From Hydractinia symbiolongicarpus (lineage: Eukaryota > Cnidaria > Hydrozoa > Anthoathecata > Hydractiniidae), in the NCBI RefSeq assembly GCF_029227915.1, contig NC_079885.1:10343001-10407000 (forward strand): a DNA stretch of 64,000 nt, in the 5' to 3' direction. The notes below the pieces were generated by a model. That model did not search any database and was not told where the DNA came from. It saw only the letters and a program-made list of their open reading frames with translations. Positions 1 to 64,000 of the stretch are shown here, piece by piece. How positions within the stretch are numbered: position 1 is the first letter of the stretch; each line of letters starts with the position of its first letter. Position numbers and translations under genes: made by a program.

Positions 1-2
1 GA

Positions 3-126
3 TGCAGAATGTTTGATTTGGTTTATTTGTATGTAAAATTGGCTATAGATACAGTGTGTTTATTTTTGATTTGTTTTTCACTTGGAATCATCTACACAGC
101 TGTATCTGTTTCCACAAACAATAAAG
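3..126 (+). CDS. possible 5'-partial exon with a membrane segment
   Basis: The frame is open from the window edge and ends at a strong splice donor (AAAG|GTAAGAG, intron from 127). It encodes a hydrophobic stretch of about 30 residues (roughly LVYLYVKLAIDTVCLFLICF and onward), like one transmembrane helix, followed by a polar tail. A later candidate terminal exon near 1029-1102 follows a pyrimidine-rich tract and an AG, but its phase does not match this donor. The family is not recognised, and this may be chance. Confidence 0.22.
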
Positions 127-1620
127 GTAAGAGAAAAAGTTCATCGAAATTACGTAAACAAAACAGCGCACAGATCATTTTTTTGAGCAAAGGTACTTAG
201 AATGAATAACACAAATAACCACTTTTTTATTAATTCTTTCTCGGTAGTTTTATTAACTACTGCTTCAAATAATTCAATTCTTAACTCGAGTACCCTTATC
301 AATAAATCTCAGACAGTAATTTTGTCAACGTCACTAAAAGCAAACTTTATCACAGTTCTTTTAATAATTTATTACCATACAAGAAATTACAAGACAATAA
401 GTCAATGTCTCGCTCAAGCAAAACTTCTCAGATGCCATGTATCCACATTCTGCCAGATAAAAATAAAGAGCTCGATGAAAAAATCCTCTTTGGAGATATT
501 CATTGTTTACATAAGTTTCTTTTTCGTTGTTATAAAAAGTTGAAGATATTGTGGAATACATTACCATCATGCTGAATGGCAAAGCGTGAAGTAAGCACAA
601 ATGGAAGATTAAAATAAAATGTAAAAAACACTTCTCATCATCGCACAAGATAATCAAGATAATGACAGTTTTAACAATGCGATACTATAGTGTTCAGCAG
701 TTAAATTTGCAGGAACAAATTTGTAAAAATTATTACTTTGATTTTATGCTAATTAAACCTCTTATCTTCTTTTTCGTGGTGGAACGTGATACAGTATCTT
801 AAACATATCATTCTTTATTACCCGTCCTCCCCCCCCCACAAAATAAAAAAAAAAATAATAATAATAAAAAAATAAAATATAAAAATAAAAGCAGTCAAAG
901 AAATTCAATATTATTCGTTGATTTAACGTCATATCCATATGGTGCAGCTTAACTTTTTCAACTCAAATTATGTTTGCAAAATATCTAAGGTTTTTTATTA
1001 TTTTTACAACGGGCTGTGTATGTTCCAGGCACTACAAGTTTATCTTCCAATTTCCTGTGAACAGTTGGAAGGTTGGATGGAAGACCTAGAACTTCTTCTG
1101 TAACATGGAGATAAAGATGAAACAGATGAAGTTAACACTAAGCCCCCTGTCTAAAAACCTTCAGAATTTAATAACGGTATTTTACTCAACAAAATTAAAA
1201 TTTAACTTAACAATTAGTGTTATTTAGTGTCATACAGTCAGTTTATTGTCAGTATTACTTCTGAAATAAAAACTTATGTGCTGGTTTTACAAAGGTTAGC
1301 ATGCGAGTTTAGTTCATGACCGCCTAAATTCATCACACAACAGATGTTGAAAAACAGATTAACGGACACAATACAAAGTTTATATTCACACTATAAACAA
1401 TTTCACCCTGACAATTATTAGTTAGGAGAACGACATGACTGTATTGTATGTCGTTCTCCTTAAAATTATTTATTAATAGGAACACAATATAGTCACTCAT
1501 AAAACATATCGTGTCCCAGATTGAACAAGCAGTTAGCAGACCAAAATTCAAGGCTATAAAACAGCGCAATAATTAAAATCGAATTGAAGATGTAATTACT
1601 ACATTCTAACGTGCAGTGTT
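127..1620. other. non-coding stretch
   Basis: No convincing gene is seen. It holds an A-rich low-complexity patch (about 838-890) next to a C-run (826-838), a possible short terminal exon after a splice-acceptor-like site at about 1028, and a perfect 13-bp inverted repeat at 1424-1460, listed separately. Confidence 0.5.
1424..1460. repeat. short perfect hairpin
   Basis: The sequence AGGAGAACGACAT (1424-1436) is followed after an 11-base loop by its exact reverse complement (1448-1460). A transcript would form a 13-bp stem. No flanking gene explains it. It is shorter than a typical microRNA precursor. Confidence 0.6.
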
Positions 1621-1639
1621 AAGCAACAAACATGCACTA

Positions 1640-1790
1640 TATAGAGGTCTGTCTACACTACGTAAAAATAAAATCCGCACACTCGCCAGTTCCTATAATA
1701 ATAGTCGTACTCTGTCTGTTTCTGCGCAAAATGGTACCTCAAGTAGCAGGAAACGCAAAATACGGTAGATAAAGGACGGGCTGACGTGAC
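1640..1790. repeat. degenerate Helentron/HINE-like fragment
   Basis: Phrases such as TCTGTCTGTTTCTGCGCAAA, an ATGGTA motif, CGCAAAATACGGTA and AAAGGACGGGC follow the same order as in the better copy at 7338-7497. This copy is partial and lacks the terminal palindrome. Confidence 0.4.
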
Positions 1791-1799
1791 GTTTTAATT

Positions 1800-4700
1800 T
1801 CCGTTAAGAATATTACAAAACACCACTGTTCATATTCATTGATTAAAACAGATTTGCAAATAATATTACAAAGCAAGGGTAAGCATTATGCGGGTGCCTT
1901 TGATCAGAAAATGTGTATTAATCTCTAGTATAATTCGCATCTACTAAATTGTATGTTTTACTAAACCTCCTATATAGTTTTATTTCGTACAAGCTGTATT
2001 TGTTTGTTTGTTTGTTTATTTTACATGTGACATGACCATATCACAGACATTTATTGCTAACATATTTTCATGATACAATTATAACTCATTAATTGTCATC
2101 AACAATGATAAAATGAACTTAATTAACGTAACGTGATTTCTATTTCTGCTCTGTGTAAATCATTCGTTACTAAATAAACCCCTGGTACGAGAATGCCGAT
2201 ACTTTTTATTCAAAAAATTTCTTTTTACTTGCAAGAAGCCAAAACAATATTATTTTTTTTTATGCTCACTTACAATATTAGCTATTTCCATGACGGCTGA
2301 AGTTATATGTTTACAACTTGTGATTTTATGACTCATTGATTGATGTCAACAACGATGATGAAGTGAATTTAATTATTGTAACGTGATTTTTATTTTTGCA
2401 TCACAAAGTGCAGCGTTATTAAAATTACGCAATTAAAAATGGCTTATGTAAAATAGTTTCTATCGATATAATTCACACGGTCTTAAATGTTTCTAGCGTT
2501 TTCTTATTTTCGTGTATACTAAATAAATTGTAACGTAGCAGACAAAAAACTGCAAGTTCACAAATTAATAAGTTGTTTTTATTATTCCCAACTATCAGGA
2601 CATTTAAACATTCAAGTTTTCTTCGTTACAAAACAAGAGTTTTCTTCGACAAACCAGTTGAATGTGACATATCTTTTTTCTTTATTTAAAGGAAGTTTTC
2701 CAGCAGTGCTACCATTATGCGTTTTTCCATCGTAGGAGTAAATGCTGCTCGACTTTATCACAAGTAGTCTTTGCGTTTAATTGTCACATATTTCTGAATA
2801 CGAAGGTGGAGGGTCATCCAGGAGAGTTAGATTTATTGGTGTGTTGGTGTTTTGGTATTTTGGTTGGTCATTTGTCCCTGTATGCGTTACGCCACAATTT
2901 CTGTCTCGGTATAGGGTGGCAATGATGGAAAATCAATATTTACCTGTTGTTGTAAATGATCTAAAAGCAATAATCATAAATAATGAAATGCCTTAAAAAT
3001 TTATCATTTCTTTTCGCAACAACTTCATTCAAGGTTTAAGCAGGTAAAAGTAAAATTGTACATAAAACTGTTACTACGGTAAACATTTTACCATTTGTTG
3101 CTGTTTCTTTACGTAAGAGCTTTCCTAAAGTGACACTGTATGATAATGCAAGCATTGACAGTACCATCTCAACTATTCCACAAATTACCAAAGCTGAATA
3201 AAATACGATCCCTTCATTTCGGTCCTTTAACCAGGTTCCACGTTGGTAATAACTAAAAATGTCAACAAATTACTCTCATTATATTCAGCAACCCTATTTC
3301 GACTTGGAAAACCAACTGGTCTTGGAGAAAGAAATCTTGGAGAAAGATATGCTTACTTTTAATATTCAATCAGTTTATTGTCTTTATCAAAATCCAGAAA
3401 TTATGACCTTTCTATTTTGCTAAAACTACTTATTTTAGTATTGTTCTGAAAGGTAAAAAGAGCTTATGTCATTTTTTTATCAGTCTAGTGTCGAATGTTA
3501 TCGAACAGAAAATATAAATTTTGATACAAAAACCTATATACTGTTTACATTTTACAGAGATTATAGTCTTCCCGATTTTTTAACTTTAAACATATAAACG
3601 AGGAAACTTTCTCACATAATTTCATAGAAAAATAAGAATTTCACTTCAAAAGGATCATATTTTGAATTATTTAAAGAAAAAATACATCAGTTGAAAATAA
3701 TGTAGTTGTAGCCAATGAAACTGATTTTGTGAAATTTTTGATGACACCATCTGAAATATCTTCCTAATTTTTTTCTCAACTTTAATTGATCTGCGAAATA
3801 CTAACTCCCTACTAAAGTCAGTAGCGTTGTAGCTAAACGGAAAGATACTCAGAGAGAACCAAATGGTCACCCCAAATCTCTTTACCCGCCTACCACCTCC
3901 CCCTGCGCTATTTAACCCCAAGGAACTGTGTTAACAGCAAATTGATCATAAAGTCAAATAATCTAACCTTACACCTGGAGCAGCAACACAAGCAACAATA
4001 CATGACTCCAATGCGGTTATTATGTTTAATACGATATAAAGTTTTAATAATCTCAATAGATATAACCTTGAACCATTATTCAGCATTCTACGACATTTTG
4101 TTAGACATTGTCCCAACACTGCTGTTACCAATATACAAACACCAACAAAAAAAGGCAAGTGGCCAAAAACATTGTCCAGTACAAAATAAAGAACGATGCC
4201 AATGGATAGTGACGTCACACTGGTTACAACTTTAAAATAGGCTTAAAGATAAAAATAAAATAATAACAATAAAGTTATGTTTTACAAAATAATTTTTAAA
4301 TGTGTATTATTAGATTTAAAGAGGATAGAACTGAGTATCAGGTATAATTTGTGGAACTTTCAATCCAAAATCTGGACAAACATTAATATACTACTTCTAC
4401 ACAACTTCTCTAAATTCCTTTACAAGATATTAACTATATTTTTTTTATGGCAGGTTATATGTTTCAAGTGAGATAGATTATAAAATCATCACAGGGTTTT
4501 GATTCTTATTTATCATATTTTTATACTATAAATCATATGAAATTGAAGTGAAGTCAAATGTTGCAACCTTAAAATGTCCCATATTAATCAGGAATATACA
4601 ATCATTTTGAGTTTTACAATCAAAAGCTAACTTAAACACAATAATGTAAACATTGATGCAACAATGTATCTATTAAATCACAGAGGTATACACTTGCTAT

Positions 4701-6330
4701 GAATTGCCGAAGGCTTTGTATTTGCAAAACGTCTAACAGGAGGTTGGCACAATCTACATTTTACTCAATGAGCGCTGGACACTATGCAATGATCAAGATG
4801 TTTGTTTGAATTGAGAAAGTTTTGCATTTTTAAACCTTCTAACACCAAACAAGTAAATATTTGTAAATAGAGAACGGCAAAAGACACAAAATAATACCAC
4901 AAGCAACGTTTTTTATTTGGTCTCGGCTTATTTAGATAGAACGTTTAAGTAATGGATTTGCACGTAAAAAAATAACATTACCTCAGTAAAATTTACCAAT
5001 CACAATATTGTGATTAGAAATGTTAATAAAACCAGAGTGAAATCTTTGCACATTGAAGCAAGAAATAAAAAATTAGAAATTGGAAATACTTACAAAAATT
5101 AACAATGTATTCTAGCAATTTATGAGCAGTGTTAGGACATGAAATTCGCCTACTAAATATATGTGGCATGTTCCACGATAAACAGCACTTTCTCTAATGT
5201 GATAAACTGTATAAGCAAATTCTTATATGCGTCAATGTTAAGCTATAAATAATTAGTGTTACCACATTTTTGTTGTCTTCAAATTACTTCCTACTTATCT
5301 ATATATTAATGGGTTTGATTGGTTTATTTTAGTATATACTTTTGTTTAATCAACCACTTGGTTTAAATTAGTTATTCTGTGTCCTACTTAGATTCAATGT
5401 CTTTTTTTTTACTTCCTGCTCAAACGACTGCTATCTTTTACCAAAACTTAGCTTGAATAACTTCTTTCCCAGTTCCTATTGCATTATCAGCAATAAGAGA
5501 AACATAAAGACCTGTTAATATCCTGTCAATATGACAACAGGTATTGACAATCAAATTAAAGGATGTTTCTTGTTCCGTTCTATTCCGTTCCGATGGGCTT
5601 TGCTCTTAAGTGGAAATCTAGCTTAATCAGATAAGATATATTGATCGAATGTAGATAAGACTTCTTATTTATATCATATTTATCAATGCAAAAATCGTAC
5701 GTTCATTCATTAGACTAATGGAAGCAGCTGGTATAGATCTTTTATAAAGCTACCTTTGATACGGGAGTTAGGCTAAGTATGAATATAATTTTTTTTTAGC
5801 AAATAAAAGGTCTTTAGAAAGTGGTTGTTTATACCTATGGTAAACAAAACTGGCTTGCCGCGTTGTTAGCTACCGGTGTCTACCATTTTGGTTTTTTGCT
5901 TGCAGTTGCGCATTGTTGAATAAAGAAAGTCATGGACATTCCCTGGAAAGAACACTAGAGTAATTTTTTGTTTATAACTTTCGCATATATAAGTTTGACG
6001 ACTGCAATAGTTATGAAAACGCTAACATATCACTTTATATCAAGCAATTTGTTTAAGGAAATGTAAGATAGAATTTTGAAAGTTGTTATATATCAATTGT
6101 TAATTTGCCAGGATTAAGAAATTCCATTATGAGCTGATCAACTTTTTACAGCTCTTTTTTTGATGATGTTTTGGTAAAGTTATCAAGTCATAGATTGACT
6201 ATAAACTTTCAGATGCGACGAAAAGCGGAATTATATATATATTATGTATATATACTTTATATAATAAAAACTGAACGTAATATGCGAAATAGTATAAAAT
6301 ATAGTGAATGAGACACGTATATATTTATTG
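1800..6330. other. non-coding stretch, no gene recognised
   Basis: AT-rich sequence with scattered short open frames of 60-100 codons that lack recognisable domains, splice context or codon bias. The overlapping open frames on both strands at 3942-4235 look like chance. There is a (TA)-rich patch near 6232-6265. Confidence 0.5.
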
Positions 6331-6365
6331 AATATATTTCAGCTCTTGCGAGTCTTCATCAGAAA
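6331..6365 (-). ncRNA. hammerhead-ribozyme-like motif (diverged)
   Basis: Reading the minus strand, CTGATGA (complement of 6356-6362) is followed by a stem-loop, AGACTC-GCAA-GAGCT, that pairs with one bulged A, and then by GAAAT (6336-6340). This is the order of the hammerhead catalytic core (CUGAUGA, stem II, GAAA). The base after GAAA is U rather than the usual C, and helices I and III are not obvious. Such motifs are known from the terminal repeats of Penelope-like retroelements. No Penelope coding sequence is adjacent, so this is probably a fossil. Confidence 0.4.
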
Positions 6366-6419
6366 TCACTACTAGTCAACTAATCAATAGTTTTATTATA
6401 TATTTTGGTACAAAAACAT

Positions 6420-7330
6420 TTTCAATCAATTTTGTATGAACGTTGGTGACTTTTTTTTAAAGAAAAAAAGGAACCAAAAACAATGTTTAATATACCTATT
6501 TTTTTAAAAAAGATATTGTGGAATTTTTAAATGTCTTAGAGGGAACCACTGCGGACTATAAAGATGGAAATCTATTCAAGAATATAACGGATCTGATCGG
6601 TTCGGAAAATTGTGATATCTAGAATCAGATGGATAGATAAATCTCCTCAGGCAAAGTGAAAGTTGAAATTCTTTAAACCTTTCTTGCAGACAGGAACGTC
6701 AATTTTGTTAAAACACAAGATCAGAATAGCCAATCAAATAAAGTATTATTCTTGTTCTACTCAAATTCCTTATCTTTTTGAGTTGGCATTTCTCTTCAGC
6801 AGATTCAATAATACGCATCTAAGAAGAAAGAAAATAGAGAGCAAATTTCTTTACTGAAGTAAATTATTGTAGACGTCGGCAGGGTATACTTTGGTGGCCC
6901 GCGCGTTTATAGTTCCATGATACGAACGTTGAACGAACTAAACTAGTACATTTATATCATTGTCTACCCATTCGATAAATTGATTATTTAGTTAACACTG
7001 ACTGGACTTGAATGTTTTTTGCATTTAGCTATAGCGAGTAGCAGTTGAGGTTACCAGAGAAATTCGAATTCGTATTCCAAAACTTAATCTGAGTCTCGAT
7101 TCATTTTTGTCGTTGTAGATCCGCAAAAGAAACGGTAAAACCCATATCTCAATGCCTTTGTTGATTATCAAAAATTAAATATTTAGCTAAAGTTTTAAAT
7201 ATGGACATTTGGTGCATTTTTGTAATCGACACTGATGTTAACAATCGTACTGTTACAAGTCCATTGACGTATCATATTAGAGTTTTTACTTGATCTTACT
7301 TTAACATGTGATAATTGTAGCTATACTTGA
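6420..7330. other. non-coding stretch
   Basis: No gene recognised; one 64-codon open frame at 6663-6857 shows no domain. Confidence 0.45.
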
Positions 7331-7337
7331 AGGAGCA

Positions 7338-7497
7338 AAAGGGTGTCTGTCTGTGTGTCTGTGTGTCTGTATGTCTGTCCGTCTGTCTGTGACGTGACGC
7401 AAAATGGTAGCTTAGCTGCGCAATAGCGAGAAGCACGCAATGCGGTATAAAAAGAACGGGCGAACCCGTGGATTTTCCACGGGCTAACGACTAGTAC
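7338..7497 (-). mobile_element. Helentron/HINE-like non-autonomous element, short copy
   Basis: It starts with a TGTC/TCTG microsatellite (about 7341-7391). A conserved body follows (GCAAAATGGTA, CAATGCGGTATAAAAAG), then a near-terminal palindrome CCCGTGG-ATTTT-CCACGGG (7465-7483), and it ends in CTAACGACTAGT. The reverse complement of this end matches the left edge of the larger element at 22893. A microsatellite plus a hairpin about 10 bases from the end, with no protein, fits Helentron-associated elements; that class assignment is inferred from structure only. Confidence 0.5.
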
Positions 7498-7869
7498 AGT
7501 TTTAATTTATCAATAGAAGTGAAAAACTGATTGGATTTTTATCTAGACGCCAACTAGAGGTACCTACTGAGAAAACTAAAGTGAAGCAGGTGTGTTGTTT
7601 AGAGTTTCTGGTAAAGAGTTAAATATATGTGTAACGATTCTTTAGCCGTGCTAACTTTCAGAACTCAACTTTTCCATAAAAAAATTAGTTCCTTGTTAGT
7701 TCCTTGTTGTGTCTTAAGCTTGAACAGGTTTTCCTTGCGCATATTTTTTTATGAGAATATACTCTGAATATGGTCAGAAGTTAAGAATATGTCAAAGCTT
7801 GATAGTTTGTTCCAAATCTAAAAATTTGTTTGATGCAATTTGATTATAAAAGTTTACTTTCCTACCGCA

Positions 7870-8332
7870 TACATTAGGGAACGACAATTTTCAAACGGAA
7901 GAACTTTCGAATTTTTTTTGTCCGAAAAATATTTCCGTCTGAAATTTGTGTCTGCCGAAAGTTTTTTTGTCCAAAAGTTTTTGGTTCTTCTAATTTTTTT
8001 TAAAAAAGGACCAGTGCATAGAAACTATATATAGGGTAATCAGAAAGTAAATGAAAACTACAGCTTTTGATGAACTTATTATTTTCGTTATTTTAAGAAC
8101 TAGGTTAGGCTCTTGAATCCTGAAGACCCTTGTACACTACAAATGCTTCTAGCCTTCTTTTTGTGTCATCCTTCGTAATGATTACTTTTGAAATTGGGAT
8201 TAAATTTGTCCAAAAGACTTCCCCATTTTACTTTGTAAATCTTGTCCAACAATTTTTCTGCTGAAATAAAAAATTGCGTCCGAACGTTTTTCCGTCGAAG
8301 TTTTTCCGCTGAAAATTTTAATTTTAATATAG
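7870..8332. mobile_element. short inverted-repeat DNA element, copy 1
   Basis: The left edge TACATTAGGGAACGACAATT and the right edge (complement ending near 8332) belong to the family whose cleaner copy lies at 12905-13909. Internal phrases GTCTGCCGAAAGTTTTT and GTCCGAACGTTTTTCCG recur in both. This copy lacks most of the Penelope fragment found in copy 2 but keeps a short shared segment (TCCTGAAGACCC, then ACACTACAAATGCTTCTAG), so it looks like an internally deleted derivative. Confidence 0.6.
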
Positions 8333-8956
8333 TAAACTGAACTACTTTATTCGTCCAAAGCAACAATAAAGGAGCCGTAACATATAGCAGAATTTCCCAT
8401 TAGCTATAACAAATTATAGCAAGCTTATGTTATTAACTTTTTGTTCAAACGGCATGGGTGAGAAAACTTTTCCTCGGGTGACAAAACACCGTGTGGTAAT
8501 TTTCTATTGTTTATATTGATAAGAATCTATTGTTTATTTTCGATAATTATGCCGAATCGACATAAACTTATCTCGCCTACCGAGAAAACTTCTGTTCATA
8601 TGGGAAAATGCATTACCCGCTTACCGAGATCTCGATCATGCGCACCCGAGACCTCGGTAGGCGGGTAAATGTTTTTCCTCATATAAACGCAGCTAAAATT
8701 TGTAAGAGTTAGTTAACAACCCGAGATCTCGACTTGATATCATGCTGAAACATTTACCCGGTTCCCAAGGAAATATTTCCCATATGAACAGCCCCTAAGG
8801 CATTTTTTATTTTCAGGCCATAGTCATGCTAAGAATATATATTAAGAATAATGAGAATGATATTTGTTAAAACGTTAGGAATATTCAGGCTGAAACAAAA
8901 AAAAACACACTATTCTTATGTAAGTAGCATGAACCTCTTTGAGAAGAGTGTTTATA
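8333..8956. repeat. foldback-type repeat region with CCGAG boxes
   Basis: An imperfect inverted repeat of about 36 bp occupies 8599-8634 and 8647-8683. Its arms contain TTACCGAGATCTCG and its counterpart CGAGACCTCGGTAGGCGGG. Related phrases recur at 8571-8583 and 8720-8800. No protein coding is seen; it is probably a non-autonomous element of unknown class. Confidence 0.45.
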
Positions 8957-9978
8957 CAGTTAACTCCCGGTAACTTGAACCTCCAACGGAGCAGAGAAAA
9001 CAGTTCGACTTAACGAATGTTCGACTTAAGTGAAACTCCCGTTAATTCAAACTTAGACAAAAATGAGATAATAATTCGAGTCAAGGCCTGGTTCAATATG
9101 GAATTTATAGGAAAAAATATCGAAAATATCCCATTAGTACTTGTGACTTCGACTGAAATCGTTTCTTACGTCAAAGGGTTCCATATCTATAAAAGTGTTT
9201 GGAAACCAGGGCTTCAAGAAAATGTTTTGTGGTGATATTAAAACAAACAACTCTGTGGACAAATATGCTGTCGCTGTTAAAAAGAATGGAAAAGTGATTG
9301 TCCATTTGCCGTTAGGGAAAAACGGAAAGTTTTCTAAAATGATATTTTATTTTCTACATGTCAATCCCTATGGAAAATGCGTTATCAATATTATTGCAAA
9401 AGCAGTAAGTCATCCAAGTGCCTTGCATTATCCAACTGTCAGGACAAAAGTGCATGGTGAACATTTTTAAAAAACGGAACTTGTAATTTAAAAGAGGACT
9501 GTAACTTGTAAGGGAAGAACTTTTGTTACGTGTAAGAATTTATTTTTTTTCTAACCTTTTTTTCCACCTCTCCAGCCATCCATATATCGCTTTGAAATTT
9601 GCAAGATCAAAACTTTTAACAAATTGAAGAGCCATCTCTTTTATTATACTGCCAACAAAAGGAACATTTTGGCTCCTTTGTAAAGAGAACCAATTAAGAA
9701 CAGCTTTTTCGAAATTTCTCGCTACAATACATACTAGTATTCATTTATCGAACATTTATTTTCTACTTAGACACTAAAAAGTTCGAGTTATCCGAAGAAA
9801 TTAACCTAAGGGGGACCAAAAAATGGTTTGAAAAAACGAGTGTTCGAGTTATCCGGAGTGCCAGTTAACGAATAGTTTTTATAAGGGAGTATTAAGAAAT
9901 GTCCAAGGAACCGTAGAAAACAGTTCGAGCAAATAACAGATTGAGTTAACCGGTGTTCGACTTACCGGAAGTCTACTG
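8957..9978 (+). mobile_element. decayed pogo/Tigger-like element carrying a HIRAN-like frame
   Basis: The left end CAGTTAACTCCCGGTAACTT and the reverse complement of the right end, CAGTAGACTTCCGGTAAGTC, are imperfect inverted repeats that begin with CAG, as in Tigger/pogo elements. A second block, CGAACTGTTTTCT, is shared about 45-60 bases inside both ends. A TA precedes the left end; the right flank reads CA, so the target duplication has decayed. No DDE transposase remains. The interior carries the broken reading frame described next. Confidence 0.6.
9017..9470 (+). pseudogene. HIRAN-like domain reading frame, frameshifted
   Basis: Two overlapping frames (9017-9235 and 9195-9470) continue one protein. 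The first ends ...VKGFHIYKSVWKPG; the second carries NNSVDKYAVAVKKNGKVIVH followed by LPLGKNGKF. The order of a G-x-x-x-Y-x-x-x-W segment, D-K-x-A-V-A-V, K-x-G-x-V and H-L-P resembles the HIRAN fold, whose members bind single-stranded 3' DNA ends, in which a conserved N-x-x-D-x-x-A-V-x-V is followed by G-x-x-x-G-x-x-P. A frameshift around 9215-9240 breaks it. The assignment rests on motif resemblance only. It lies within the pogo-like remnant, so it may be transposon cargo. Confidence 0.45.
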
Positions 9979-11690
9979 CAAGCTATTAAAAAGTAGTTTT
10001 CGTCGTACTGTTTTGAACACTATAGGGTGGGGGGAATATCTTAAAATTAACAAAATTTAAAAAAACTTAAATCAATGTTTACATCTGTCATTACGATCGT
10101 TTCAAACATATTTGATTCTTAAATTCGAAAACGCCGCAATGTTATCTCGCGCGGTACATTTGCGCTGTGTTCTTGATACGATAAAAGGACGATGATCTGA
10201 CCTGTTATGCTCTAGCATGTGACTATATTACATTGCTAAATTTAACTTTATATCTGTGTCGTATGAAAAGATTTTCTGCATAATTGCATTAAATAGTTTC
10301 AACGTTGTCAACTTTGATTTTTACATCCTGGAATGTGTGCTTCTACCAACCAAACTTTGCGAAACTAAGCTTTACATAGCAGAGTAATAAAAATTTGAGA
10401 TAAAAATGTATGCAAAAGGTCTGGAATGTTTTAATCATGATATTTATTTTACAAATATCAATGTGCGCAAAGTCACACAATACACCCTCTGGGAACTAAC
10501 ATGCACATAACTATCCTCGCCGAGACTCTTTTTTTCTTTTTTCTTATAACAATACCGTTATTAAGGTAGCTTGCCACCCTCGTAGAGATTCTACCAGGTA
10601 CTATAGATTCCTTCGTTGCTCCATCCTAGCTCAGTGCAAGACACTCCAAAATCACAAGCCCGTTGCTGGATATATTGCTGGTTAAAGGGTTTATTTAGAC
10701 GTCATAATCGTTCTGACCTAGTTAGTGATACGATAGAATCTTACGCATTTGAAACCATATATGGAACAGTTGCCAGCACGAAGCATAGGCAGCCAGAATG
10801 TAGATGCTCTATTGAGATTCCACAGGTCATGGTAGCGCAGTAGGTTGCAAAATTTAGTTAATCGGACCAGACACTAAAGGGATGGTTGCTCCACCTACTC
10901 ACCAACGACGTGCTACCGGAATATAATTCATAGTCAACAAATATATCGGGAAGTTTTGTCTTGAAGATGGCAACATCTTGTACCGTAAGTCATATGCCTT
11001 AAGGCAGATATTTTCCAGAGGTTAGTGCGGACTTTGCCTTTTACTTATGCTATATCGATCCGACCCCTATGGCTTAATTTAGCAGTATAGTAACAATGAC
11101 TCCGCCATTAGGAAGGTAGGTACCAATCTCAAAAAAAACTTTATCCGGATCCAGATAAGGAACGAGTTGTACAAAACCAAGGATATAGTGGCACATGTCA
11201 ACAAGGAAGCTGATGGAAAGGTGATGGTCTTTGTACTTAGGAAAGGTATCTATAGGCTCCGTTTAGGATTCAAGGTAGTTATCAACCGCCCAGTCTGGGA
11301 ACTTATTGGTCTACCTGAGCCTGGTGGTACGAGTTGGTTGTTTAATAAGTTGTTTAAAACCATATAGTTGTAGTACAGGGACAGATGTAGAATTCTTTTT
11401 ATATAAGTCACAATTTTTGCGAAGCAAAAAAAGAGCAGCTGTTTGCATAGCAAACCGCTGCGCGCTAAAATAGCTAGGTGTTTTAGGGGTGCTGTAAGCT
11501 GTAAGCCCATCAAAGTTTTTACTTTTTACGGCATCCTCAAGCGTTAACAGGCTAAAATTTCAATTTAAAAGTCCAATTTTCTCTTGCTCTTCGACGTGTA
11601 AAACCACTTTTTTGCGTTGATTTTGGAAAAAAAAAATTTGTTGTATGAAGTTAGAGGAAAATAAAAACAACTGTATGAATTATATATTAT
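9979..11690. other. unclassified, probably decayed repeat DNA
   Basis: The stretch 10560-11400 is richer in GC than its surroundings and has several interrupted plus-strand frames (10616-10843, 11167-11367), as expected for an old coding relic. No domain could be named. The rest shows nothing. Confidence 0.35.
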
Positions 11691-11736
11691 CAGACTGTTT
11701 CGCCCAATATCAGGGCTCATCAGCTTGCCTAGGCAA
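11691..11736 (-). ncRNA. hammerhead-ribozyme motif with intact core
   Basis: On the minus strand the core reads CTGATGA (complement of 11717-11723), then a perfect 4-bp helix II GCCC/GGGC closed by a seven-base loop, GAAAC (complement of 11697-11701) and AGTC. All conserved core positions of the hammerhead are present. The palindrome TTGCCTAGGCAA (complement of 11724-11735 region) sits immediately 5' of the core and may form helix I. Direct repeats of ATTATATATTAT flank the motif at about 11679 and 11749. Hammerheads of this kind are known in Penelope-like elements and in retrozymes. Peripheral helices were judged by eye only. Confidence 0.65.
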
Positions 11737-11739
11737 CAT

Positions 11740-12900
11740 TCAATAACATTATATATTATTTGATGTGCCAGACAAGTACAGTCAGCTAGCGCTTTAATAA
11801 ACAAGTTACTGTTAGCAGGAACAAGCTAAACCCGGGGTAAAGTGTGTGGAGGTGATATAAAACAAAATAAAATAACGTAATAGGTAGTTAAAAGTTGCCA
11901 TAAATCTCCTGACAAGAGACTTCTAGAACAAATGGTATCGCCAGATCAAGCTGAATCTGTAAAAAGAAAAAAGAAGTAGCAGGGGTGGGGTGGAAAAGTA
12001 TATATAGTGAAGTGCATAGTAAAGTAATAATGAACTAAAATTTATTTGGTAGAGACACAAGGCAGTTTTTTTGTGACCTGCGGTAACAAAATGATCAGGC
12101 TTAAAGGTGGTACTTGAGTCAACAATAAAACTACGGAAACAAAATAGAAATTTCAATGTCCTTAAAGAAGGAGTCGGATTTCTTGGTCTGATTATACAAT
12201 CAAATAAAATTTTATCCCTTGAGTCACCACAATCCGGAAAATATGTATTAATGTTGGCCAATGACGACAAAGCAAATATGCAAAGTAAGCTACACCACTT
12301 CTAATTTTTACAGTTACCAATGGCTTCATTTTTTACCAACATAACAGAGCGCGAATAACCAGAGCAGCATTAAGAGCTTTGAAATATGTTACCATTTGCA
12401 AAACGCTATCAACAGATTTAAATATCTTACCTTTGTGTTCTTCAAATAACGACAACAAAACAGGCTGCCTACTGGAATATTCATAACACAGAAGTAACTC
12501 CAATAACGGTAAAATTCTGAGATCCTTAACCAACGAATTGTCACCAACAAGCAGGATGGAAGCAGAGCTGTACAAGCAATTTCCACTACTTTCAGAGCTT
12601 AATAAAAACATAAGTCTTGATCAAGAGCTTTGTCAAAGCTATAGCTCCCATTTTAAACTTCCATTTTTTGTGAAAAATCAAATGCTAACAAGCACTGTGG
12701 TGGAGAGTGACTGAAGTTTGTTTACAATTAAGTTTGGTTTAATTTAGCAAATCTCCTTATCAAAATATTATCTGACAAAACCTATTGTATAAATTTAATT
12801 GACCTTTTATGGTTTCCATACTCACTGTGTGGCAGACAGCTGCTAGCTACTTTAAAAGCAATGGAGCAAGCTGAATAATAAAAAGATTAAAAAATATCCA
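11740..12900. other. no gene recognised
   Basis: Open frames of 65-115 codons overlap on opposite strands (11923-12270 minus, 12107-12304 plus, 12333-12611 minus) with no domain or splice support. They are treated as chance or as relics. Confidence 0.4.
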
Positions 12901-13089
12901 TGGTTACATTAAGAACGAAAATTTTCAGACGGAAAACCTGTCGGATTTTTCGTTGTCAGAAAATTTTTCTGTACAAAATTTGTGTCTGCCGAAAGTTTTT
13001 CATTATTGAAGTTATTATTACGGTTTGTCTGTTCAGTATTCATATTACTGTGGAAAGTTTATCATTTCTTGAACATGATTGTTTAGTAG

Positions 13090-13126
13090 GCGACGTTTCG
13101 GGAGATCCTTCTCCCATCATCGGGCA
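13090..13126 (-). ncRNA. hammerhead-like motif downstream of Penelope fragment
   Basis: The minus strand reads CCGATGA (complement of 13117-13123), a 5-bp helix GGGAG/CTCCC with loop AAGGAT, GAAAC (complement of 13095-13099), then GTC. It differs from the canonical CUGAUGA by C for the essential U, so activity is doubtful. It lies 3' of the GIY-YIG frame, where Penelope-like elements carry such motifs. Confidence 0.5.
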
Positions 13127-13259
13127 AAGTAAAATGATGTTTAGCATGTATTTATATAATTGCAGAGGATCGAAATTCATAAAAATTAACCAATCAGAAA
13201 CGAGCTGATAATTACAGTTAATTACTGTAATTACCATTTTCGGACCTAGATGTAGGTAA

Positions 13260-13649
13260 CTACTTCTTCTGTAGGGCTGGTAACCAAATCTCAGGAAGTT
13301 GATATGAAATGCTGTTTATGTGTTTGTTACGTGCTACACTGTTGATGGTTTCTTTAATCTTCCTGGCCGTTGTTCTGGATTCTCAGTCAATGATTTTCTT
13401 CTCATCCCAATTAAACTGATGACTTCTGCTCCAGCTGTGGTCAGCAATTTCGTTTTTCTTCACATCTCCGTTTCTCACTGCGCGCATATGTTCTTGTACT
13501 CGTTGCTTAAACTTTCTTTTTGTTTCGCCTATGTACACTGCATCACAATCTTTACACGAGATTTCGTAAACAACATTGCATTGTTCTTCCAGGTTTATTT
13601 TGTCTTTTGGTTTAGACAAAGCGCTTCTTAGGGTGTCCATAAAATTGGA
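13260..13649 (-). pseudogene. Penelope-like element GIY-YIG endonuclease fragment
   Basis: The frame starts in ...TLRSALSKPKDKINLEEQCN and holds a GIY-YIG nuclease core: VVYEI, a C-x-x-C pair, AVYIGET and the catalytic arginine region KFKQRVQEH, then ADH. In Penelope-like retroelements this domain lies C-terminal to the reverse transcriptase and nicks the target. An in-frame TGA at 13383-13385 interrupts it, after which the frame continues to a TAG at 13260-13262 with a plausible C-terminal tail. No reverse transcriptase is present, so this is a 3' fragment. It sits inside the inverted-repeat element at 12905-13909. Confidence 0.75.
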
Positions 13650-13909
13650 TCCTGAAGACCCTTTCTTAGATCTTCATTGAATATATGTACACTATAAATG
13701 CTTCTAGCCTTCTTTTTGTGTCATTTTCCGTAATAATTACTTTTGAAATTTGGTTAAAATTTGTTTAAAAGGCTTACCCATACATTTTTTCATTTTATAA
13801 ATCTTGTCCGAAAATTTTTCCCCTGAATTGAAAAATTGTGTCCGAAAGATTTTCCGCTGAAGTTTTCCCGCCAAAACAATTTCCGCCGAAAATTTTTGTT
13901 CTTAATGTA

Positions 13910-16169
13910 CCTAAAAACTACACCCTTGCCACAAAGCTACAACTGCACACTTGTTAAGGTCTTTTTGTAAAATCTGTGGAAGATAAACTTCAGCATTATA
14001 ATTTCTCAATATATTGTTGTTATCGATTGAGTTCAATATATCTTCGTTTGAAAACAAAGGAAGGTTACTTATTTTATTACAATATTTCAAATATTTATTT
14101 TGTATATAACGCAAGTCATTCTTTTGCATAACTAGACGGACTAGCTCAAACATGATCTGTGCAGCAATGTTTTAACAGAAAGAATAAAATTAAGGGCCAA
14201 CATATAACCTTGATCAAGAGTGGGAGAGTTCTAGGCCACTGTGAAGGGTCTGCAAGATAACATTACCCGCATCGGTTCTTCTATGCTTACATAATTTTAT
14301 ACTCGCCCAGAAGTGATAGTTTTTTCGATTGACCTGGAAATTAGGAATATCAACAACCAAATCAGCCGTTTTGACCAATCAAATCAACAAAAAATATACG
14401 AATTTCAGTCACTTTTTGACTTACATCGACAAAAACGGCGAAAGGCAGAAGACAAATACGCCATCCACAACATAGTACACAGACCACGTAAATTCGATAG
14501 AACGCCACACGCGCGTCATAGTCTAGGCGCAGAACAAGATGATATGTAGTATCGGTTGCTGGTTGAACGGCGTTTTGTTCTATATTTCACTTATCTACAT
14601 TTTTAAAGTTTAAAAAGATGTCAGTCGCTTACCGGTTCTGACGTCCACTGGATCCGCCCTTAGTATTACTTCTTTTTGTTCGGTCATAATATGTTAAAAA
14701 CCCGGGACCGAATAGGGTTAAACAAGGTAGATAATAATTAAAGAATTAAAGAAAGAAAATCCCAGTCCATTTTTTACCTTATATTCCTAAAAATCTATAA
14801 ATTAACGTAAATAGTCCATTTGGCATATGTACTCCTTTTTTCTTGCCTGTTAGTGTATATGCGCGTGCATATACGGTACTACGTAAAGATTTTCAACTCA
14901 TCTTTAGCTAGAAAAAAGGTGTAATATTTACAGTTGCGTCGTTTTACTTATAAGGTAAATAATAAGCTAATTATAAGGTAGTTAAGCTGTCCCCTTTTTG
15001 TAAACATTGGTCTCGGGTATTTTCATCAGTACAAAACGTTATATGTGTAATCTAAGCGCTTGTTATGCATGTGAGTGCAATCAAAGTACCGTGTACATAA
15101 TTTTTTTTTATAAAAAAAAAATGTGCCATTTGGTTCGCTCTTCACAAATGACACCACTAAACAACGAAAGAGTTCGTTGCTATTTCCCGCAACCTATGCC
15201 GAGAATTAAGTTTATTATAGCAGAATTTATTGTCTTTCAATAATTAAAAGTGACTGCAATATCATAACAACAAAAAGTTCTCTATACTTGAACAACAGCT
15301 GTCACAAAACTGAGAAACAATACTGCATATTTTTCAAAAAACTTGATAAATAAGAAGTGTAATTTTTATTCCAATCTAAATGTTCACTTTTACCATGAAT
15401 GTAGGAAAAGAGAAGGATACACAGCCACCAGATCTATTGTACTATGCGCGTGTACTCTATTCAATTCAATTTCAAAGGAATTGAATAAATTAGCTTAGGA
15501 TTGTTTTTATAACAATAAACCCGATTTAATTTTTGTGTTATTCTTCACATTGCGCAGCGAATATTTTTTGCTCAGAATAAGAGATCCCGGATGTCCCTAA
15601 CGTCAATGAAATTGTAGTATTTACTGTAGGGGAAAGCCCTATCAGTAAGAGGAAACTCCTGCTAAATTGTCAGTGATTATTTTTAATGATCGTTCTTGTT
15701 AAAAATATACCGACAAACGCAAAAAACACTGGATCTAGTATACGCACACATGTTTAATTTTTTTGTTATACAATAAAAAATTGAATAGAATTTTTTCTCG
15801 TTGTTTATCCTTCTCTTTTCGTACATCCATGCTTTTACAGAGATTTTCGAAAATATTTTTCGGTTGGATATTGTTTGGCAAACGATATTATCGCTACCAA
15901 GTAATGGTTTCTTTATCCTATTTCAATTCTTTTATTTCCTTTGTAAAACGCAATAAGCTCGGGTAATAATCTATGATGCTATTAAATGATGACCTCTGTC
16001 ACGTACGTCCATATTTTTCAGTAATATCCTCGTAAACAATCATTACAGGGTAATAACTGGACATGTAGAACTATCTTGTCGGTAAGAAAATAGGCAGAAA
16101 AGGTGAGTGAAAAATTATTTTTAAAACGAGGCTACTCTTAGAAAGCTCGGCTATATAAAGGGTTTGACC
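13910..16169. other. non-coding stretch, no gene recognised
   Basis: Short open frames (13911-14153 minus, 14313-14549 plus, 15007-15243 plus, 15763-15966 plus) have no recognisable domain and no splice context. Confidence 0.45.
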
Positions 16170-16173
16170 TTAA

Positions 16174-16193
16174 AGGGACTGTCCGGTGAAAAA
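16174..16193 (+). repeat. left terminal inverted repeat of Kolobok-like element
   Basis: AGGGACTGTCCGGTGAAAAA, directly after a TTAA. It matches the right end over 14 consecutive bases and then with one mismatch. Confidence 0.8.
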
Positions 16194-16546
16194 TTATTTT
16201 AAAATATTATTTGTAATTTAAAATCATGGCATAGAAAATACCTTTCTTTTTTGATATTATTCACTTAATCACATATATAAACAAACCTTTTTATCGTAGA
16301 TGTTGTTAAAGCATGGCTTCGTCTCGTTGCTGCAAATGCGCGCAAAACGGCCTGGGTTAAAAATTTAATATGCGTAATTATGCATGTGACGTAGAACAGT
16401 GGTAAAAAACAGACTATGTAGCGAAAGTGTGTAGCGTTTTCAGTACAAAATATGAACCCCCCTAGAAGTTAACTGTTTAGAAACTTATTTAAAAAAACTT
16501 TTAATTTTAAACTCTTCTCTACAAATTATGAAATACGATTATTAAT

Positions 16547-17320
16547 ATGTCTTCGTCGAACAAAAATTTCACGGTATTAGGATTTCAGTATGAACCAGAA
16601 AGATCAGATTCCGAAATAGCTTCACAGCCTAGGCGGGTTTTTAATGATGCTTTTGATGATCAGGCAGACTTCGATCCTCAGCAAAATCCTAGATTGTGTA
16701 AGCCTGTTACTGATTGGTGTCGTTGTGGTAAATGTGAGAGGATGCCGACAGAGAAAGAGTGTGTTTGCTGTGTTGAAATCGATGCCATAAAATACTTCAA
16801 TCTTAATGGTAGCGATTTATTTTTATATATTTCCAAAAATAATAAGGGGAGTTTATATTTCCAGACTTTTTTCTAACTTCATGATAATTATTTTAAGATC
16901 AGGAATGCATCACACAGCATCCACATTTTAACTACATCGTGTTGTTGAAAGATGTGTTATGGACAGCGTTAGTCGCGCTATATGACCAGGAAAGTCGCGG
17001 TTTACCTGAGCGTGACCATGTACCAAATAGGTAATCTATTTAATCTCTCCTGCGTTACTAAAAATTCGACGATTGACTTAACTTATTTTGCTAAAAATTT
17101 TAGGACGTACCGTTACGGTGCTTATCGACAGTTTTGCTGGTTTATCCACAACAAACTTGGGCGAGGTGTACGACGTGTCATACCAGCGTGTGCAGTTTGT
17201 AAGATCAGGGAGGAGTATCCTAGTGTAGATGGACGATACACTGGGTTTAAGGGTGACGCAGAAGGGGGAGAACTGGTTGAAATGGATTTCTCTTGGATAG
17301 CGGAGATAGAAGACGAATAG
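16547..17320 (+). CDS. P2X7 ballast-domain-like protein, transposon-borne, intact
   Basis: Three exons, 16547-16808, 16898-17030 and 17104-17320, join in phases 1 and 2 with GT/AG borders and give an uninterrupted 203-residue protein. The first 50 residues are acidic and polar. Residues about 51-80 hold a dense cysteine cluster (WCRCGKC...ERMPTE...ECVCC), followed in exon 2 by E-C-I-T and a helical L-rich segment. Exon 3 has YGAYRQ, VIPACAVCKIREEYPS and DGRYTGFK. This order matches the zinc-binding cytoplasmic ballast domain at the C-terminus of vertebrate P2X7 receptors. There is no receptor ectodomain or transmembrane helix, so it is a stand-alone soluble version. It lies convergent to the transposase within the same inverted repeats. 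Its function in transposition is unknown; DNA or RNA binding through the zinc cluster is only a guess. Confidence 0.85.
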
Positions 17321-17494
17321 TTATTATATACACTACTTGTACATATTTACAAAAGTCATACACATTTTTTTCGTATAAGAATTTGTTTTTTAAGAAACGT
17401 AGTAATAGATTTTTTTGTGCAAATTTAAGAAACGTTAGAAGAAGTATTCATCGGATTGCTTAAAAATTAAAAACGTGTATTAGAAATTTTATAT

Positions 17495-20400
17495 TTACAA
17501 TTTTATACGTTTATATTTGGTCGATTTTTCGATAATTTCTTCGCGAGGTGGCCTGTCATCGGGAGTAATCTTTAACGACAGTTGGCGTTTCATCCGATTT
17601 CTTTCGTAAACTTTTTTTTTACATTCGGCGCGTTTCATTATTTTTTGCAGGATATAGTGTAAGTAGCCATAATCCTTATCAACTTTCACAATTTTGGATA
17701 CAAATCTTTTGATCGGTTTGGAATACGCGACTTTGAAAAGTGGTTTCCGAATTCCTTCTTCGTTAACTCAGTGTTTCTAAAGATTATCAGAGCACATACA
17801 AAATATTGCATATTTAATATCAAAAACATAAAATTTGCAATGTTTTATATACCTGTTCTCTGTTGATGTTGTGGTTGTGATCTAAAATAGCGAGTTGGGT
17901 ACCAGCGAGCATCTTTTCCATTTTAAAAAAGGTTGACTTTGGCAAGTACCTAATTTTCAGTGAATGAAAAACTTCCAAGAGGGTAGTGTTGATTTGCTCC
18001 GTAAGCTTTTCAAGATCTTTTACAAGGCAAGGCTGTGTCACAATTTTAACCAATTTGTTGTGAGCTTGAGAACCCATCACAAGCCACTTTTTTCTTTCTG
18101 TCTCTTCCTCATTTAATCTTGGATGGTCGCAAGCTTTGTATGTCTTGTTGTGGGTAAAGGTATGTCTGTTGACAGAGTGGTGAATTATCGACGTAAATCT
18201 TTCAACTAACTCTTTTCCACTACCATTACAATTATGGATTGACCAGTACAGGTGGTTGACCACTGCAGGTGCCCAGCTTGCAAGTATGTTTAAGTCTATG
18301 AAGAAATAATTTAATAAAATCCGCACATTGAGATCTTAATCACTCTACAACAAAAGTAACATACCTTTCTTTTTTGAAGCCTTTATTAACTTTTTAACGA
18401 GTCCCCTTCCCAATGTGCCAAGGATCGAACTGATGAATAATTTTTGTAAATCTTGGGTCGGTCCTCATTAGCTTCTTTATGGAGGGATGCCTATCAGTGG
18501 AAATCACACGTATTGGAAGTTCCATGTCTTCTTGAAGTTCTTGGATACATCTGATAAAGCCTTCTTTTTCCATTGCTTGTGAGCTGGTTACCTCCTAAAT
18601 GTAAGAAGAAGTTAAAAGCCGATGAGATAGAAATATATATTTAGGAACACTCAAACGTAAAGAAATTTACCTTTACGTGTACTATGCTGAAATTTAATAT
18701 TTTGTTTGTCTGGCAGTCCATCGCCGATACGGTACTGTAGGTGGCGTTGTGACCAGGTGTATCACATTGACCGTCAACGGCAAGTTCTAGCTGCCGATTT
18801 TCATTTGTAATTTCACGTGACAGTATCTCTTTTTCTTTTCGCCAAGCATGATCTACCTCTGGGTAAACAAAGTTGCCACGATGCTCGTAGTACATGGTTT
18901 TGGAAATTAATTGCAAGTTTAATATGTTTGCAAATTTTAACATTTTGTTATATGTTATTCCAGCTAGGTCAATAGCAGCGGTTAAGTGTAAATTACCAGC
19001 TCCTTTGGTGCAATTTAGTTTCGGTTGACCAGACCAGTTGTAGTTACAACCTAAAATTCAACAATTAAATTAGAACCTAGGAGGGAGCTACAGGCTATTT
19101 TTCAGAATCGAACAATAAATGTTTTACTTAACCTTTTACACACTGTATCTTGTACGTTAGCCGACTGCCAGTATTCTTAACTTCGCTAATGCTTTCACTG
19201 TCTATGATGGAACCACACTTTATGCAATACTTAATCAGCTCTTTGATACATGTTTCGTACACCAAGTAAGTTTTTTGCTTGCATGGCTCCATGTTTCGAT
19301 GTTCAATACGTTCTTGTTCTTGTTCTTCGTCTTCTCCTTCATCCATCTCTTGACTAATTGAATAATTAGGGTCACTTTTATCAGCCCTGAAATAAGGAAT
19401 ATGCAAAAAATAGATTCATAAATACGACTTTATGGAAGTGGTTGGAAATTTATTTTTGTTTTGTTACCTCTCAAGAGATTTGACTAGCCATTCATCATCC
19501 TCACTCTCATTGTCGCCATCGGAAATTACGTCCTCGTCCAAATCGTGTCCCTCGTGTGAAAATTCAGAAGTTGGTGGTTCAATTAAATTCGACAATCCCA
19601 GCATTTCCAATGTGTTGCTTATATTACCTGAAGTATTAAATGAAGAAAAACGATATAAACAGTTTCTTCATTAATAATTTTTTCATTGTAAATTCGTGCA
19701 CGTATAAGAAAATATTTACCTTTGTGTAGGATATTAAATGTACTGTTCAGAGCTGCTGCTGCGCTTTGTAGGTTCACGTCATCCAAATCGGAATTAAATG
19801 AGGAATCAGTACAATTTGAATCTGAAAACATATACATTCTTAAAAATTACAAAATAATTTGCCACTTCGGTTAAGCATGAAAATAAAATAAAGTCGAAAG
19901 CCATACCGTTATCTGTGTCCGTTTCATTTTCAGTTTGACAAGAAGCATGTACAACAGCTACTTGGGTTTGCGTTTGCGCATCTGCTACAGAACACGACGT
20001 TTGTGTACATGTACTTCGTACTGACGTATTTTTATATTGGGTTGCACTCGTTTGTGTTTTTGGTATGGCCTGTATTCCAATTGATAATTTGGATTCAACT
20101 TCAAATTCAACTTCATTATCGATTAAACATAATTGCTCAGAATCTTCAACCAAGGCTGACTTCACCAACTAATAACGATCGAACGAAGTAATAAAAAGGA
20201 ATGGGAACGAAGATGATATACTCGAGAAATGTTAAGAAGATTCAAGGCTTTGTCAATACCAATAGCAAAATACGAGGAAATTAAGAATAATTTTCAAGAT
20301 TAACATTCTTATAAAAAAAACGGATTTGCTTACGTCTTTAGATTGACTTCGTTTGGCTCGCGATGTGGAGGATGTACGTTCCTTAGGGGCAGTCTTATGA

Positions 20401-20669
20401 CAAAAAATTGTCGGCACAGAATTTGGAATCAACCGCCGTTTGCAAGGACGATCTTTATAAAATAATTCATTCTGAAGTTTCCAGCTTGGGTCAAAGCAGG
20501 TTTCTTCAAAATGGTCAGAGCATAGAAATACTTTAGCTGGCAGCTTTGTTCTGTTAATTGCGGCAATCCAGGCTTTGCTAACTTCAGGATTCTTAGGCAT
20601 TAGAAAGAAGCTTTTATCTTTGTTTGACTTAATGTTGTTTTTACAACCGTACGCGGAACAGTAGGCCAT
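17495..20669 (-). pseudogene. THAP-domain Kolobok-type transposase, nine exons, one frameshift
   Basis: Exons read on the minus strand: 20334-20669, 19907-20168, 19720-19821, 19468-19627, 19133-19386, 18671-19050, 18365-18594, 17853-18295 and a last exon ending at the stop 17495-17497 (its start near 17770 is unresolved). Exon 1 is a THAP zinc finger (C4, C9, W34, C50, H53 and the closing VPTIF), a DNA-binding module. Exons 2-4 are disordered, with repeated TQT motifs and acidic tracts. Exons 5-8 are the catalytic region: LELAVDGQCD in exon 6, then in exon 7 RVISTDRHPSIKK and HQFDPWH, and in exon 8 WAPAVVNHLYWS, HH-x-x-N-x-H and LDHNHN, as in Kolobok-type transposases. Joining phases agree across exons 1-8 only if one base is removed from the C run at 18403-18406 (GGGG on the coding strand). 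As written the frame stops soon after. This is a dead copy or a homopolymer sequence error. Confidence 0.82.
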
Positions 20670-21218
20670 ACTAACAGCAAGTTTTTCGACCTTTCTCCGT
20701 TCAGAGTTGTTTCACAAAAAGAAACAAAAATGTTATTTAGTTTGCTTTCGAGGGGAAATTGCGTAATGTCGCGCTGAAGCGGCCTCTTTTACATTTTGAT
20801 CTTTAAATTTTATCTTCAGCGAAGCGCCTTTAGCGAATAATAACAGAACCTGTGAAATCTGATAAATTATTTATAACACATTTCCGAATATATGCTACAC
20901 GGGGGTATTAACTGACTTAAAAAATAATAAACGAAAATAAAATAAGTCAATAAGATTTTTTGTTCTGGTCTATCCTTTAACGGGCTAGCGCGTTTTGTTT
21001 TGATTTTCTCACCATTGTGCTACATCAGGGGAAACATGTGTGTTTAGCCTCTCATTCATGCTGAATTATTCAAACAAAATGGCGATCCAAAGGTGATGCT
21101 TCACGAGGGAATTGAAAAAAAGAAAACAACTTACATAAGCGTATAAATATATTATGTTTTAAAAGATGCAGATATTCTTTAGTAATAAGTACATATTAGT
21201 TGATATAATAAAACTTAT

Positions 21219-21238
21219 TTTTTTACCGGACAGTCCCT
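21219..21238 (-). repeat. right terminal inverted repeat of Kolobok-like element
   Basis: Reverse complement of the left repeat with one difference in 20 bases (A for G at position 15). No TTAA follows it. Confidence 0.8.
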
Positions 21239-21239
21239 A

Positions 21240-21470
21240 CTTTCAGCTCGCAATTGAGGCACGTAACAAACAGAAATATGTAGGAAATTAGGTAATTTTT
21301 TCTACTTTTTGCTAAGAAACTTAGGGATAAGAATCATTTATCGACCTCTTTAATTGAGTTTGACATAATTAGGAAATTCGGGATTTTGTGTTATTAACCG
21401 TATACAAAAGTGCCGCATATGTACCGAGTCCCTGGCAGATACTATGACTAGAATACACAGCAAATAGAAG
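21240..21470. other. short non-coding spacer
   Basis: Nothing recognised between the transposon end and the start of the first four-span unit. Confidence 0.4.
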
Positions 21471-21474
21471 AAAC

Positions 21475-22593
21475 GACAAGTATGCAAATCAATTTGAAGA
21501 AAGAGCTAAAAAACATACCATTGTGTAAAGTTAAAATTTTCTGCTGTGTATAACAAAGGAAGTTTCTATCATCACGTTAGTGATAGGAAACGAATATAAA
21601 ATTAAAGTGTATTTATATTTTGTCGATTATTAAAATTACAAACGCTCTTATATTGTGAAGCATAGTGTCGGTAAATCAGTTCAAAATTCTTTATGTTCTC
21701 CAAAAATAATCGCATTTTTTACAGCATAAAATATCTGGAATTTAAAGAATTTAACCGCATCTATTTTCGCGTACCTTAAACAAGCAGATGCTTGACATTT
21801 TAAGTCCTTTTTCTGAACAATGACAAACATTTTTAATTTTCTGGTATAAAATGATAAAAATTTCACTGTAATTGCCGATGCAACGTCAAATTTGTTTTAA
21901 GCCAATAGTCGGCACTCCAACGTCAGTACAATATAAATCTGTGGCAGGTTCAATATCAACGCAACAACAACAACATCTGTATTTGAAGTCGAAGAAGAAC
22001 AGAATTGAAGATAAAACCAGAAGCAAACATTGGATGAGGGTAAAAATAAAGTACACAACGAACAACCCATATTCTACTTTAAATGCAGATTCATCTATAT
22101 TATAGTAACTCACACTGAAAAGAATATCATCATAACCACGCGACACGCCAATTGATCCAAAAATACTTCGATATTCTCCTAAAAAGACACACAAAAAACA
22201 AATCCCAACAAACCACCATAGCATCATCCACAAGTCCAACCAGAACTTCACTTTGTAGTAACAACTTCTCTTCGTATGCTTACCAAATATACCAAGAATG
22301 GGATTTATCATAAGTAGGATATTCGTAATTACAGGTAAACCTGGCACTGCTTTTATAAACACACGTATGCTCTCCTGGTTGGCTCCAGGTATCCACAGGT
22401 ACAGCGCGCTAACGAATGCTGATAAAATACATAAACAAATTTGTATATAATTTAAATACACTTGATATTTTCCCATCTTTCATACATTTATGTTCTTTCA
22501 AGATTCTTGATAACTTTATTAAATGTAAATATGTAAATTTTCATTTATATAACCAAGCATGGATTCTAATTGTAGCAATCACGCCACTTTTTC
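21475..22593. repeat. tandem unit 0 (truncated, diverged)
   Basis: About 1.1 kb homologous to the first 1.1 kb of the two long units (24546 and 34600). It starts at GACAAGTATGCAAATC and loses similarity after CACGCCACTTTT at about 22593. It carries one four-span membrane gene and differs from the others by a few per cent. Confidence 0.85.
21886..22476 (-). CDS. four-span membrane protein, paralogue 1
   Basis: Single-exon frame of 196 residues. Hydrophobic segments lie at about 7-29, 46-65, 79-101 and 137-166, with short polar termini, so four membrane spans are likely. The last span is followed by a run of five cysteines (YRCCCCC), a likely palmitoylation site, and a roughly 25-residue cytosolic tail. 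The loop between spans 3 and 4 (about 104-135) differs most from the other two copies (GVSRGYDDILFSV here). No catalytic motif is present and the family is not recognised; a tetraspan or MARVEL-like architecture is possible, but the tetraspanin CCG motif is absent. The start ATG follows an AT-rich leader shared by all three copies. Confidence 0.7.
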   Translation of the reverse strand: MGKYQVYLNYIQICLCILSAFVSALYLWIPGANQESIRVFIKAVPGLPVITNILLMINPILGIFGKHTKRSCYYKVKFWLDLWMMLWWFVGICFLCVFLGEYRSIFGSIGVSRGYDDILFSVSYYNIDESAFKVEYGLFVVYFIFTLIQCLLLVLSSILFFFDFKYRCCCCCVDIEPATDLYCTDVGVPTIGLKQI

Positions 22594-22663
22594 CATCTGT
22601 GGTTACACAGTATGGTTTAGTCTACACGTCTCTTAAAAACGCTATCATCCAATTTTTTACAAA

Positions 22664-22884
22664 ATTAGACAAATGAAATGAAGTTTAATTAAAATAATAA
22701 TTTAGCTCTGATCTAAGTATTCAAGTGAGATTCGGCTTCCGTAAATTTCCTACTTCAAAGACCCATTGTGAAGGCCAAAATAGTGATTAATAGTGCTAAA
22801 GGTGTTAGGGGAGTGGTGGGCACTTGAATACTTCGATCAGAGCTAAATTATTATTTTAATTAAACTTCATTTAATTTGTCTAAT
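22664..22884. repeat. long hairpin (foldback/MITE-like)
   Basis: Two arms of about 64 bases (22664-22727 and 22821-22884) are inverted repeats with about two mismatches, and similarity extends a few bases further with one gap. The loop is about 90 bases. The left arm begins ATTAGACAAATGAAATGAAG and the right ends with the complement. The element sits exactly where the unit 0 homology has ended and next to the repeat at 22893. Confidence 0.8.
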
Positions 22885-22892
22885 TTATGTAA

Positions 22893-24548
22893 ACTAGTCG
22901 ATAGCCCGTGGAAAAATCCAGGGGTGCGCCCATCCTTTTTATACCACTTAAGCTTACCCCAGTGTCGAAACGCCGGGGTAAGCCAAAGTCAAGGTGCGAT
23001 CTGACGTTTAACACTCTGTGGAGCTCTTAATAAGAGCCGTAAACTGTGCCACGCGATCAGGTGGAGCGCTTTAGTACAGGTATACAGTATTTCGTAAATT
23101 AAGTACACCATTATAGTCTTGCGACTGTAACATATTTTTCAAAAAATATTCCCTGCAACGATAGCTGAAATAAAAACACAGTTTACAAACAACAGTCGGG
23201 ACCCCATCATAGCAAAAACAATCAGTCAATATTATTTTAAATGTTTGTGAAAGGTTGTGAAAGGTAAAGAATTTATCGTGACACTGGGCTAAGCGCTTAC
23301 CACAGTTAAACCGTGTTGCACATGCATATAGGAATAATACGCCTTTGGAAAAAACTTCTCACAGACTCTGTTTAAAAAAACACAACAGGGCTGTGCGGTT
23401 AGTCCAGGTAAACATTGTTGCACATCCGTACAGGTGTGATTACCGAGAAAGTTTGAAAATGAATTGTCACATTGGGTTGACCCCTTAGTACAGGTAAACC
23501 ACGTTGTAAATGCGCATGGGCTTAACAGCCTTTACCAAAAACAACAGTCTGTTGTTAACACTGGGCTAACTGCTTAGTATAGTTAAACAGAGTTGAACAG
23601 GCGTATAGGCGTAATACCCCTTTCCAAAAAAACTTCATTGCAACTTCGGTTTTAATGAAAACACTGGGAACAGCTCATTACCGGTTCAGCTAAAATAATC
23701 TGTCAGTCATTTTATTTGCACAAAAAGTTTTCAGGAAAAAATAACTTAGCTAACTGCATTTATAGCATAACACTTATTGTTTAACAATATTGTTGTAGCC
23801 AAACTGCATTTTTATACTCTTACTTCTAGCCAAAGATAGGAGCTAGCTAAATGGCTACAGTCTCAACACAAAAATAAATGGTGGAATAAGTAAGGTTCTA
23901 GCTAGCTAGCTAGCCTCAATCTTCGTTTCCTAGCCAAAAATCCTAAAACTGGTGCGTTTAAGATCTGTACGTGACTAAAAACATGACAATATATTTATCT
24001 TAACATTTTAGAACATACAAAAAACCAATATTACGAAAATAAAAAGCTTATAGAAGACACAAAGGTGAAACAGACTTATAAACAGCACTGAACTGACCTT
24101 CTTCTAAAAACTAAAATGGCCATCATGTTTCTTCGTTGGCATGTCTAGGCCGCGAAAGTCTTGATTGGTTTTTCAAAGAATCAGGCGTTTTGATTGGTAA
24201 TCACGTGCGAGCGGTCAAAACAAAGTCAGTTAAACTGTCAGTAAAACCATCCTATTTGTTTTCGGTGGCTCCTGAGCGGAATCGGCGATAAAGGTCACGG
24301 CGGTAAATTATTATTAAAAAAGGCGCTTTTAAATAATGAATTTATTTTAATCACCTAATTTGTTTTTTAAATTAGAAGATTATCAATTAAATTAATTAAA
24401 TTATGTAAGGAAATAAATTAATTTTTTGGGTTTAGTTCAATTAATTATAAAGTTTTCTATTAAACAATCCCCTGTTTTCTAAAAATTCGCGGAAAGATCA
24501 AAGGAATATCGGTAACCCTTTTGAACAGACAGACAGACGACGGCTAGT
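22893..24548 (+). mobile_element. Helentron/HINE-like element with internal minisatellite
   Basis: The left end ACTAGTCGATAGCCCGTGG, with a degenerate CCCGTGG/CC(A/C)GGGG palindrome and TTTTTATACC, matches the reverse complement of the copy at 7338-7497. The right end is a CAGA microsatellite followed by CGACGGCTAGT, an imperfect inverted counterpart of ACTAGTCG. Between about 23060 and 23690 a unit of roughly 110 bases recurs four to five times in diverged form (TTAGTACAGGTAAACC, then CACATGC, then a TAATAC-CCTTT phrase, then ACACTGGGCTAA). No protein is encoded. Palindrome, microsatellite and central tandem repeats fit Helentron-associated elements. Confidence 0.55.
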
Positions 24549-24951
24549 ATGCAAATCAATTTTGAAAGAGCTAAAAAACATACCATTGTGTAAAGTTAAA
24601 ATTTTCTGCTGTGTATAACAAAGGAAGTTTCTATCATCACGTTAGTGATAGGAAACGAATAAAAAATTAAAGTGTATTTATATTTTGTCGATTATTAAAA
24701 TTACAAACGCTCTTACATTGTGAAGCATGGTGTCGGTAAATCAGTTCAAAATTCTTTATGTTCTCCAGAAATAATCGCATTTTTTACAGCATAAAGTATC
24801 TGGAATTTAAAGAATTTAACCGCATCTATTTTCGCGTACCTTAAACAAGCAGATGTTTAACATTTTAAGTCCTTCTTCTGAACAATGACAAACATTTTTA
24901 ATTTTCTGTTTTAAAAATGATAAAAATTTCACTGTAATTGCCGATGCAACG

Positions 24952-25542
24952 TCAAATTTGTTTTAAGCCAATAGTCGGCACTCCAACGTCAGTACAATAT
25001 AAATCTGTGGCAGGTTCAATATCAACGCAACAACAACAACATCTGTATTTGAAGTCGAAGAAGAACAGAATTGAAGATAAAACCAGAAGCAAACATTGGA
25101 TGAGGGTAAAAATAAAGTACACAACGAACAACCCATATTCTAATTTAAATGCAGATTCATCTATATTATAGTAACTCACATTGAAAAAAATATTATCATA
25201 ACCATAAAACTTGCCAATTGATCCAAAAATACTTCGATATTGTCCTAAAAAGACACACAAAAAATAAATCCCAACAAACCACCATAGCATCATCCACAAG
25301 TCCAACCAGAACTTCACTTTGTAGTAACAACTTCTCTTCGTATGCTCACCAAATATACCAAGAATTGGATTTATCATAAGTAGGATATTCGTAAATACAG
25401 GTAAACCTGGCACTGCTTTTATAAACACACGTATGCTCTCCTGGTTGGCTCCAGGTATCCACAGGTACAGCGCGCTAACGAATGCTGATAAAATACATAA
25501 ACAAACTTGTATGTAATTTAAATACACTTGATATTTTCCCAT
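24952..25542 (-). CDS. four-span membrane protein, paralogue 2
   Basis: 196-residue single-exon frame, nearly the same as the copy at 35005-35595 (about five residue changes) and about a dozen from the copy at 21886-22476. Topology and the C-terminal YRCCCCC cluster are conserved. The loop between spans 3 and 4 reads GKFYGYDNIFFNV at about residues 110-122. No stop, frameshift or lost start in any copy suggests the family is under purifying selection or very young. Function unknown. Confidence 0.7.
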   Translation of the reverse strand: MGKYQVYLNYIQVCLCILSAFVSALYLWIPGANQESIRVFIKAVPGLPVFTNILLMINPILGIFGEHTKRSCYYKVKFWLDLWMMLWWFVGIYFLCVFLGQYRSIFGSIGKFYGYDNIFFNVSYYNIDESAFKLEYGLFVVYFIFTLIQCLLLVLSSILFFFDFKYRCCCCCVDIEPATDLYCTDVGVPTIGLKQI

Positions 25543-25679
25543 CTTTCATACATTTATGTTCTTTCAAGATTCTTGATAACTTTATTAAATGTAAATATGT
25601 AAATTTTCATTTATATAACGAAGCATGGATTCTAATTGTAGCAATCACGCCACTTTTTTTATTAAAATAAAGTAGATGT

Positions 25680-27844
25680 CTCATATTACATTTCCGTGTT
25701 TGCATTGAATTATGGGATACCTTCTAAACTGTGACAATGGATATATAGGAAACCTCAAACTATTAATAATTGCGCCACTTAAGTAGACCTATTAACTCAA
25801 GAATACATTTTACTGTAAATTAATTTTACGTTTAAATTAAGAATGTGTAACAAACAGTACCACTTCATTAAACCAAATCTAAATAATGAAGTTGTATTAA
25901 AAAGATACCACTTTATAGTTCAGATTTGGTATAAATACACTACAAAGTCCTGGAAAGTCATACTAACTGTAACAAGATGCAGAAGCTGTATCTCGCTGCT
26001 AACAAGGTGAAGATTCACAATAGTTTATTATATTCTTTATTATACACCTGGGAAAACCAAAGTGGAGTATGCTACTTGGTCTATGACCACAAACCATGCT
26101 AAATTTTGAAGCCCATTAAATCACTCTGATTAATTGCTAAAAAGAACATTTTGGACCCAATGAAAACCTAAGATGTTTAGATGTAGTCACTAAGTTTGCG
26201 CTTATTTAAAGCAGCTTAATAGGGCGACCAGCGATATTTTTAGAAAAATTGTTTTTGCGGAACAGTAGTGTTTTTTATTTCTATTTTTGTAAACAATAGG
26301 CCTATTTTTCAACCTAATGTACCAGTAAACAAAGCAGATTCTTATAAACGCGTTATGCATTTTAACTACAAAAAATAAAGTGGCGGCGGCGGTTATCCGG
26401 ATGAGTGTTAGGGTTGCTAAAAAAGCAAATCGAGGAAAACAGGTGAGTAGGGAAGCTTTAAATGAAGTGAGAGTAGTGTAGACTTACACCCTTTTTTGTA
26501 AGAATATGTTTTATAAGAATACCAGACAGGGATTTTTGGTTAAACACAATGGGCCTATTGTTTAAACAACAGAAAAATAAAGAATAATGACCAACCTGGT
26601 AAAAATATTGATATTTTTATACATAAAGTATGTAATAGATTTTAAATTAAATATATACGGCGAGTTGATTTGCCTTATCTATGATTTACATTGGCTGGTA
26701 TAAAGATTGGAAGCTGAGAAATTTAAGGCTTTATTGCACCTAGTCAACGGCCTGGACGTTGTGTTCAGTATTTTGAAAAAAAAATAACACTTTGCACTCT
26801 TGAAGTTAATCCATATGCAAAAGAATTGTCCGCTGTCAGGAACCGCGAGCATTAACCAACGCGAACATAACATCATATCTATCTCAGTTAAGGTATACTT
26901 TTTTACAATTAGTTAAAAATATATACCTTTTACATAACCAAAGTAATGTTAATGTATACGTTTAAAAGCTTGTCACGGAAACTTTCACACCACAAGCAAT
27001 AACATTTATTAAATTGATACGTTTTAAAATATGTCCTGTACGTCAATGTTCATTGTCTTTTCGCTAGTCTGTCCAAATTATTGTTTCTGTTTTCTGCTTT
27101 TTTGCGAACAGGAATTTTACTGCATTTTAAGCATGCTGAGATGCGAATGCGTAACCGGACAGTACGCAGAATGCTTTCTAATCGCCTAGTTTTTGTTATA
27201 AAAAATTGCATGGCTTTTGCATCGTTTATGAATTCAGAGACGAAGAAAAACTCCGTGACTCTGTTAGCGTCTGAAGCGTTAATGTCCGTTTCATCAATAA
27301 GAAATTTGACATCAGTAAAGCTGGCATCAATATTATTGTGATTTTCTTGTTTTTCAGTTATCATCATTTTCATTCCCTAATGTTATTAAATGTCGTTGTG
27401 TACTAATTCGCTTTTCAAATATTTGCACTTCTTTTTTGTTTGCATCGACCTTTATATCTTCAGATGAATAACCCCTTCGACATGCAGATTGTCCTGTAGA
27501 TAACAGGACAATTTGCATGCATAAATTTATAACAATTTCGTCACGTGCTATCTTTTAGTCATCACTTCTCACATTAGTGGCACCTTTCCAACTATAACCC
27601 TGATAGCTTGCGCGCTTTGTATGTTTTTGTAACATATCAAGGAAGTAGTAACTCTTCCCAAAACTGTCTTTATTGAAAGAATTCTACTCTAGCTTCGTTA
27701 CAATGTTTTTTTACTGCTTCCTCCAAGTTTCGGCATCAACATGTTCGCTATCGCCAATACCACTGATTGCGTATTGATAGGATTTGTTGGATTTCAGGCT
27801 CTGTCGGCTCCAATGGGTCACAAACAATATCCGGAAACGCATTT
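25680..27844. other. non-coding stretch of unit 1
   Basis: Contains a 107-codon minus-strand frame (27050-27373) overlapped by an 86-codon plus-strand frame, with no domain or splice context, so not called a gene. The same sequence recurs 10053 bases downstream. Confidence 0.4.
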
Positions 27845-29047
27845 CAGGCCTCGTCAGGAATGGCGTGCGATCGCACGCGCACACGCCCACACACGCCATG
27901 TTTGAATGTTCCTGTGCGATCTTCGCACGCCAAAAAAAAACACTTAATACCTCAGGCGTGCGCTAATCGCACACCAAAATAAATAATGTTCTCTTCAATG
28001 AAGGCGCACAGGAATAATATACATTGCCGATCGCGAGTAAAGCTACACATCTTTGAGAGTACGAATACAAATAAATGCAAGTAAAATAATTCAGAGTGAG
28101 AGTACAATGCGAGTGCGAGTAAAATAAATAAGAGTAATCAATAATTAAACTACTCGCAAGTAAATATTAAAAAAATATATGTTACTCGCGAGTTATATTA
28201 AAGAAAAACATAGACATTAATTTTAAATACACTATTTAATTTTTTTTTAATTTAGTTGCTCTTTTGAAATTAATAAATAAATTTTAAAGTTCAACTTTTC
28301 CGTCTTTTACAGTTCAACTTTTCCGTCTTTTTTTCCGTCTTGTTCTTTCGCAGAAATCACTTCAAGCATGTTCTTTCGCAAGCACAGAGTCAGCATGATA
28401 TCTAATTATAGTTATGGTGATCAATTGCCACATGCAGACTTTGCTTTCTGAATATATTTCAACAAACATTGCTTTACAACTCAGACAACAATCTGTATAG
28501 TTTTAAAACATCGCCATAGAAACAGGACGTCACAAAGCTTGTTATTGTTTTGTTTAGGGAGGAATGTTTTAAGATCGAAGCAACAATAATAACGTGAGGG
28601 ATTTTTTTATAAAGAAACAGTTTAATGTTTAATGATATATTTTTTTTGAAAAATATAAAAATAAAAAATATTTACCTCTAAAAAAATATTTACAAAAAAG
28701 TTATTAACTGAAAGAGTTTTATGACTGTAACTTGCATGTTTTATAATTTTTCTTCGTTCTGTTGCTACGTCGTATACTTTTTTTTTCAAAAATAATGAAT
28801 AATGAACGCATCGCACATTTTAGTTTCGTCCCAACAAATTACCTGCTTTTCAAAACATGGCAAAATTAGTGTTGCCGTATGCGAGTTCTATGATTATTCG
28901 AAAAAAAAAAATGGAACAAAAATGAGCACACGCCATCGCACGCCATTGAAAATTATGCCGTGAGAACAACGCACGCCTCAAAATTATTAAGAAGTATCAT
29001 GACGTGCGAAGCTCGCACGCCAGCATTTTTCTTCCTGACGAGGCCTG
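27845..29047. mobile_element. non-autonomous DNA element with GCGTGCG sub-terminal boxes, unit 1 copy
   Basis: The ends CAGGCCTCGTCAGGAA and (reverse complement of right end) CAGGCCTCGTCAGGAA are perfect 16-base inverted repeats. They are flanked by CATTT on both sides (GCATTT if the last base of the element is read as flank). Inside each end are many short boxes GGCGTGCGA / TCGCACGCC. The middle is AT-rich with ACTCGC/GCGAGT boxes. No transposase is present. CAGG ends and clustered sub-terminal boxes suggest a hAT-like element, but the expected 8-bp duplication is not clear. Length is 1203 bp. Confidence 0.7.
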
Positions 29048-29399
29048 CATTTAAATGGGTATAAAATCAGAAAAGTTAAGAAAGATTTTAAATTAAACAT
29101 TTCAAAGCCACCTCACACCTAGTGCTTAAATCATTCTATGACCACAAGCAAAAACAAAAGTCTACTGTCAAAAAACTTTGGGATCGAGTAGGGATAACCA
29201 ACTTTATAAAGCTGAAGATCCTTTATTGCAATTGGAAATCGTCGGTAATTAATTAATTTATGATAAAGTAGAAAACAGAAGGGATTATGTAATCCTCTCT
29301 CTTTCAATACCCTTTTCTACGTTTAATTAATTGTGTTTATTATTACTGATATTGAACTTATTTACCCAGGAAAGCCTCTTCACTTTCTTTTGAATACTG

Positions 29400-29640
29400 C
29401 TATTAACGAGTGTCCTGCGAAGGGGGGTGTCACAGTGCTCTCATTTGAGGGGAAAAATTCGTGCAAACACATCAATCCCTCAACTAGACAACCGCCTGAG
29501 ATATCAATCCTGTTCTTATGATGAGCGCTAAGCAAAAAGGATAGATTCGCACTTTTATAATCTCTGGCATGACTAGCCGGGGTTTGAATCCAAGACATCC
29601 TGCACTGAAAGTAAATGCTCTACTACAAAGGGATTTAACC
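29400..29640 (-). mobile_element. tRNA-derived SINE-like sequence, unit 1 copy
   Basis: On the minus strand an A-box-like GTAGTAGAGCA (complement about 29614-29628) is followed by a B-box-like GGATTCAAACC (complement of 29581-29591) at tRNA-like spacing. A body of about 150 bases with GCTTAGCGCTCATCAT follows. No cloverleaf complete enough for a functional tRNA is seen. Confidence 0.45.
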
Positions 29641-29649
29641 CAAACCTGA

Positions 29650-30911
29650 CCTAAAATAAGTTCTGTGCAAGTTTCAATACACTTAAGATAAGTTTTCTCT
29701 AGCATAATAGCCGTATTTTGTCTGTTGGCCAATACCAGGTCGTAATTATATGTCCAGGAAAAGCGTTTAAATATTATGTATGGTGTCCGTGTTTCTTAAT
29801 TTGACTAATTGGGATAAAATAACAGACACTAAAAAATCCCAATCAAACATTAAGATTTTAGGACAAATAACATTTTGTTCAGGCACACACATAAAAAATG
29901 TAATAGTATAATATCATATATAGAACATAATAATATTAAAAAAATCTGGACAACGGTTGCCATAATGGCAGAGCTTTAATATTTTAAAATCAAATTATTA
30001 GTTTGAAAAATTTAAAGGCATAATCTATAAAATCTGATAAACAAACTACTAAATCTAACAAAATCTATAGATATATGCATCAGTAAATGTTAATGATAGC
30101 AAGTTTTTCTGCAACTGCAAGCCAAAACACCTTGTGGTTTACTGGTTGTAACATATGAGAAGGACTTTTCCTTTAATCATTTACAAGTACGTCCTTTATT
30201 TTTCCAGTTAGGATCTCCATCAAATTTGTCCTTTTTTAACTTAAAATATATAATTGATCAAATACGTAATCTAAAAATGCAATTATAGTTCAAGAAATAA
30301 CCAGTGACATGCTGGTAAAACAGACAAATATCATTTGTGAACAACTACTGTAAAAATGCGTACGTACTATAAATCGTCAATCTTATACTCCATTGTACGC
30401 TTTGCTTTCGACTTACCCCTTTTCTGAGGGTACAGATAACTCCTCGAAAAATCAACTTAAAATTTTTTTGCAGAAGAGATGCATAAAAACACTTCAATAA
30501 TTTTCTAAGGCGTAGATATGGACGCCCTTTGAAGATCCCCTTCCCCTTGTACACTTTGATACGCTTTTAGACTACCTCTCCGCCTTCTTTTTCTTTGAGC
30601 ATGCTAGCTACATTACTTTTTGTGAAGCATATCAGTGAGTAAGTTTTTTAACTAACATTCATCTTATCAGCTATTTCACTCACCGAAAAACTCTTTTAAT
30701 ATCTCTACATTACTATTATTATAATCGAGTTATTTTTAACAAGGTCAATTTTAGTTAATTTTTTTTAGATGTTAATCTAATTTACATTGTCTATCAAAAC
30801 AGATTGTACAAACTTTAGTCTGCTTGTAAAATCTGTTGCAGAGTAAAGTGGACGTATTGCAAAATAATTGTTTGTTAGATAACTGTAAATTCACGAAACG
30901 TGCATCCGAGA
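29650..30911. other. upstream region of the transporter gene
   Basis: AT-rich, with no gene recognised. It presumably includes the promoter and 5' leader of the transporter that starts at 30912. Confidence 0.4.
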
Positions 30912-32261
30912 ATGGCAGAACCAACGCATGAAAAATGGCTAGGTCAACGAAGAAAGACTGTCTTTGTCATCAACATGATCACATTTCTAGCTGGCTTGGA
31001 TTACAACATCATTATGTCCACTTTTGTCTTCTACCTTAAAGATTTAGTAAAAACAGATCGTCCACACTTATGCTATGCCATCTTGCTAGGCGTTTTCTCC
31101 GTCAGTGCAACTTTAACAGGAGGGTTTGGCGGTCGCTATGTTGATCGAACTAGAAATTTAAAAATATATACCAACGCAGTGCTAGCGTTAATTTTAATTG
31201 GTAATCTTTTATATTCTGTTTACCTTCATCCAGCATTTTTGATTATTGGACGGTTGCTTGCAGGTGTGGGAGATCCATTTATGAGTGTATGTGCCGGAGA
31301 ATTAGTTCGCCTATATAGTAGAGAAGAAGCAACAAGTGCGATTTGGGTTATGACGACAGCATATGCCATGGGGTTTACTGTTGGTCCTGCTTTTGGAATT
31401 ATATTTAAAGGAGTTAATTTCAAAATAGGATCGTTTATTGTTACCTACTTGAATTTCATTGGAATATTTGTTGCAGGGGTGACATTCGTTACACTTGTAA
31501 TGTCAAATATGCTTTTACCTAACAAACTTCTTGAACTAAAGGATTTAGTAAAAAATATGCCAGAGAAAAGTAGCAAAATAGCAAACTGTGATACTGATAA
31601 AAAGGGTCTCACAAGAGATGAGATAGTAGCTCCAAAAGAAAATAATAATCATGTAGAAACTTTGCCAACCAAACAGGTTTTCTCAAACTGCATTGCTATG
31701 TACAGCAGCTTTAGCTTGGATATGTTGTTTCCACTTCTAGTCGATGATATACTAAAATGGAGTCAGTTTGCTTTAAGCGCCATGCTTGTCACAAGCTCAG
31801 TTTCTTACTTTTTCATATTATGCACGTTGGTTAAGATCTGTACTACTGATAAACGAACATACTACACAATTATTTTTTGTTTATGTTGTATGTTAATCAA
31901 TTTCAGCGTGATATTCGAACTGAAGGTATTAGCACGCGATGTTAGAAGAGATATAATTTTAATGGTGGGATTTGTTATAGCATACACGCTTGTTTGGCTA
32001 CCAATACAGGTCCTTTTGAAAAGCATGGTAGCAAAATTAATTCCGCCAAAGATTCAAAGTTTTTCACAAGGCTTGATCGCAGGTATAATGAGACTTGCCA
32101 TGATAATTCCTGCATTTACCACTCCACTTTTAATGCCTTGGATACATATTTGGGCTCTCACGTTGTTTGTTATTGTTACCATCAATATAATGGTATTCAT
32201 TATGAGAAGAAAATCGTTGGCAAACATTAGAGTTATTTCTGTAAATAATAATAAATTATAA
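30912..32261 (+). CDS. major facilitator superfamily transporter, copy 1
   Basis: Intronless frame. The first ATG is at 30912 (upstream codons open with GTG and are not used), giving 449 residues. About twelve hydrophobic segments fall in two halves separated by a polar loop (about residues 205-260, rich in K, E and N). Between segments 2 and 3 the motif GGFGGRYVDRTRN is the family's signature loop (G-x-x-x-D-R-x-x). Segment 4 has IIGRLLAGVGDP and segment 5 AMGFTVGPAFG, as in proton-coupled carriers. The layout and GRLLAG..P..GPAFG pattern are closest to MFSD8/CLN7-like lysosomal members, but the substrate cannot be inferred. It likely sits in a cell or organelle membrane. It is identical over its length to the copy at 40965-42314. 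Lack of introns could indicate a retrocopy. Confidence 0.85.
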   Translation: MAEPTHEKWLGQRRKTVFVINMITFLAGLDYNIIMSTFVFYLKDLVKTDRPHLCYAILLGVFSVSATLTGGFGGRYVDRTRNLKIYTNAVLALILIGNLLYSVYLHPAFLIIGRLLAGVGDPFMSVCAGELVRLYSREEATSAIWVMTTAYAMGFTVGPAFGIIFKGVNFKIGSFIVTYLNFIGIFVAGVTFVTLVMSNMLLPNKLLELKDLVKNMPEKSSKIANCDTDKKGLTRDEIVAPKENNNHVETLPTKQVFSNCIAMYSSFSLDMLFPLLVDDILKWSQFALSAMLVTSSVSYFFILCTLVKICTTDKRTYYTIIFCLCCMLINFSVIFELKVLARDVRRDIILMVGFVIAYTLVWLPIQVLLKSMVAKLIPPKIQSFSQGLIAGIMRLAMIIPAFTTPLLMPWIHIWALTLFVIVTINIMVFIMRRKSLANIRVISVNNNKL

Positions 32262-33858
32262 TCTTAATAGGAACTTGTCAATTACATTTTAATGTTTTTC
32301 TCGGTGAACAATGGCGTAGGGAAACTAAGGACGTTCATAAACTCTGAAATTAGAAAGCATATCTTCAGTCACAAAGAAATTATTATCCAATTCTATAATA
32401 TTTCTCGCGTCCTCTCCACCATCCGCCATCATAAAAAACGGCGAAAGAAAAAACAAACGAGATTTGGCGCTAAGAAAATCGTGCACCGCGGTCATATAAT
32501 TATGCGAAAATAACAAAGGAAAACGGCTAATAATATAATTTAGGCGCGAGATATCAAACTTTTTGTTTACAGAATTCGATCAAGGCAAAATATAGCAATC
32601 TTTATGTGTTTCAATAGAAATTGCTTTCCTTCGGAAAACGCTTTTTTTATAAAATTTCTATCTGCTTTTAGTAAGTAACAACTTATAAACGACTTGTTTA
32701 AAGCAATGTAATAAAAAAGAACTGGGACTTAAAGAAAACGTTATCACAAAAAGGAACTTGGATGCATTTTAAATTTTATAACAGGTTGGCTCTGTCTCAG
32801 CTGGGCTATTTTTCGACTCTGTAATTAAGGGGCGAGAAAGTGGTCTGAAATAGTGTCAAATTTTCTAACTCAGTCTCAAGTTCCTCAATTACTAGAGTTT
32901 ATCAGCTCATATTTGGGACGAAAAGTCGAGTCAAAAAAGTTGAGTCAAAAATCCCTTCATAATTGCAAAAAAAAATTTTCATAACTAAGAATATTCTAGT
33001 ATAAGTTTTTTTTTTTAATTCTTGGGTCGCGTTTAAACTTTTTTTTGTGCGAAATGATAAAAAAATAATTCTACAAGCGTGAATAAACAGCCTAGCGTGA
33101 GGCACCCTTTTTTATACAAGAACGTTTTACAACTCACGAGGTTCAAATCCTACAAAAAACGAAAGGACTTATAAACAACATTTCAGCCTGAAATGGGCTA
33201 ATAAAAAAAAGAGTCATGTAAGAAAGTCATGTAAGTTTCATATGGCAAGCTTGATTTCAATTGGCGCGAAAACCAAACGGAGAGATAAACTCGTGACTTT
33301 AAAGTTATCAAGTAAACAGTCAACACGCAACAAGTTAACAACACTTGAGCCTAAAAGAAAGGGAAGCTGAGGTAGTTTCGATAAATATTTTGTGTTGCTT
33401 ATAAATATAAGCGTGCATTCATAATATACTGAGATTTCTATGTTTTTAAAGGTTTGTGGAAGTTTAAATTAGAAACATGCAAACAGAAGCGCGTTTATTC
33501 TTTCATCGCAGATATTATCTTGAGATCACATGACCCTAATGGGCTTCCTTACCTTTTTGTGTCACATAACATAAATAAGGTTTCAACTGTTTTAACTGCA
33601 TCTTTTCAACCTCGTTCCCAGCGCCTGTTGTCTCTTTTTATATCCTGAGGCGAGACTAAGATGACCTTGGAGGGGGCCTCGTCACGTGACCCTTAAATGC
33701 ATAGTTTTTCTGGATGTAATATTTAATGAGATTTGTCCCAATGTATCAAAGTTTTTTATATGACCTTAACCTTGCAGAGCTCGGCGTTTTTTGTCACAAT
33801 GCGTCTGTATCAAAAAAGCATTCTTAATTCATAGCATTTTTCTTCCATTTTGCAGTTA
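32262..33858. other. non-coding stretch after the transporter
   Basis: AT-rich, with small overlapping open frames (32292-32513 plus, 32325-32516 minus) without domain. A B-box-like GGTTCAAATCC at about 33142 hints at an old tRNA-derived repeat. Confidence 0.35.
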
Positions 33859-34597
33859 CAGTTGAACTCATGTAATTCGAACTCCTATAATTCGAAAACT
33901 CACTTAATTCGAACAGATTCTGTGGCCCTCTCAGAATTTACCTTGAAAACCTTACAAGAAAACTCCTATAATTCGAACCCATGTAATTCGAAAAATCATG
34001 TAAATCGAACAGATTTTCCGGTCCCATCAAGAAATTTTAATCATGTAATTCGAATTTTCGAATTTTTTGAGTTTTTGAAGCTTACCAACTCGATAATTTG
34101 CAATCGAATGTTTTTTTTTTACATTCGATCGGAGCTCGTCCACTGCTTTTGGCTTCCATTTCTTATCAAGACAAGATGGGGAAAAGAAAGCATAAAGAAC
34201 TCACTTTAAAAACAAAATATGAAGCTCTCCGTGACTTGGAGGATGGTATGTCCAATAAAGACGCATCCATCAAGTACTCCGTTCCAAGCAGCACCTTGTC
34301 AACATGGAAGAACAATAAAGAGAAGATATTCCTTGCTTTCAAAAACTCGTCACTAAAACGTCAGAGAGTTAAGACTGACAAGTACGAAAAATTGAATGAA
34401 TCGTTGTTGACTTGGTTTACCTCAATGCGTGGTAACAACATCCCAATTAATGGACCAATTTTAATCGAGAAAGCTCGTGAATTTGCGACAGCATTCAACT
34501 ATGAAGATTTTTCAGCATCGAACGGATGGTTGAGAGGCTGGAAGGAGAGGTAATATACTTACTCTATTATGTTCCAACAGGGTTTATTCTAATATGA
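33859..34597 (+). mobile_element. pogo/Tigger transposon, left part only (unit 1)
   Basis: Starts with the terminal repeat CAGTTGAACTCATGTAATTC after a TA, followed by several TGTAATTCGAA boxes. Exon 1 of the transposase (ATG at 34176 to donor at 34549) is complete. The element then stops at 34597 within intron 1, where unit 2 begins. There are no catalytic exons or right end. Confidence 0.88.
34176..34549 (+). pseudogene. pogo transposase exon 1, truncated gene copy
   Basis: Encodes the MGKRKHKELTLKTKYEAL helix-turn-helix start (CENP-B N-terminal type, with SNKDASIKYSVPSSTLSTWK as recognition helix region). The second DNA-binding domain follows (ESLLTWFTSMRGNNIPINGP...EKAREFA...ASNGWLRGWKER). 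It is identical to exon 1 of the complete copy at 44228. With no downstream catalytic exons it could give only a DNA-binding fragment. Confidence 0.85.
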
Positions 34598-35004
34598 CAA
34601 GTATGCAAATCAATTTGAAAGAGCTAAAAAACATACCATTGTGTAAAGTTAAAATTTTCTGCTGTGTATAACAAAGGAAGTTTCTATCATCACGTTAGTG
34701 ATAGAAAACGAATAAAAAATTAAAGTGTATTTATACTTTGTCGATTATTAAAATTACAAACGCTCTTATATTGTGAAGCATGGTGTCGGTAAATCAGTTC
34801 AAAATTCTTTATGTTCTCCAGAAATAATCGCATTTTTTACAGCATAAAATATCTGGAATTTAAAGAATTTAACCGCATCTATTTTCGCGTACCTTAAACA
34901 AGCAGATGCTTGACATTTTAAGTCCTTCTTCTGAACAATGACAAACATTTTTAATTTTCTGTTTTAAAAATGATAAAAATTTCACTGTAATTGCCGATGC
35001 AACG

Positions 35005-35595
35005 TCAAATTTGTTTTAAGCCAATAGTCGGCACTCCAACGTCAGTACAATATAAATCTGTGGCAGGTTCAATATCAACGCAACAACAACAACATCTGTA
35101 TTTGAAGTCGAAGAAGAACAGAATTGAAGATAAAACCAGAAGCAAACATTGGATGAGGGTAAAAATAAAGTACACAACGAACAACCCATATTCTAATTTA
35201 AATGCAGATTCATCTATATTATAGTAACTCACATTGAAAAAAATATTATCATAACCATGAAACTTGCCAATTGATCCAAAAATACTTCGATATTGTCCTA
35301 AAAAGACACACAAATAACAAATCCCAACAAACCACCATAGCATCATCCACAAGTCCAACCAGAACTTTACTTTGTAGTAACAACTTCTCTTCGTATGCTC
35401 ACCAAATATACCAAGAATTGGATTTATCATAAGTAGGATATTCGTAAATACAGGTAAACCTGGCACTGCTTTTATAATCACACGTATGCTCTCCTGGTTG
35501 GCTCCAGGTATCCACAGGTACAGCGCGCTAACGAATGCTGATAAAATACATAAATAAACTTGTATATAATTTAAATACACTTGATATTTTCCCAT
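35005..35595 (-). CDS. four-span membrane protein, paralogue 3
   Basis: 196 residues, same architecture as the copies at 21886 and 24952: four membrane spans, C-terminal YRCCCCC cluster and cytosolic tail. Differences from paralogue 2 include Y for C near residue 14, I for F near 40, a CY pair in span 3, and H for Y in the loop between spans 3 and 4. Function unknown. Confidence 0.7.
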   Translation of the reverse strand: MGKYQVYLNYIQVYLCILSAFVSALYLWIPGANQESIRVIIKAVPGLPVFTNILLMINPILGIFGEHTKRSCYYKVKFWLDLWMMLWWFVGICYLCVFLGQYRSIFGSIGKFHGYDNIFFNVSYYNIDESAFKLEYGLFVVYFIFTLIQCLLLVLSSILFFFDFKYRCCCCCVDIEPATDLYCTDVGVPTIGLKQI

Positions 35596-35732
35596 CTTTC
35601 ATACATTTATGTTCTTTCAAGATTCTTGATAACTTTATTAAATGTAAATATGTAAATTTTCATTTATATAACGAAGCATGGATTCTAATTGTAGCAATCA
35701 CGCCACTTTTTTTATTAAAATAAAGTAGATGT

Positions 35733-37897
35733 CTCATATTACGTTTCCGTGTTTGCATTGAATTATGGGATACCTTCTAAACTGTGACAATGGATATATA
35801 GGAAACCTCAAACTATTAATAATTGCGCCACTTAAGTAGACCTATTAACTCAAGAATACATTTTACTGTAAATTAATTTTACGTTTAAATTAAGAATGTG
35901 TAACAAACAGTACCACTTCATTAAACCAAATCTAAATAATGAAGTTGTATTAAAAAGATACCACTTTATAGTTCAGATTTGGTATAAATACACTACAAAG
36001 TCCTGGAAAGTCATACTACCTGTAACAAGATGCAGAAGCTGTATCTCGCTGCTAACAAGGTGAAGATTCACAATAGTTTATTATATTCTTTATTATACAC
36101 CTGGGAAAACCAAAGTGGAGTATGCTACTTGGTCTATGACCACAAACCATGCTAAATTTTGAAGCCCATTAAATCACTCTGATTAATTGCTAAAAAGAAC
36201 ATTTTGGACCCAATGAAAACCTAAGATGTTTAGATGTAGTCACTAAGTTTGCGCTTATTTAAAGCAGCTTAATAGGGCGACCAGCGATATTTTTAGAAAA
36301 ATTGTTTTTGCGGAACAGTAGTGTTTTTTATTTCTATTTTTGTAAACAATAGGCCTATTTTTCAACCTAATGTACCAGTAAACAAAGCAGATTCTTATAA
36401 ACGCGTTATGCATTTTAACTACAAAAAATAAAGTGGCGGCGGCGGTTATCCGGATGAGTGTTAGGGTTGCTAAAAAAGCAAATCGAGGAAAACAGGTGAG
36501 TAGGGAAGCTTTAAATGAAGTGAGAGTAGTGTAGACTTACACCCTTTTTTGTAAGAATATGTTTTATAAGAATACCAGACAGGGATTTTTGGTTAAACAC
36601 AATGGGCCTATTGTTTAAACAACAGAAAAATAAAGAATAATGACCAACCTGGTAAAAATATTGATATTTTTATACATAAAGTATGTAATAGATTTTAAAT
36701 TAAATATATACGGCGAGTTGATTTGCCTTATCTATGATTTACATTGGCTGGTATAAAGATTGGAAGCTGAGAAATTTAAGGCTTTATTGCACCTAGTCAA
36801 CGGCCTGGACGTTGTGTTCAGTATTTTGAAAAAAAAATAACACTTTGCACTCTTGAAGTTAATCCATATGCAAAAGAATTGTCCGCTGTCAGGAACCGCG
36901 AGCATTAACCAACGCGAACATAACATCATATCTATCTCAGTTAAGGTATACTTTTTTACAATTAGTTAAAAATATATACCTTTTACATAACCAAAGTAAT
37001 GTTAATGTATACGTTTAAAAGCTTGTCACGGAAACTTTCACACCACAAGCAATAACATTTATTAAATTGATACGTTTTAAAATATGTCCTGTACGTCAAT
37101 GTTCATTGTCTTTTCGCTAGTCTGTCCAAATTATTGTTTCTGTTTTCTGCTTTTTTGCGAACAGGAATTTTACTGCATTTTAAGCATGCTGAGATGCGAA
37201 TGCGTAACCGGACAGTACGCAGAATGCTTTCTAATCGCCTAGTTTTTGTTATAAAAAATTGCATGGCTTTTGCATCGTTTATGAATTCAGAGACGAAGAA
37301 AAACTCCGTGACTCTGTTAGCGTCTGAAGCGTTAATGTCCGTTTCATCAATAAGAAATTTGACATCAGTAAAGCTGGCATCAATATTATTGTGATTTTCT
37401 TGTTTTTCAGTTATCATCATTTTCATTCCCTAATGTTATTAAATGTCGTTGTGTACTAATTCGCTTTTCAAATATTTGCACTTCTTTTTTGTTTGCATCG
37501 ACCTTTATATCTTCAGATGAATAACCCCTTCGACATGCAGATTGTCCTGTAGATAACAGGACAATTTGCATGCATAAATTTATAACAATTTCGTCACGTG
37601 CTATCTTTTAGTCATCACTTCTCACATTAGTGGCACCTTTCCAACTATAACCCTGATAGCTTGCGCGCTTTGTATGTTTTTGTAACATATCAAGGAAGTA
37701 GTAACTCTTCCCAAAACTGTCTTTATTGAAAGAATTCTACTCTAGCTTCGTTACAATGTTTTTTTACTGCTTCCTCCAAGTTTCGGCATCAACATGTTCG
37801 CTATCGCCAATACCACTGATTGCGTATTGATAGGATTTGTTGGATTTCAGGCTCTGTCGGCTCCAATGGGTCACAAACAATATCCGGAAACGCATTT
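35733..37897. other. non-coding stretch of unit 2
   Basis: Counterpart of 25680-27844, with two single-base differences near its start and otherwise the same by eye. No gene called. Confidence 0.4.
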
Positions 37898-39100
37898 CAG
37901 GCCTCGTCAGGAATGGCGTGCGATCGCACGCGCACACGCCCACACACGCCATGTTTGAATGTTCCTGTGCGATCTTCGCACGCCAAAAAAAAACACTTAA
38001 TACCTCAGGCGTGCGCTAATCGCACACCAAAATAAATAATGTTCTCTTCAATGAAGGCGCACAGGAATAATATACATTGCCGATCGCGAGTAAAGCTACA
38101 CATCTTTGAGAGTACGAATACAAATAAATGCAAGTAAAATAATTCAGAGTGAGAGTACAATGCGAGTGCGAGTAAAATAAATAAGAGTAATCAATAATTA
38201 AACTACTCGCAAGTAAATATTAAAAAAATATATGTTACTCGCGAGTTATATTAAAGAAAAACATAGACATTAATTTTAAATACACTATTTAATTTTTTTT
38301 TAATTTAGTTGCTCTTTTGAAATTAATAAATAAATTTTAAAGTTCAACTTTTCCGTCTTTTACAGTTCAACTTTTCCGTCTTTTTTTCCGTCTTGTTCTT
38401 TCGCAGAAATCACTTCAAGCATGTTCTTTCGCAAGCACAGAGTCAGCATGATATCTAATTATAGTTATGGTGATCAATTGCCACATGCAGACTTTGCTTT
38501 CTGAATATATTTCAACAAACATTGCTTTACAACTCAGACAACAATCTGTATAGTTTTAAAACATCGCCATAGAAACAGGACGTCACAAAGCTTGTTATTG
38601 TTTTGTTTAGGGAGGAATGTTTTAAGATCGAAGCAACAATAATAACGTGAGGGATTTTTTTATAAAGAAACAGTTTAATGTTTAATGATATATTTTTTTT
38701 GAAAAATATAAAAATAAAAAATATTTACCTCTAAAAAAATATTTACAAAAAAGTTATTAACTGAAAGAGTTTTATGACTGTAACTTGCATGTTTTATAAT
38801 TTTTCTTCGTTCTGTTGCTACGTCGTATACTTTTTTTTTCAAAAATAATGAATAATGAACGCATCGCACATTTTAGTTTCGTCCCAACAAATTACCTGCT
38901 TTTCAAAACATGGCAAAATTAGTGTTGCCGTATGCGAGTTCTATGATTATTCGAAAAAAAAAAATGGAACAAAAATGAGCACACGCCATCGCACGCCATT
39001 GAAAATTATGCCGTGAGAACAACGCACGCCTCAAAATTATTAAGAAGTATCATGACGTGCGAAGCTCGCACGCCAGCATTTTTCTTCCTGACGAGGCCTG
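37898..39100. mobile_element. non-autonomous DNA element with GCGTGCG boxes, unit 2 copy
   Basis: Same element as at 27845-29047, with identical CAGGCCTCGTCAGGAA inverted ends, present because the whole unit was duplicated and not through a second insertion. Confidence 0.7.
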
Positions 39101-39452
39101 CATTTAAATGGGTATAAAATCAGAAAAGTTAAGAAAGATTTTAAATTAAACATTTCAAAGCCACCTCACACCTAGTGCTTAAATCATTCTATGACCACAA
39201 GCAAAAACAAAAGTCTACTGTCAAAAAACTTTGGGATCGAGTAGGGATAACCAACTTTATAAAGCTGAAGATCCTTTATTGCAATTGGAAATCGTCGGTA
39301 ATTAATTAATTTATGATAAAGTAGAAAACAGAAGGGATTATGTAATCCTCTCTCTTTCAATACCCTTTTCTACGTTTAATTAATTGTGTTTATTATTACT
39401 GATATTGAACTTATTTACCCAGGAAAGCCTCTTCACTTTCTTTTGAATACTG

Positions 39453-39693
39453 CTATTAACGAGTGTCCTGCGAAGGGGGGTGTCACAGTGCTCTCATTTG
39501 AGGGGAAAAATTCGTGCAAACACATCAATCCCTCAACTAGACAACCGCCTGAGATATCAATCCTGTTCTTATGATGAGCGCTAAGCAAAAAGGATAGATT
39601 CGCACTTTTATAATCTCTGGCATGACTAGCCGGGGTTTGAATCCAAGACATCCTGCACTGAAAGTAAATGCTCTACTACAAAGGGATTTAACC
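39453..39693 (-). mobile_element. tRNA-derived SINE-like sequence, unit 2 copy
   Basis: Duplicate of the sequence at 29400-29640, with the same A-box-like and B-box-like motifs. Confidence 0.45.
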
Positions 39694-39702
39694 CAAACCT
39701 GA

Positions 39703-40964
39703 CCTAAAATAAGTTCTGTGCAAGTTTCAATACACTTAAGATAAGTTTTCTCTAGCATAATAGCCGTATTTTGTCTGTTGGCCAATACCAGGTCGTAATT
39801 ATATGTCCAGGAAAAGCGTTTAAATATTATGTATGGTGTCCGTGTTTCTTAATTTGACTAATTGGGATAAAATAACAGACACTAAAAAATCCCAATCAAA
39901 CATTAAGATTTTAGGACAAATAACATTTTGTTCAGGCACACACATAAAAAATGTAATAGTATAATATCATATATAGAACATAATAATATTAAAAAAATCT
40001 GGACAACGGTTGCCATAATGGCAGAGCTTTAATATTTTAAAATCAAATTATTAGTTTGAAAAATTTAAAGGCATAATCTATAAAATCTGATAAACAAACT
40101 ACTAAATCTAACAAAATCTATAGATATATGCATCAGTAAATGTTAATGATAGCAAGTTTTTCTGCAACTGCAAGCCAAAACACCTTGTGGTTTACTGGTT
40201 GTAACATATGAGAAGGACTTTTCCTTTAATCATTTACAAGTACGTCCTTTATTTTTCCAGTTAGGATCTCCATCAAATTTGTCCTTTTTTAACTTAAAAT
40301 ATATAATTGATCAAATACGTAATCTAAAAATGCAATTATAGTTCAAGAAATAACCAGTGACATGCTGGTAAAACAGACAAATATCATTTGTGAACAACTA
40401 CTGTAAAAATGCGTACGTACTATAAATCGTCAATCTTATACTCCATTGTACGCTTTGCTTTCGACTTACCCCTTTTCTGAGGGTACAGATAACTCCTCGA
40501 AAAATCAACTTAAAATTTTTTTGCAGAAGAGATGCATAAAAACACTTCAATAATTTTCTAAGGCGTAGATATGGACGCCCTTTGAAGATCCCCTTCCCCT
40601 TGTACACTTTGATACGCTTTTAGACTACCTCTCCGCCTTCTTTTTCTTTGAGCATGCTAGCTACATTACTTTTTGTGAAGCATATCAGTGAGTAAGTTTT
40701 TTAACTAACATTCATCTTATCAGCTATTTCACTCACCGAAAAACTCTTTTAATATCTCTACATTACTATTATTATAATCGAGTTATTTTTAACAAGGTCA
40801 ATTTTAGTTAATTTTTTTTAGATGTTAATCTAATTTACATTGTCTATCAAAACAGATTGTACAAACTTTAGTCTGCTTGTAAAATCTGTTGCAGAGTAAA
40901 GTGGACGTATTGCAAAATAATTGTTTGTTAGATAACTGTAAATTCACGAAACGTGCATCCGAGA
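39703..40964. other. upstream region of transporter copy 2
   Basis: Counterpart of 29650-30911; no gene recognised. Confidence 0.4.
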
Positions 40965-42314
40965 ATGGCAGAACCAACGCATGAAAAATGGCTAGGTCAA
41001 CGAAGAAAGACTGTCTTTGTCATCAACATGATCACATTTCTAGCTGGCTTGGATTACAACATCATTATGTCCACTTTTGTCTTCTACCTTAAAGATTTAG
41101 TAAAAACAGATCGTCCACACTTATGCTATGCCATCTTGCTAGGCGTTTTCTCCGTCAGTGCAACTTTAACAGGAGGGTTTGGCGGTCGCTATGTTGATCG
41201 AACTAGAAATTTAAAAATATATACCAACGCAGTGCTAGCGTTAATTTTAATTGGTAATCTTTTATATTCTGTTTACCTTCATCCAGCATTTTTGATTATT
41301 GGACGGTTGCTTGCAGGTGTGGGAGATCCATTTATGAGTGTATGTGCCGGAGAATTAGTTCGCCTATATAGTAGAGAAGAAGCAACAAGTGCGATTTGGG
41401 TTATGACGACAGCATATGCCATGGGGTTTACTGTTGGTCCTGCTTTTGGAATTATATTTAAAGGAGTTAATTTCAAAATAGGATCGTTTATTGTTACCTA
41501 CTTGAATTTCATTGGAATATTTGTTGCAGGGGTGACATTCGTTACACTTGTAATGTCAAATATGCTTTTACCTAACAAACTTCTTGAACTAAAGGATTTA
41601 GTAAAAAATATGCCAGAGAAAAGTAGCAAAATAGCAAACTGTGATACTGATAAAAAGGGTCTCACAAGAGATGAGATAGTAGCTCCAAAAGAAAATAATA
41701 ATCATGTAGAAACTTTGCCAACCAAACAGGTTTTCTCAAACTGCATTGCTATGTACAGCAGCTTTAGCTTGGATATGTTGTTTCCACTTCTAGTCGATGA
41801 TATACTAAAATGGAGTCAGTTTGCTTTAAGCGCCATGCTTGTCACAAGCTCAGTTTCTTACTTTTTCATATTATGCACGTTGGTTAAGATCTGTACTACT
41901 GATAAACGAACATACTACACAATTATTTTTTGTTTATGTTGTATGTTAATCAATTTCAGCGTGATATTCGAACTGAAGGTATTAGCACGCGATGTTAGAA
42001 GAGATATAATTTTAATGGTGGGATTTGTTATAGCATACACGCTTGTTTGGCTACCAATACAGGTCCTTTTGAAAAGCATGGTAGCAAAATTAATTCCGCC
42101 AAAGATTCAAAGTTTTTCACAAGGCTTGATCGCAGGTATAATGAGACTTGCCATGATAATTCCTGCATTTACCACTCCACTTTTAATGCCTTGGATACAT
42201 ATTTGGGCTCTCACGTTGTTTGTTATTGTTACCATCAATATAATGGTATTCATTATGAGAAGAAAATCGTTGGCAAACATTAGAGTTATTTCTGTAAATA
42301 ATAATAAATTATAA
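40965..42314 (+). CDS. major facilitator superfamily transporter, copy 2
   Basis: 449-residue protein from the ATG at 40965, with no residue difference from copy 1 at 30912-32261. It has the same signature loop GGFGGRYVDRTRN and a two-halves layout of about twelve membrane segments. The upstream sequence is also duplicated without change, so both copies should be expressed alike if both exist. Nothing in the sequence separates a true gene duplicate from an assembly duplicate. Confidence 0.85.
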   Translation: MAEPTHEKWLGQRRKTVFVINMITFLAGLDYNIIMSTFVFYLKDLVKTDRPHLCYAILLGVFSVSATLTGGFGGRYVDRTRNLKIYTNAVLALILIGNLLYSVYLHPAFLIIGRLLAGVGDPFMSVCAGELVRLYSREEATSAIWVMTTAYAMGFTVGPAFGIIFKGVNFKIGSFIVTYLNFIGIFVAGVTFVTLVMSNMLLPNKLLELKDLVKNMPEKSSKIANCDTDKKGLTRDEIVAPKENNNHVETLPTKQVFSNCIAMYSSFSLDMLFPLLVDDILKWSQFALSAMLVTSSVSYFFILCTLVKICTTDKRTYYTIIFCLCCMLINFSVIFELKVLARDVRRDIILMVGFVIAYTLVWLPIQVLLKSMVAKLIPPKIQSFSQGLIAGIMRLAMIIPAFTTPLLMPWIHIWALTLFVIVTINIMVFIMRRKSLANIRVISVNNNKL

Positions 42315-43911
42315 TCTTAATAGGAACTTGTCAATTACATTTTAATGTTTTTCTCGGTGAACAATGGCGTAGGGAAACTAAGGACGTTCATAAACTCTGA
42401 AATTAGAAAGCATATCTTCAGTCACAAAGAAATTATTATCCAATTCTATAATATTTCTCGCGTCCTCTCCACCATCCGCCATCATAAAAAACGGCGAAAG
42501 AAAAAACAAACGAGATTTGGCGCTAAGAAAATCGTGCACCGCGGTCATATAATTATGCGAAAATAACAAAGGAAAACGGCTAATAATATAATTTAGGCGC
42601 GAGATATCAAACTTTTTGTTTACAGAATTCGATCAAGGCAAAATATAGCAATCTTTATGTGTTTCAATAGAAATTGCTTTCCTTCGGAAAACGCTTTTTT
42701 TATAAAATTTCTATCTGCTTTTAGTAAGTAACAACTTATAAACGACTTGTTTAAAGCAATGTAATAAAAAAGAACTGGGACTTAAAGAAAACGTTATCAC
42801 AAAAAGGAACTTGGATGCATTTTAAATTTTATAACAGGTTGGCTCTGTCTCAGCTGGGCTATTTTTCGACTCTGTAATTAAGGGGCGAGAAAGTGGTCTG
42901 AAATAGTGTCAAATTTTCTAACTCAGTCTCAAGTTCCTCAATTACTAGAGTTTATCAGCTCATATTTGGGACGAAAAGTCGAGTCAAAAAAGTTGAGTCA
43001 AAAATCCCTTCATAATTGCAAAAAAAAATTTTCATAACTAAGAATATTCTAGTATAAGTTTTTTTTTTTAATTCTTGGGTCGCGTTTAAACTTTTTTTTG
43101 TGCGAAATGATAAAAAAATAATTCTACAAGCGTGAATAAACAGCCTAGCGTGAGGCACCCTTTTTTATACAAGAACGTTTTACAACTCACGAGGTTCAAA
43201 TCCTACAAAAAACGAAAGGACTTATAAACAACATTTCAGCCTGAAATGGGCTAATAAAAAAAAGAGTCATGTAAGAAAGTCATGTAAGTTTCATATGGCA
43301 AGCTTGATTTCAATTGGCGCGAAAACCAAACGGAGAGATAAACTCGTGACTTTAAAGTTATCAAGTAAACAGTCAACACGCAACAAGTTAACAACACTTG
43401 AGCCTAAAAGAAAGGGAAGCTGAGGTAGTTTCGATAAATATTTTGTGTTGCTTATAAATATAAGCGTGCATTCATAATATACTGAGATTTCTATGTTTTT
43501 AAAGGTTTGTGGAAGTTTAAATTAGAAACATGCAAACAGAAGCGCGTTTATTCTTTCATCGCAGATATTATCTTGAGATCACATGACCCTAATGGGCTTC
43601 CTTACCTTTTTGTGTCACATAACATAAATAAGGTTTCAACTGTTTTAACTGCATCTTTTCAACCTCGTTCCCAGCGCCTGTTGTCTCTTTTTATATCCTG
43701 AGGCGAGACTAAGATGACCTTGGAGGGGGCCTCGTCACGTGACCCTTAAATGCATAGTTTTTCTGGATGTAATATTTAATGAGATTTGTCCCAATGTATC
43801 AAAGTTTTTTATATGACCTTAACCTTGCAGAGCTCGGCGTTTTTTGTCACAATGCGTCTGTATCAAAAAAGCATTCTTAATTCATAGCATTTTTCTTCCA
43901 TTTTGCAGTTA
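42315..43911. other. non-coding stretch after transporter copy 2
   Basis: Counterpart of 32262-33858; no gene recognised. Confidence 0.35.
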
Positions 43912-43934
43912 CAGTTGAACTCATGTAATTCGAA
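43912..43934 (+). repeat. left terminal inverted repeat of pogo element
   Basis: Perfect 23-base match to the reverse complement of the right end, preceded by TA. Confidence 0.93.
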
Positions 43935-44227
43935 CTCCTATAATTCGAAAACTCACTTAATTCGAACAGATTCTGTGGCCCTCTCAGAATTTACCTTGAA
44001 AACCTTACAAGAAAACTCCTATAATTCGAACCCATGTAATTCGAAAAATCATGTAAATCGAACAGATTTTCCGGTCCCATCAAGAAATTTTAATCATGTA
44101 ATTCGAATTTTCGAATTTTTTGAGTTTTTGAAGCTTACCAACTCGATAATTTGCAATCGAATGTTTTTTTTTACATTCGATTGGAGCTCGTCCACTGCTT
44201 TTGGCTTCCATTTCTTATCAAGACAAG

Positions 44228-46439
44228 ATGGGGAAAAGAAAGCATAAAGAACTCACTTTAAAAACAAAATATGAAGCTCTCCGTGACTTGGAGGATGGTA
44301 TGTCCAATAAAGACGCATCCATCAAGTACTCCGTTCCAAGCAGCACCTTGTCAACATGGAAGAACAATAAAGAGAAGATATTCCTTGCTTTCAAAAACTC
44401 GTCACTAAAACGTCAGAGAGTTAAGACTGACAAGTACGAAAAATTGAATGAATCGTTGTTGACTTGGTTTACCTCAATGCGTGGTAACAACATCCCAATT
44501 AATGGACCAATTTTAATCGAGAAAGCTCGTGAATTTGCGACAGCATTCAACTATGAAGATTTTTCAGCATCGAACGGATGGTTGAGAGGCTGGAAGGAGA
44601 GGTAATATACTTACTCTATTATGTTCCAACAGGGTTTATTCTAATATGAATGCTTTCACTCCATGCACATAAGGATAAAAACTTCCGTAAGTTCGATATT
44701 TGCAACATGATCTTTTTTACTATTCAGATATGGAATCACATTCAAAGAAGTATCTGGGGAGTCCGCAAAAGTAACAAGTGAGATGACAGCACCTTGGGAA
44801 GAAACTACCCTACCAACTATATTGGCCAGATATGAATTAAAAGACATCTTCAATGCCGATGAATTCGGCCTATTCTACCAAGCGCTACCATTAAAGTCTT
44901 ATCACTTCAAAGGAAAACGCTGTTCCGGCGGAAAGCACAGCAAAGTGCGCCTAACAGGAATGACTGCATCCAATGCTTTGGGCGAACGACTTCCAATGTT
45001 TGTGATTGGAAAGTCCGCGAAACCCAGATGTTTCAAAACGTGAGAAATCTACCCTGTCGGTATCGCTCGCAAAATAAATCCTGGATGGATGGAGTATTAT
45101 TTGAAGAATGGGTTAGAGAATTAGATCGTAAATTCGAGTCACAAGGAAGGAAGATTGTTTTAATAGTCGACAACTGTCCCGCACACCAAAACATCACAGA
45201 GTTAAAGGCTGTAAATCTACAATTCCTGCCACCTAACACCACTTCTTGTACCCAACCTATGGATCAAGGAGTTATCAGGTAAAATTTCTTCAAAGTTACT
45301 CAATATTCTGTTGTTTGGAAATATTTATTTCCCATTCATTGTTTTGAAGCCATTCCAGTGTTGTCAAAGAAAAATGTTTGTTTGGTAACACTAGAATGTC
45401 TTCCAATTACTCTCTACCAAAACAAAACAAAATCAAAAATTTTTTTTGGCATTCTAAACTTAAGTAAAATGGCAAGAACTAATATTGCAGAAGTTGTTGA
45501 ACCTAGGAGATGGAGAAGGCTTACAAATACCGTGCACGATTACATTTGAAGGAGAAGAAAAATACTTAGACATTCTTAAGAGAGAGTTGAATTCATGCCC
45601 CTTGTGAATGTAATTTTATTTTCTTAGAAGGAAAGAAATGTAATGATTCGAAGAAAAAACAATTGTTTCCAATTTATCGAATTATAATCCCCAGAGCTAT
45701 CTCAAACAATGGATCTTAATTCATTCTAATAGACTTTCATTTTTTTTTGTTCAGGTCTTTGAAGGCAAAATACCGATCACTGGTAATTCGAAGGATCTTG
45801 AGAGCGTTAGACAAGAAGGCTGAACTACCGAAAACATCAATTCTTGAAGCCATGATAATGCTCAAGACGGCTTGGGATAGTGTGTCGAGTGAAACAATCA
45901 TAAATTGCTTTCGAAAATCAGGTATCTCGGAGGTTGCAAGGAATGGTGCTATGGATGAGAATGACGATCCTTTCAAAGATACGGAAAGTGACAAGAGCGA
46001 TTCAGACGACGAAAATGATGAAACGAATGTTGTAGAAGATTTGAATCAAGATCTAGACCGATTACGAAAGATTAGACCTGACATTGCACCTGACGATCTG
46101 GATGTCGAATCGTTCATTGATATAGATTTCAACGTTGTTACTAATGAATCACGCCCATTGTCTGTCAAAGAAATCGTGGATATGTATAAAAATCCGGAAG
46201 TAGAAGTCATCGATGATGGCTCTTCATACGACGAAAGTGCAGAGTGTCCTGATGATGAACCAATTCCACCCCCATCGCAAAATGAGATTGACGACGCAAT
46301 CGAGACTCTCAAAAAGATGACCCTTTTCGAATCATCGAACGTCATCCCATTGATTCAGAAGATCTCCGAAGAGATTTTCAAGAAACGAGAGCAGAAAATG
46401 AAACAATCGACAATCAAAGACTTTTTCAAAAAATTATGA
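44228..46439 (+). pseudogene. pogo/Tigger transposase, three exons, one frameshift
   Basis: Exons 44228-44601, 44728-45278 and 45755-46439. Residues 1-60 are a CENP-B/psq-type helix-turn-helix; about 70-125 are the second (Tc5-type) DNA-binding domain. Exon 2 is the DDE catalytic core: IFNADEFGLFYQ (first Asp), KIVLIVDNCPAHQ (second Asp), FLPPNTTSCTQPMDQGVI (third Asp). Exon 3 ends with an acidic region and a C-terminal QSTIKDFFKKL, which fits the PCNA-binding PIP box (Q-x-x-I-x-x-F-F) reported for pogo transposases. Splice phases agree throughout, but exon 2 has a one-base deficit in the A run at 45035-45038 that shifts the frame within the core. The full frame length is otherwise about 536 residues, usual for Tigger. 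A young element just disabled, or a sequence error. Confidence 0.85.
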
Positions 46440-46592
46440 ATTTAGTATTTCATTATTCTAACTCGAAAATACAAAAAATAGTTCGAAAGTTAACCTGGGA
46501 AAGACTTTTTTCATCGAATTAGGTCAAAAATATGAAAACTCATCTAGTTCGAAACTCATGTAATTCGAACAAAATTCTCGGTCCCTTGAGAA

Positions 46593-46615
46593 TTCGAATT
46601 ACATGAGTTCAACTG
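46593..46615 (-). repeat. right terminal inverted repeat of pogo element
   Basis: Reverse complement of the left end, followed by TA. Confidence 0.93.
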
Positions 46616-46617
46616 TA

Positions 46618-47395
46618 TATTTAGCAACTGCTATAAAGTCCAAAAAGCTGGAGGAAATCTTACATGCGGATAAAAAATGGCTTCAAAAAAAAATTTAATT
46701 TCTGAGTCTTCTCATCCTTGCTTTTAAATTTTGTGGCCTTGACATTTCTAAAAATCTGCTTTTTCTAATGAGATGTTTTTAAAACACCATAAAGCTCTTT
46801 TATTTTTTACTTAACAAGCTCACATTTTATTTAATACAATTAGATATGTCTTTTTTGCTTAAAACGTTAATAATACGAAAGTTTTAATCAGGTTTGAAAA
46901 TTAAAATTGACAAGTCCACATGTGCTCTAATATGTTGATTCAATAAATGAACCATATATCACTGAGTTAATAGTTTAAAAAGTATTGGTTAACAACTTTA
47001 CCAAGAGTAAAGTATTGTGTTCTACCTTAGAAGAAAAAAAATGTTTGGGAAATAAATTTTTGAGGTATTATTTTGGGTCTTTTGGAACAAATTACGTTCC
47101 ACGAAATCGCACTTTTTAGAGCTCATCAAATTCTGCGGCTGTTCGAAATACGCTTTTTGACACACACTTCTAGGTTTGTTGTTTTGCTTAGATGAAATAT
47201 TCCAAATGCAAAACTAAGCGTAAAGATTAATTCAGTATTCTCGTCATAAGAACATCTAATCACAGATATCAGTAAAAAGATACAAAGCGTTTAATGGCAT
47301 AATTCACTGGAATAATTTCAGGTTTAATCTTATCTGACCTATTTCTAATCAGTGTGTGTGAAAATGGCTAAATTCTAAAACTCAGAACGCATGAT
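46618..47395. other. non-coding stretch between transposons
   Basis: No gene or recognisable repeat; AT-rich. Confidence 0.45.
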
Positions 47396-47742
47396 TTATT
47401 TATTATTTATTTAAAAATATTTATACAGGATGAGGACTTCACTAATTTGCAAATATATACATAAATGCAAAAAAACTGCTATCAATGTCCGTCCTGTCTG
47501 GGAATAAAAATGGAAAAAAGCAGTAAAAACAGTAAAAACGATAAAAACAAACAAAAAATTGATCAATTAGAAATGCAACAGTATGCATACAAGGTGTGAA
47601 GTGACTTCATGGGGGAGCTAAATAAGACATAGGCATAGTTTAAAACATTAATCCCACTTAGATAAACTTGAAGCAGACTGGACGGCACAGTGACTAAGAT
47701 AGCCGCTGAGAGTGCACATCGCCCAATAGCTGGTATCGTCTA

Positions 47743-49200
47743 TTAAGAGAAGTACCCTCTGAGCGCCTTCATAAAAAGAGACATTTTATCGATTTTTTGA
47801 ATTTCAAGTGGCAGTGAATTATACAGTTTACCCCCTGCAAAATAGAAACTCTGCCGGGCGATTTCTAGTTTGACCCGAGGTAACCTGACAATGCAGCCGT
47901 TATTTCGTGTGTTATTGTCATGTTGTTGGCTGACAAAATAGTTGTCAAAATTTTCAGATGTTAGATCATTTAGTAGACACTTTTTAACGAGTACACAAAT
48001 ATTACGGTTGAAGAGTCCTGTGATGGATGGAATATTATCACTCCGGACAATCGATCTAGCACGGTTCTCAAGCGATTTTAATTTGTTGAGCTGTGTATTT
48101 GTGATAGGTATTCTCAATGCACTACTATAAGTAATTAAAGGTACAATCATCATCGAGAAAACATTGTGTGCGGCTTCAGCGGTAAGGCACGGTCGTAATC
48201 TTTGTAGTAGGCGTAAACGGCTGCTGGCGCTTTTATATGATCGGTCGAAGTTGTCATTAAGCATTAACTTGCTGTCGATTACTGTTCCCAGATACTTATA
48301 CTGAGAAACGAAATTTATCGGATTTTCTTGATATACAACTTGTAGAGCCTTGTCATGTGCTTTCAAGCGTTTAGCCGTTCCGAACAACATGACTTCTGTT
48401 TTCCCTTTTTTTAAATTTATAATTAACTCATTTTTACGGAAATATACTGATAGTCTCTCAAGGTTTTGATTGAGAAGTTGTTCAATTCTAGTAACATCTT
48501 TATGAGCAACGTATATGACGGTGTCATCTGCGTACATTATAACTTTAGAATTTGAAATATGGTCTACAAAATCATCATAAAAAATTATAAAAAGCAGTGG
48601 TCCCAAAATGGAACCTTGTGGAACACCGCAGTAAATTGGCTCGTAGCTAGATCGAATATTGTTAATGTCTACTAACTGACTTCGATTAAATAAGTAGTCG
48701 GTAAACCATGCTAGCTCCTTGCCTTTAATTCCGTACGTGCGTAGCTTGTTTAATAATAATGAGTGTCCGATCGTATCAAAGGCTTTCGATAAATCTATAT
48801 AAACTGCTCCAACTAACTTACCGCCATCTATTTCGCGACGAATACTGTCGCAAAATAAAGTAGAAGCAAGTTTCGTGGAGCGTTTACTTCGAAAACCATA
48901 TTGACAGTCGTTCAGTAATTTCTCTTTTTCGAGATAGTTCATGAGTTCGTTATGAATAGCCTTCTCAAGAATTTTAGATAGCACCGGTAAAATTGAAATC
49001 GGGCGATAGTTTTCGGGAAGAGAAGAATCCCCAGATTTAAATATAGGTGCAACCTTCGCAACTTTCCAGGCTGATGGTACAGTTGAGGTGTTTATCGAAA
49101 GGTTTATTATGTGACTAAGAGGTTTTGAAATTAAAATAGCACAGTCTTTTAACATTCCGGGTGGTAACTCGTCTATACCGGTTGCTTTATTTCGTTTGAG
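47743..49200 (-). pseudogene. non-LTR reverse transcriptase
   Basis: The open part from 49155 gives 470 codons. Motifs run in order: KVAPIFKSGD and NYRPISILPVLSKILEK (RT 1-2), QYGFRSKRST, AVYIDLSKAFDTI (catalytic Asp), YCGVPQGSILGPLLF, VIMYADDTVIY (YADD box), and a C-terminal domain with KYLGTVID and a terminal LYNSLPLEI. The frame extends upstream to NKATGIDELPPG, interrupted by a TGA at about 49200. No RNase H is present. The product would copy its own RNA at a nicked target. Confidence 0.88.
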
Positions 49201-49288
49201 TGATCAGAGTTCTTTCTCTACAAAAATCTTAGAAATATAACCGGTCATGAAAATTTTATTTGTTCGTAAAGAAAAAGGTTGTACGTAT

Positions 49289-50856
49289 CTAAGGTTGTAC
49301 GTATGTAAAATTCATAAGTTGAATTGACTTGGATTTAAGGGAGTGAACAGCTGTACTAAAAAACTTGCTGAAGTTGCTTACTTTACTTCTGCTTTCACTA
49401 TCTTTTGACATTTGACACACTTTTTTCGGTTTGCTTGGGAATACTGATTTTATTGCATTCCAAAACTTTCTTGGATTTGACAGATTTTCGTTAATAAGAT
49501 CACGCTGGTGGTTAGCCTTTGCTTTCAGTATATTATTGTTGCAACTATTTCTAATCTTTTTATATTTCTCTGCATCTTCTGTTTTACCTGATTTGCGAGC
49601 CTTGCGATGAAGTTTGTCACGGTTGTTCATTTGAGATTTTATTTTTGAAGTTAGCCATTTACAAGGTCGTGATTTAACTCTTTTTTCGATTAACGGGGCG
49701 TGTTTATCAAAAGAATCTCTTAGCTTCGAGTTAAAATACGTAACTGCAGAATTTACATCTCTGGCGTCGTATACAGGGCGCCAGTCAATTTCGGAGACGT
49801 CATTAAAAAGATTTTCAGGAACGTAGTTAGTGTAATTACGGCACTTCAGAGTTCGCATAGGATGCTTGATGTTGTGTATCCTACGTATTCCACCAACCAT
49901 ATCGTGATCGCTCAGCGAAGTAGGGAATACGTCAGTGCAGTGAACATTGTCGGGACAATTAGTAAAAAATAAATCAATTGTCGTTGATGACGTAGAAGAC
50001 GTTCTCGTGGGTTTATTGATAAGTTGTTTAAAACCATGCACATTAATTGTAGATTTAAAATCTTTATTGACGTTTGTAACATTATAGTCCACATTGAAAT
50101 CTCCCATGAGTATAGTTTCCTTATTTTCTTGATTGATACAATTTAAATGATCGTCAAATGTTTCGTTATATTTAGATGGTAAGTACTTTGAACCCTCTGG
50201 AGGGCGATAGAAACACCCTACTAAAATTGATTTCGATTTTTTAATAAAAATTTCAAGCCACAGAGACTCTAAAGTTGAATTTTCTAAATCCAGCCTTTGC
50301 TTAAAATTAATATTGTTTTTGACATAAACTACCACGCCTCCTCCTTTTCCAGATGTTCTGTTTCTTTTAACCAAAGTGTAACCAGACAGTTCATAAAGAG
50401 CATCATTGTCACTAAATCCTCGTTCAAAATATGTGTTTCAGACAAGGTTATAATGTCAATTTTTGAATCATGCTTGTGTACTAACGCTTCCAAGTGGGCA
50501 AAGTTTGAAAGTAACCCACGAGTATTTTGATGAACACATTTTAGACCTCTCTTACCACAAAATTCACCAAGGCTTTCCGGTCCAGGACATGTTTCTATGT
50601 CACCACACAAAAGTAGTAAAACTATAAACAAACTTTTGCGTCTTGTACAACTTACTGTTGGTCGAGGTTTTTGTTTACAAACATGGATTGAACTGAAAGT
50701 AAACGTTTCTCCAATCTCGTCGTAGTAGTCTTGAACATTAAGTGTTAAACTTATTCCATCTGGTTTCACAAATCTTGGTTTGAATACACAAAAACAACAA
50801 TAAATTCCAACAATCAAACCAGCTAGAAAAAACGCGTGCGATCTCTTCGCCGCCAT
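49289..50856 (-). pseudogene. retrotransposon N-terminus with 2A-like motif and AP endonuclease
   Basis: Frame 1 (50856 to 50329) begins with MAAKRSHAFFLAGLIVGIY, a hydrophobic leader, then a basic stretch, LLLLCGDIETCPGP (complement near 50577-50618) and the start of the endonuclease (HQNTRGLLSNFAHLE, IITLSETH). The LLLL-GD-I-E-T-x-PGP block is laid out like the 2A peptides described in APE-type non-LTR elements, but Cys replaces the Asn of NPGP. Frame 2 (50374 to 49289) continues the endonuclease: GGGVVVYVKN, VGCFYRPP, ILMGDFNVDY, TIDLFFTN and LSDHDMV hold the expected catalytic and metal-binding positions. The frame change near 50430 is a disabling indel. Confidence 0.82.
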
Positions 50857-50870
50857 GTTACTAAGTTGAG

Positions 50871-51689
50871 ATGAAAATCTTCTTACCTTTTTCAGTATTT
50901 TCTCAAAGTTTATGGGGTTCTTCTCTTCCTGAAAATGCCTGTGTAGTTTTGTTATGTTTTATGCGAAATTACCTTTTATCAGGTTGGTCTAAAAGTGCTT
51001 CTAACTTATTTTTTTACCAAAGTTATTGTACTTTGAATTTTCTTGAATTAGGCCGGGTAAATGTGCATTCAATGATGAAATGCTTCTAACGGTTAACCTA
51101 CTGGCTTTTTATAATTTTTATCGTAACCACATATAGAGTAATAAAACGGGCTTGTAACCACAACCCGTTGTGAATAAACTAAAATATGTGATATACATAT
51201 TTTGTAAAAAAAAATTATTTTTGTCATTATGTTAAAAAGTATTTTGTCTATAAAGGACACGGGGAACACTAGGTCTCTCAGCTAGTAATTTTTTTTAATG
51301 CCATTTTTTGTAATGTCATTCTCTGCTAGTCTTATCTTGATGGTTTGCTAGGTACCTAATTGTGCTAGCTAGCTACTTTTCTAGTTATTAAACTTTGCCA
51401 GCTATTGAAATATTTTTATTTAAGCATTATCACTTTGTGATATCATTTCTTGTACTTACATTGCTTAGTAATGCTTTTTATTAAATTTTTTACTTTAAAA
51501 AAAACATGCCACGGCTGTTTTCCGCTACTTTTTATGGACAGTTTTCTCCTGGTCGCCCCAAACTTGCCGCCTCGTGAAAATGTTCTATGTGACGCAGTAA
51601 CTATGTGACACATCCGCGCCAATCAGGTTCTAATATCGGACCATCCTCCTCCAGAGCCATGTTCGTATCGCCGTCCTAATGTCAAAAAA
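50871..51689. other. non-coding gap between two retrotransposons
   Basis: No gene recognised. It lies between the 5' ends of the minus-strand and plus-strand retrotransposons. Confidence 0.4.
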
Positions 51690-54275
51690 ACATACAAGAT
51701 GCCTAACTGTAACATACTTTCAAAATATGCTCTTTCCTCCAAAATAAAGGAATTATGCTCCACTCTTTTCCTAAAACAACATATTACGGAGCCAACTCGT
51801 TTTACTGAAAATAGTAGCACTCTTATAGACTTGATACTTTCTAACAGTTCTTGTATTTCTAAAACTGGTGTCATGGATTTAGGCATCAGTGATCACAATT
51901 TAGTTTATGTGATCAGAAAATTCAAAAGGCCAAAATTTGAACCTAAAACATGCAAGGTTCGTAGCTACAAGAACTTCAGTGAAGAGGCTTTTCTGAAGGA
52001 CCTCAGGTCATATTTTAATAATTATGATGACCTTGATGAAGCATGTGAGAAACTGAATAAAAATGTTAAAACAGTGGCTGACAAACATGCCCCTTTCAAA
52101 ACACATAGATTTTCTGGCCGTGTTGAGGCATGGGTCACTGATGAATTAATAATAGCCATCAAAGAAAGAGACTTCTTGAAACGGAAAGCATCAAAAACAA
52201 AATTCATCATAGACTGGGAAGCTTTCAAACAAAAAAGGAACCAGGTAATAGGTCTCAAAAATCGACTTAAAAACGAGTACTATAATGACGTTTTGCGGGA
52301 CTTTCAAAAACGGCCAAAACAACTTTGGAAAACCCTAAAAAAACTGGTTCCTGATAAGTCAGGCAATACTACCTCGATAAAACGAGTAGTCCAAAACGAT
52401 GGTACAGAAACTTCTCACCCAAAAGAAATTTCCAACACATTCAATTCATTTTTTGTCAGTGTTGGTGCCAAACTAGCCTCTAAATTTTCTTCTGACACTA
52501 CTAATGTTAATCCACCTGTTAGCGGACACGATTTTCGGTGGGCTCGTATTGAGACCAAAAGTGTCGAAAAAATAATTAGTTCACTAAAACTTAATAAAGC
52601 TACAGGCTTGGACGGAATTGTTTCACGACTGCTAAAAGCAGGTTCGTCAGTTTTAAGTATTTATTTATCAAGTCTTTTCAACAAATCTTTATTTACTGGT
52701 TATGTACCTAAATGTTGGAAGACTAAAAGGGTCTCGCCTATTTTTAAAATGGCAATAAAACAGATCCTACTAATTATCGGCCTATCTCCATTTTGCCAAT
52801 TTTATGAAAATTTTTGAAAAGTTAGTGCATGGGCAAATGTCTCATTTTATTTCTGAGCACAACTTCCTGAATGACAGACAGTCCGGATTTCGAAAACTCT
52901 TTTCCACAGAAACTGCAGTAGTCGATGTCTCTGATTTTATTCTTACTGAGCTCGACCAACATAACTTTGTTTGTGCTGTGCTCATTGACCTTAAAAAAGC
53001 TTTTGACACTGTTGATCATAAAATTTTGTTAAAAAAACTATGGTGTTTTGGCATCAGAGATGCTGCCTTTGACTGGTTCGAGTCCTACTTAACGGGCCGA
53101 ATGCAGCTGACTCTTGTAAACGACACAGGATCAGATCTGCTTCATGAAGACGCTTTTGGGGTGCCGCAGGGATCTGTGTTGGGGCCCCTGTTCTTTCTTT
53201 TGTATATTGATGACTTAAAATCTGTCATCAATTCAAACTACCACCATCTATATGCAGATGATACAATAATTATTTCGTCTCATAAAAACTTGGATACCCT
53301 TGTCTCCCAGGTCGAGTTAGAACTTTCGCAAGTCGACCTCTGGCTGAATAATAAAAAAATGACTATTAATACGGACAAAACTGAAACAATCTTTTTCGGC
53401 AACCACAGCCAGTTAAAAAAGTTGAGAACAAAACTATCAACTATATGGGTATTCCTTTGAAGAGGAGCGAAAAAAGTTAAATATCTTGGGGTAACATTTG
53501 ATCAAAAAATGCAATGGGAAAAGCACATTAATGACATAAATAGAAAAATACTAATTAAATATTCTAAAATTAGAACCATTGCATCCTGTTTAACACCTCA
53601 CACAAAAAACCTTTTAATTAATGCACTTGTCATGCCATATTTCAACTACTGCTCCTCGGCATGGGCTTGTGCCACCCAAGGTAGATTGGGAAAACTAGAA
53701 AAACGATTAAAATGTGTCCGTACCTTTCTTGGGAAAGAGAGGGAATATTCAATGAATAATTTACTCATCAAAAACGATACCATATTAGTTTTCAAAGCCA
53801 TGAATCACATTGCTCCTGATTACATGCGCTCAAATTTCCTTTTGACAAAAACTGTCATAATCATCAAACAAGAGGAGCTTCAAAAAACAGGTTCACACTT
53901 CCCTTGGTCAACACGGAATTTGGCAAAAAAGCCTTCCCATTTAGAGCTGCAAAAGTGTGGAATAATCTTCCAGACCAAGTGACCTGTGATGGAAGTCTGC
54001 TTTCGTTTAAGACTTCCATCTCTAATGTATTTGGCAAATTCTAATGGAGATCACTTTTTAACTTTTTAATTTTTGTTTTTTATTCTTTTTCTTTTCAATT
54101 TTCACAGATTATAAATGTTACTATGTTTGATTGAGCTGAGGCAGTCTAAGGTTTATCATTTTTTGTTTCTTTTTTGTTCTAGTGGCCCCCAGTGGAAACA
54201 ATCCACTAACTATAGATTTTTGTGATTTTCTGGGCTAGCCACTTTAAATATTTATTATTATTATTATTTTTATGC
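51690..54275 (+). mobile_element. 5'-truncated non-LTR retrotransposon (CR1/L2-like)
   Basis: Begins abruptly within the endonuclease at a point equivalent to the GDxN motif, continues through reverse transcriptase and ends in a TTATTATTATTATTATT tail at about 54249-54271. 5' truncation and a simple-repeat tail are typical of target-primed integration. It is a different lineage from the element at 47.4-50.9 kb, judging from its protein motifs. Confidence 0.88.
51699..53982 (+). pseudogene. endonuclease C-terminus plus reverse transcriptase, several frameshifts
   Basis: Frame 1 (51699-52817): ITEPTRFTENSSTLIDLIL and LGISDHNLVYVI close the endonuclease; a charged linker follows, then LNKATGLDGIVSRLLK (start of RT). 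Frame 2 (52804-53460): FRKLFSTETAVVD, AVLIDLKKAFDTVDHKILL, FGVPQGSVLGPLFFLLYIDD and HHLYADDTIII. Frame 3 (53509-53982): thumb and C-terminal region. Shifts occur near 52752, 52803 and 53455-53475, and again after about 53845. All are single-base events in A or T runs. Inactive. Confidence 0.85.
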
Positions 54276-56010
54276 CCTGGGGACAAGTTTGGCATTTTTC
54301 GTGTCTCTCTTGATTTTTAAACATATTTAAACGCAGGTCCAAGGTACGTTTTGTAAACTGCGATTTAATAGGCTGGAAGAATGTCAGACTTGAACAATAT
54401 TTTGAAAAAAAAATTGTAAACAATAGAAAAATTGTATAGATTTGAATAGGTACAGAATTTTAGTTGTGTTTTCTCTTCAACAGCCCATCCTTTCCTGAGC
54501 TTGCTATAAAGAATATCCGCCCTTAGGAGGTTTAGCTGTAAATGAAAGCGTCGCAGTTCTCTTTGTATTCCCTGCAACAAAAGAAACTTGTTGTTTTCAA
54601 GGGTTGGTAGCCATGTCAAGATAATCCAAAAAAAAAGAAAAAATTTACTTTAAACGGAATCCTTTTTATTTGAATAAATCGTGAATGATATTCGAAAAGT
54701 ATAAGTGCTATTTACATTTAGAAAGCTTAAAGCTCTATCTACATTCACAACTGAACTTCACAAGAAAATAACCTAAACAACTGGGATGCTTCAGCAGAAA
54801 ACTTACTTAAAAAGTATGAAAATATTGCTTTAGAATTGCTACACTTTCAGCAACACAAATCTATTTTAACCTTTAGGTTTTTATGAAAATGTTTCTGTAA
54901 GATCACTTCATTTTACACATAGAAGACCCAACAGACAAACAACAAATTTTATACATATTTAACACACACCAATAAATTATCGTTACAAATTGTGATTGGT
55001 CAAAAATATGATTGACAGATTTAATGCTAATCAAAAGTAGTTGCATCCAATGATTGGCTATGTAGATTTCAAAAGAAACAATAGTATAAAAAAGTAGCTG
55101 GGTGGCTTTGTAAACTAATTGATATTTTTCAAAACACTATTGATCAACGGAATTTTTTGAACATATAAGCTGATGAGAATTTGTTGATCCCATTAACTAC
55201 AGGTTTAGGTGCTGCTTATATGAGAGACGGCGGGACGGGACAATTGCCGGGATAAATTCAGCCCGAACTGGGATTGAATTTATCCTAAACGCACTTCCAC
55301 AACAGGTCAGAAATATTGCAAATTGAGCCTTGTTTTATAGTTTTAACATCTATTATTCCTTAAATGGAAATTGGCAAGTTCTCCAGATCATTTTAGAGCT
55401 ATATATTTGACGGATATAGCAGAATCTAATTTCGCGAAAACTTTAGAAAAGTACCAGAAAATAATATAGAAATTATGAAATTGGATATTCCCACATTAAA
55501 TTTAAAATAATTCAGCATTACTGTGACCTCTAAGATCGACCATAACACAGTGCTCCAATTTTTTTTATTGACATTTTTAACCTGGTCAGTTTGACCAAGC
55601 ATGAGGAGACGCAAATTAAGGTCGAGGTAAATATTCTAAAAACCACTAAATAATTTTACTAATTTAAAATTAAAATTTATGTATCTCAACATTCAACAGA
55701 AGTGACGTCACGTAAAGCCAGGAAATTCATAATTTTATATTCAGTAATATTAAATACACAGCTTCTAAATTCACACACATACATAAAGAACTCGTTTGAC
55801 GCATGTTTTCCCTTTAGTGACACGACCAAGCATTTTTGTTTGTTTAGTTAATTAGTTTTATTAAGGTTACCGTTTCATTTTTCTCCAAAATTTACATTCG
55901 AAATTTCACTCAAACCAATTATTCATAATAAACAGGTTGTCTACCCATTTTTTTAATGAGGATTACTGTATATAATTTCTTACATATCACCATGGAAATG
56001 CTGCGTTGAC
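54276..56010. other. non-coding stretch
   Basis: A minus-strand open frame at 54365-54619 with a leucine-rich, helix-like stretch has no recognised domain. The segment 55210-55320 is GC-richer (GACGGCGGGACGGGACAATT) and resembles a short repeat. Otherwise nothing. Confidence 0.4.
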
Positions 56011-56525
56011 TACTTTAAGGGATTTTCGCAATTTTGGCCCCTTTTCGCGAAAATTTCTGCCCCGTAAGAAATTTAACCTGAAAATCTTCTAAAAGTCGTT
56101 AAAGTTTTTTCCAAATTTTAAAAGCCGAAAACTCTTAAATAACGAGGGCTACGAGGACAAAGGTAGAAATAATAGAATCACAACGAAAAAAAATAATCAG
56201 CCCAAAATGGCTTTAAAATTCAACTCTAAAAATGGCTCCAAAGCCCGACTTAATGTGGGGAAATCAGCTAAAAATCGAAAAACGGAAGGGGTTGAATACC
56301 TTAGTATCAGAAATTTCAAATTTCAAGATAAAAAACGAAGAGAAGAGTAAATCAATTTTTTTATTGAAATTTATTGTCATAAGTTTTTGTTTCTAAAAAT
56401 GAAGATTTTGGAAAATTCAGGAAAGTTTTCTTTGTAAAATTTCTTCCAGAAGTAGAATTCGCGAAAATTAACTTCGTGAAATTTCGCAATTTTTTATCCT
56501 CGCGAAAATTTCCGCCCTTAAAGTA
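56011..56525. mobile_element. MITE with TACTTTAAGGG ends and TTCGCGAA boxes
   Basis: TACTTTAAGGG at 56011 and its exact complement CCCTTAAAGTA ending at 56525 are terminal inverted repeats, followed inward by TTTTCGCGAAAA-type boxes at both ends. No coding. Length is 515 bp. The superfamily is unclear; TA at the outer ends would fit Tc1/mariner. Confidence 0.6.
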
Positions 56526-56702
56526 CACACCATTCTTAAAAATATTCAAACATTAAGAATAATATCAATGACTGGGAGGTTACTTGTAAGGGGGGACATC
56601 TCCCATTACTACTTAGAGCAGTTTTAACACGAATTTATCGTATAATTTGGAAAAACAAGTGTGCTATAATAAAATCTATTAAAATATTATTCACTTGTGT
56701 TT
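56526..56702. other. 3' flank of the kinesin gene
   Basis: Probable 3' untranslated region of the minus-strand kinesin. On that strand AATAAA-like sequence lies within 150 bases of the stop. Confidence 0.35.
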
Positions 56703-59391
56703 TTACTTTTCAACTTTCCTTGTAGCTTGTCCCAATTCTACAGATCGTACTCGTTGAGCGAAATTTAAACTGCATATGGTTTCTGAAACGTTTTTTTCCA
56801 CGGGAGAAACCTGTACCACCATCAATGTTTTTGAATCGCCACCTGAGATAAAAAACAAGTCAATACACTTCATAACAGGTACAATATGCTAATTATGATA
56901 CTGATAGCAGTTTTTAACTTAAAGCGCATTTATTGTTTCGGTAAAGTATTCTTAATTTTATGTTCCGTAAAATCCTATACACAGCTTTTTCTGTGGGTAT
57001 TGAGTTTAGGTCCTGTGGGAGTTATGGCTTTTGCTGCAACTCCGGATGGCGAACCAGCACATTTAATATAAAAAAGCACTCACCCAGACAGTCTTGCAAT
57101 AAATAGGTTAACTTCGTGTTGCGGTATGGTACATGTTGTTGTTTATTTTTTAACGAATGTATGACATCACCGAGAGACAGAAGTGATTTGTTGATGTTTT
57201 GTGCTTCCTTCAAACGCAACCCTTCTGATCCCGATTTTGAGATGCGCTCACTGCCTGCCAAATCAACAAGATTCAATTTTCCTGAAAATTGCGAAAAAAT
57301 AAAATTTTAACAACACAGCCAACAATCGAAAAAATAATGGCAAACATGAACTATTTTTTATGTGGTGTTAAACCCAATATACAACACATTACCGCGGGTG
57401 GCAAAGTTTGTTTCCCAATGGTCTTAACGCGAACCGAAAGAACTTTAAACTTGAAGTAGCGTTAGCAACAAAATATGGCGACAAACATTTTATTTACTTT
57501 TCCCACTTATGCATTCCATAAGGGTTAGTCAAGTAATAGGGAACGGACATTCTGATATTTCCTTACTATTTTTTCATTATTCCAAATGAAATATGGCACG
57601 CAAGTCAGGACAGGGCGAATCAATTGCAGAGCACATTTCCTGCTTAGCGGGCCCAGGTCTAGTCAAATGACCAAACCAAAATCGATAAAACTAGATCAGT
57701 GACAAAGGAAAACAGACAAACTTGTAGTGGTTCTAACCTGTTATTTTCGTGTTTGTGTTAATGTTGTGACCGATCACTGAAACAGTCAGGATAGAATGTG
57801 ATCGACTTGAACGTTCATTCATATCTGTACAGGCCGTTATTCTGTTACGATGGCCCAGATTGATCACCTAAAAACGGGCAATGAAATACATTATGTCTAT
57901 TAAAACATAATTCTTATTCTGTGTTACTTCGTCCTGATAAGACTTGATGTCCCATCTTGCGTAATTACAATTGGCTTGAGCATGTTGTGTAACATTTTAA
58001 TTTAAAAAATTACTGTAGGTCACTTTGTGAGTTAGCTAGATACAGGCCATTATAATGCTTGACAACCAGAAAGAACGACAAAATAAGATACAATGGTCCA
58101 AATAAACGATATCTACTCTGCTTTTAACAGGGCGTTTTCTGCCCATCGCTCATCGTTCGTACGCTCTAGTTTCTTAAAATTTATAACGGATGTTTTGACT
58201 TCTTAGGGTCTCACACAAAATTTGCGTTTTGTATTAAAATGTGCGTGTCATTTAATTCGAAAGAGATCCTCTGGAAAAGGCACCTATTTGTTAAGGTTTA
58301 TAAGCGCCCGTATTATTACAAGTGCTCCTGTTTTAATGAGGAAAGGGAGAATTTGAATCATCTGGTACTGGCTGTGACATTTCAAGAACAAAAAGAGCAG
58401 AAAAACAAACAAACAAGAACAAAAACAAACAAATAAAAAAGAAGAAAACAAAAAAAAACAAAAACAAACAAACAAACAAACCTCGTTAACTTCGTCGACA
58501 CAAGTAACTTTGACATGAGTCATATTAGGGACATGGATACCATCTTTACTTTGTTTAATATCTAACTTGGTCGTCGGTTCTGTGCTCAACAAATCCCGTA
58601 ACATTTCATTATATATTTCCATAAAACTGACTAAAATAGTATACTCCCAGTCAAGTTGCTCCTCAGTCTCTTTAAACAACAACATCAATGCTTGTTGGTT
58701 GATGCCAGGATTAGTTTTCGTACCCTACAAAATAAATTTCCGTTTTACAATTGACAACTAACTTTCCAGTGATTGGCAACTAATAGCCACAAAAAATGTG
58801 TTGATTTTTTTGTAGGTCGCATCAAAATTAAGTTTCACGATTGATTTTGGAAGTGGGTCTTACAGCTACAAATTTCTTTTTTTAAAAAAAAGAGATAAGA
58901 AAAGCTTGGATATTGGGAGAAATTTCGCTTTTTTTAAGGAGATTTTCCTGCGACTAAGAAAATTCATGTAAAAAATTAAAAGATAATTTCTTAAAATAAC
59001 AGAAATTGTAGCCAGTACACAAGCATATAACTTTCTAGAGTCACAGTCGATGTAGTAAAAATTCCTTTGTTTTAAATTGATTAGTAAAAAAAAGTACAAA
59101 GTAAGGAAAATTTAAGGATCTTTTTTTTACTTCAAGGTTATTTAAAGAAATTTTCTATCATCCCCTCTCTCCCTCTCTCCTAAAGCTGGAACCAAAAAAA
59201 CAAAATTGTGTAAACACGAGTTTACCTCCATGGTGTACGTTTTACCACTCCCTGTTTGTCCATATGCAAATATACAAACATTGTAACCATCCAAACAAGA
59301 TGTGATTAGTGATTGCACATGGTTAAACACCTGGAAAGTAATTAGATGATACATTTGAATAAGTAAATAAATAAATAAATAAATAAAGAAG

Positions 59392-59446
<55 letters not shown>

Positions 59447-62400
59447 AAAACAGTCAATCATAGCCAATTAACCCAACTCGAAAATTTTTTTGTGTGGAAA
59501 TTGATACGAAAGTATACATCGCTGATGAGCCGTTTTTGCTGCATCTGTTTCAGACGGTACGAAAAAAGGAAAAAATGCATTAGTTTTCTGATTTCATTTT
59601 ATGACTCTTCGAACTAAAGCTGAAATACCATAAACAAATAACAAACCCATTTACCTCGGTTTGTGATGCTTCAGGTTTAAACACTCGATCCATTTCAAAC
59701 TTTCGCATCGTATTCTTATGATTAACATAAACAATCGCAGAATCGTCATCATTAAAACTAGTTACGTTAACACAGTCTGCGCCATCTTCGCGAATGATGG
59801 GGCGCACGCGACACAACACGCGAATGTTTCCTTTCAATTCAATTAATGTATTATGCAGTTTCTTTCGTAATTGTATTTCTTTTTTATACTTATGGACAAG
59901 TATTTGCGACTTCCGGTTTGTATCGTCAACAGCTTTCAACAACTATGAGAAATAACAGATGAAGCTATACAAATACTTAAAGAAAACACGTGATAATATG
60001 GGCTAAGCAAAGAATGATTTAGCTGTTTCTTCCGAGGAATGTTTACAGAACTTCTTTATAAGACAATGCGAGTTACCGCAACAACAACAACACATGAAAA
60101 TTACGTAGAAATCCCCCCTTTACAAAATCAAAATTTTCCAATGACCACGAAATTCATAAGATCACACAGACCTAAACATTAAGGTAAAAGTGACAAGAAA
60201 TCTTCCAATACCCAAAAAAATTTCTATGTAACAAACAAGATTCCGATTAACATTTTCTGCCTAACTTTTCCGAGAGATTGTAAGCCCTTAATACCTGTGT
60301 CTTGATGTGAATTAAACTGGGTTGAATCGCATTCTGCATTTGCACAATATCCATCTGCAGCTGTATTTTAAAAAGCTTGACATCATTCAATTCCTTCAAG
60401 AGAGTATACACAGCTTGTTTTAACTTATCGTAGGTCGTTTTCATGCCACTGTATTTCTCTTCAGTTTTTAAAATAGCTGTTTTTACTTGAGCTGCAGTTT
60501 GAGTTTTGAAAGTTGCTTCTCGATGCTGGAACTCTGTTGCTGCAAGTTCCAACTCGCTCTGTTTGTTGTTAATCTGGAATGAGGAAAAAGAAGTGTTAAA
60601 TTGTGAACATGCACAGCGAGATATTCTTCAATGCTCAGTGACGAGCTTGCTAAAATGATACATTATTGTTATTTTATTCGTCATACTGCAAAGCAAAGTA
60701 GAATTGTTTGGTTTAGTCTGCAAAATTTTGCCTTACCATTTCGGTCACGAAGGGAAGAATAATGAAAGCAAAGTATGAGAAATTGGCGGCGTGTTGGCAA
60801 TGGAGAAAGCTGGGTTGATAATCAAAACATATTTAACAAAAGAGAACGTGAAAAATGACATTTATTTTATCACCAGTCTTACAAAAGACGCAAGTATATA
60901 GGCTTTGGAACGCCATTTTAGCTTCGATTATGAATCTCATACGTAGTTTTGTTGATTCATCCTCTTTTAGCCATAAATCCACTGCTCTATAAAGTCAGAT
61001 TACAGTGGGCAGACAAATATAAGAGAAAGACTGGCTCCTTTTTCCAATACATAATATGGTAAAATTGTCGCAACCATTACAACCATCCTTTTTCCTGAAA
61101 CATGGTTTCCAAAACTAATATTGCTGGTATTAATGCTTCCGGGAATTCTAACTATTTCATTGACCCGATTTGAACAAGGTTTTTTTTAATTCTCCTTTAT
61201 CCTAAATGCAATTAAACTGCAAAAGTAAAACGTATCACCTCATCTTGAAGAGATTTTTTAATTTTCATTTCTTGTTCAAATCTTTTTTCCAGCATCTTAA
61301 AAGTTTCAATCTGTGTTTCTAAGTCTCTTATCCTCTCTTTATTACCATTTTCCCTTTTTTCAGATTGTTTCAATTTCGCTTTAAGATCTTCTGCTTTTTC
61401 CTCCTAAAGAAATACGCTTAAAGTATATACAATATGAAATACACACAACAATATATAGCAGTCCGGCATATATCAGCATGTGGCGGCATATGTAACATAT
61501 ACACATATAGTCTGTAGCAATTGTGGTAATGTTACAAAAAAATCATTATTAACAATGTCTACAATGGACAAGAAGAGACTGATGCACTCATTTTGTGTTG
61601 GATAAATGGCTGGCAGTTTCAACATTTTACGTCCGTTGTATTTATCGTCAAACTGCACCAGAGAAGCTCTAACTCAGTTTATTTTCTTCAAAATTGTCTT
61701 GAGTTCTCTTGAGTATTCTTGTTACGTTTAATTTAAATAAATTTAATTTTCCATGTGGTTTTTGATTTTCAAAACCTTTTTTTACTTTTCATTTTTCATT
61801 TCACTGACTTTTCCAGCGACGTTAAAAGCTTTTTCGTAACCAGTCTTACCATCTCAGCTACCTTTCTTTGCAACCTTCGAAAATCAAGTGATAGATTTTG
61901 TTTTTCGTTTCTAACCGACTCCAGTTGTTTTTCTTTGTCTTCGTCAAACACTTTTCGAACCTGCACCTGAAATAAACACAGTTGTTTATCCTTAAATGTT
62001 ATAGTATCATAAGTAACTTTTTTTATATACATGTGAAAGAATCCAGTTACAGAAACCTTTTAAATTTATTATACTTCTTACCATAAACATTTTGTTGTTA
62101 TTTCATGAAAATAATGTAAATGAAACGTTTTAAACGAAATAGACAACAGAAATATATAGTAATTTTTTTATCGATACGATAAAAAATTACTCAAACTACT
62201 ATTTACTAGTATAAGTCAAATGTAATGTGTTCTAAAAGAATTTTGCCTTACTTATAAATCATTGTAAAAAATATAATCGGCTTTGCCATTCACAGACAAA
62301 AAGACAAGTTTTTGTATTAATATAAGAGATCATAATGTGAGAAGAAAATCTTCATACCTTTGGTGGCGTGCAGGACAGAATGGTGTATTTTGTTTCTAGA

Positions 62401-62579
62401 TCTCGTAACTTTTTCTTCAATTTGATATTCTCAGATTCCACCTCTGACATTTCTGCAGAATGCGTTTCATCTTTTTGAGATAGTTTGTCTTGCAGTGTTT
62501 GTACCTCCTTCTGAAGTAATTCAATTTTTCCACGATTGACGGTTACATAAAAATTGTCCTTTTCCCCCAAGGCATGCAA
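56703..62579 (-). CDS. KIFC3: kinesin-14 motor protein, KIFC3-like, 5'-partial
   Basis: Ten exons on the minus strand: 62358-62579, 61850-61966, 61239-61403, 60295-60573, 59655-59942, 59226-59330, 58482-58724, 57738-57867, 57084-57281 and 56703-56842, all phase-compatible, giving 628 residues to the stop. Exons 1-4 code a long coiled coil (heptads rich in L, E, K and Q). Exon 5 contains the kinesin-14 neck [15 protein letters not shown]. The motor follows: ATP loop [29 protein letters not shown], switch [10 protein letters not shown], switch [11 protein letters not shown], and [15 protein letters not shown]. The ending [11 protein letters not shown]...VRSVELG is closest to KIFC3. A C-terminal motor with the neck before it implies minus-end-directed movement on microtubules. 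About 200 N-terminal residues are missing compared with vertebrate KIFC3; no exon was found between 62580 and 64000. Confidence 0.92.
58380..58481. repeat. CAAA-type microsatellite abutting a splice donor
   Basis: Runs of AAAC/AAAAC units end exactly at the kinesin exon border (58482). On the coding strand the intron therefore opens GTTTGTTTGTTTG. Confidence 0.85.
59362..59448. repeat. AAAT microsatellite in kinesin intron
   Basis: About twenty AAAT units with few interruptions, within 30 bases of the exon that starts at 59330. Confidence 0.95.
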
Positions 62580-64000
62580 CTAGAAAATAAAAAGTTTTCC
62601 TTTCACACTTCACATTTCAAACATGCAGCATGAAACAAAATGAACAAGTTGTGTCTGACCAACCTGTATTACAGTTCAAACTGTTATGTCACAAGAACAA
62701 TCTTTAAAGAACAGGCTCAGTATGTTCAGAATTTAAGAACAGGCTCAGGTATATGCTTAGATAACACCTTGGTGTGCTTATTTCAAAAAATAATTGTTTT
62801 ATCCTTACATGTTCTTTTTTAATGATACAAAAATTAGAGATGTCCATAAAGTTTGAAACACGTCTCAACAATCCATGTTCCAAATTGCCTATTTTTATAA
62901 AACAAAGTGTTTTAGATGTGACTTTTATAAATATGCTTAAAATAATATATTATCTTTTCAACTCTGGTCCATAAGCTTTAGTTTAGGCTCTTATTTTTGT
63001 ACAATTTGTACCTACATATTTCAATACTGTCAAAGAAAAATGAATTAGTGATAGATTAACCATTCACAATGTTTAGCTGTAATCCCTAGGTTCCTCAGTT
63101 TTTGATTTTGCTGGTTTTCTTGTATGTTTTCATAGCTCAAGGAGAGAAAAAAAAAATTCAAAATTCAAACAAAAGATTTAAAAGGCATACTGCTTACATA
63201 TTTTAGTTATTAGGATTTTGTGTTGTTGGTAATGACATTTTGAAAAAGTATATATAAAAGTATAAATGGACACATTACATTACATTGCCTTTTTTCACAA
63301 TGCCTTAGTATACCTATTGCAAACTTTACCATACCATCTATGCAAAATTAATTCATTTTAAAAAAGGACAGAAGGTATTCATGAAAATAAAACTTAAATC
63401 TAAATTTTGGGAAAACTTGTACTTTTCGTAAAAATGCGCAAATGCCAAAATGAAATAAATTAACCATTATATTGTTTCTTTATGACATGCATTTTTCTAT
63501 GTACAAGTATTTGTTTCTTTTCTGCAGTTCTCTCAAACACTGTTCCTAATCGTCCATGATTCTCAAAAATCGATCTTTGCAAAAAAATCCTTGCAGTACT
63601 GGTATGCGAAAATTAGTAAAATCAGCAAAACATTTCTTTGTGTTTTCGTAAACTAAGTCATTCTATACTATTAATCCATAAAATAATTGCGAAAAATATA
63701 TCGTAGAAAAATCTCTTGGAATAAGAAAGGCCAACTGAACAGAAGTGGTTCATATATGCAGCATGTGGAAGAATATGGACTAGTTTAGGGAGGAAATAGA
63801 CAAGATTTAGGGTAATTACTTCCCTCTGATCCTACTTTCACAAAAAAGAATTGAAGCAAGAATTTATTGCAGCTCAGACTTGAACGTGGGGCACATAGAT
63901 GGCTATGATAAACTCTAGCGATTTATGGATTTTGCATGCATGGATGTATTGACAGTTATTCTTGTCATCCAGAAAAATAATACCATTATTTGATCCTTTG
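62580..64000. other. upstream part of the kinesin gene, presumed intron
   Basis: The acceptor at 62580 (TTTCTAG on the minus strand) requires an upstream exon, but no minus-strand coding segment could be recognised to the window edge. Confidence 0.45.

Follow-up and report, generated by a model that had tools for sequence, protein, structure and literature searches.

The 64-kb stretch of DNA analyzed here (the window, to whose positions all coordinates refer) contains a DNA transposon of 5,065 bp at 16174-21238, with two convergent spliced genes enclosed by its inverted ends. On the plus strand lies a short gene for a stand-alone protein related to the C-terminal ballast domain of the P2X7 receptor, and on the minus strand lies a transposase gene. 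The left terminal inverted repeat (16174-16207, plus strand) contains the palindrome GGACTGTCC, and the right one occupies 21205-21238 on the minus strand. A first-pass annotation had described matched 20-base ends; this holds for 19 of the first 20 bases, with bases 1 to 14 identical and one base mismatched. With up to two mismatches allowed, AGGGACTGTCCGG has exactly two sites in the 64 kb, at 16174-16186 (plus) and 21226-21238 (minus), against a chance mean of 0.16, and none of 100 shuffles reached two. The termini read AG (16174) and CT (21238), the 5'-RR...YY-3' form of Kolobok elements.

What does the insertion site look like? Directly to the left is TTAA (16170-16173), a target-type tetranucleotide that begins at 1.1% of window positions. 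The right flank of this single copy reads ACTT (21239-21242), not TTAA, so the target site duplication is incomplete. An altered right target site is also found in 1 of the 10 full-length Xenopus elements tabulated in the excerpted text of PMC6004289 (Tr11, ATAA). No empty site is readable at the two other places in the window that share a 1.1-kb repeat with the right flank, because the shared repeat begins some 235 bases outside the element (21473/21475). An inverted 14-mer linking the right flank (21259) to position 13321 was dropped, since 20 Markov sequences gave a chance mean of 10.7 such 14-mers per sequence.

The plus-strand gene has three exons. Exon 1 (16547-16808) carries the WCRCGKC and CVCC cysteine clusters, exon 2 (16898-17030) carries the cysteine of ECIT, and exon 3 (17104-17320) carries the VIPACAVCKIREEYPSVDGRYTGFK block and the stop codon (17318-17320). 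Joined across GT..AG introns, they encode 203 amino acids with no internal stops. A profile search of this product with the P2X7 C-terminal domain, suggested at first pass, gave a match to Pfam P2RX7_C (E=2e-20; 74 bits against a cutoff of 23.5) that spans residues 39-181 and therefore crosses both exon joins. In the PDB, the protein matches the ballast of rat P2X7 (E=3.6e-9), and its C58, C60, C63, C74, C75, C91, and C161 align with rat P2X7 cysteines. It shares with the P2X7 ballast (PDB 6u9v) a homologous domain, the cysteine clusters, and the VIPAC..KIR..YP....YTGFK block. No P2X channel domain was found in it, however, P2RX7_C being the sole Pfam match at an E value of 0.1 or less, and the initial description of a clean ballast-like protein without any receptor part is borne out. 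Three cysteine-cluster patterns have been written for P2X7, namely, PxWCxCx2C, LCCRx3GxCITTS/T, and (LIV)PSC(C/S)x3IRx2(F/Y)Px5Y(S/T)G (Rump et al. 2020, PMC7016195). In the 203-amino-acid protein, the P of the first is missing at the stated spacing before WCRCGKC, the stretch from CC to CIT in the second is longer, and IPACA replaces (LIV)PSC(C/S) in the third, with A at two places.

Why would a ballast domain be encoded inside a transposon? According to the excerpted text of Kojima and Bao (2022, PMC9587614), Kolobok elements of the Kol0 lineage in diverse animals encode an accessory protein, KolX, with the P2X7 ballast fold and seven conserved cysteines, and P2X7 arose when a P2X4-like gene was fused with KolX. 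The seven-cysteine trait is present in the 203-amino-acid protein, as judged by comparison with P2X7 and the Pfam model. Two ideas raised at first pass were in print in 2022 in the same source: transposons may often carry the stand-alone ballast genes as cargo, and the domain of the receptor could itself be transposon derived. The derivation of an immune ion channel domain from a transposon accessory protein is a sound idea, but its direction is not beyond dispute, because across invertebrates, in sponge as in molluscs, arthropods, and echinoderms, ballast-domain genes are reported to be linked to two shared marker genes, an arrangement read as the ancestral configuration (Rump et al. 2020, PMC7016195). 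That reading also lends weight to the alternative that the present gene is a host gene, either captured as passive cargo within a THAP transposon or adjoined by an element that landed there, as does the fact that its frame is intact while that of the transposase is broken. This alternative is nevertheless very improbable: the gene lies wholly within the inverted ends, starts 373 bp from the left one, and is convergent with the transposase, and the same pairing of genes has been reported for the Kol0 lineage in diverse animals. The nanor and other stand-alone ballast proteins (PTHR36981; PMC7016195) are likewise short, with conserved cysteines; there, however, they are treated as products of host genes and transposons go unmentioned, whereas the gene described here sits inside transposon ends.

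The transposase gene was modeled as nine exons on the minus strand, running from 20669 to a stop that ends at 17495. Exon 1 (20334-20669) encodes a THAP zinc finger at residues 4-89 (PF05485, E=6.3e-15; 56.2 bits against a cutoff of 23.9) and the box PNSVPTIF (20426-20403), which is of the AVPTIF type found in Kolobok. Exon 2 (19907-20168) is a model based on GT-AG borders and an open frame, and exons 3 (19720-19821), 4 (19468-19627), and 5 (19133-19386) are also models. Exon 6 (18671-19050) contains VDGQCDTPGH (18778-18749), with the proposed first acidic residue. Exon 7 (18365-18594) contains STDRH (18501-18487) and FDPWHIGKG (18429-18403), which bears the DxxH signature, placed after the second proposed acidic residue. 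Exon 8 (17853-18295) supplies the H2CH zinc finger set HHSVNRH...ACDH (HHSVNRHTFTHNKTYKACDH, 18182-18123), situated between DxxH and the last acidic residue, which is proposed to lie in LLEVFHSLKIRYLPK (17981-17937). Exon 9 (17495-17776) encodes the C terminus and the stop. The catalytic motifs follow in the order VDGQCDTPGH, STDRH, FDPWH, LLEVFHSL; the first D and last E are presumably those of the Kolobok family pattern. The catalytic part, scanned as 562 residues preceding the break in the frame plus exon 8, matched no Pfam model at an E value of 0.1 or less, and the 562 residues matched no PDB chain at an E value of 0.01 or less outside the THAP region. The superfamily call consequently rests on motifs, ends, and flank rather than on a tree.

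Near 18403, just after FDPWHIGKG and thus between the catalytic motifs, the frame of exon 7 shifts. Straight reading gives TR and then a premature stop, which precedes both the zinc finger set and the last acidic residue. With its transposase frame broken, the window copy is probably not autonomous. Neither this break nor the non-TTAA right flank appears in the first-pass annotation. Is the break real? It is possible, though doubtful, that it reflects an assembly or sequencing error and that the element is autonomous, given that the model contains a single break, that the motif-bearing frames continue on both sides, and that the break sits at short G and A runs; the right flank without TTAA suggests, however, that the copy is not pristine. 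A different reading of the same break is that the element is a decaying relic whose ballast gene has been retained because it serves the host, an ongoing domestication comparable to that proposed for zebrafish nanor, which has been interpreted as a domesticated KolX (excerpted text of PMC9587614). The intact ballast frame beside the broken transposase frame would fit such a history. Recent decay or sequencing error would explain a single frame break equally well, though, and the first 20 bases of the two inverted ends still match almost perfectly, so that domestication appears improbable.

To which superfamily does the element belong? A THAP finger and the C/DxxH motif are also features of P elements and THAP9, and the presence of the THAP finger here could be taken to place the element in the P superfamily. 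P elements and THAP9 are not known to come with a ballast gene. P elements also carry a GTP-binding insertion domain in their transposase and leave 8-bp target duplications, according to the excerpted text of PMC7776569, unlike the window element, whose 8-bp flanks, GACCTTAA on the left and ACTTTCAG on the right, agree at 2 of 8 positions. The AG..CT ends, the left TTAA, the HHCH set, and the KolX gene all point to Kolobok instead, leaving membership in the P superfamily hardly tenable. The excerpted text of PMC9587614 gives Kolobok termini as 5'-RR and YY-3' and C/DxxH as common to Kolobok and P. The excerpted text of PMC6004289 describes T2/Kolobok elements with an AGGRR start and TTAA targets and notes THAP in Kolobok, a term that does not occur in the main text of the KolX paper (PMC9587614). 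The AG...CT ends, the left TTAA, and the order of DxxH and H..H..C.H are thus in accord with published descriptions of Kolobok.

We therefore favor, at a probability of roughly 88%, the reading that this is a Kol0-type Kolobok transposon, predicted from its sequence to encode a DDE transposase and an accessory KolX with the P2X7 ballast fold. The exon models, end matches, and THAP and P2RX7_C matches agree with the main claims of the first-pass annotation: two convergent spliced genes, a THAP finger with Kolobok-type motifs, and a stand-alone ballast gene inside the ends of the transposon. The element is best filed as a further Kol0 Kolobok, the pairing of KolX with a transposase having been published in 2022; the present element is one more clear case in which definite ends enclose the two genes. 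It resembles Kol0 elements with KolX (Kolobok-1_XT; excerpted text of PMC9587614) in having two genes, DxxH and a zinc finger set before the last acidic residue, a stand-alone seven-cysteine ballast protein, 5'-RR...YY-3' ends, and TTAA (here on the left only), and differs in its absent right TTAA and broken transposase frame. With the Xenopus Kolobok (XKol)/T2-MITE elements in the excerpted text of PMC6004289, where the name KolX does not occur, it shares the AG/AGG start, TTAA (again on the left only), a THAP domain whose box is of the AVPTIF type, and the DDE and H2CH motifs. The 10 full-length elements tabulated there measure 6.8 to 13.9 kb, compared with 5.1 kb here.

Searches of contig collections returned pattern matches without relatives. 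Against viral contigs, the ballast protein gave 3 pattern matches, the ballast plus rat alignment 55, and the transposase core 5, none of them a relative; a degenerate IPAC..IR pattern hit 10 contigs (best tblastn E=0.25), and the element end sequence gave no match. Against genome contigs, the ballast alignment gave 48 pattern matches and the transposase 10, again with no relatives, and tblastn against phages gave no match. Since these collections consist of viruses and prokaryotes, absence from them says little about an animal transposon. Scans of the window gave no RNA family at gathering scores and no tRNA. Bacterial-type promoters (25 sites versus 17.4 in shuffles, SD 4.4) and terminators (3 sites versus 3.1, SD 1.7) were set aside as not meaningful for this DNA.

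How might such an element move? By analogy with its family, the transposase would bind the ends via its THAP finger and would insert the element at TTAA by a cut-and-paste mechanism. The window copy, with its KolX frame intact and its transposase frame broken, would move only with transposase supplied by another copy. As for KolX, it may be a small zinc-stabilized helper in transposition, bound either to the transposase or to the ends of the DNA, a role to which we give about even odds against a regulatory or host-directed one. The role that KolX plays for the transposon would also bear on the P2X7 ballast itself, which has zinc and GDP/GTP sites with functions called unknown in the excerpted text of PMC9859053.

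A bolder proposal is that KolX serves as a transposition cofactor that acts in trans at the transposon ends, to which it would deliver a guanine nucleotide (or the shell of a nucleotide site), as an equivalent of the GTP-binding insertion domain within P element transposase; in that case the nucleotide found in the P2X7 ballast would be left over from transposition. The guanine nucleotide site of rat P2X7 includes R546, H547, R574, R578, and K583 (PMC7016195). Two of these five residues are identical in the 203-amino-acid protein, R135 (R546) and R167 (R578), and their retention leaves room for the proposal. The other three contacts are lost, with H547 replaced by Y136, R574 by V163, and K583 by S172, and R stands in place of A567, a GDP contact according to the excerpted text of PMC9859053; these changes weaken the proposal, which we consider extremely improbable. 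With two of five site residues identical, the protein is not filed as a nucleotide-binding protein. Stand-alone ballast proteins beyond deuterostomes likewise keep, of the five nucleotide residues, only R546 and R578 (PMC7016195).

The ballast gene of the putative Kolobok transposon is read from three exons on the forward strand (16547-16808, 16898-17030, and 17104-17320) separated by GT..AG introns. Joined, these exons encode a product of 203 residues with no stop within, as the first-pass annotation had it. That annotation also likened the protein to the cytoplasmic domain of the P2X7 receptor, and a profile search bears this out: the Pfam model P2RX7_C matches residues 39-181 at 74 bits (cutoff, 23.5), spanning both exon joins, and no other Pfam family is found at an E value of ≤0.1. 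Among solved structures, only four P2X7 sequences are retrieved at E ≤ 0.1, the best being PDB 6u9v, presumably rat P2X7 (E = 3.6e-9, residues 53-182). In a pairwise alignment, C58, C60, C63, C74, C75, C91, and C161 face cysteines of the 6u9v stretch.

Rump et al. (2020; PMC7016195) give three cysteine-cluster patterns, written for P2X7. The third is present save for A at two places (IPACA versus (LIV)PSC(C/S)); in the first, the P is absent at the stated spacing, and in the second, the stretch from CC to CIT is longer in the ballast protein. Of the guanine-nucleotide residues named by the same authors (R546, H547, R574, R578, and K583), two of the five are kept (R135 and R167), the same two that they report as kept in animals beyond deuterostomes. 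Two GDP contacts given in PMC9859053, A567 and L569, align with R156 and I158 of the ballast protein. The numbering of the rat stretch agrees with the named residue at nine of 10 positions, the exception being W559, which falls on V and may therefore follow the numbering of another species.

The second gene, on the reverse strand, is modeled, from open frame and GT-AG sites only, as nine exons that start at 20669 and finish with a stop codon whose last base is 17495. The THAP finger noticed at first pass is clear in Pfam (E = 6.3e-15), and the region also matches the solved THAP1 and THAP2 domains (E = 1.2e-7 to 7.2e-7). The Kolobok-type motifs are likewise in place: VDGQCDTPGH, STDRH, FDPWHIGKG, HHSVNRH..ACDH, and LLEVFHSLKIRYLPK follow downstream of the finger, in that order. 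Within the catalytic set, the first D and last E are proposed assignments in line with the family. Published Kolobok signatures are C/DxxH and a zinc finger located between that motif and the last acidic residue (PMC9587614), and PMC6004289 gives three motifs: THAP, DDE, and H2CH. Could such a gene be functional? In exon 7, the frame breaks directly after DxxH; read straight on, it gives two further residues and then a stop, and beyond the break the sequence continues in a different frame. As read, the gene cannot encode a complete transposase; only if the assembly is wrong at the break could it do so. For the catalytic part, a Pfam scan of the pre-break residues plus exon 8 gave no match at E ≤ 0.1, and a PDB search with the pre-break residues gave none at E ≤ 0.01.

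The element is bounded at 16174 and 21238 by a genuine inverted pair of ends. With up to two mismatches, AGGGACTGTCCGG occurs at exactly two sites in the 64-kb window, namely these ends; shuffled sequence holds a mean of 0.16 sites, and none of 100 shuffles held two. The ends were originally described as matched over 20 bases, of which 14 are exact and 19 of the first 20 agree, so that one base differs. A palindrome, GGACNGTCC, sits in both ends (16176-16184 and 21228-21236) and at no other site in the 64-kb window; our guess is that it is a candidate binding core for the transposase or KolX. Exact inverted 14-mers 2 to 10 kb apart number 34 in the window versus a mean of 10.7 in 20 Markov sequences, a count not striking by itself given the AT-rich DNA (G+C, 31 to 36%). 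G+C-rich inverted 14-mers (at least 8 G+C) number five, at three places, versus none in 20 Markov runs, and the element ends are one of those places.

From its family, the element would be expected to move by cut-and-paste into TTAA targets. The left flank is TTAA, a match that is suggestive but short of proof, since TTAA begins at 1.1% of window positions. The right flank is ACTT, not TTAA, and the target duplication is therefore incomplete. Perhaps, and this is a guess, the right side has been rearranged, as that flank joins a 1.1-kb repeat region with a 10-kb tandem duplication further on. One copy of the element is seen in the 64-kb window, and searches of viral and prokaryotic collections gave no relatives.

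Is the pairing of ballast and transposon new? The idea raised at first pass, that stand-alone P2X7-like genes may be transposon cargo and the receptor domain may derive from such an element, is in substance already in Kojima and Bao (2022; PMC9587614). According to that paper, Kol0 elements encode two proteins, a transposase and KolX; KolX bears a clear similarity to residues 476-595 of P2X7, a stretch that makes up the cytoplasmic ballast, with its two zinc ions and seven cysteines; and ballast proteins of diverse animals had not previously been recognized as Kolobok parts. P2X7 is presented there as a P2X4-like gene fused with KolX, and nanor as likely a domesticated KolX. Its main text has no occurrence of THAP. 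Among the papers searched, KolX appeared only in this one, which was also the sole result for P2X7, ballast, and transposon together; looser searches gave no other claimant by title or start of abstract among the matches listed.

Rump et al. describe stand-alone ballast proteins across animals and propose capture by a P2X4-like gene; "transpos" does not occur in their main text. They report two Ixodes proteins with a C-terminal ballast, one with a domain printed TAHP, which, if taken as THAP, would fit misjoined transposon genes. They also associate ballast genes with two markers. Such an association favors a host locus, and the present reading offers no account of it; possibly the markers are transposon genes as well. 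A Clytia study (PMC10620158) notes that the C-terminal domain of P2X7 is missing from a coral protein given that name, which fits a late fusion.

What might KolX do? No function was found in the literature covered. The odds that it is a helper in transposition, as opposed to having a regulatory or host-directed role, are about even; the helper role is the best account of why elements of a single lineage carry a second gene across vertebrates, annelids, cnidarians, and sponges, the distribution given in PMC9587614. P element transposase has a GTP-binding insertion, and by analogy KolX might supply a guanine nucleotide; we consider this idea very improbable because three of the five nucleotide contacts are lost. 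P transposase needs GTP for end pairing and for placing the ends in the active site and is called unique among transposases in this need (PMC7776569).

In the surroundings, a 1.1-kb stretch occurs in three copies (21475-22592, 24540-25658, and 34596-35711), the first of which begins about 235 bases beyond the transposon's right end and is about 97% identical to the second and third. Each holds a membrane-protein-like frame of 197 residues, with no Pfam match in the one of the three copies scanned. The tandem duplication (about 10,052 bp, 99.8% identity; 24546-34597 and 34600-44649) could be a recent event or an assembly artifact and carries one 460-residue open frame per copy (30879-32261 and 40932-42314), MFS transporter-like in the copy scanned. 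A Tc5/pogo-type element lies at 34071-34553, with CENP-B_N and HTH_Tnp_Tc5 domains, and at 44150-46439, with DDE_1 pieces at 44863-45282 and 45720-46439; its 5' part is within both copies of the duplication. Two LINE-type retrotransposons lie in opposite orientation, with coding parts scattered over several frames: among the frames scanned, the one at 47743-50437 (reverse strand) has reverse transcriptase and endonuclease domains, and that at 51609-53982 (forward strand) has reverse transcriptase. The presence of LINE and Tc5/pogo elements, the short introns of both transposon genes, and the low G+C content suit an invertebrate animal without pointing any further. Finally, an open frame on the reverse strand (58284-58724) holds a partial kinesin motor domain (PF00225, E = 5.4e-16).
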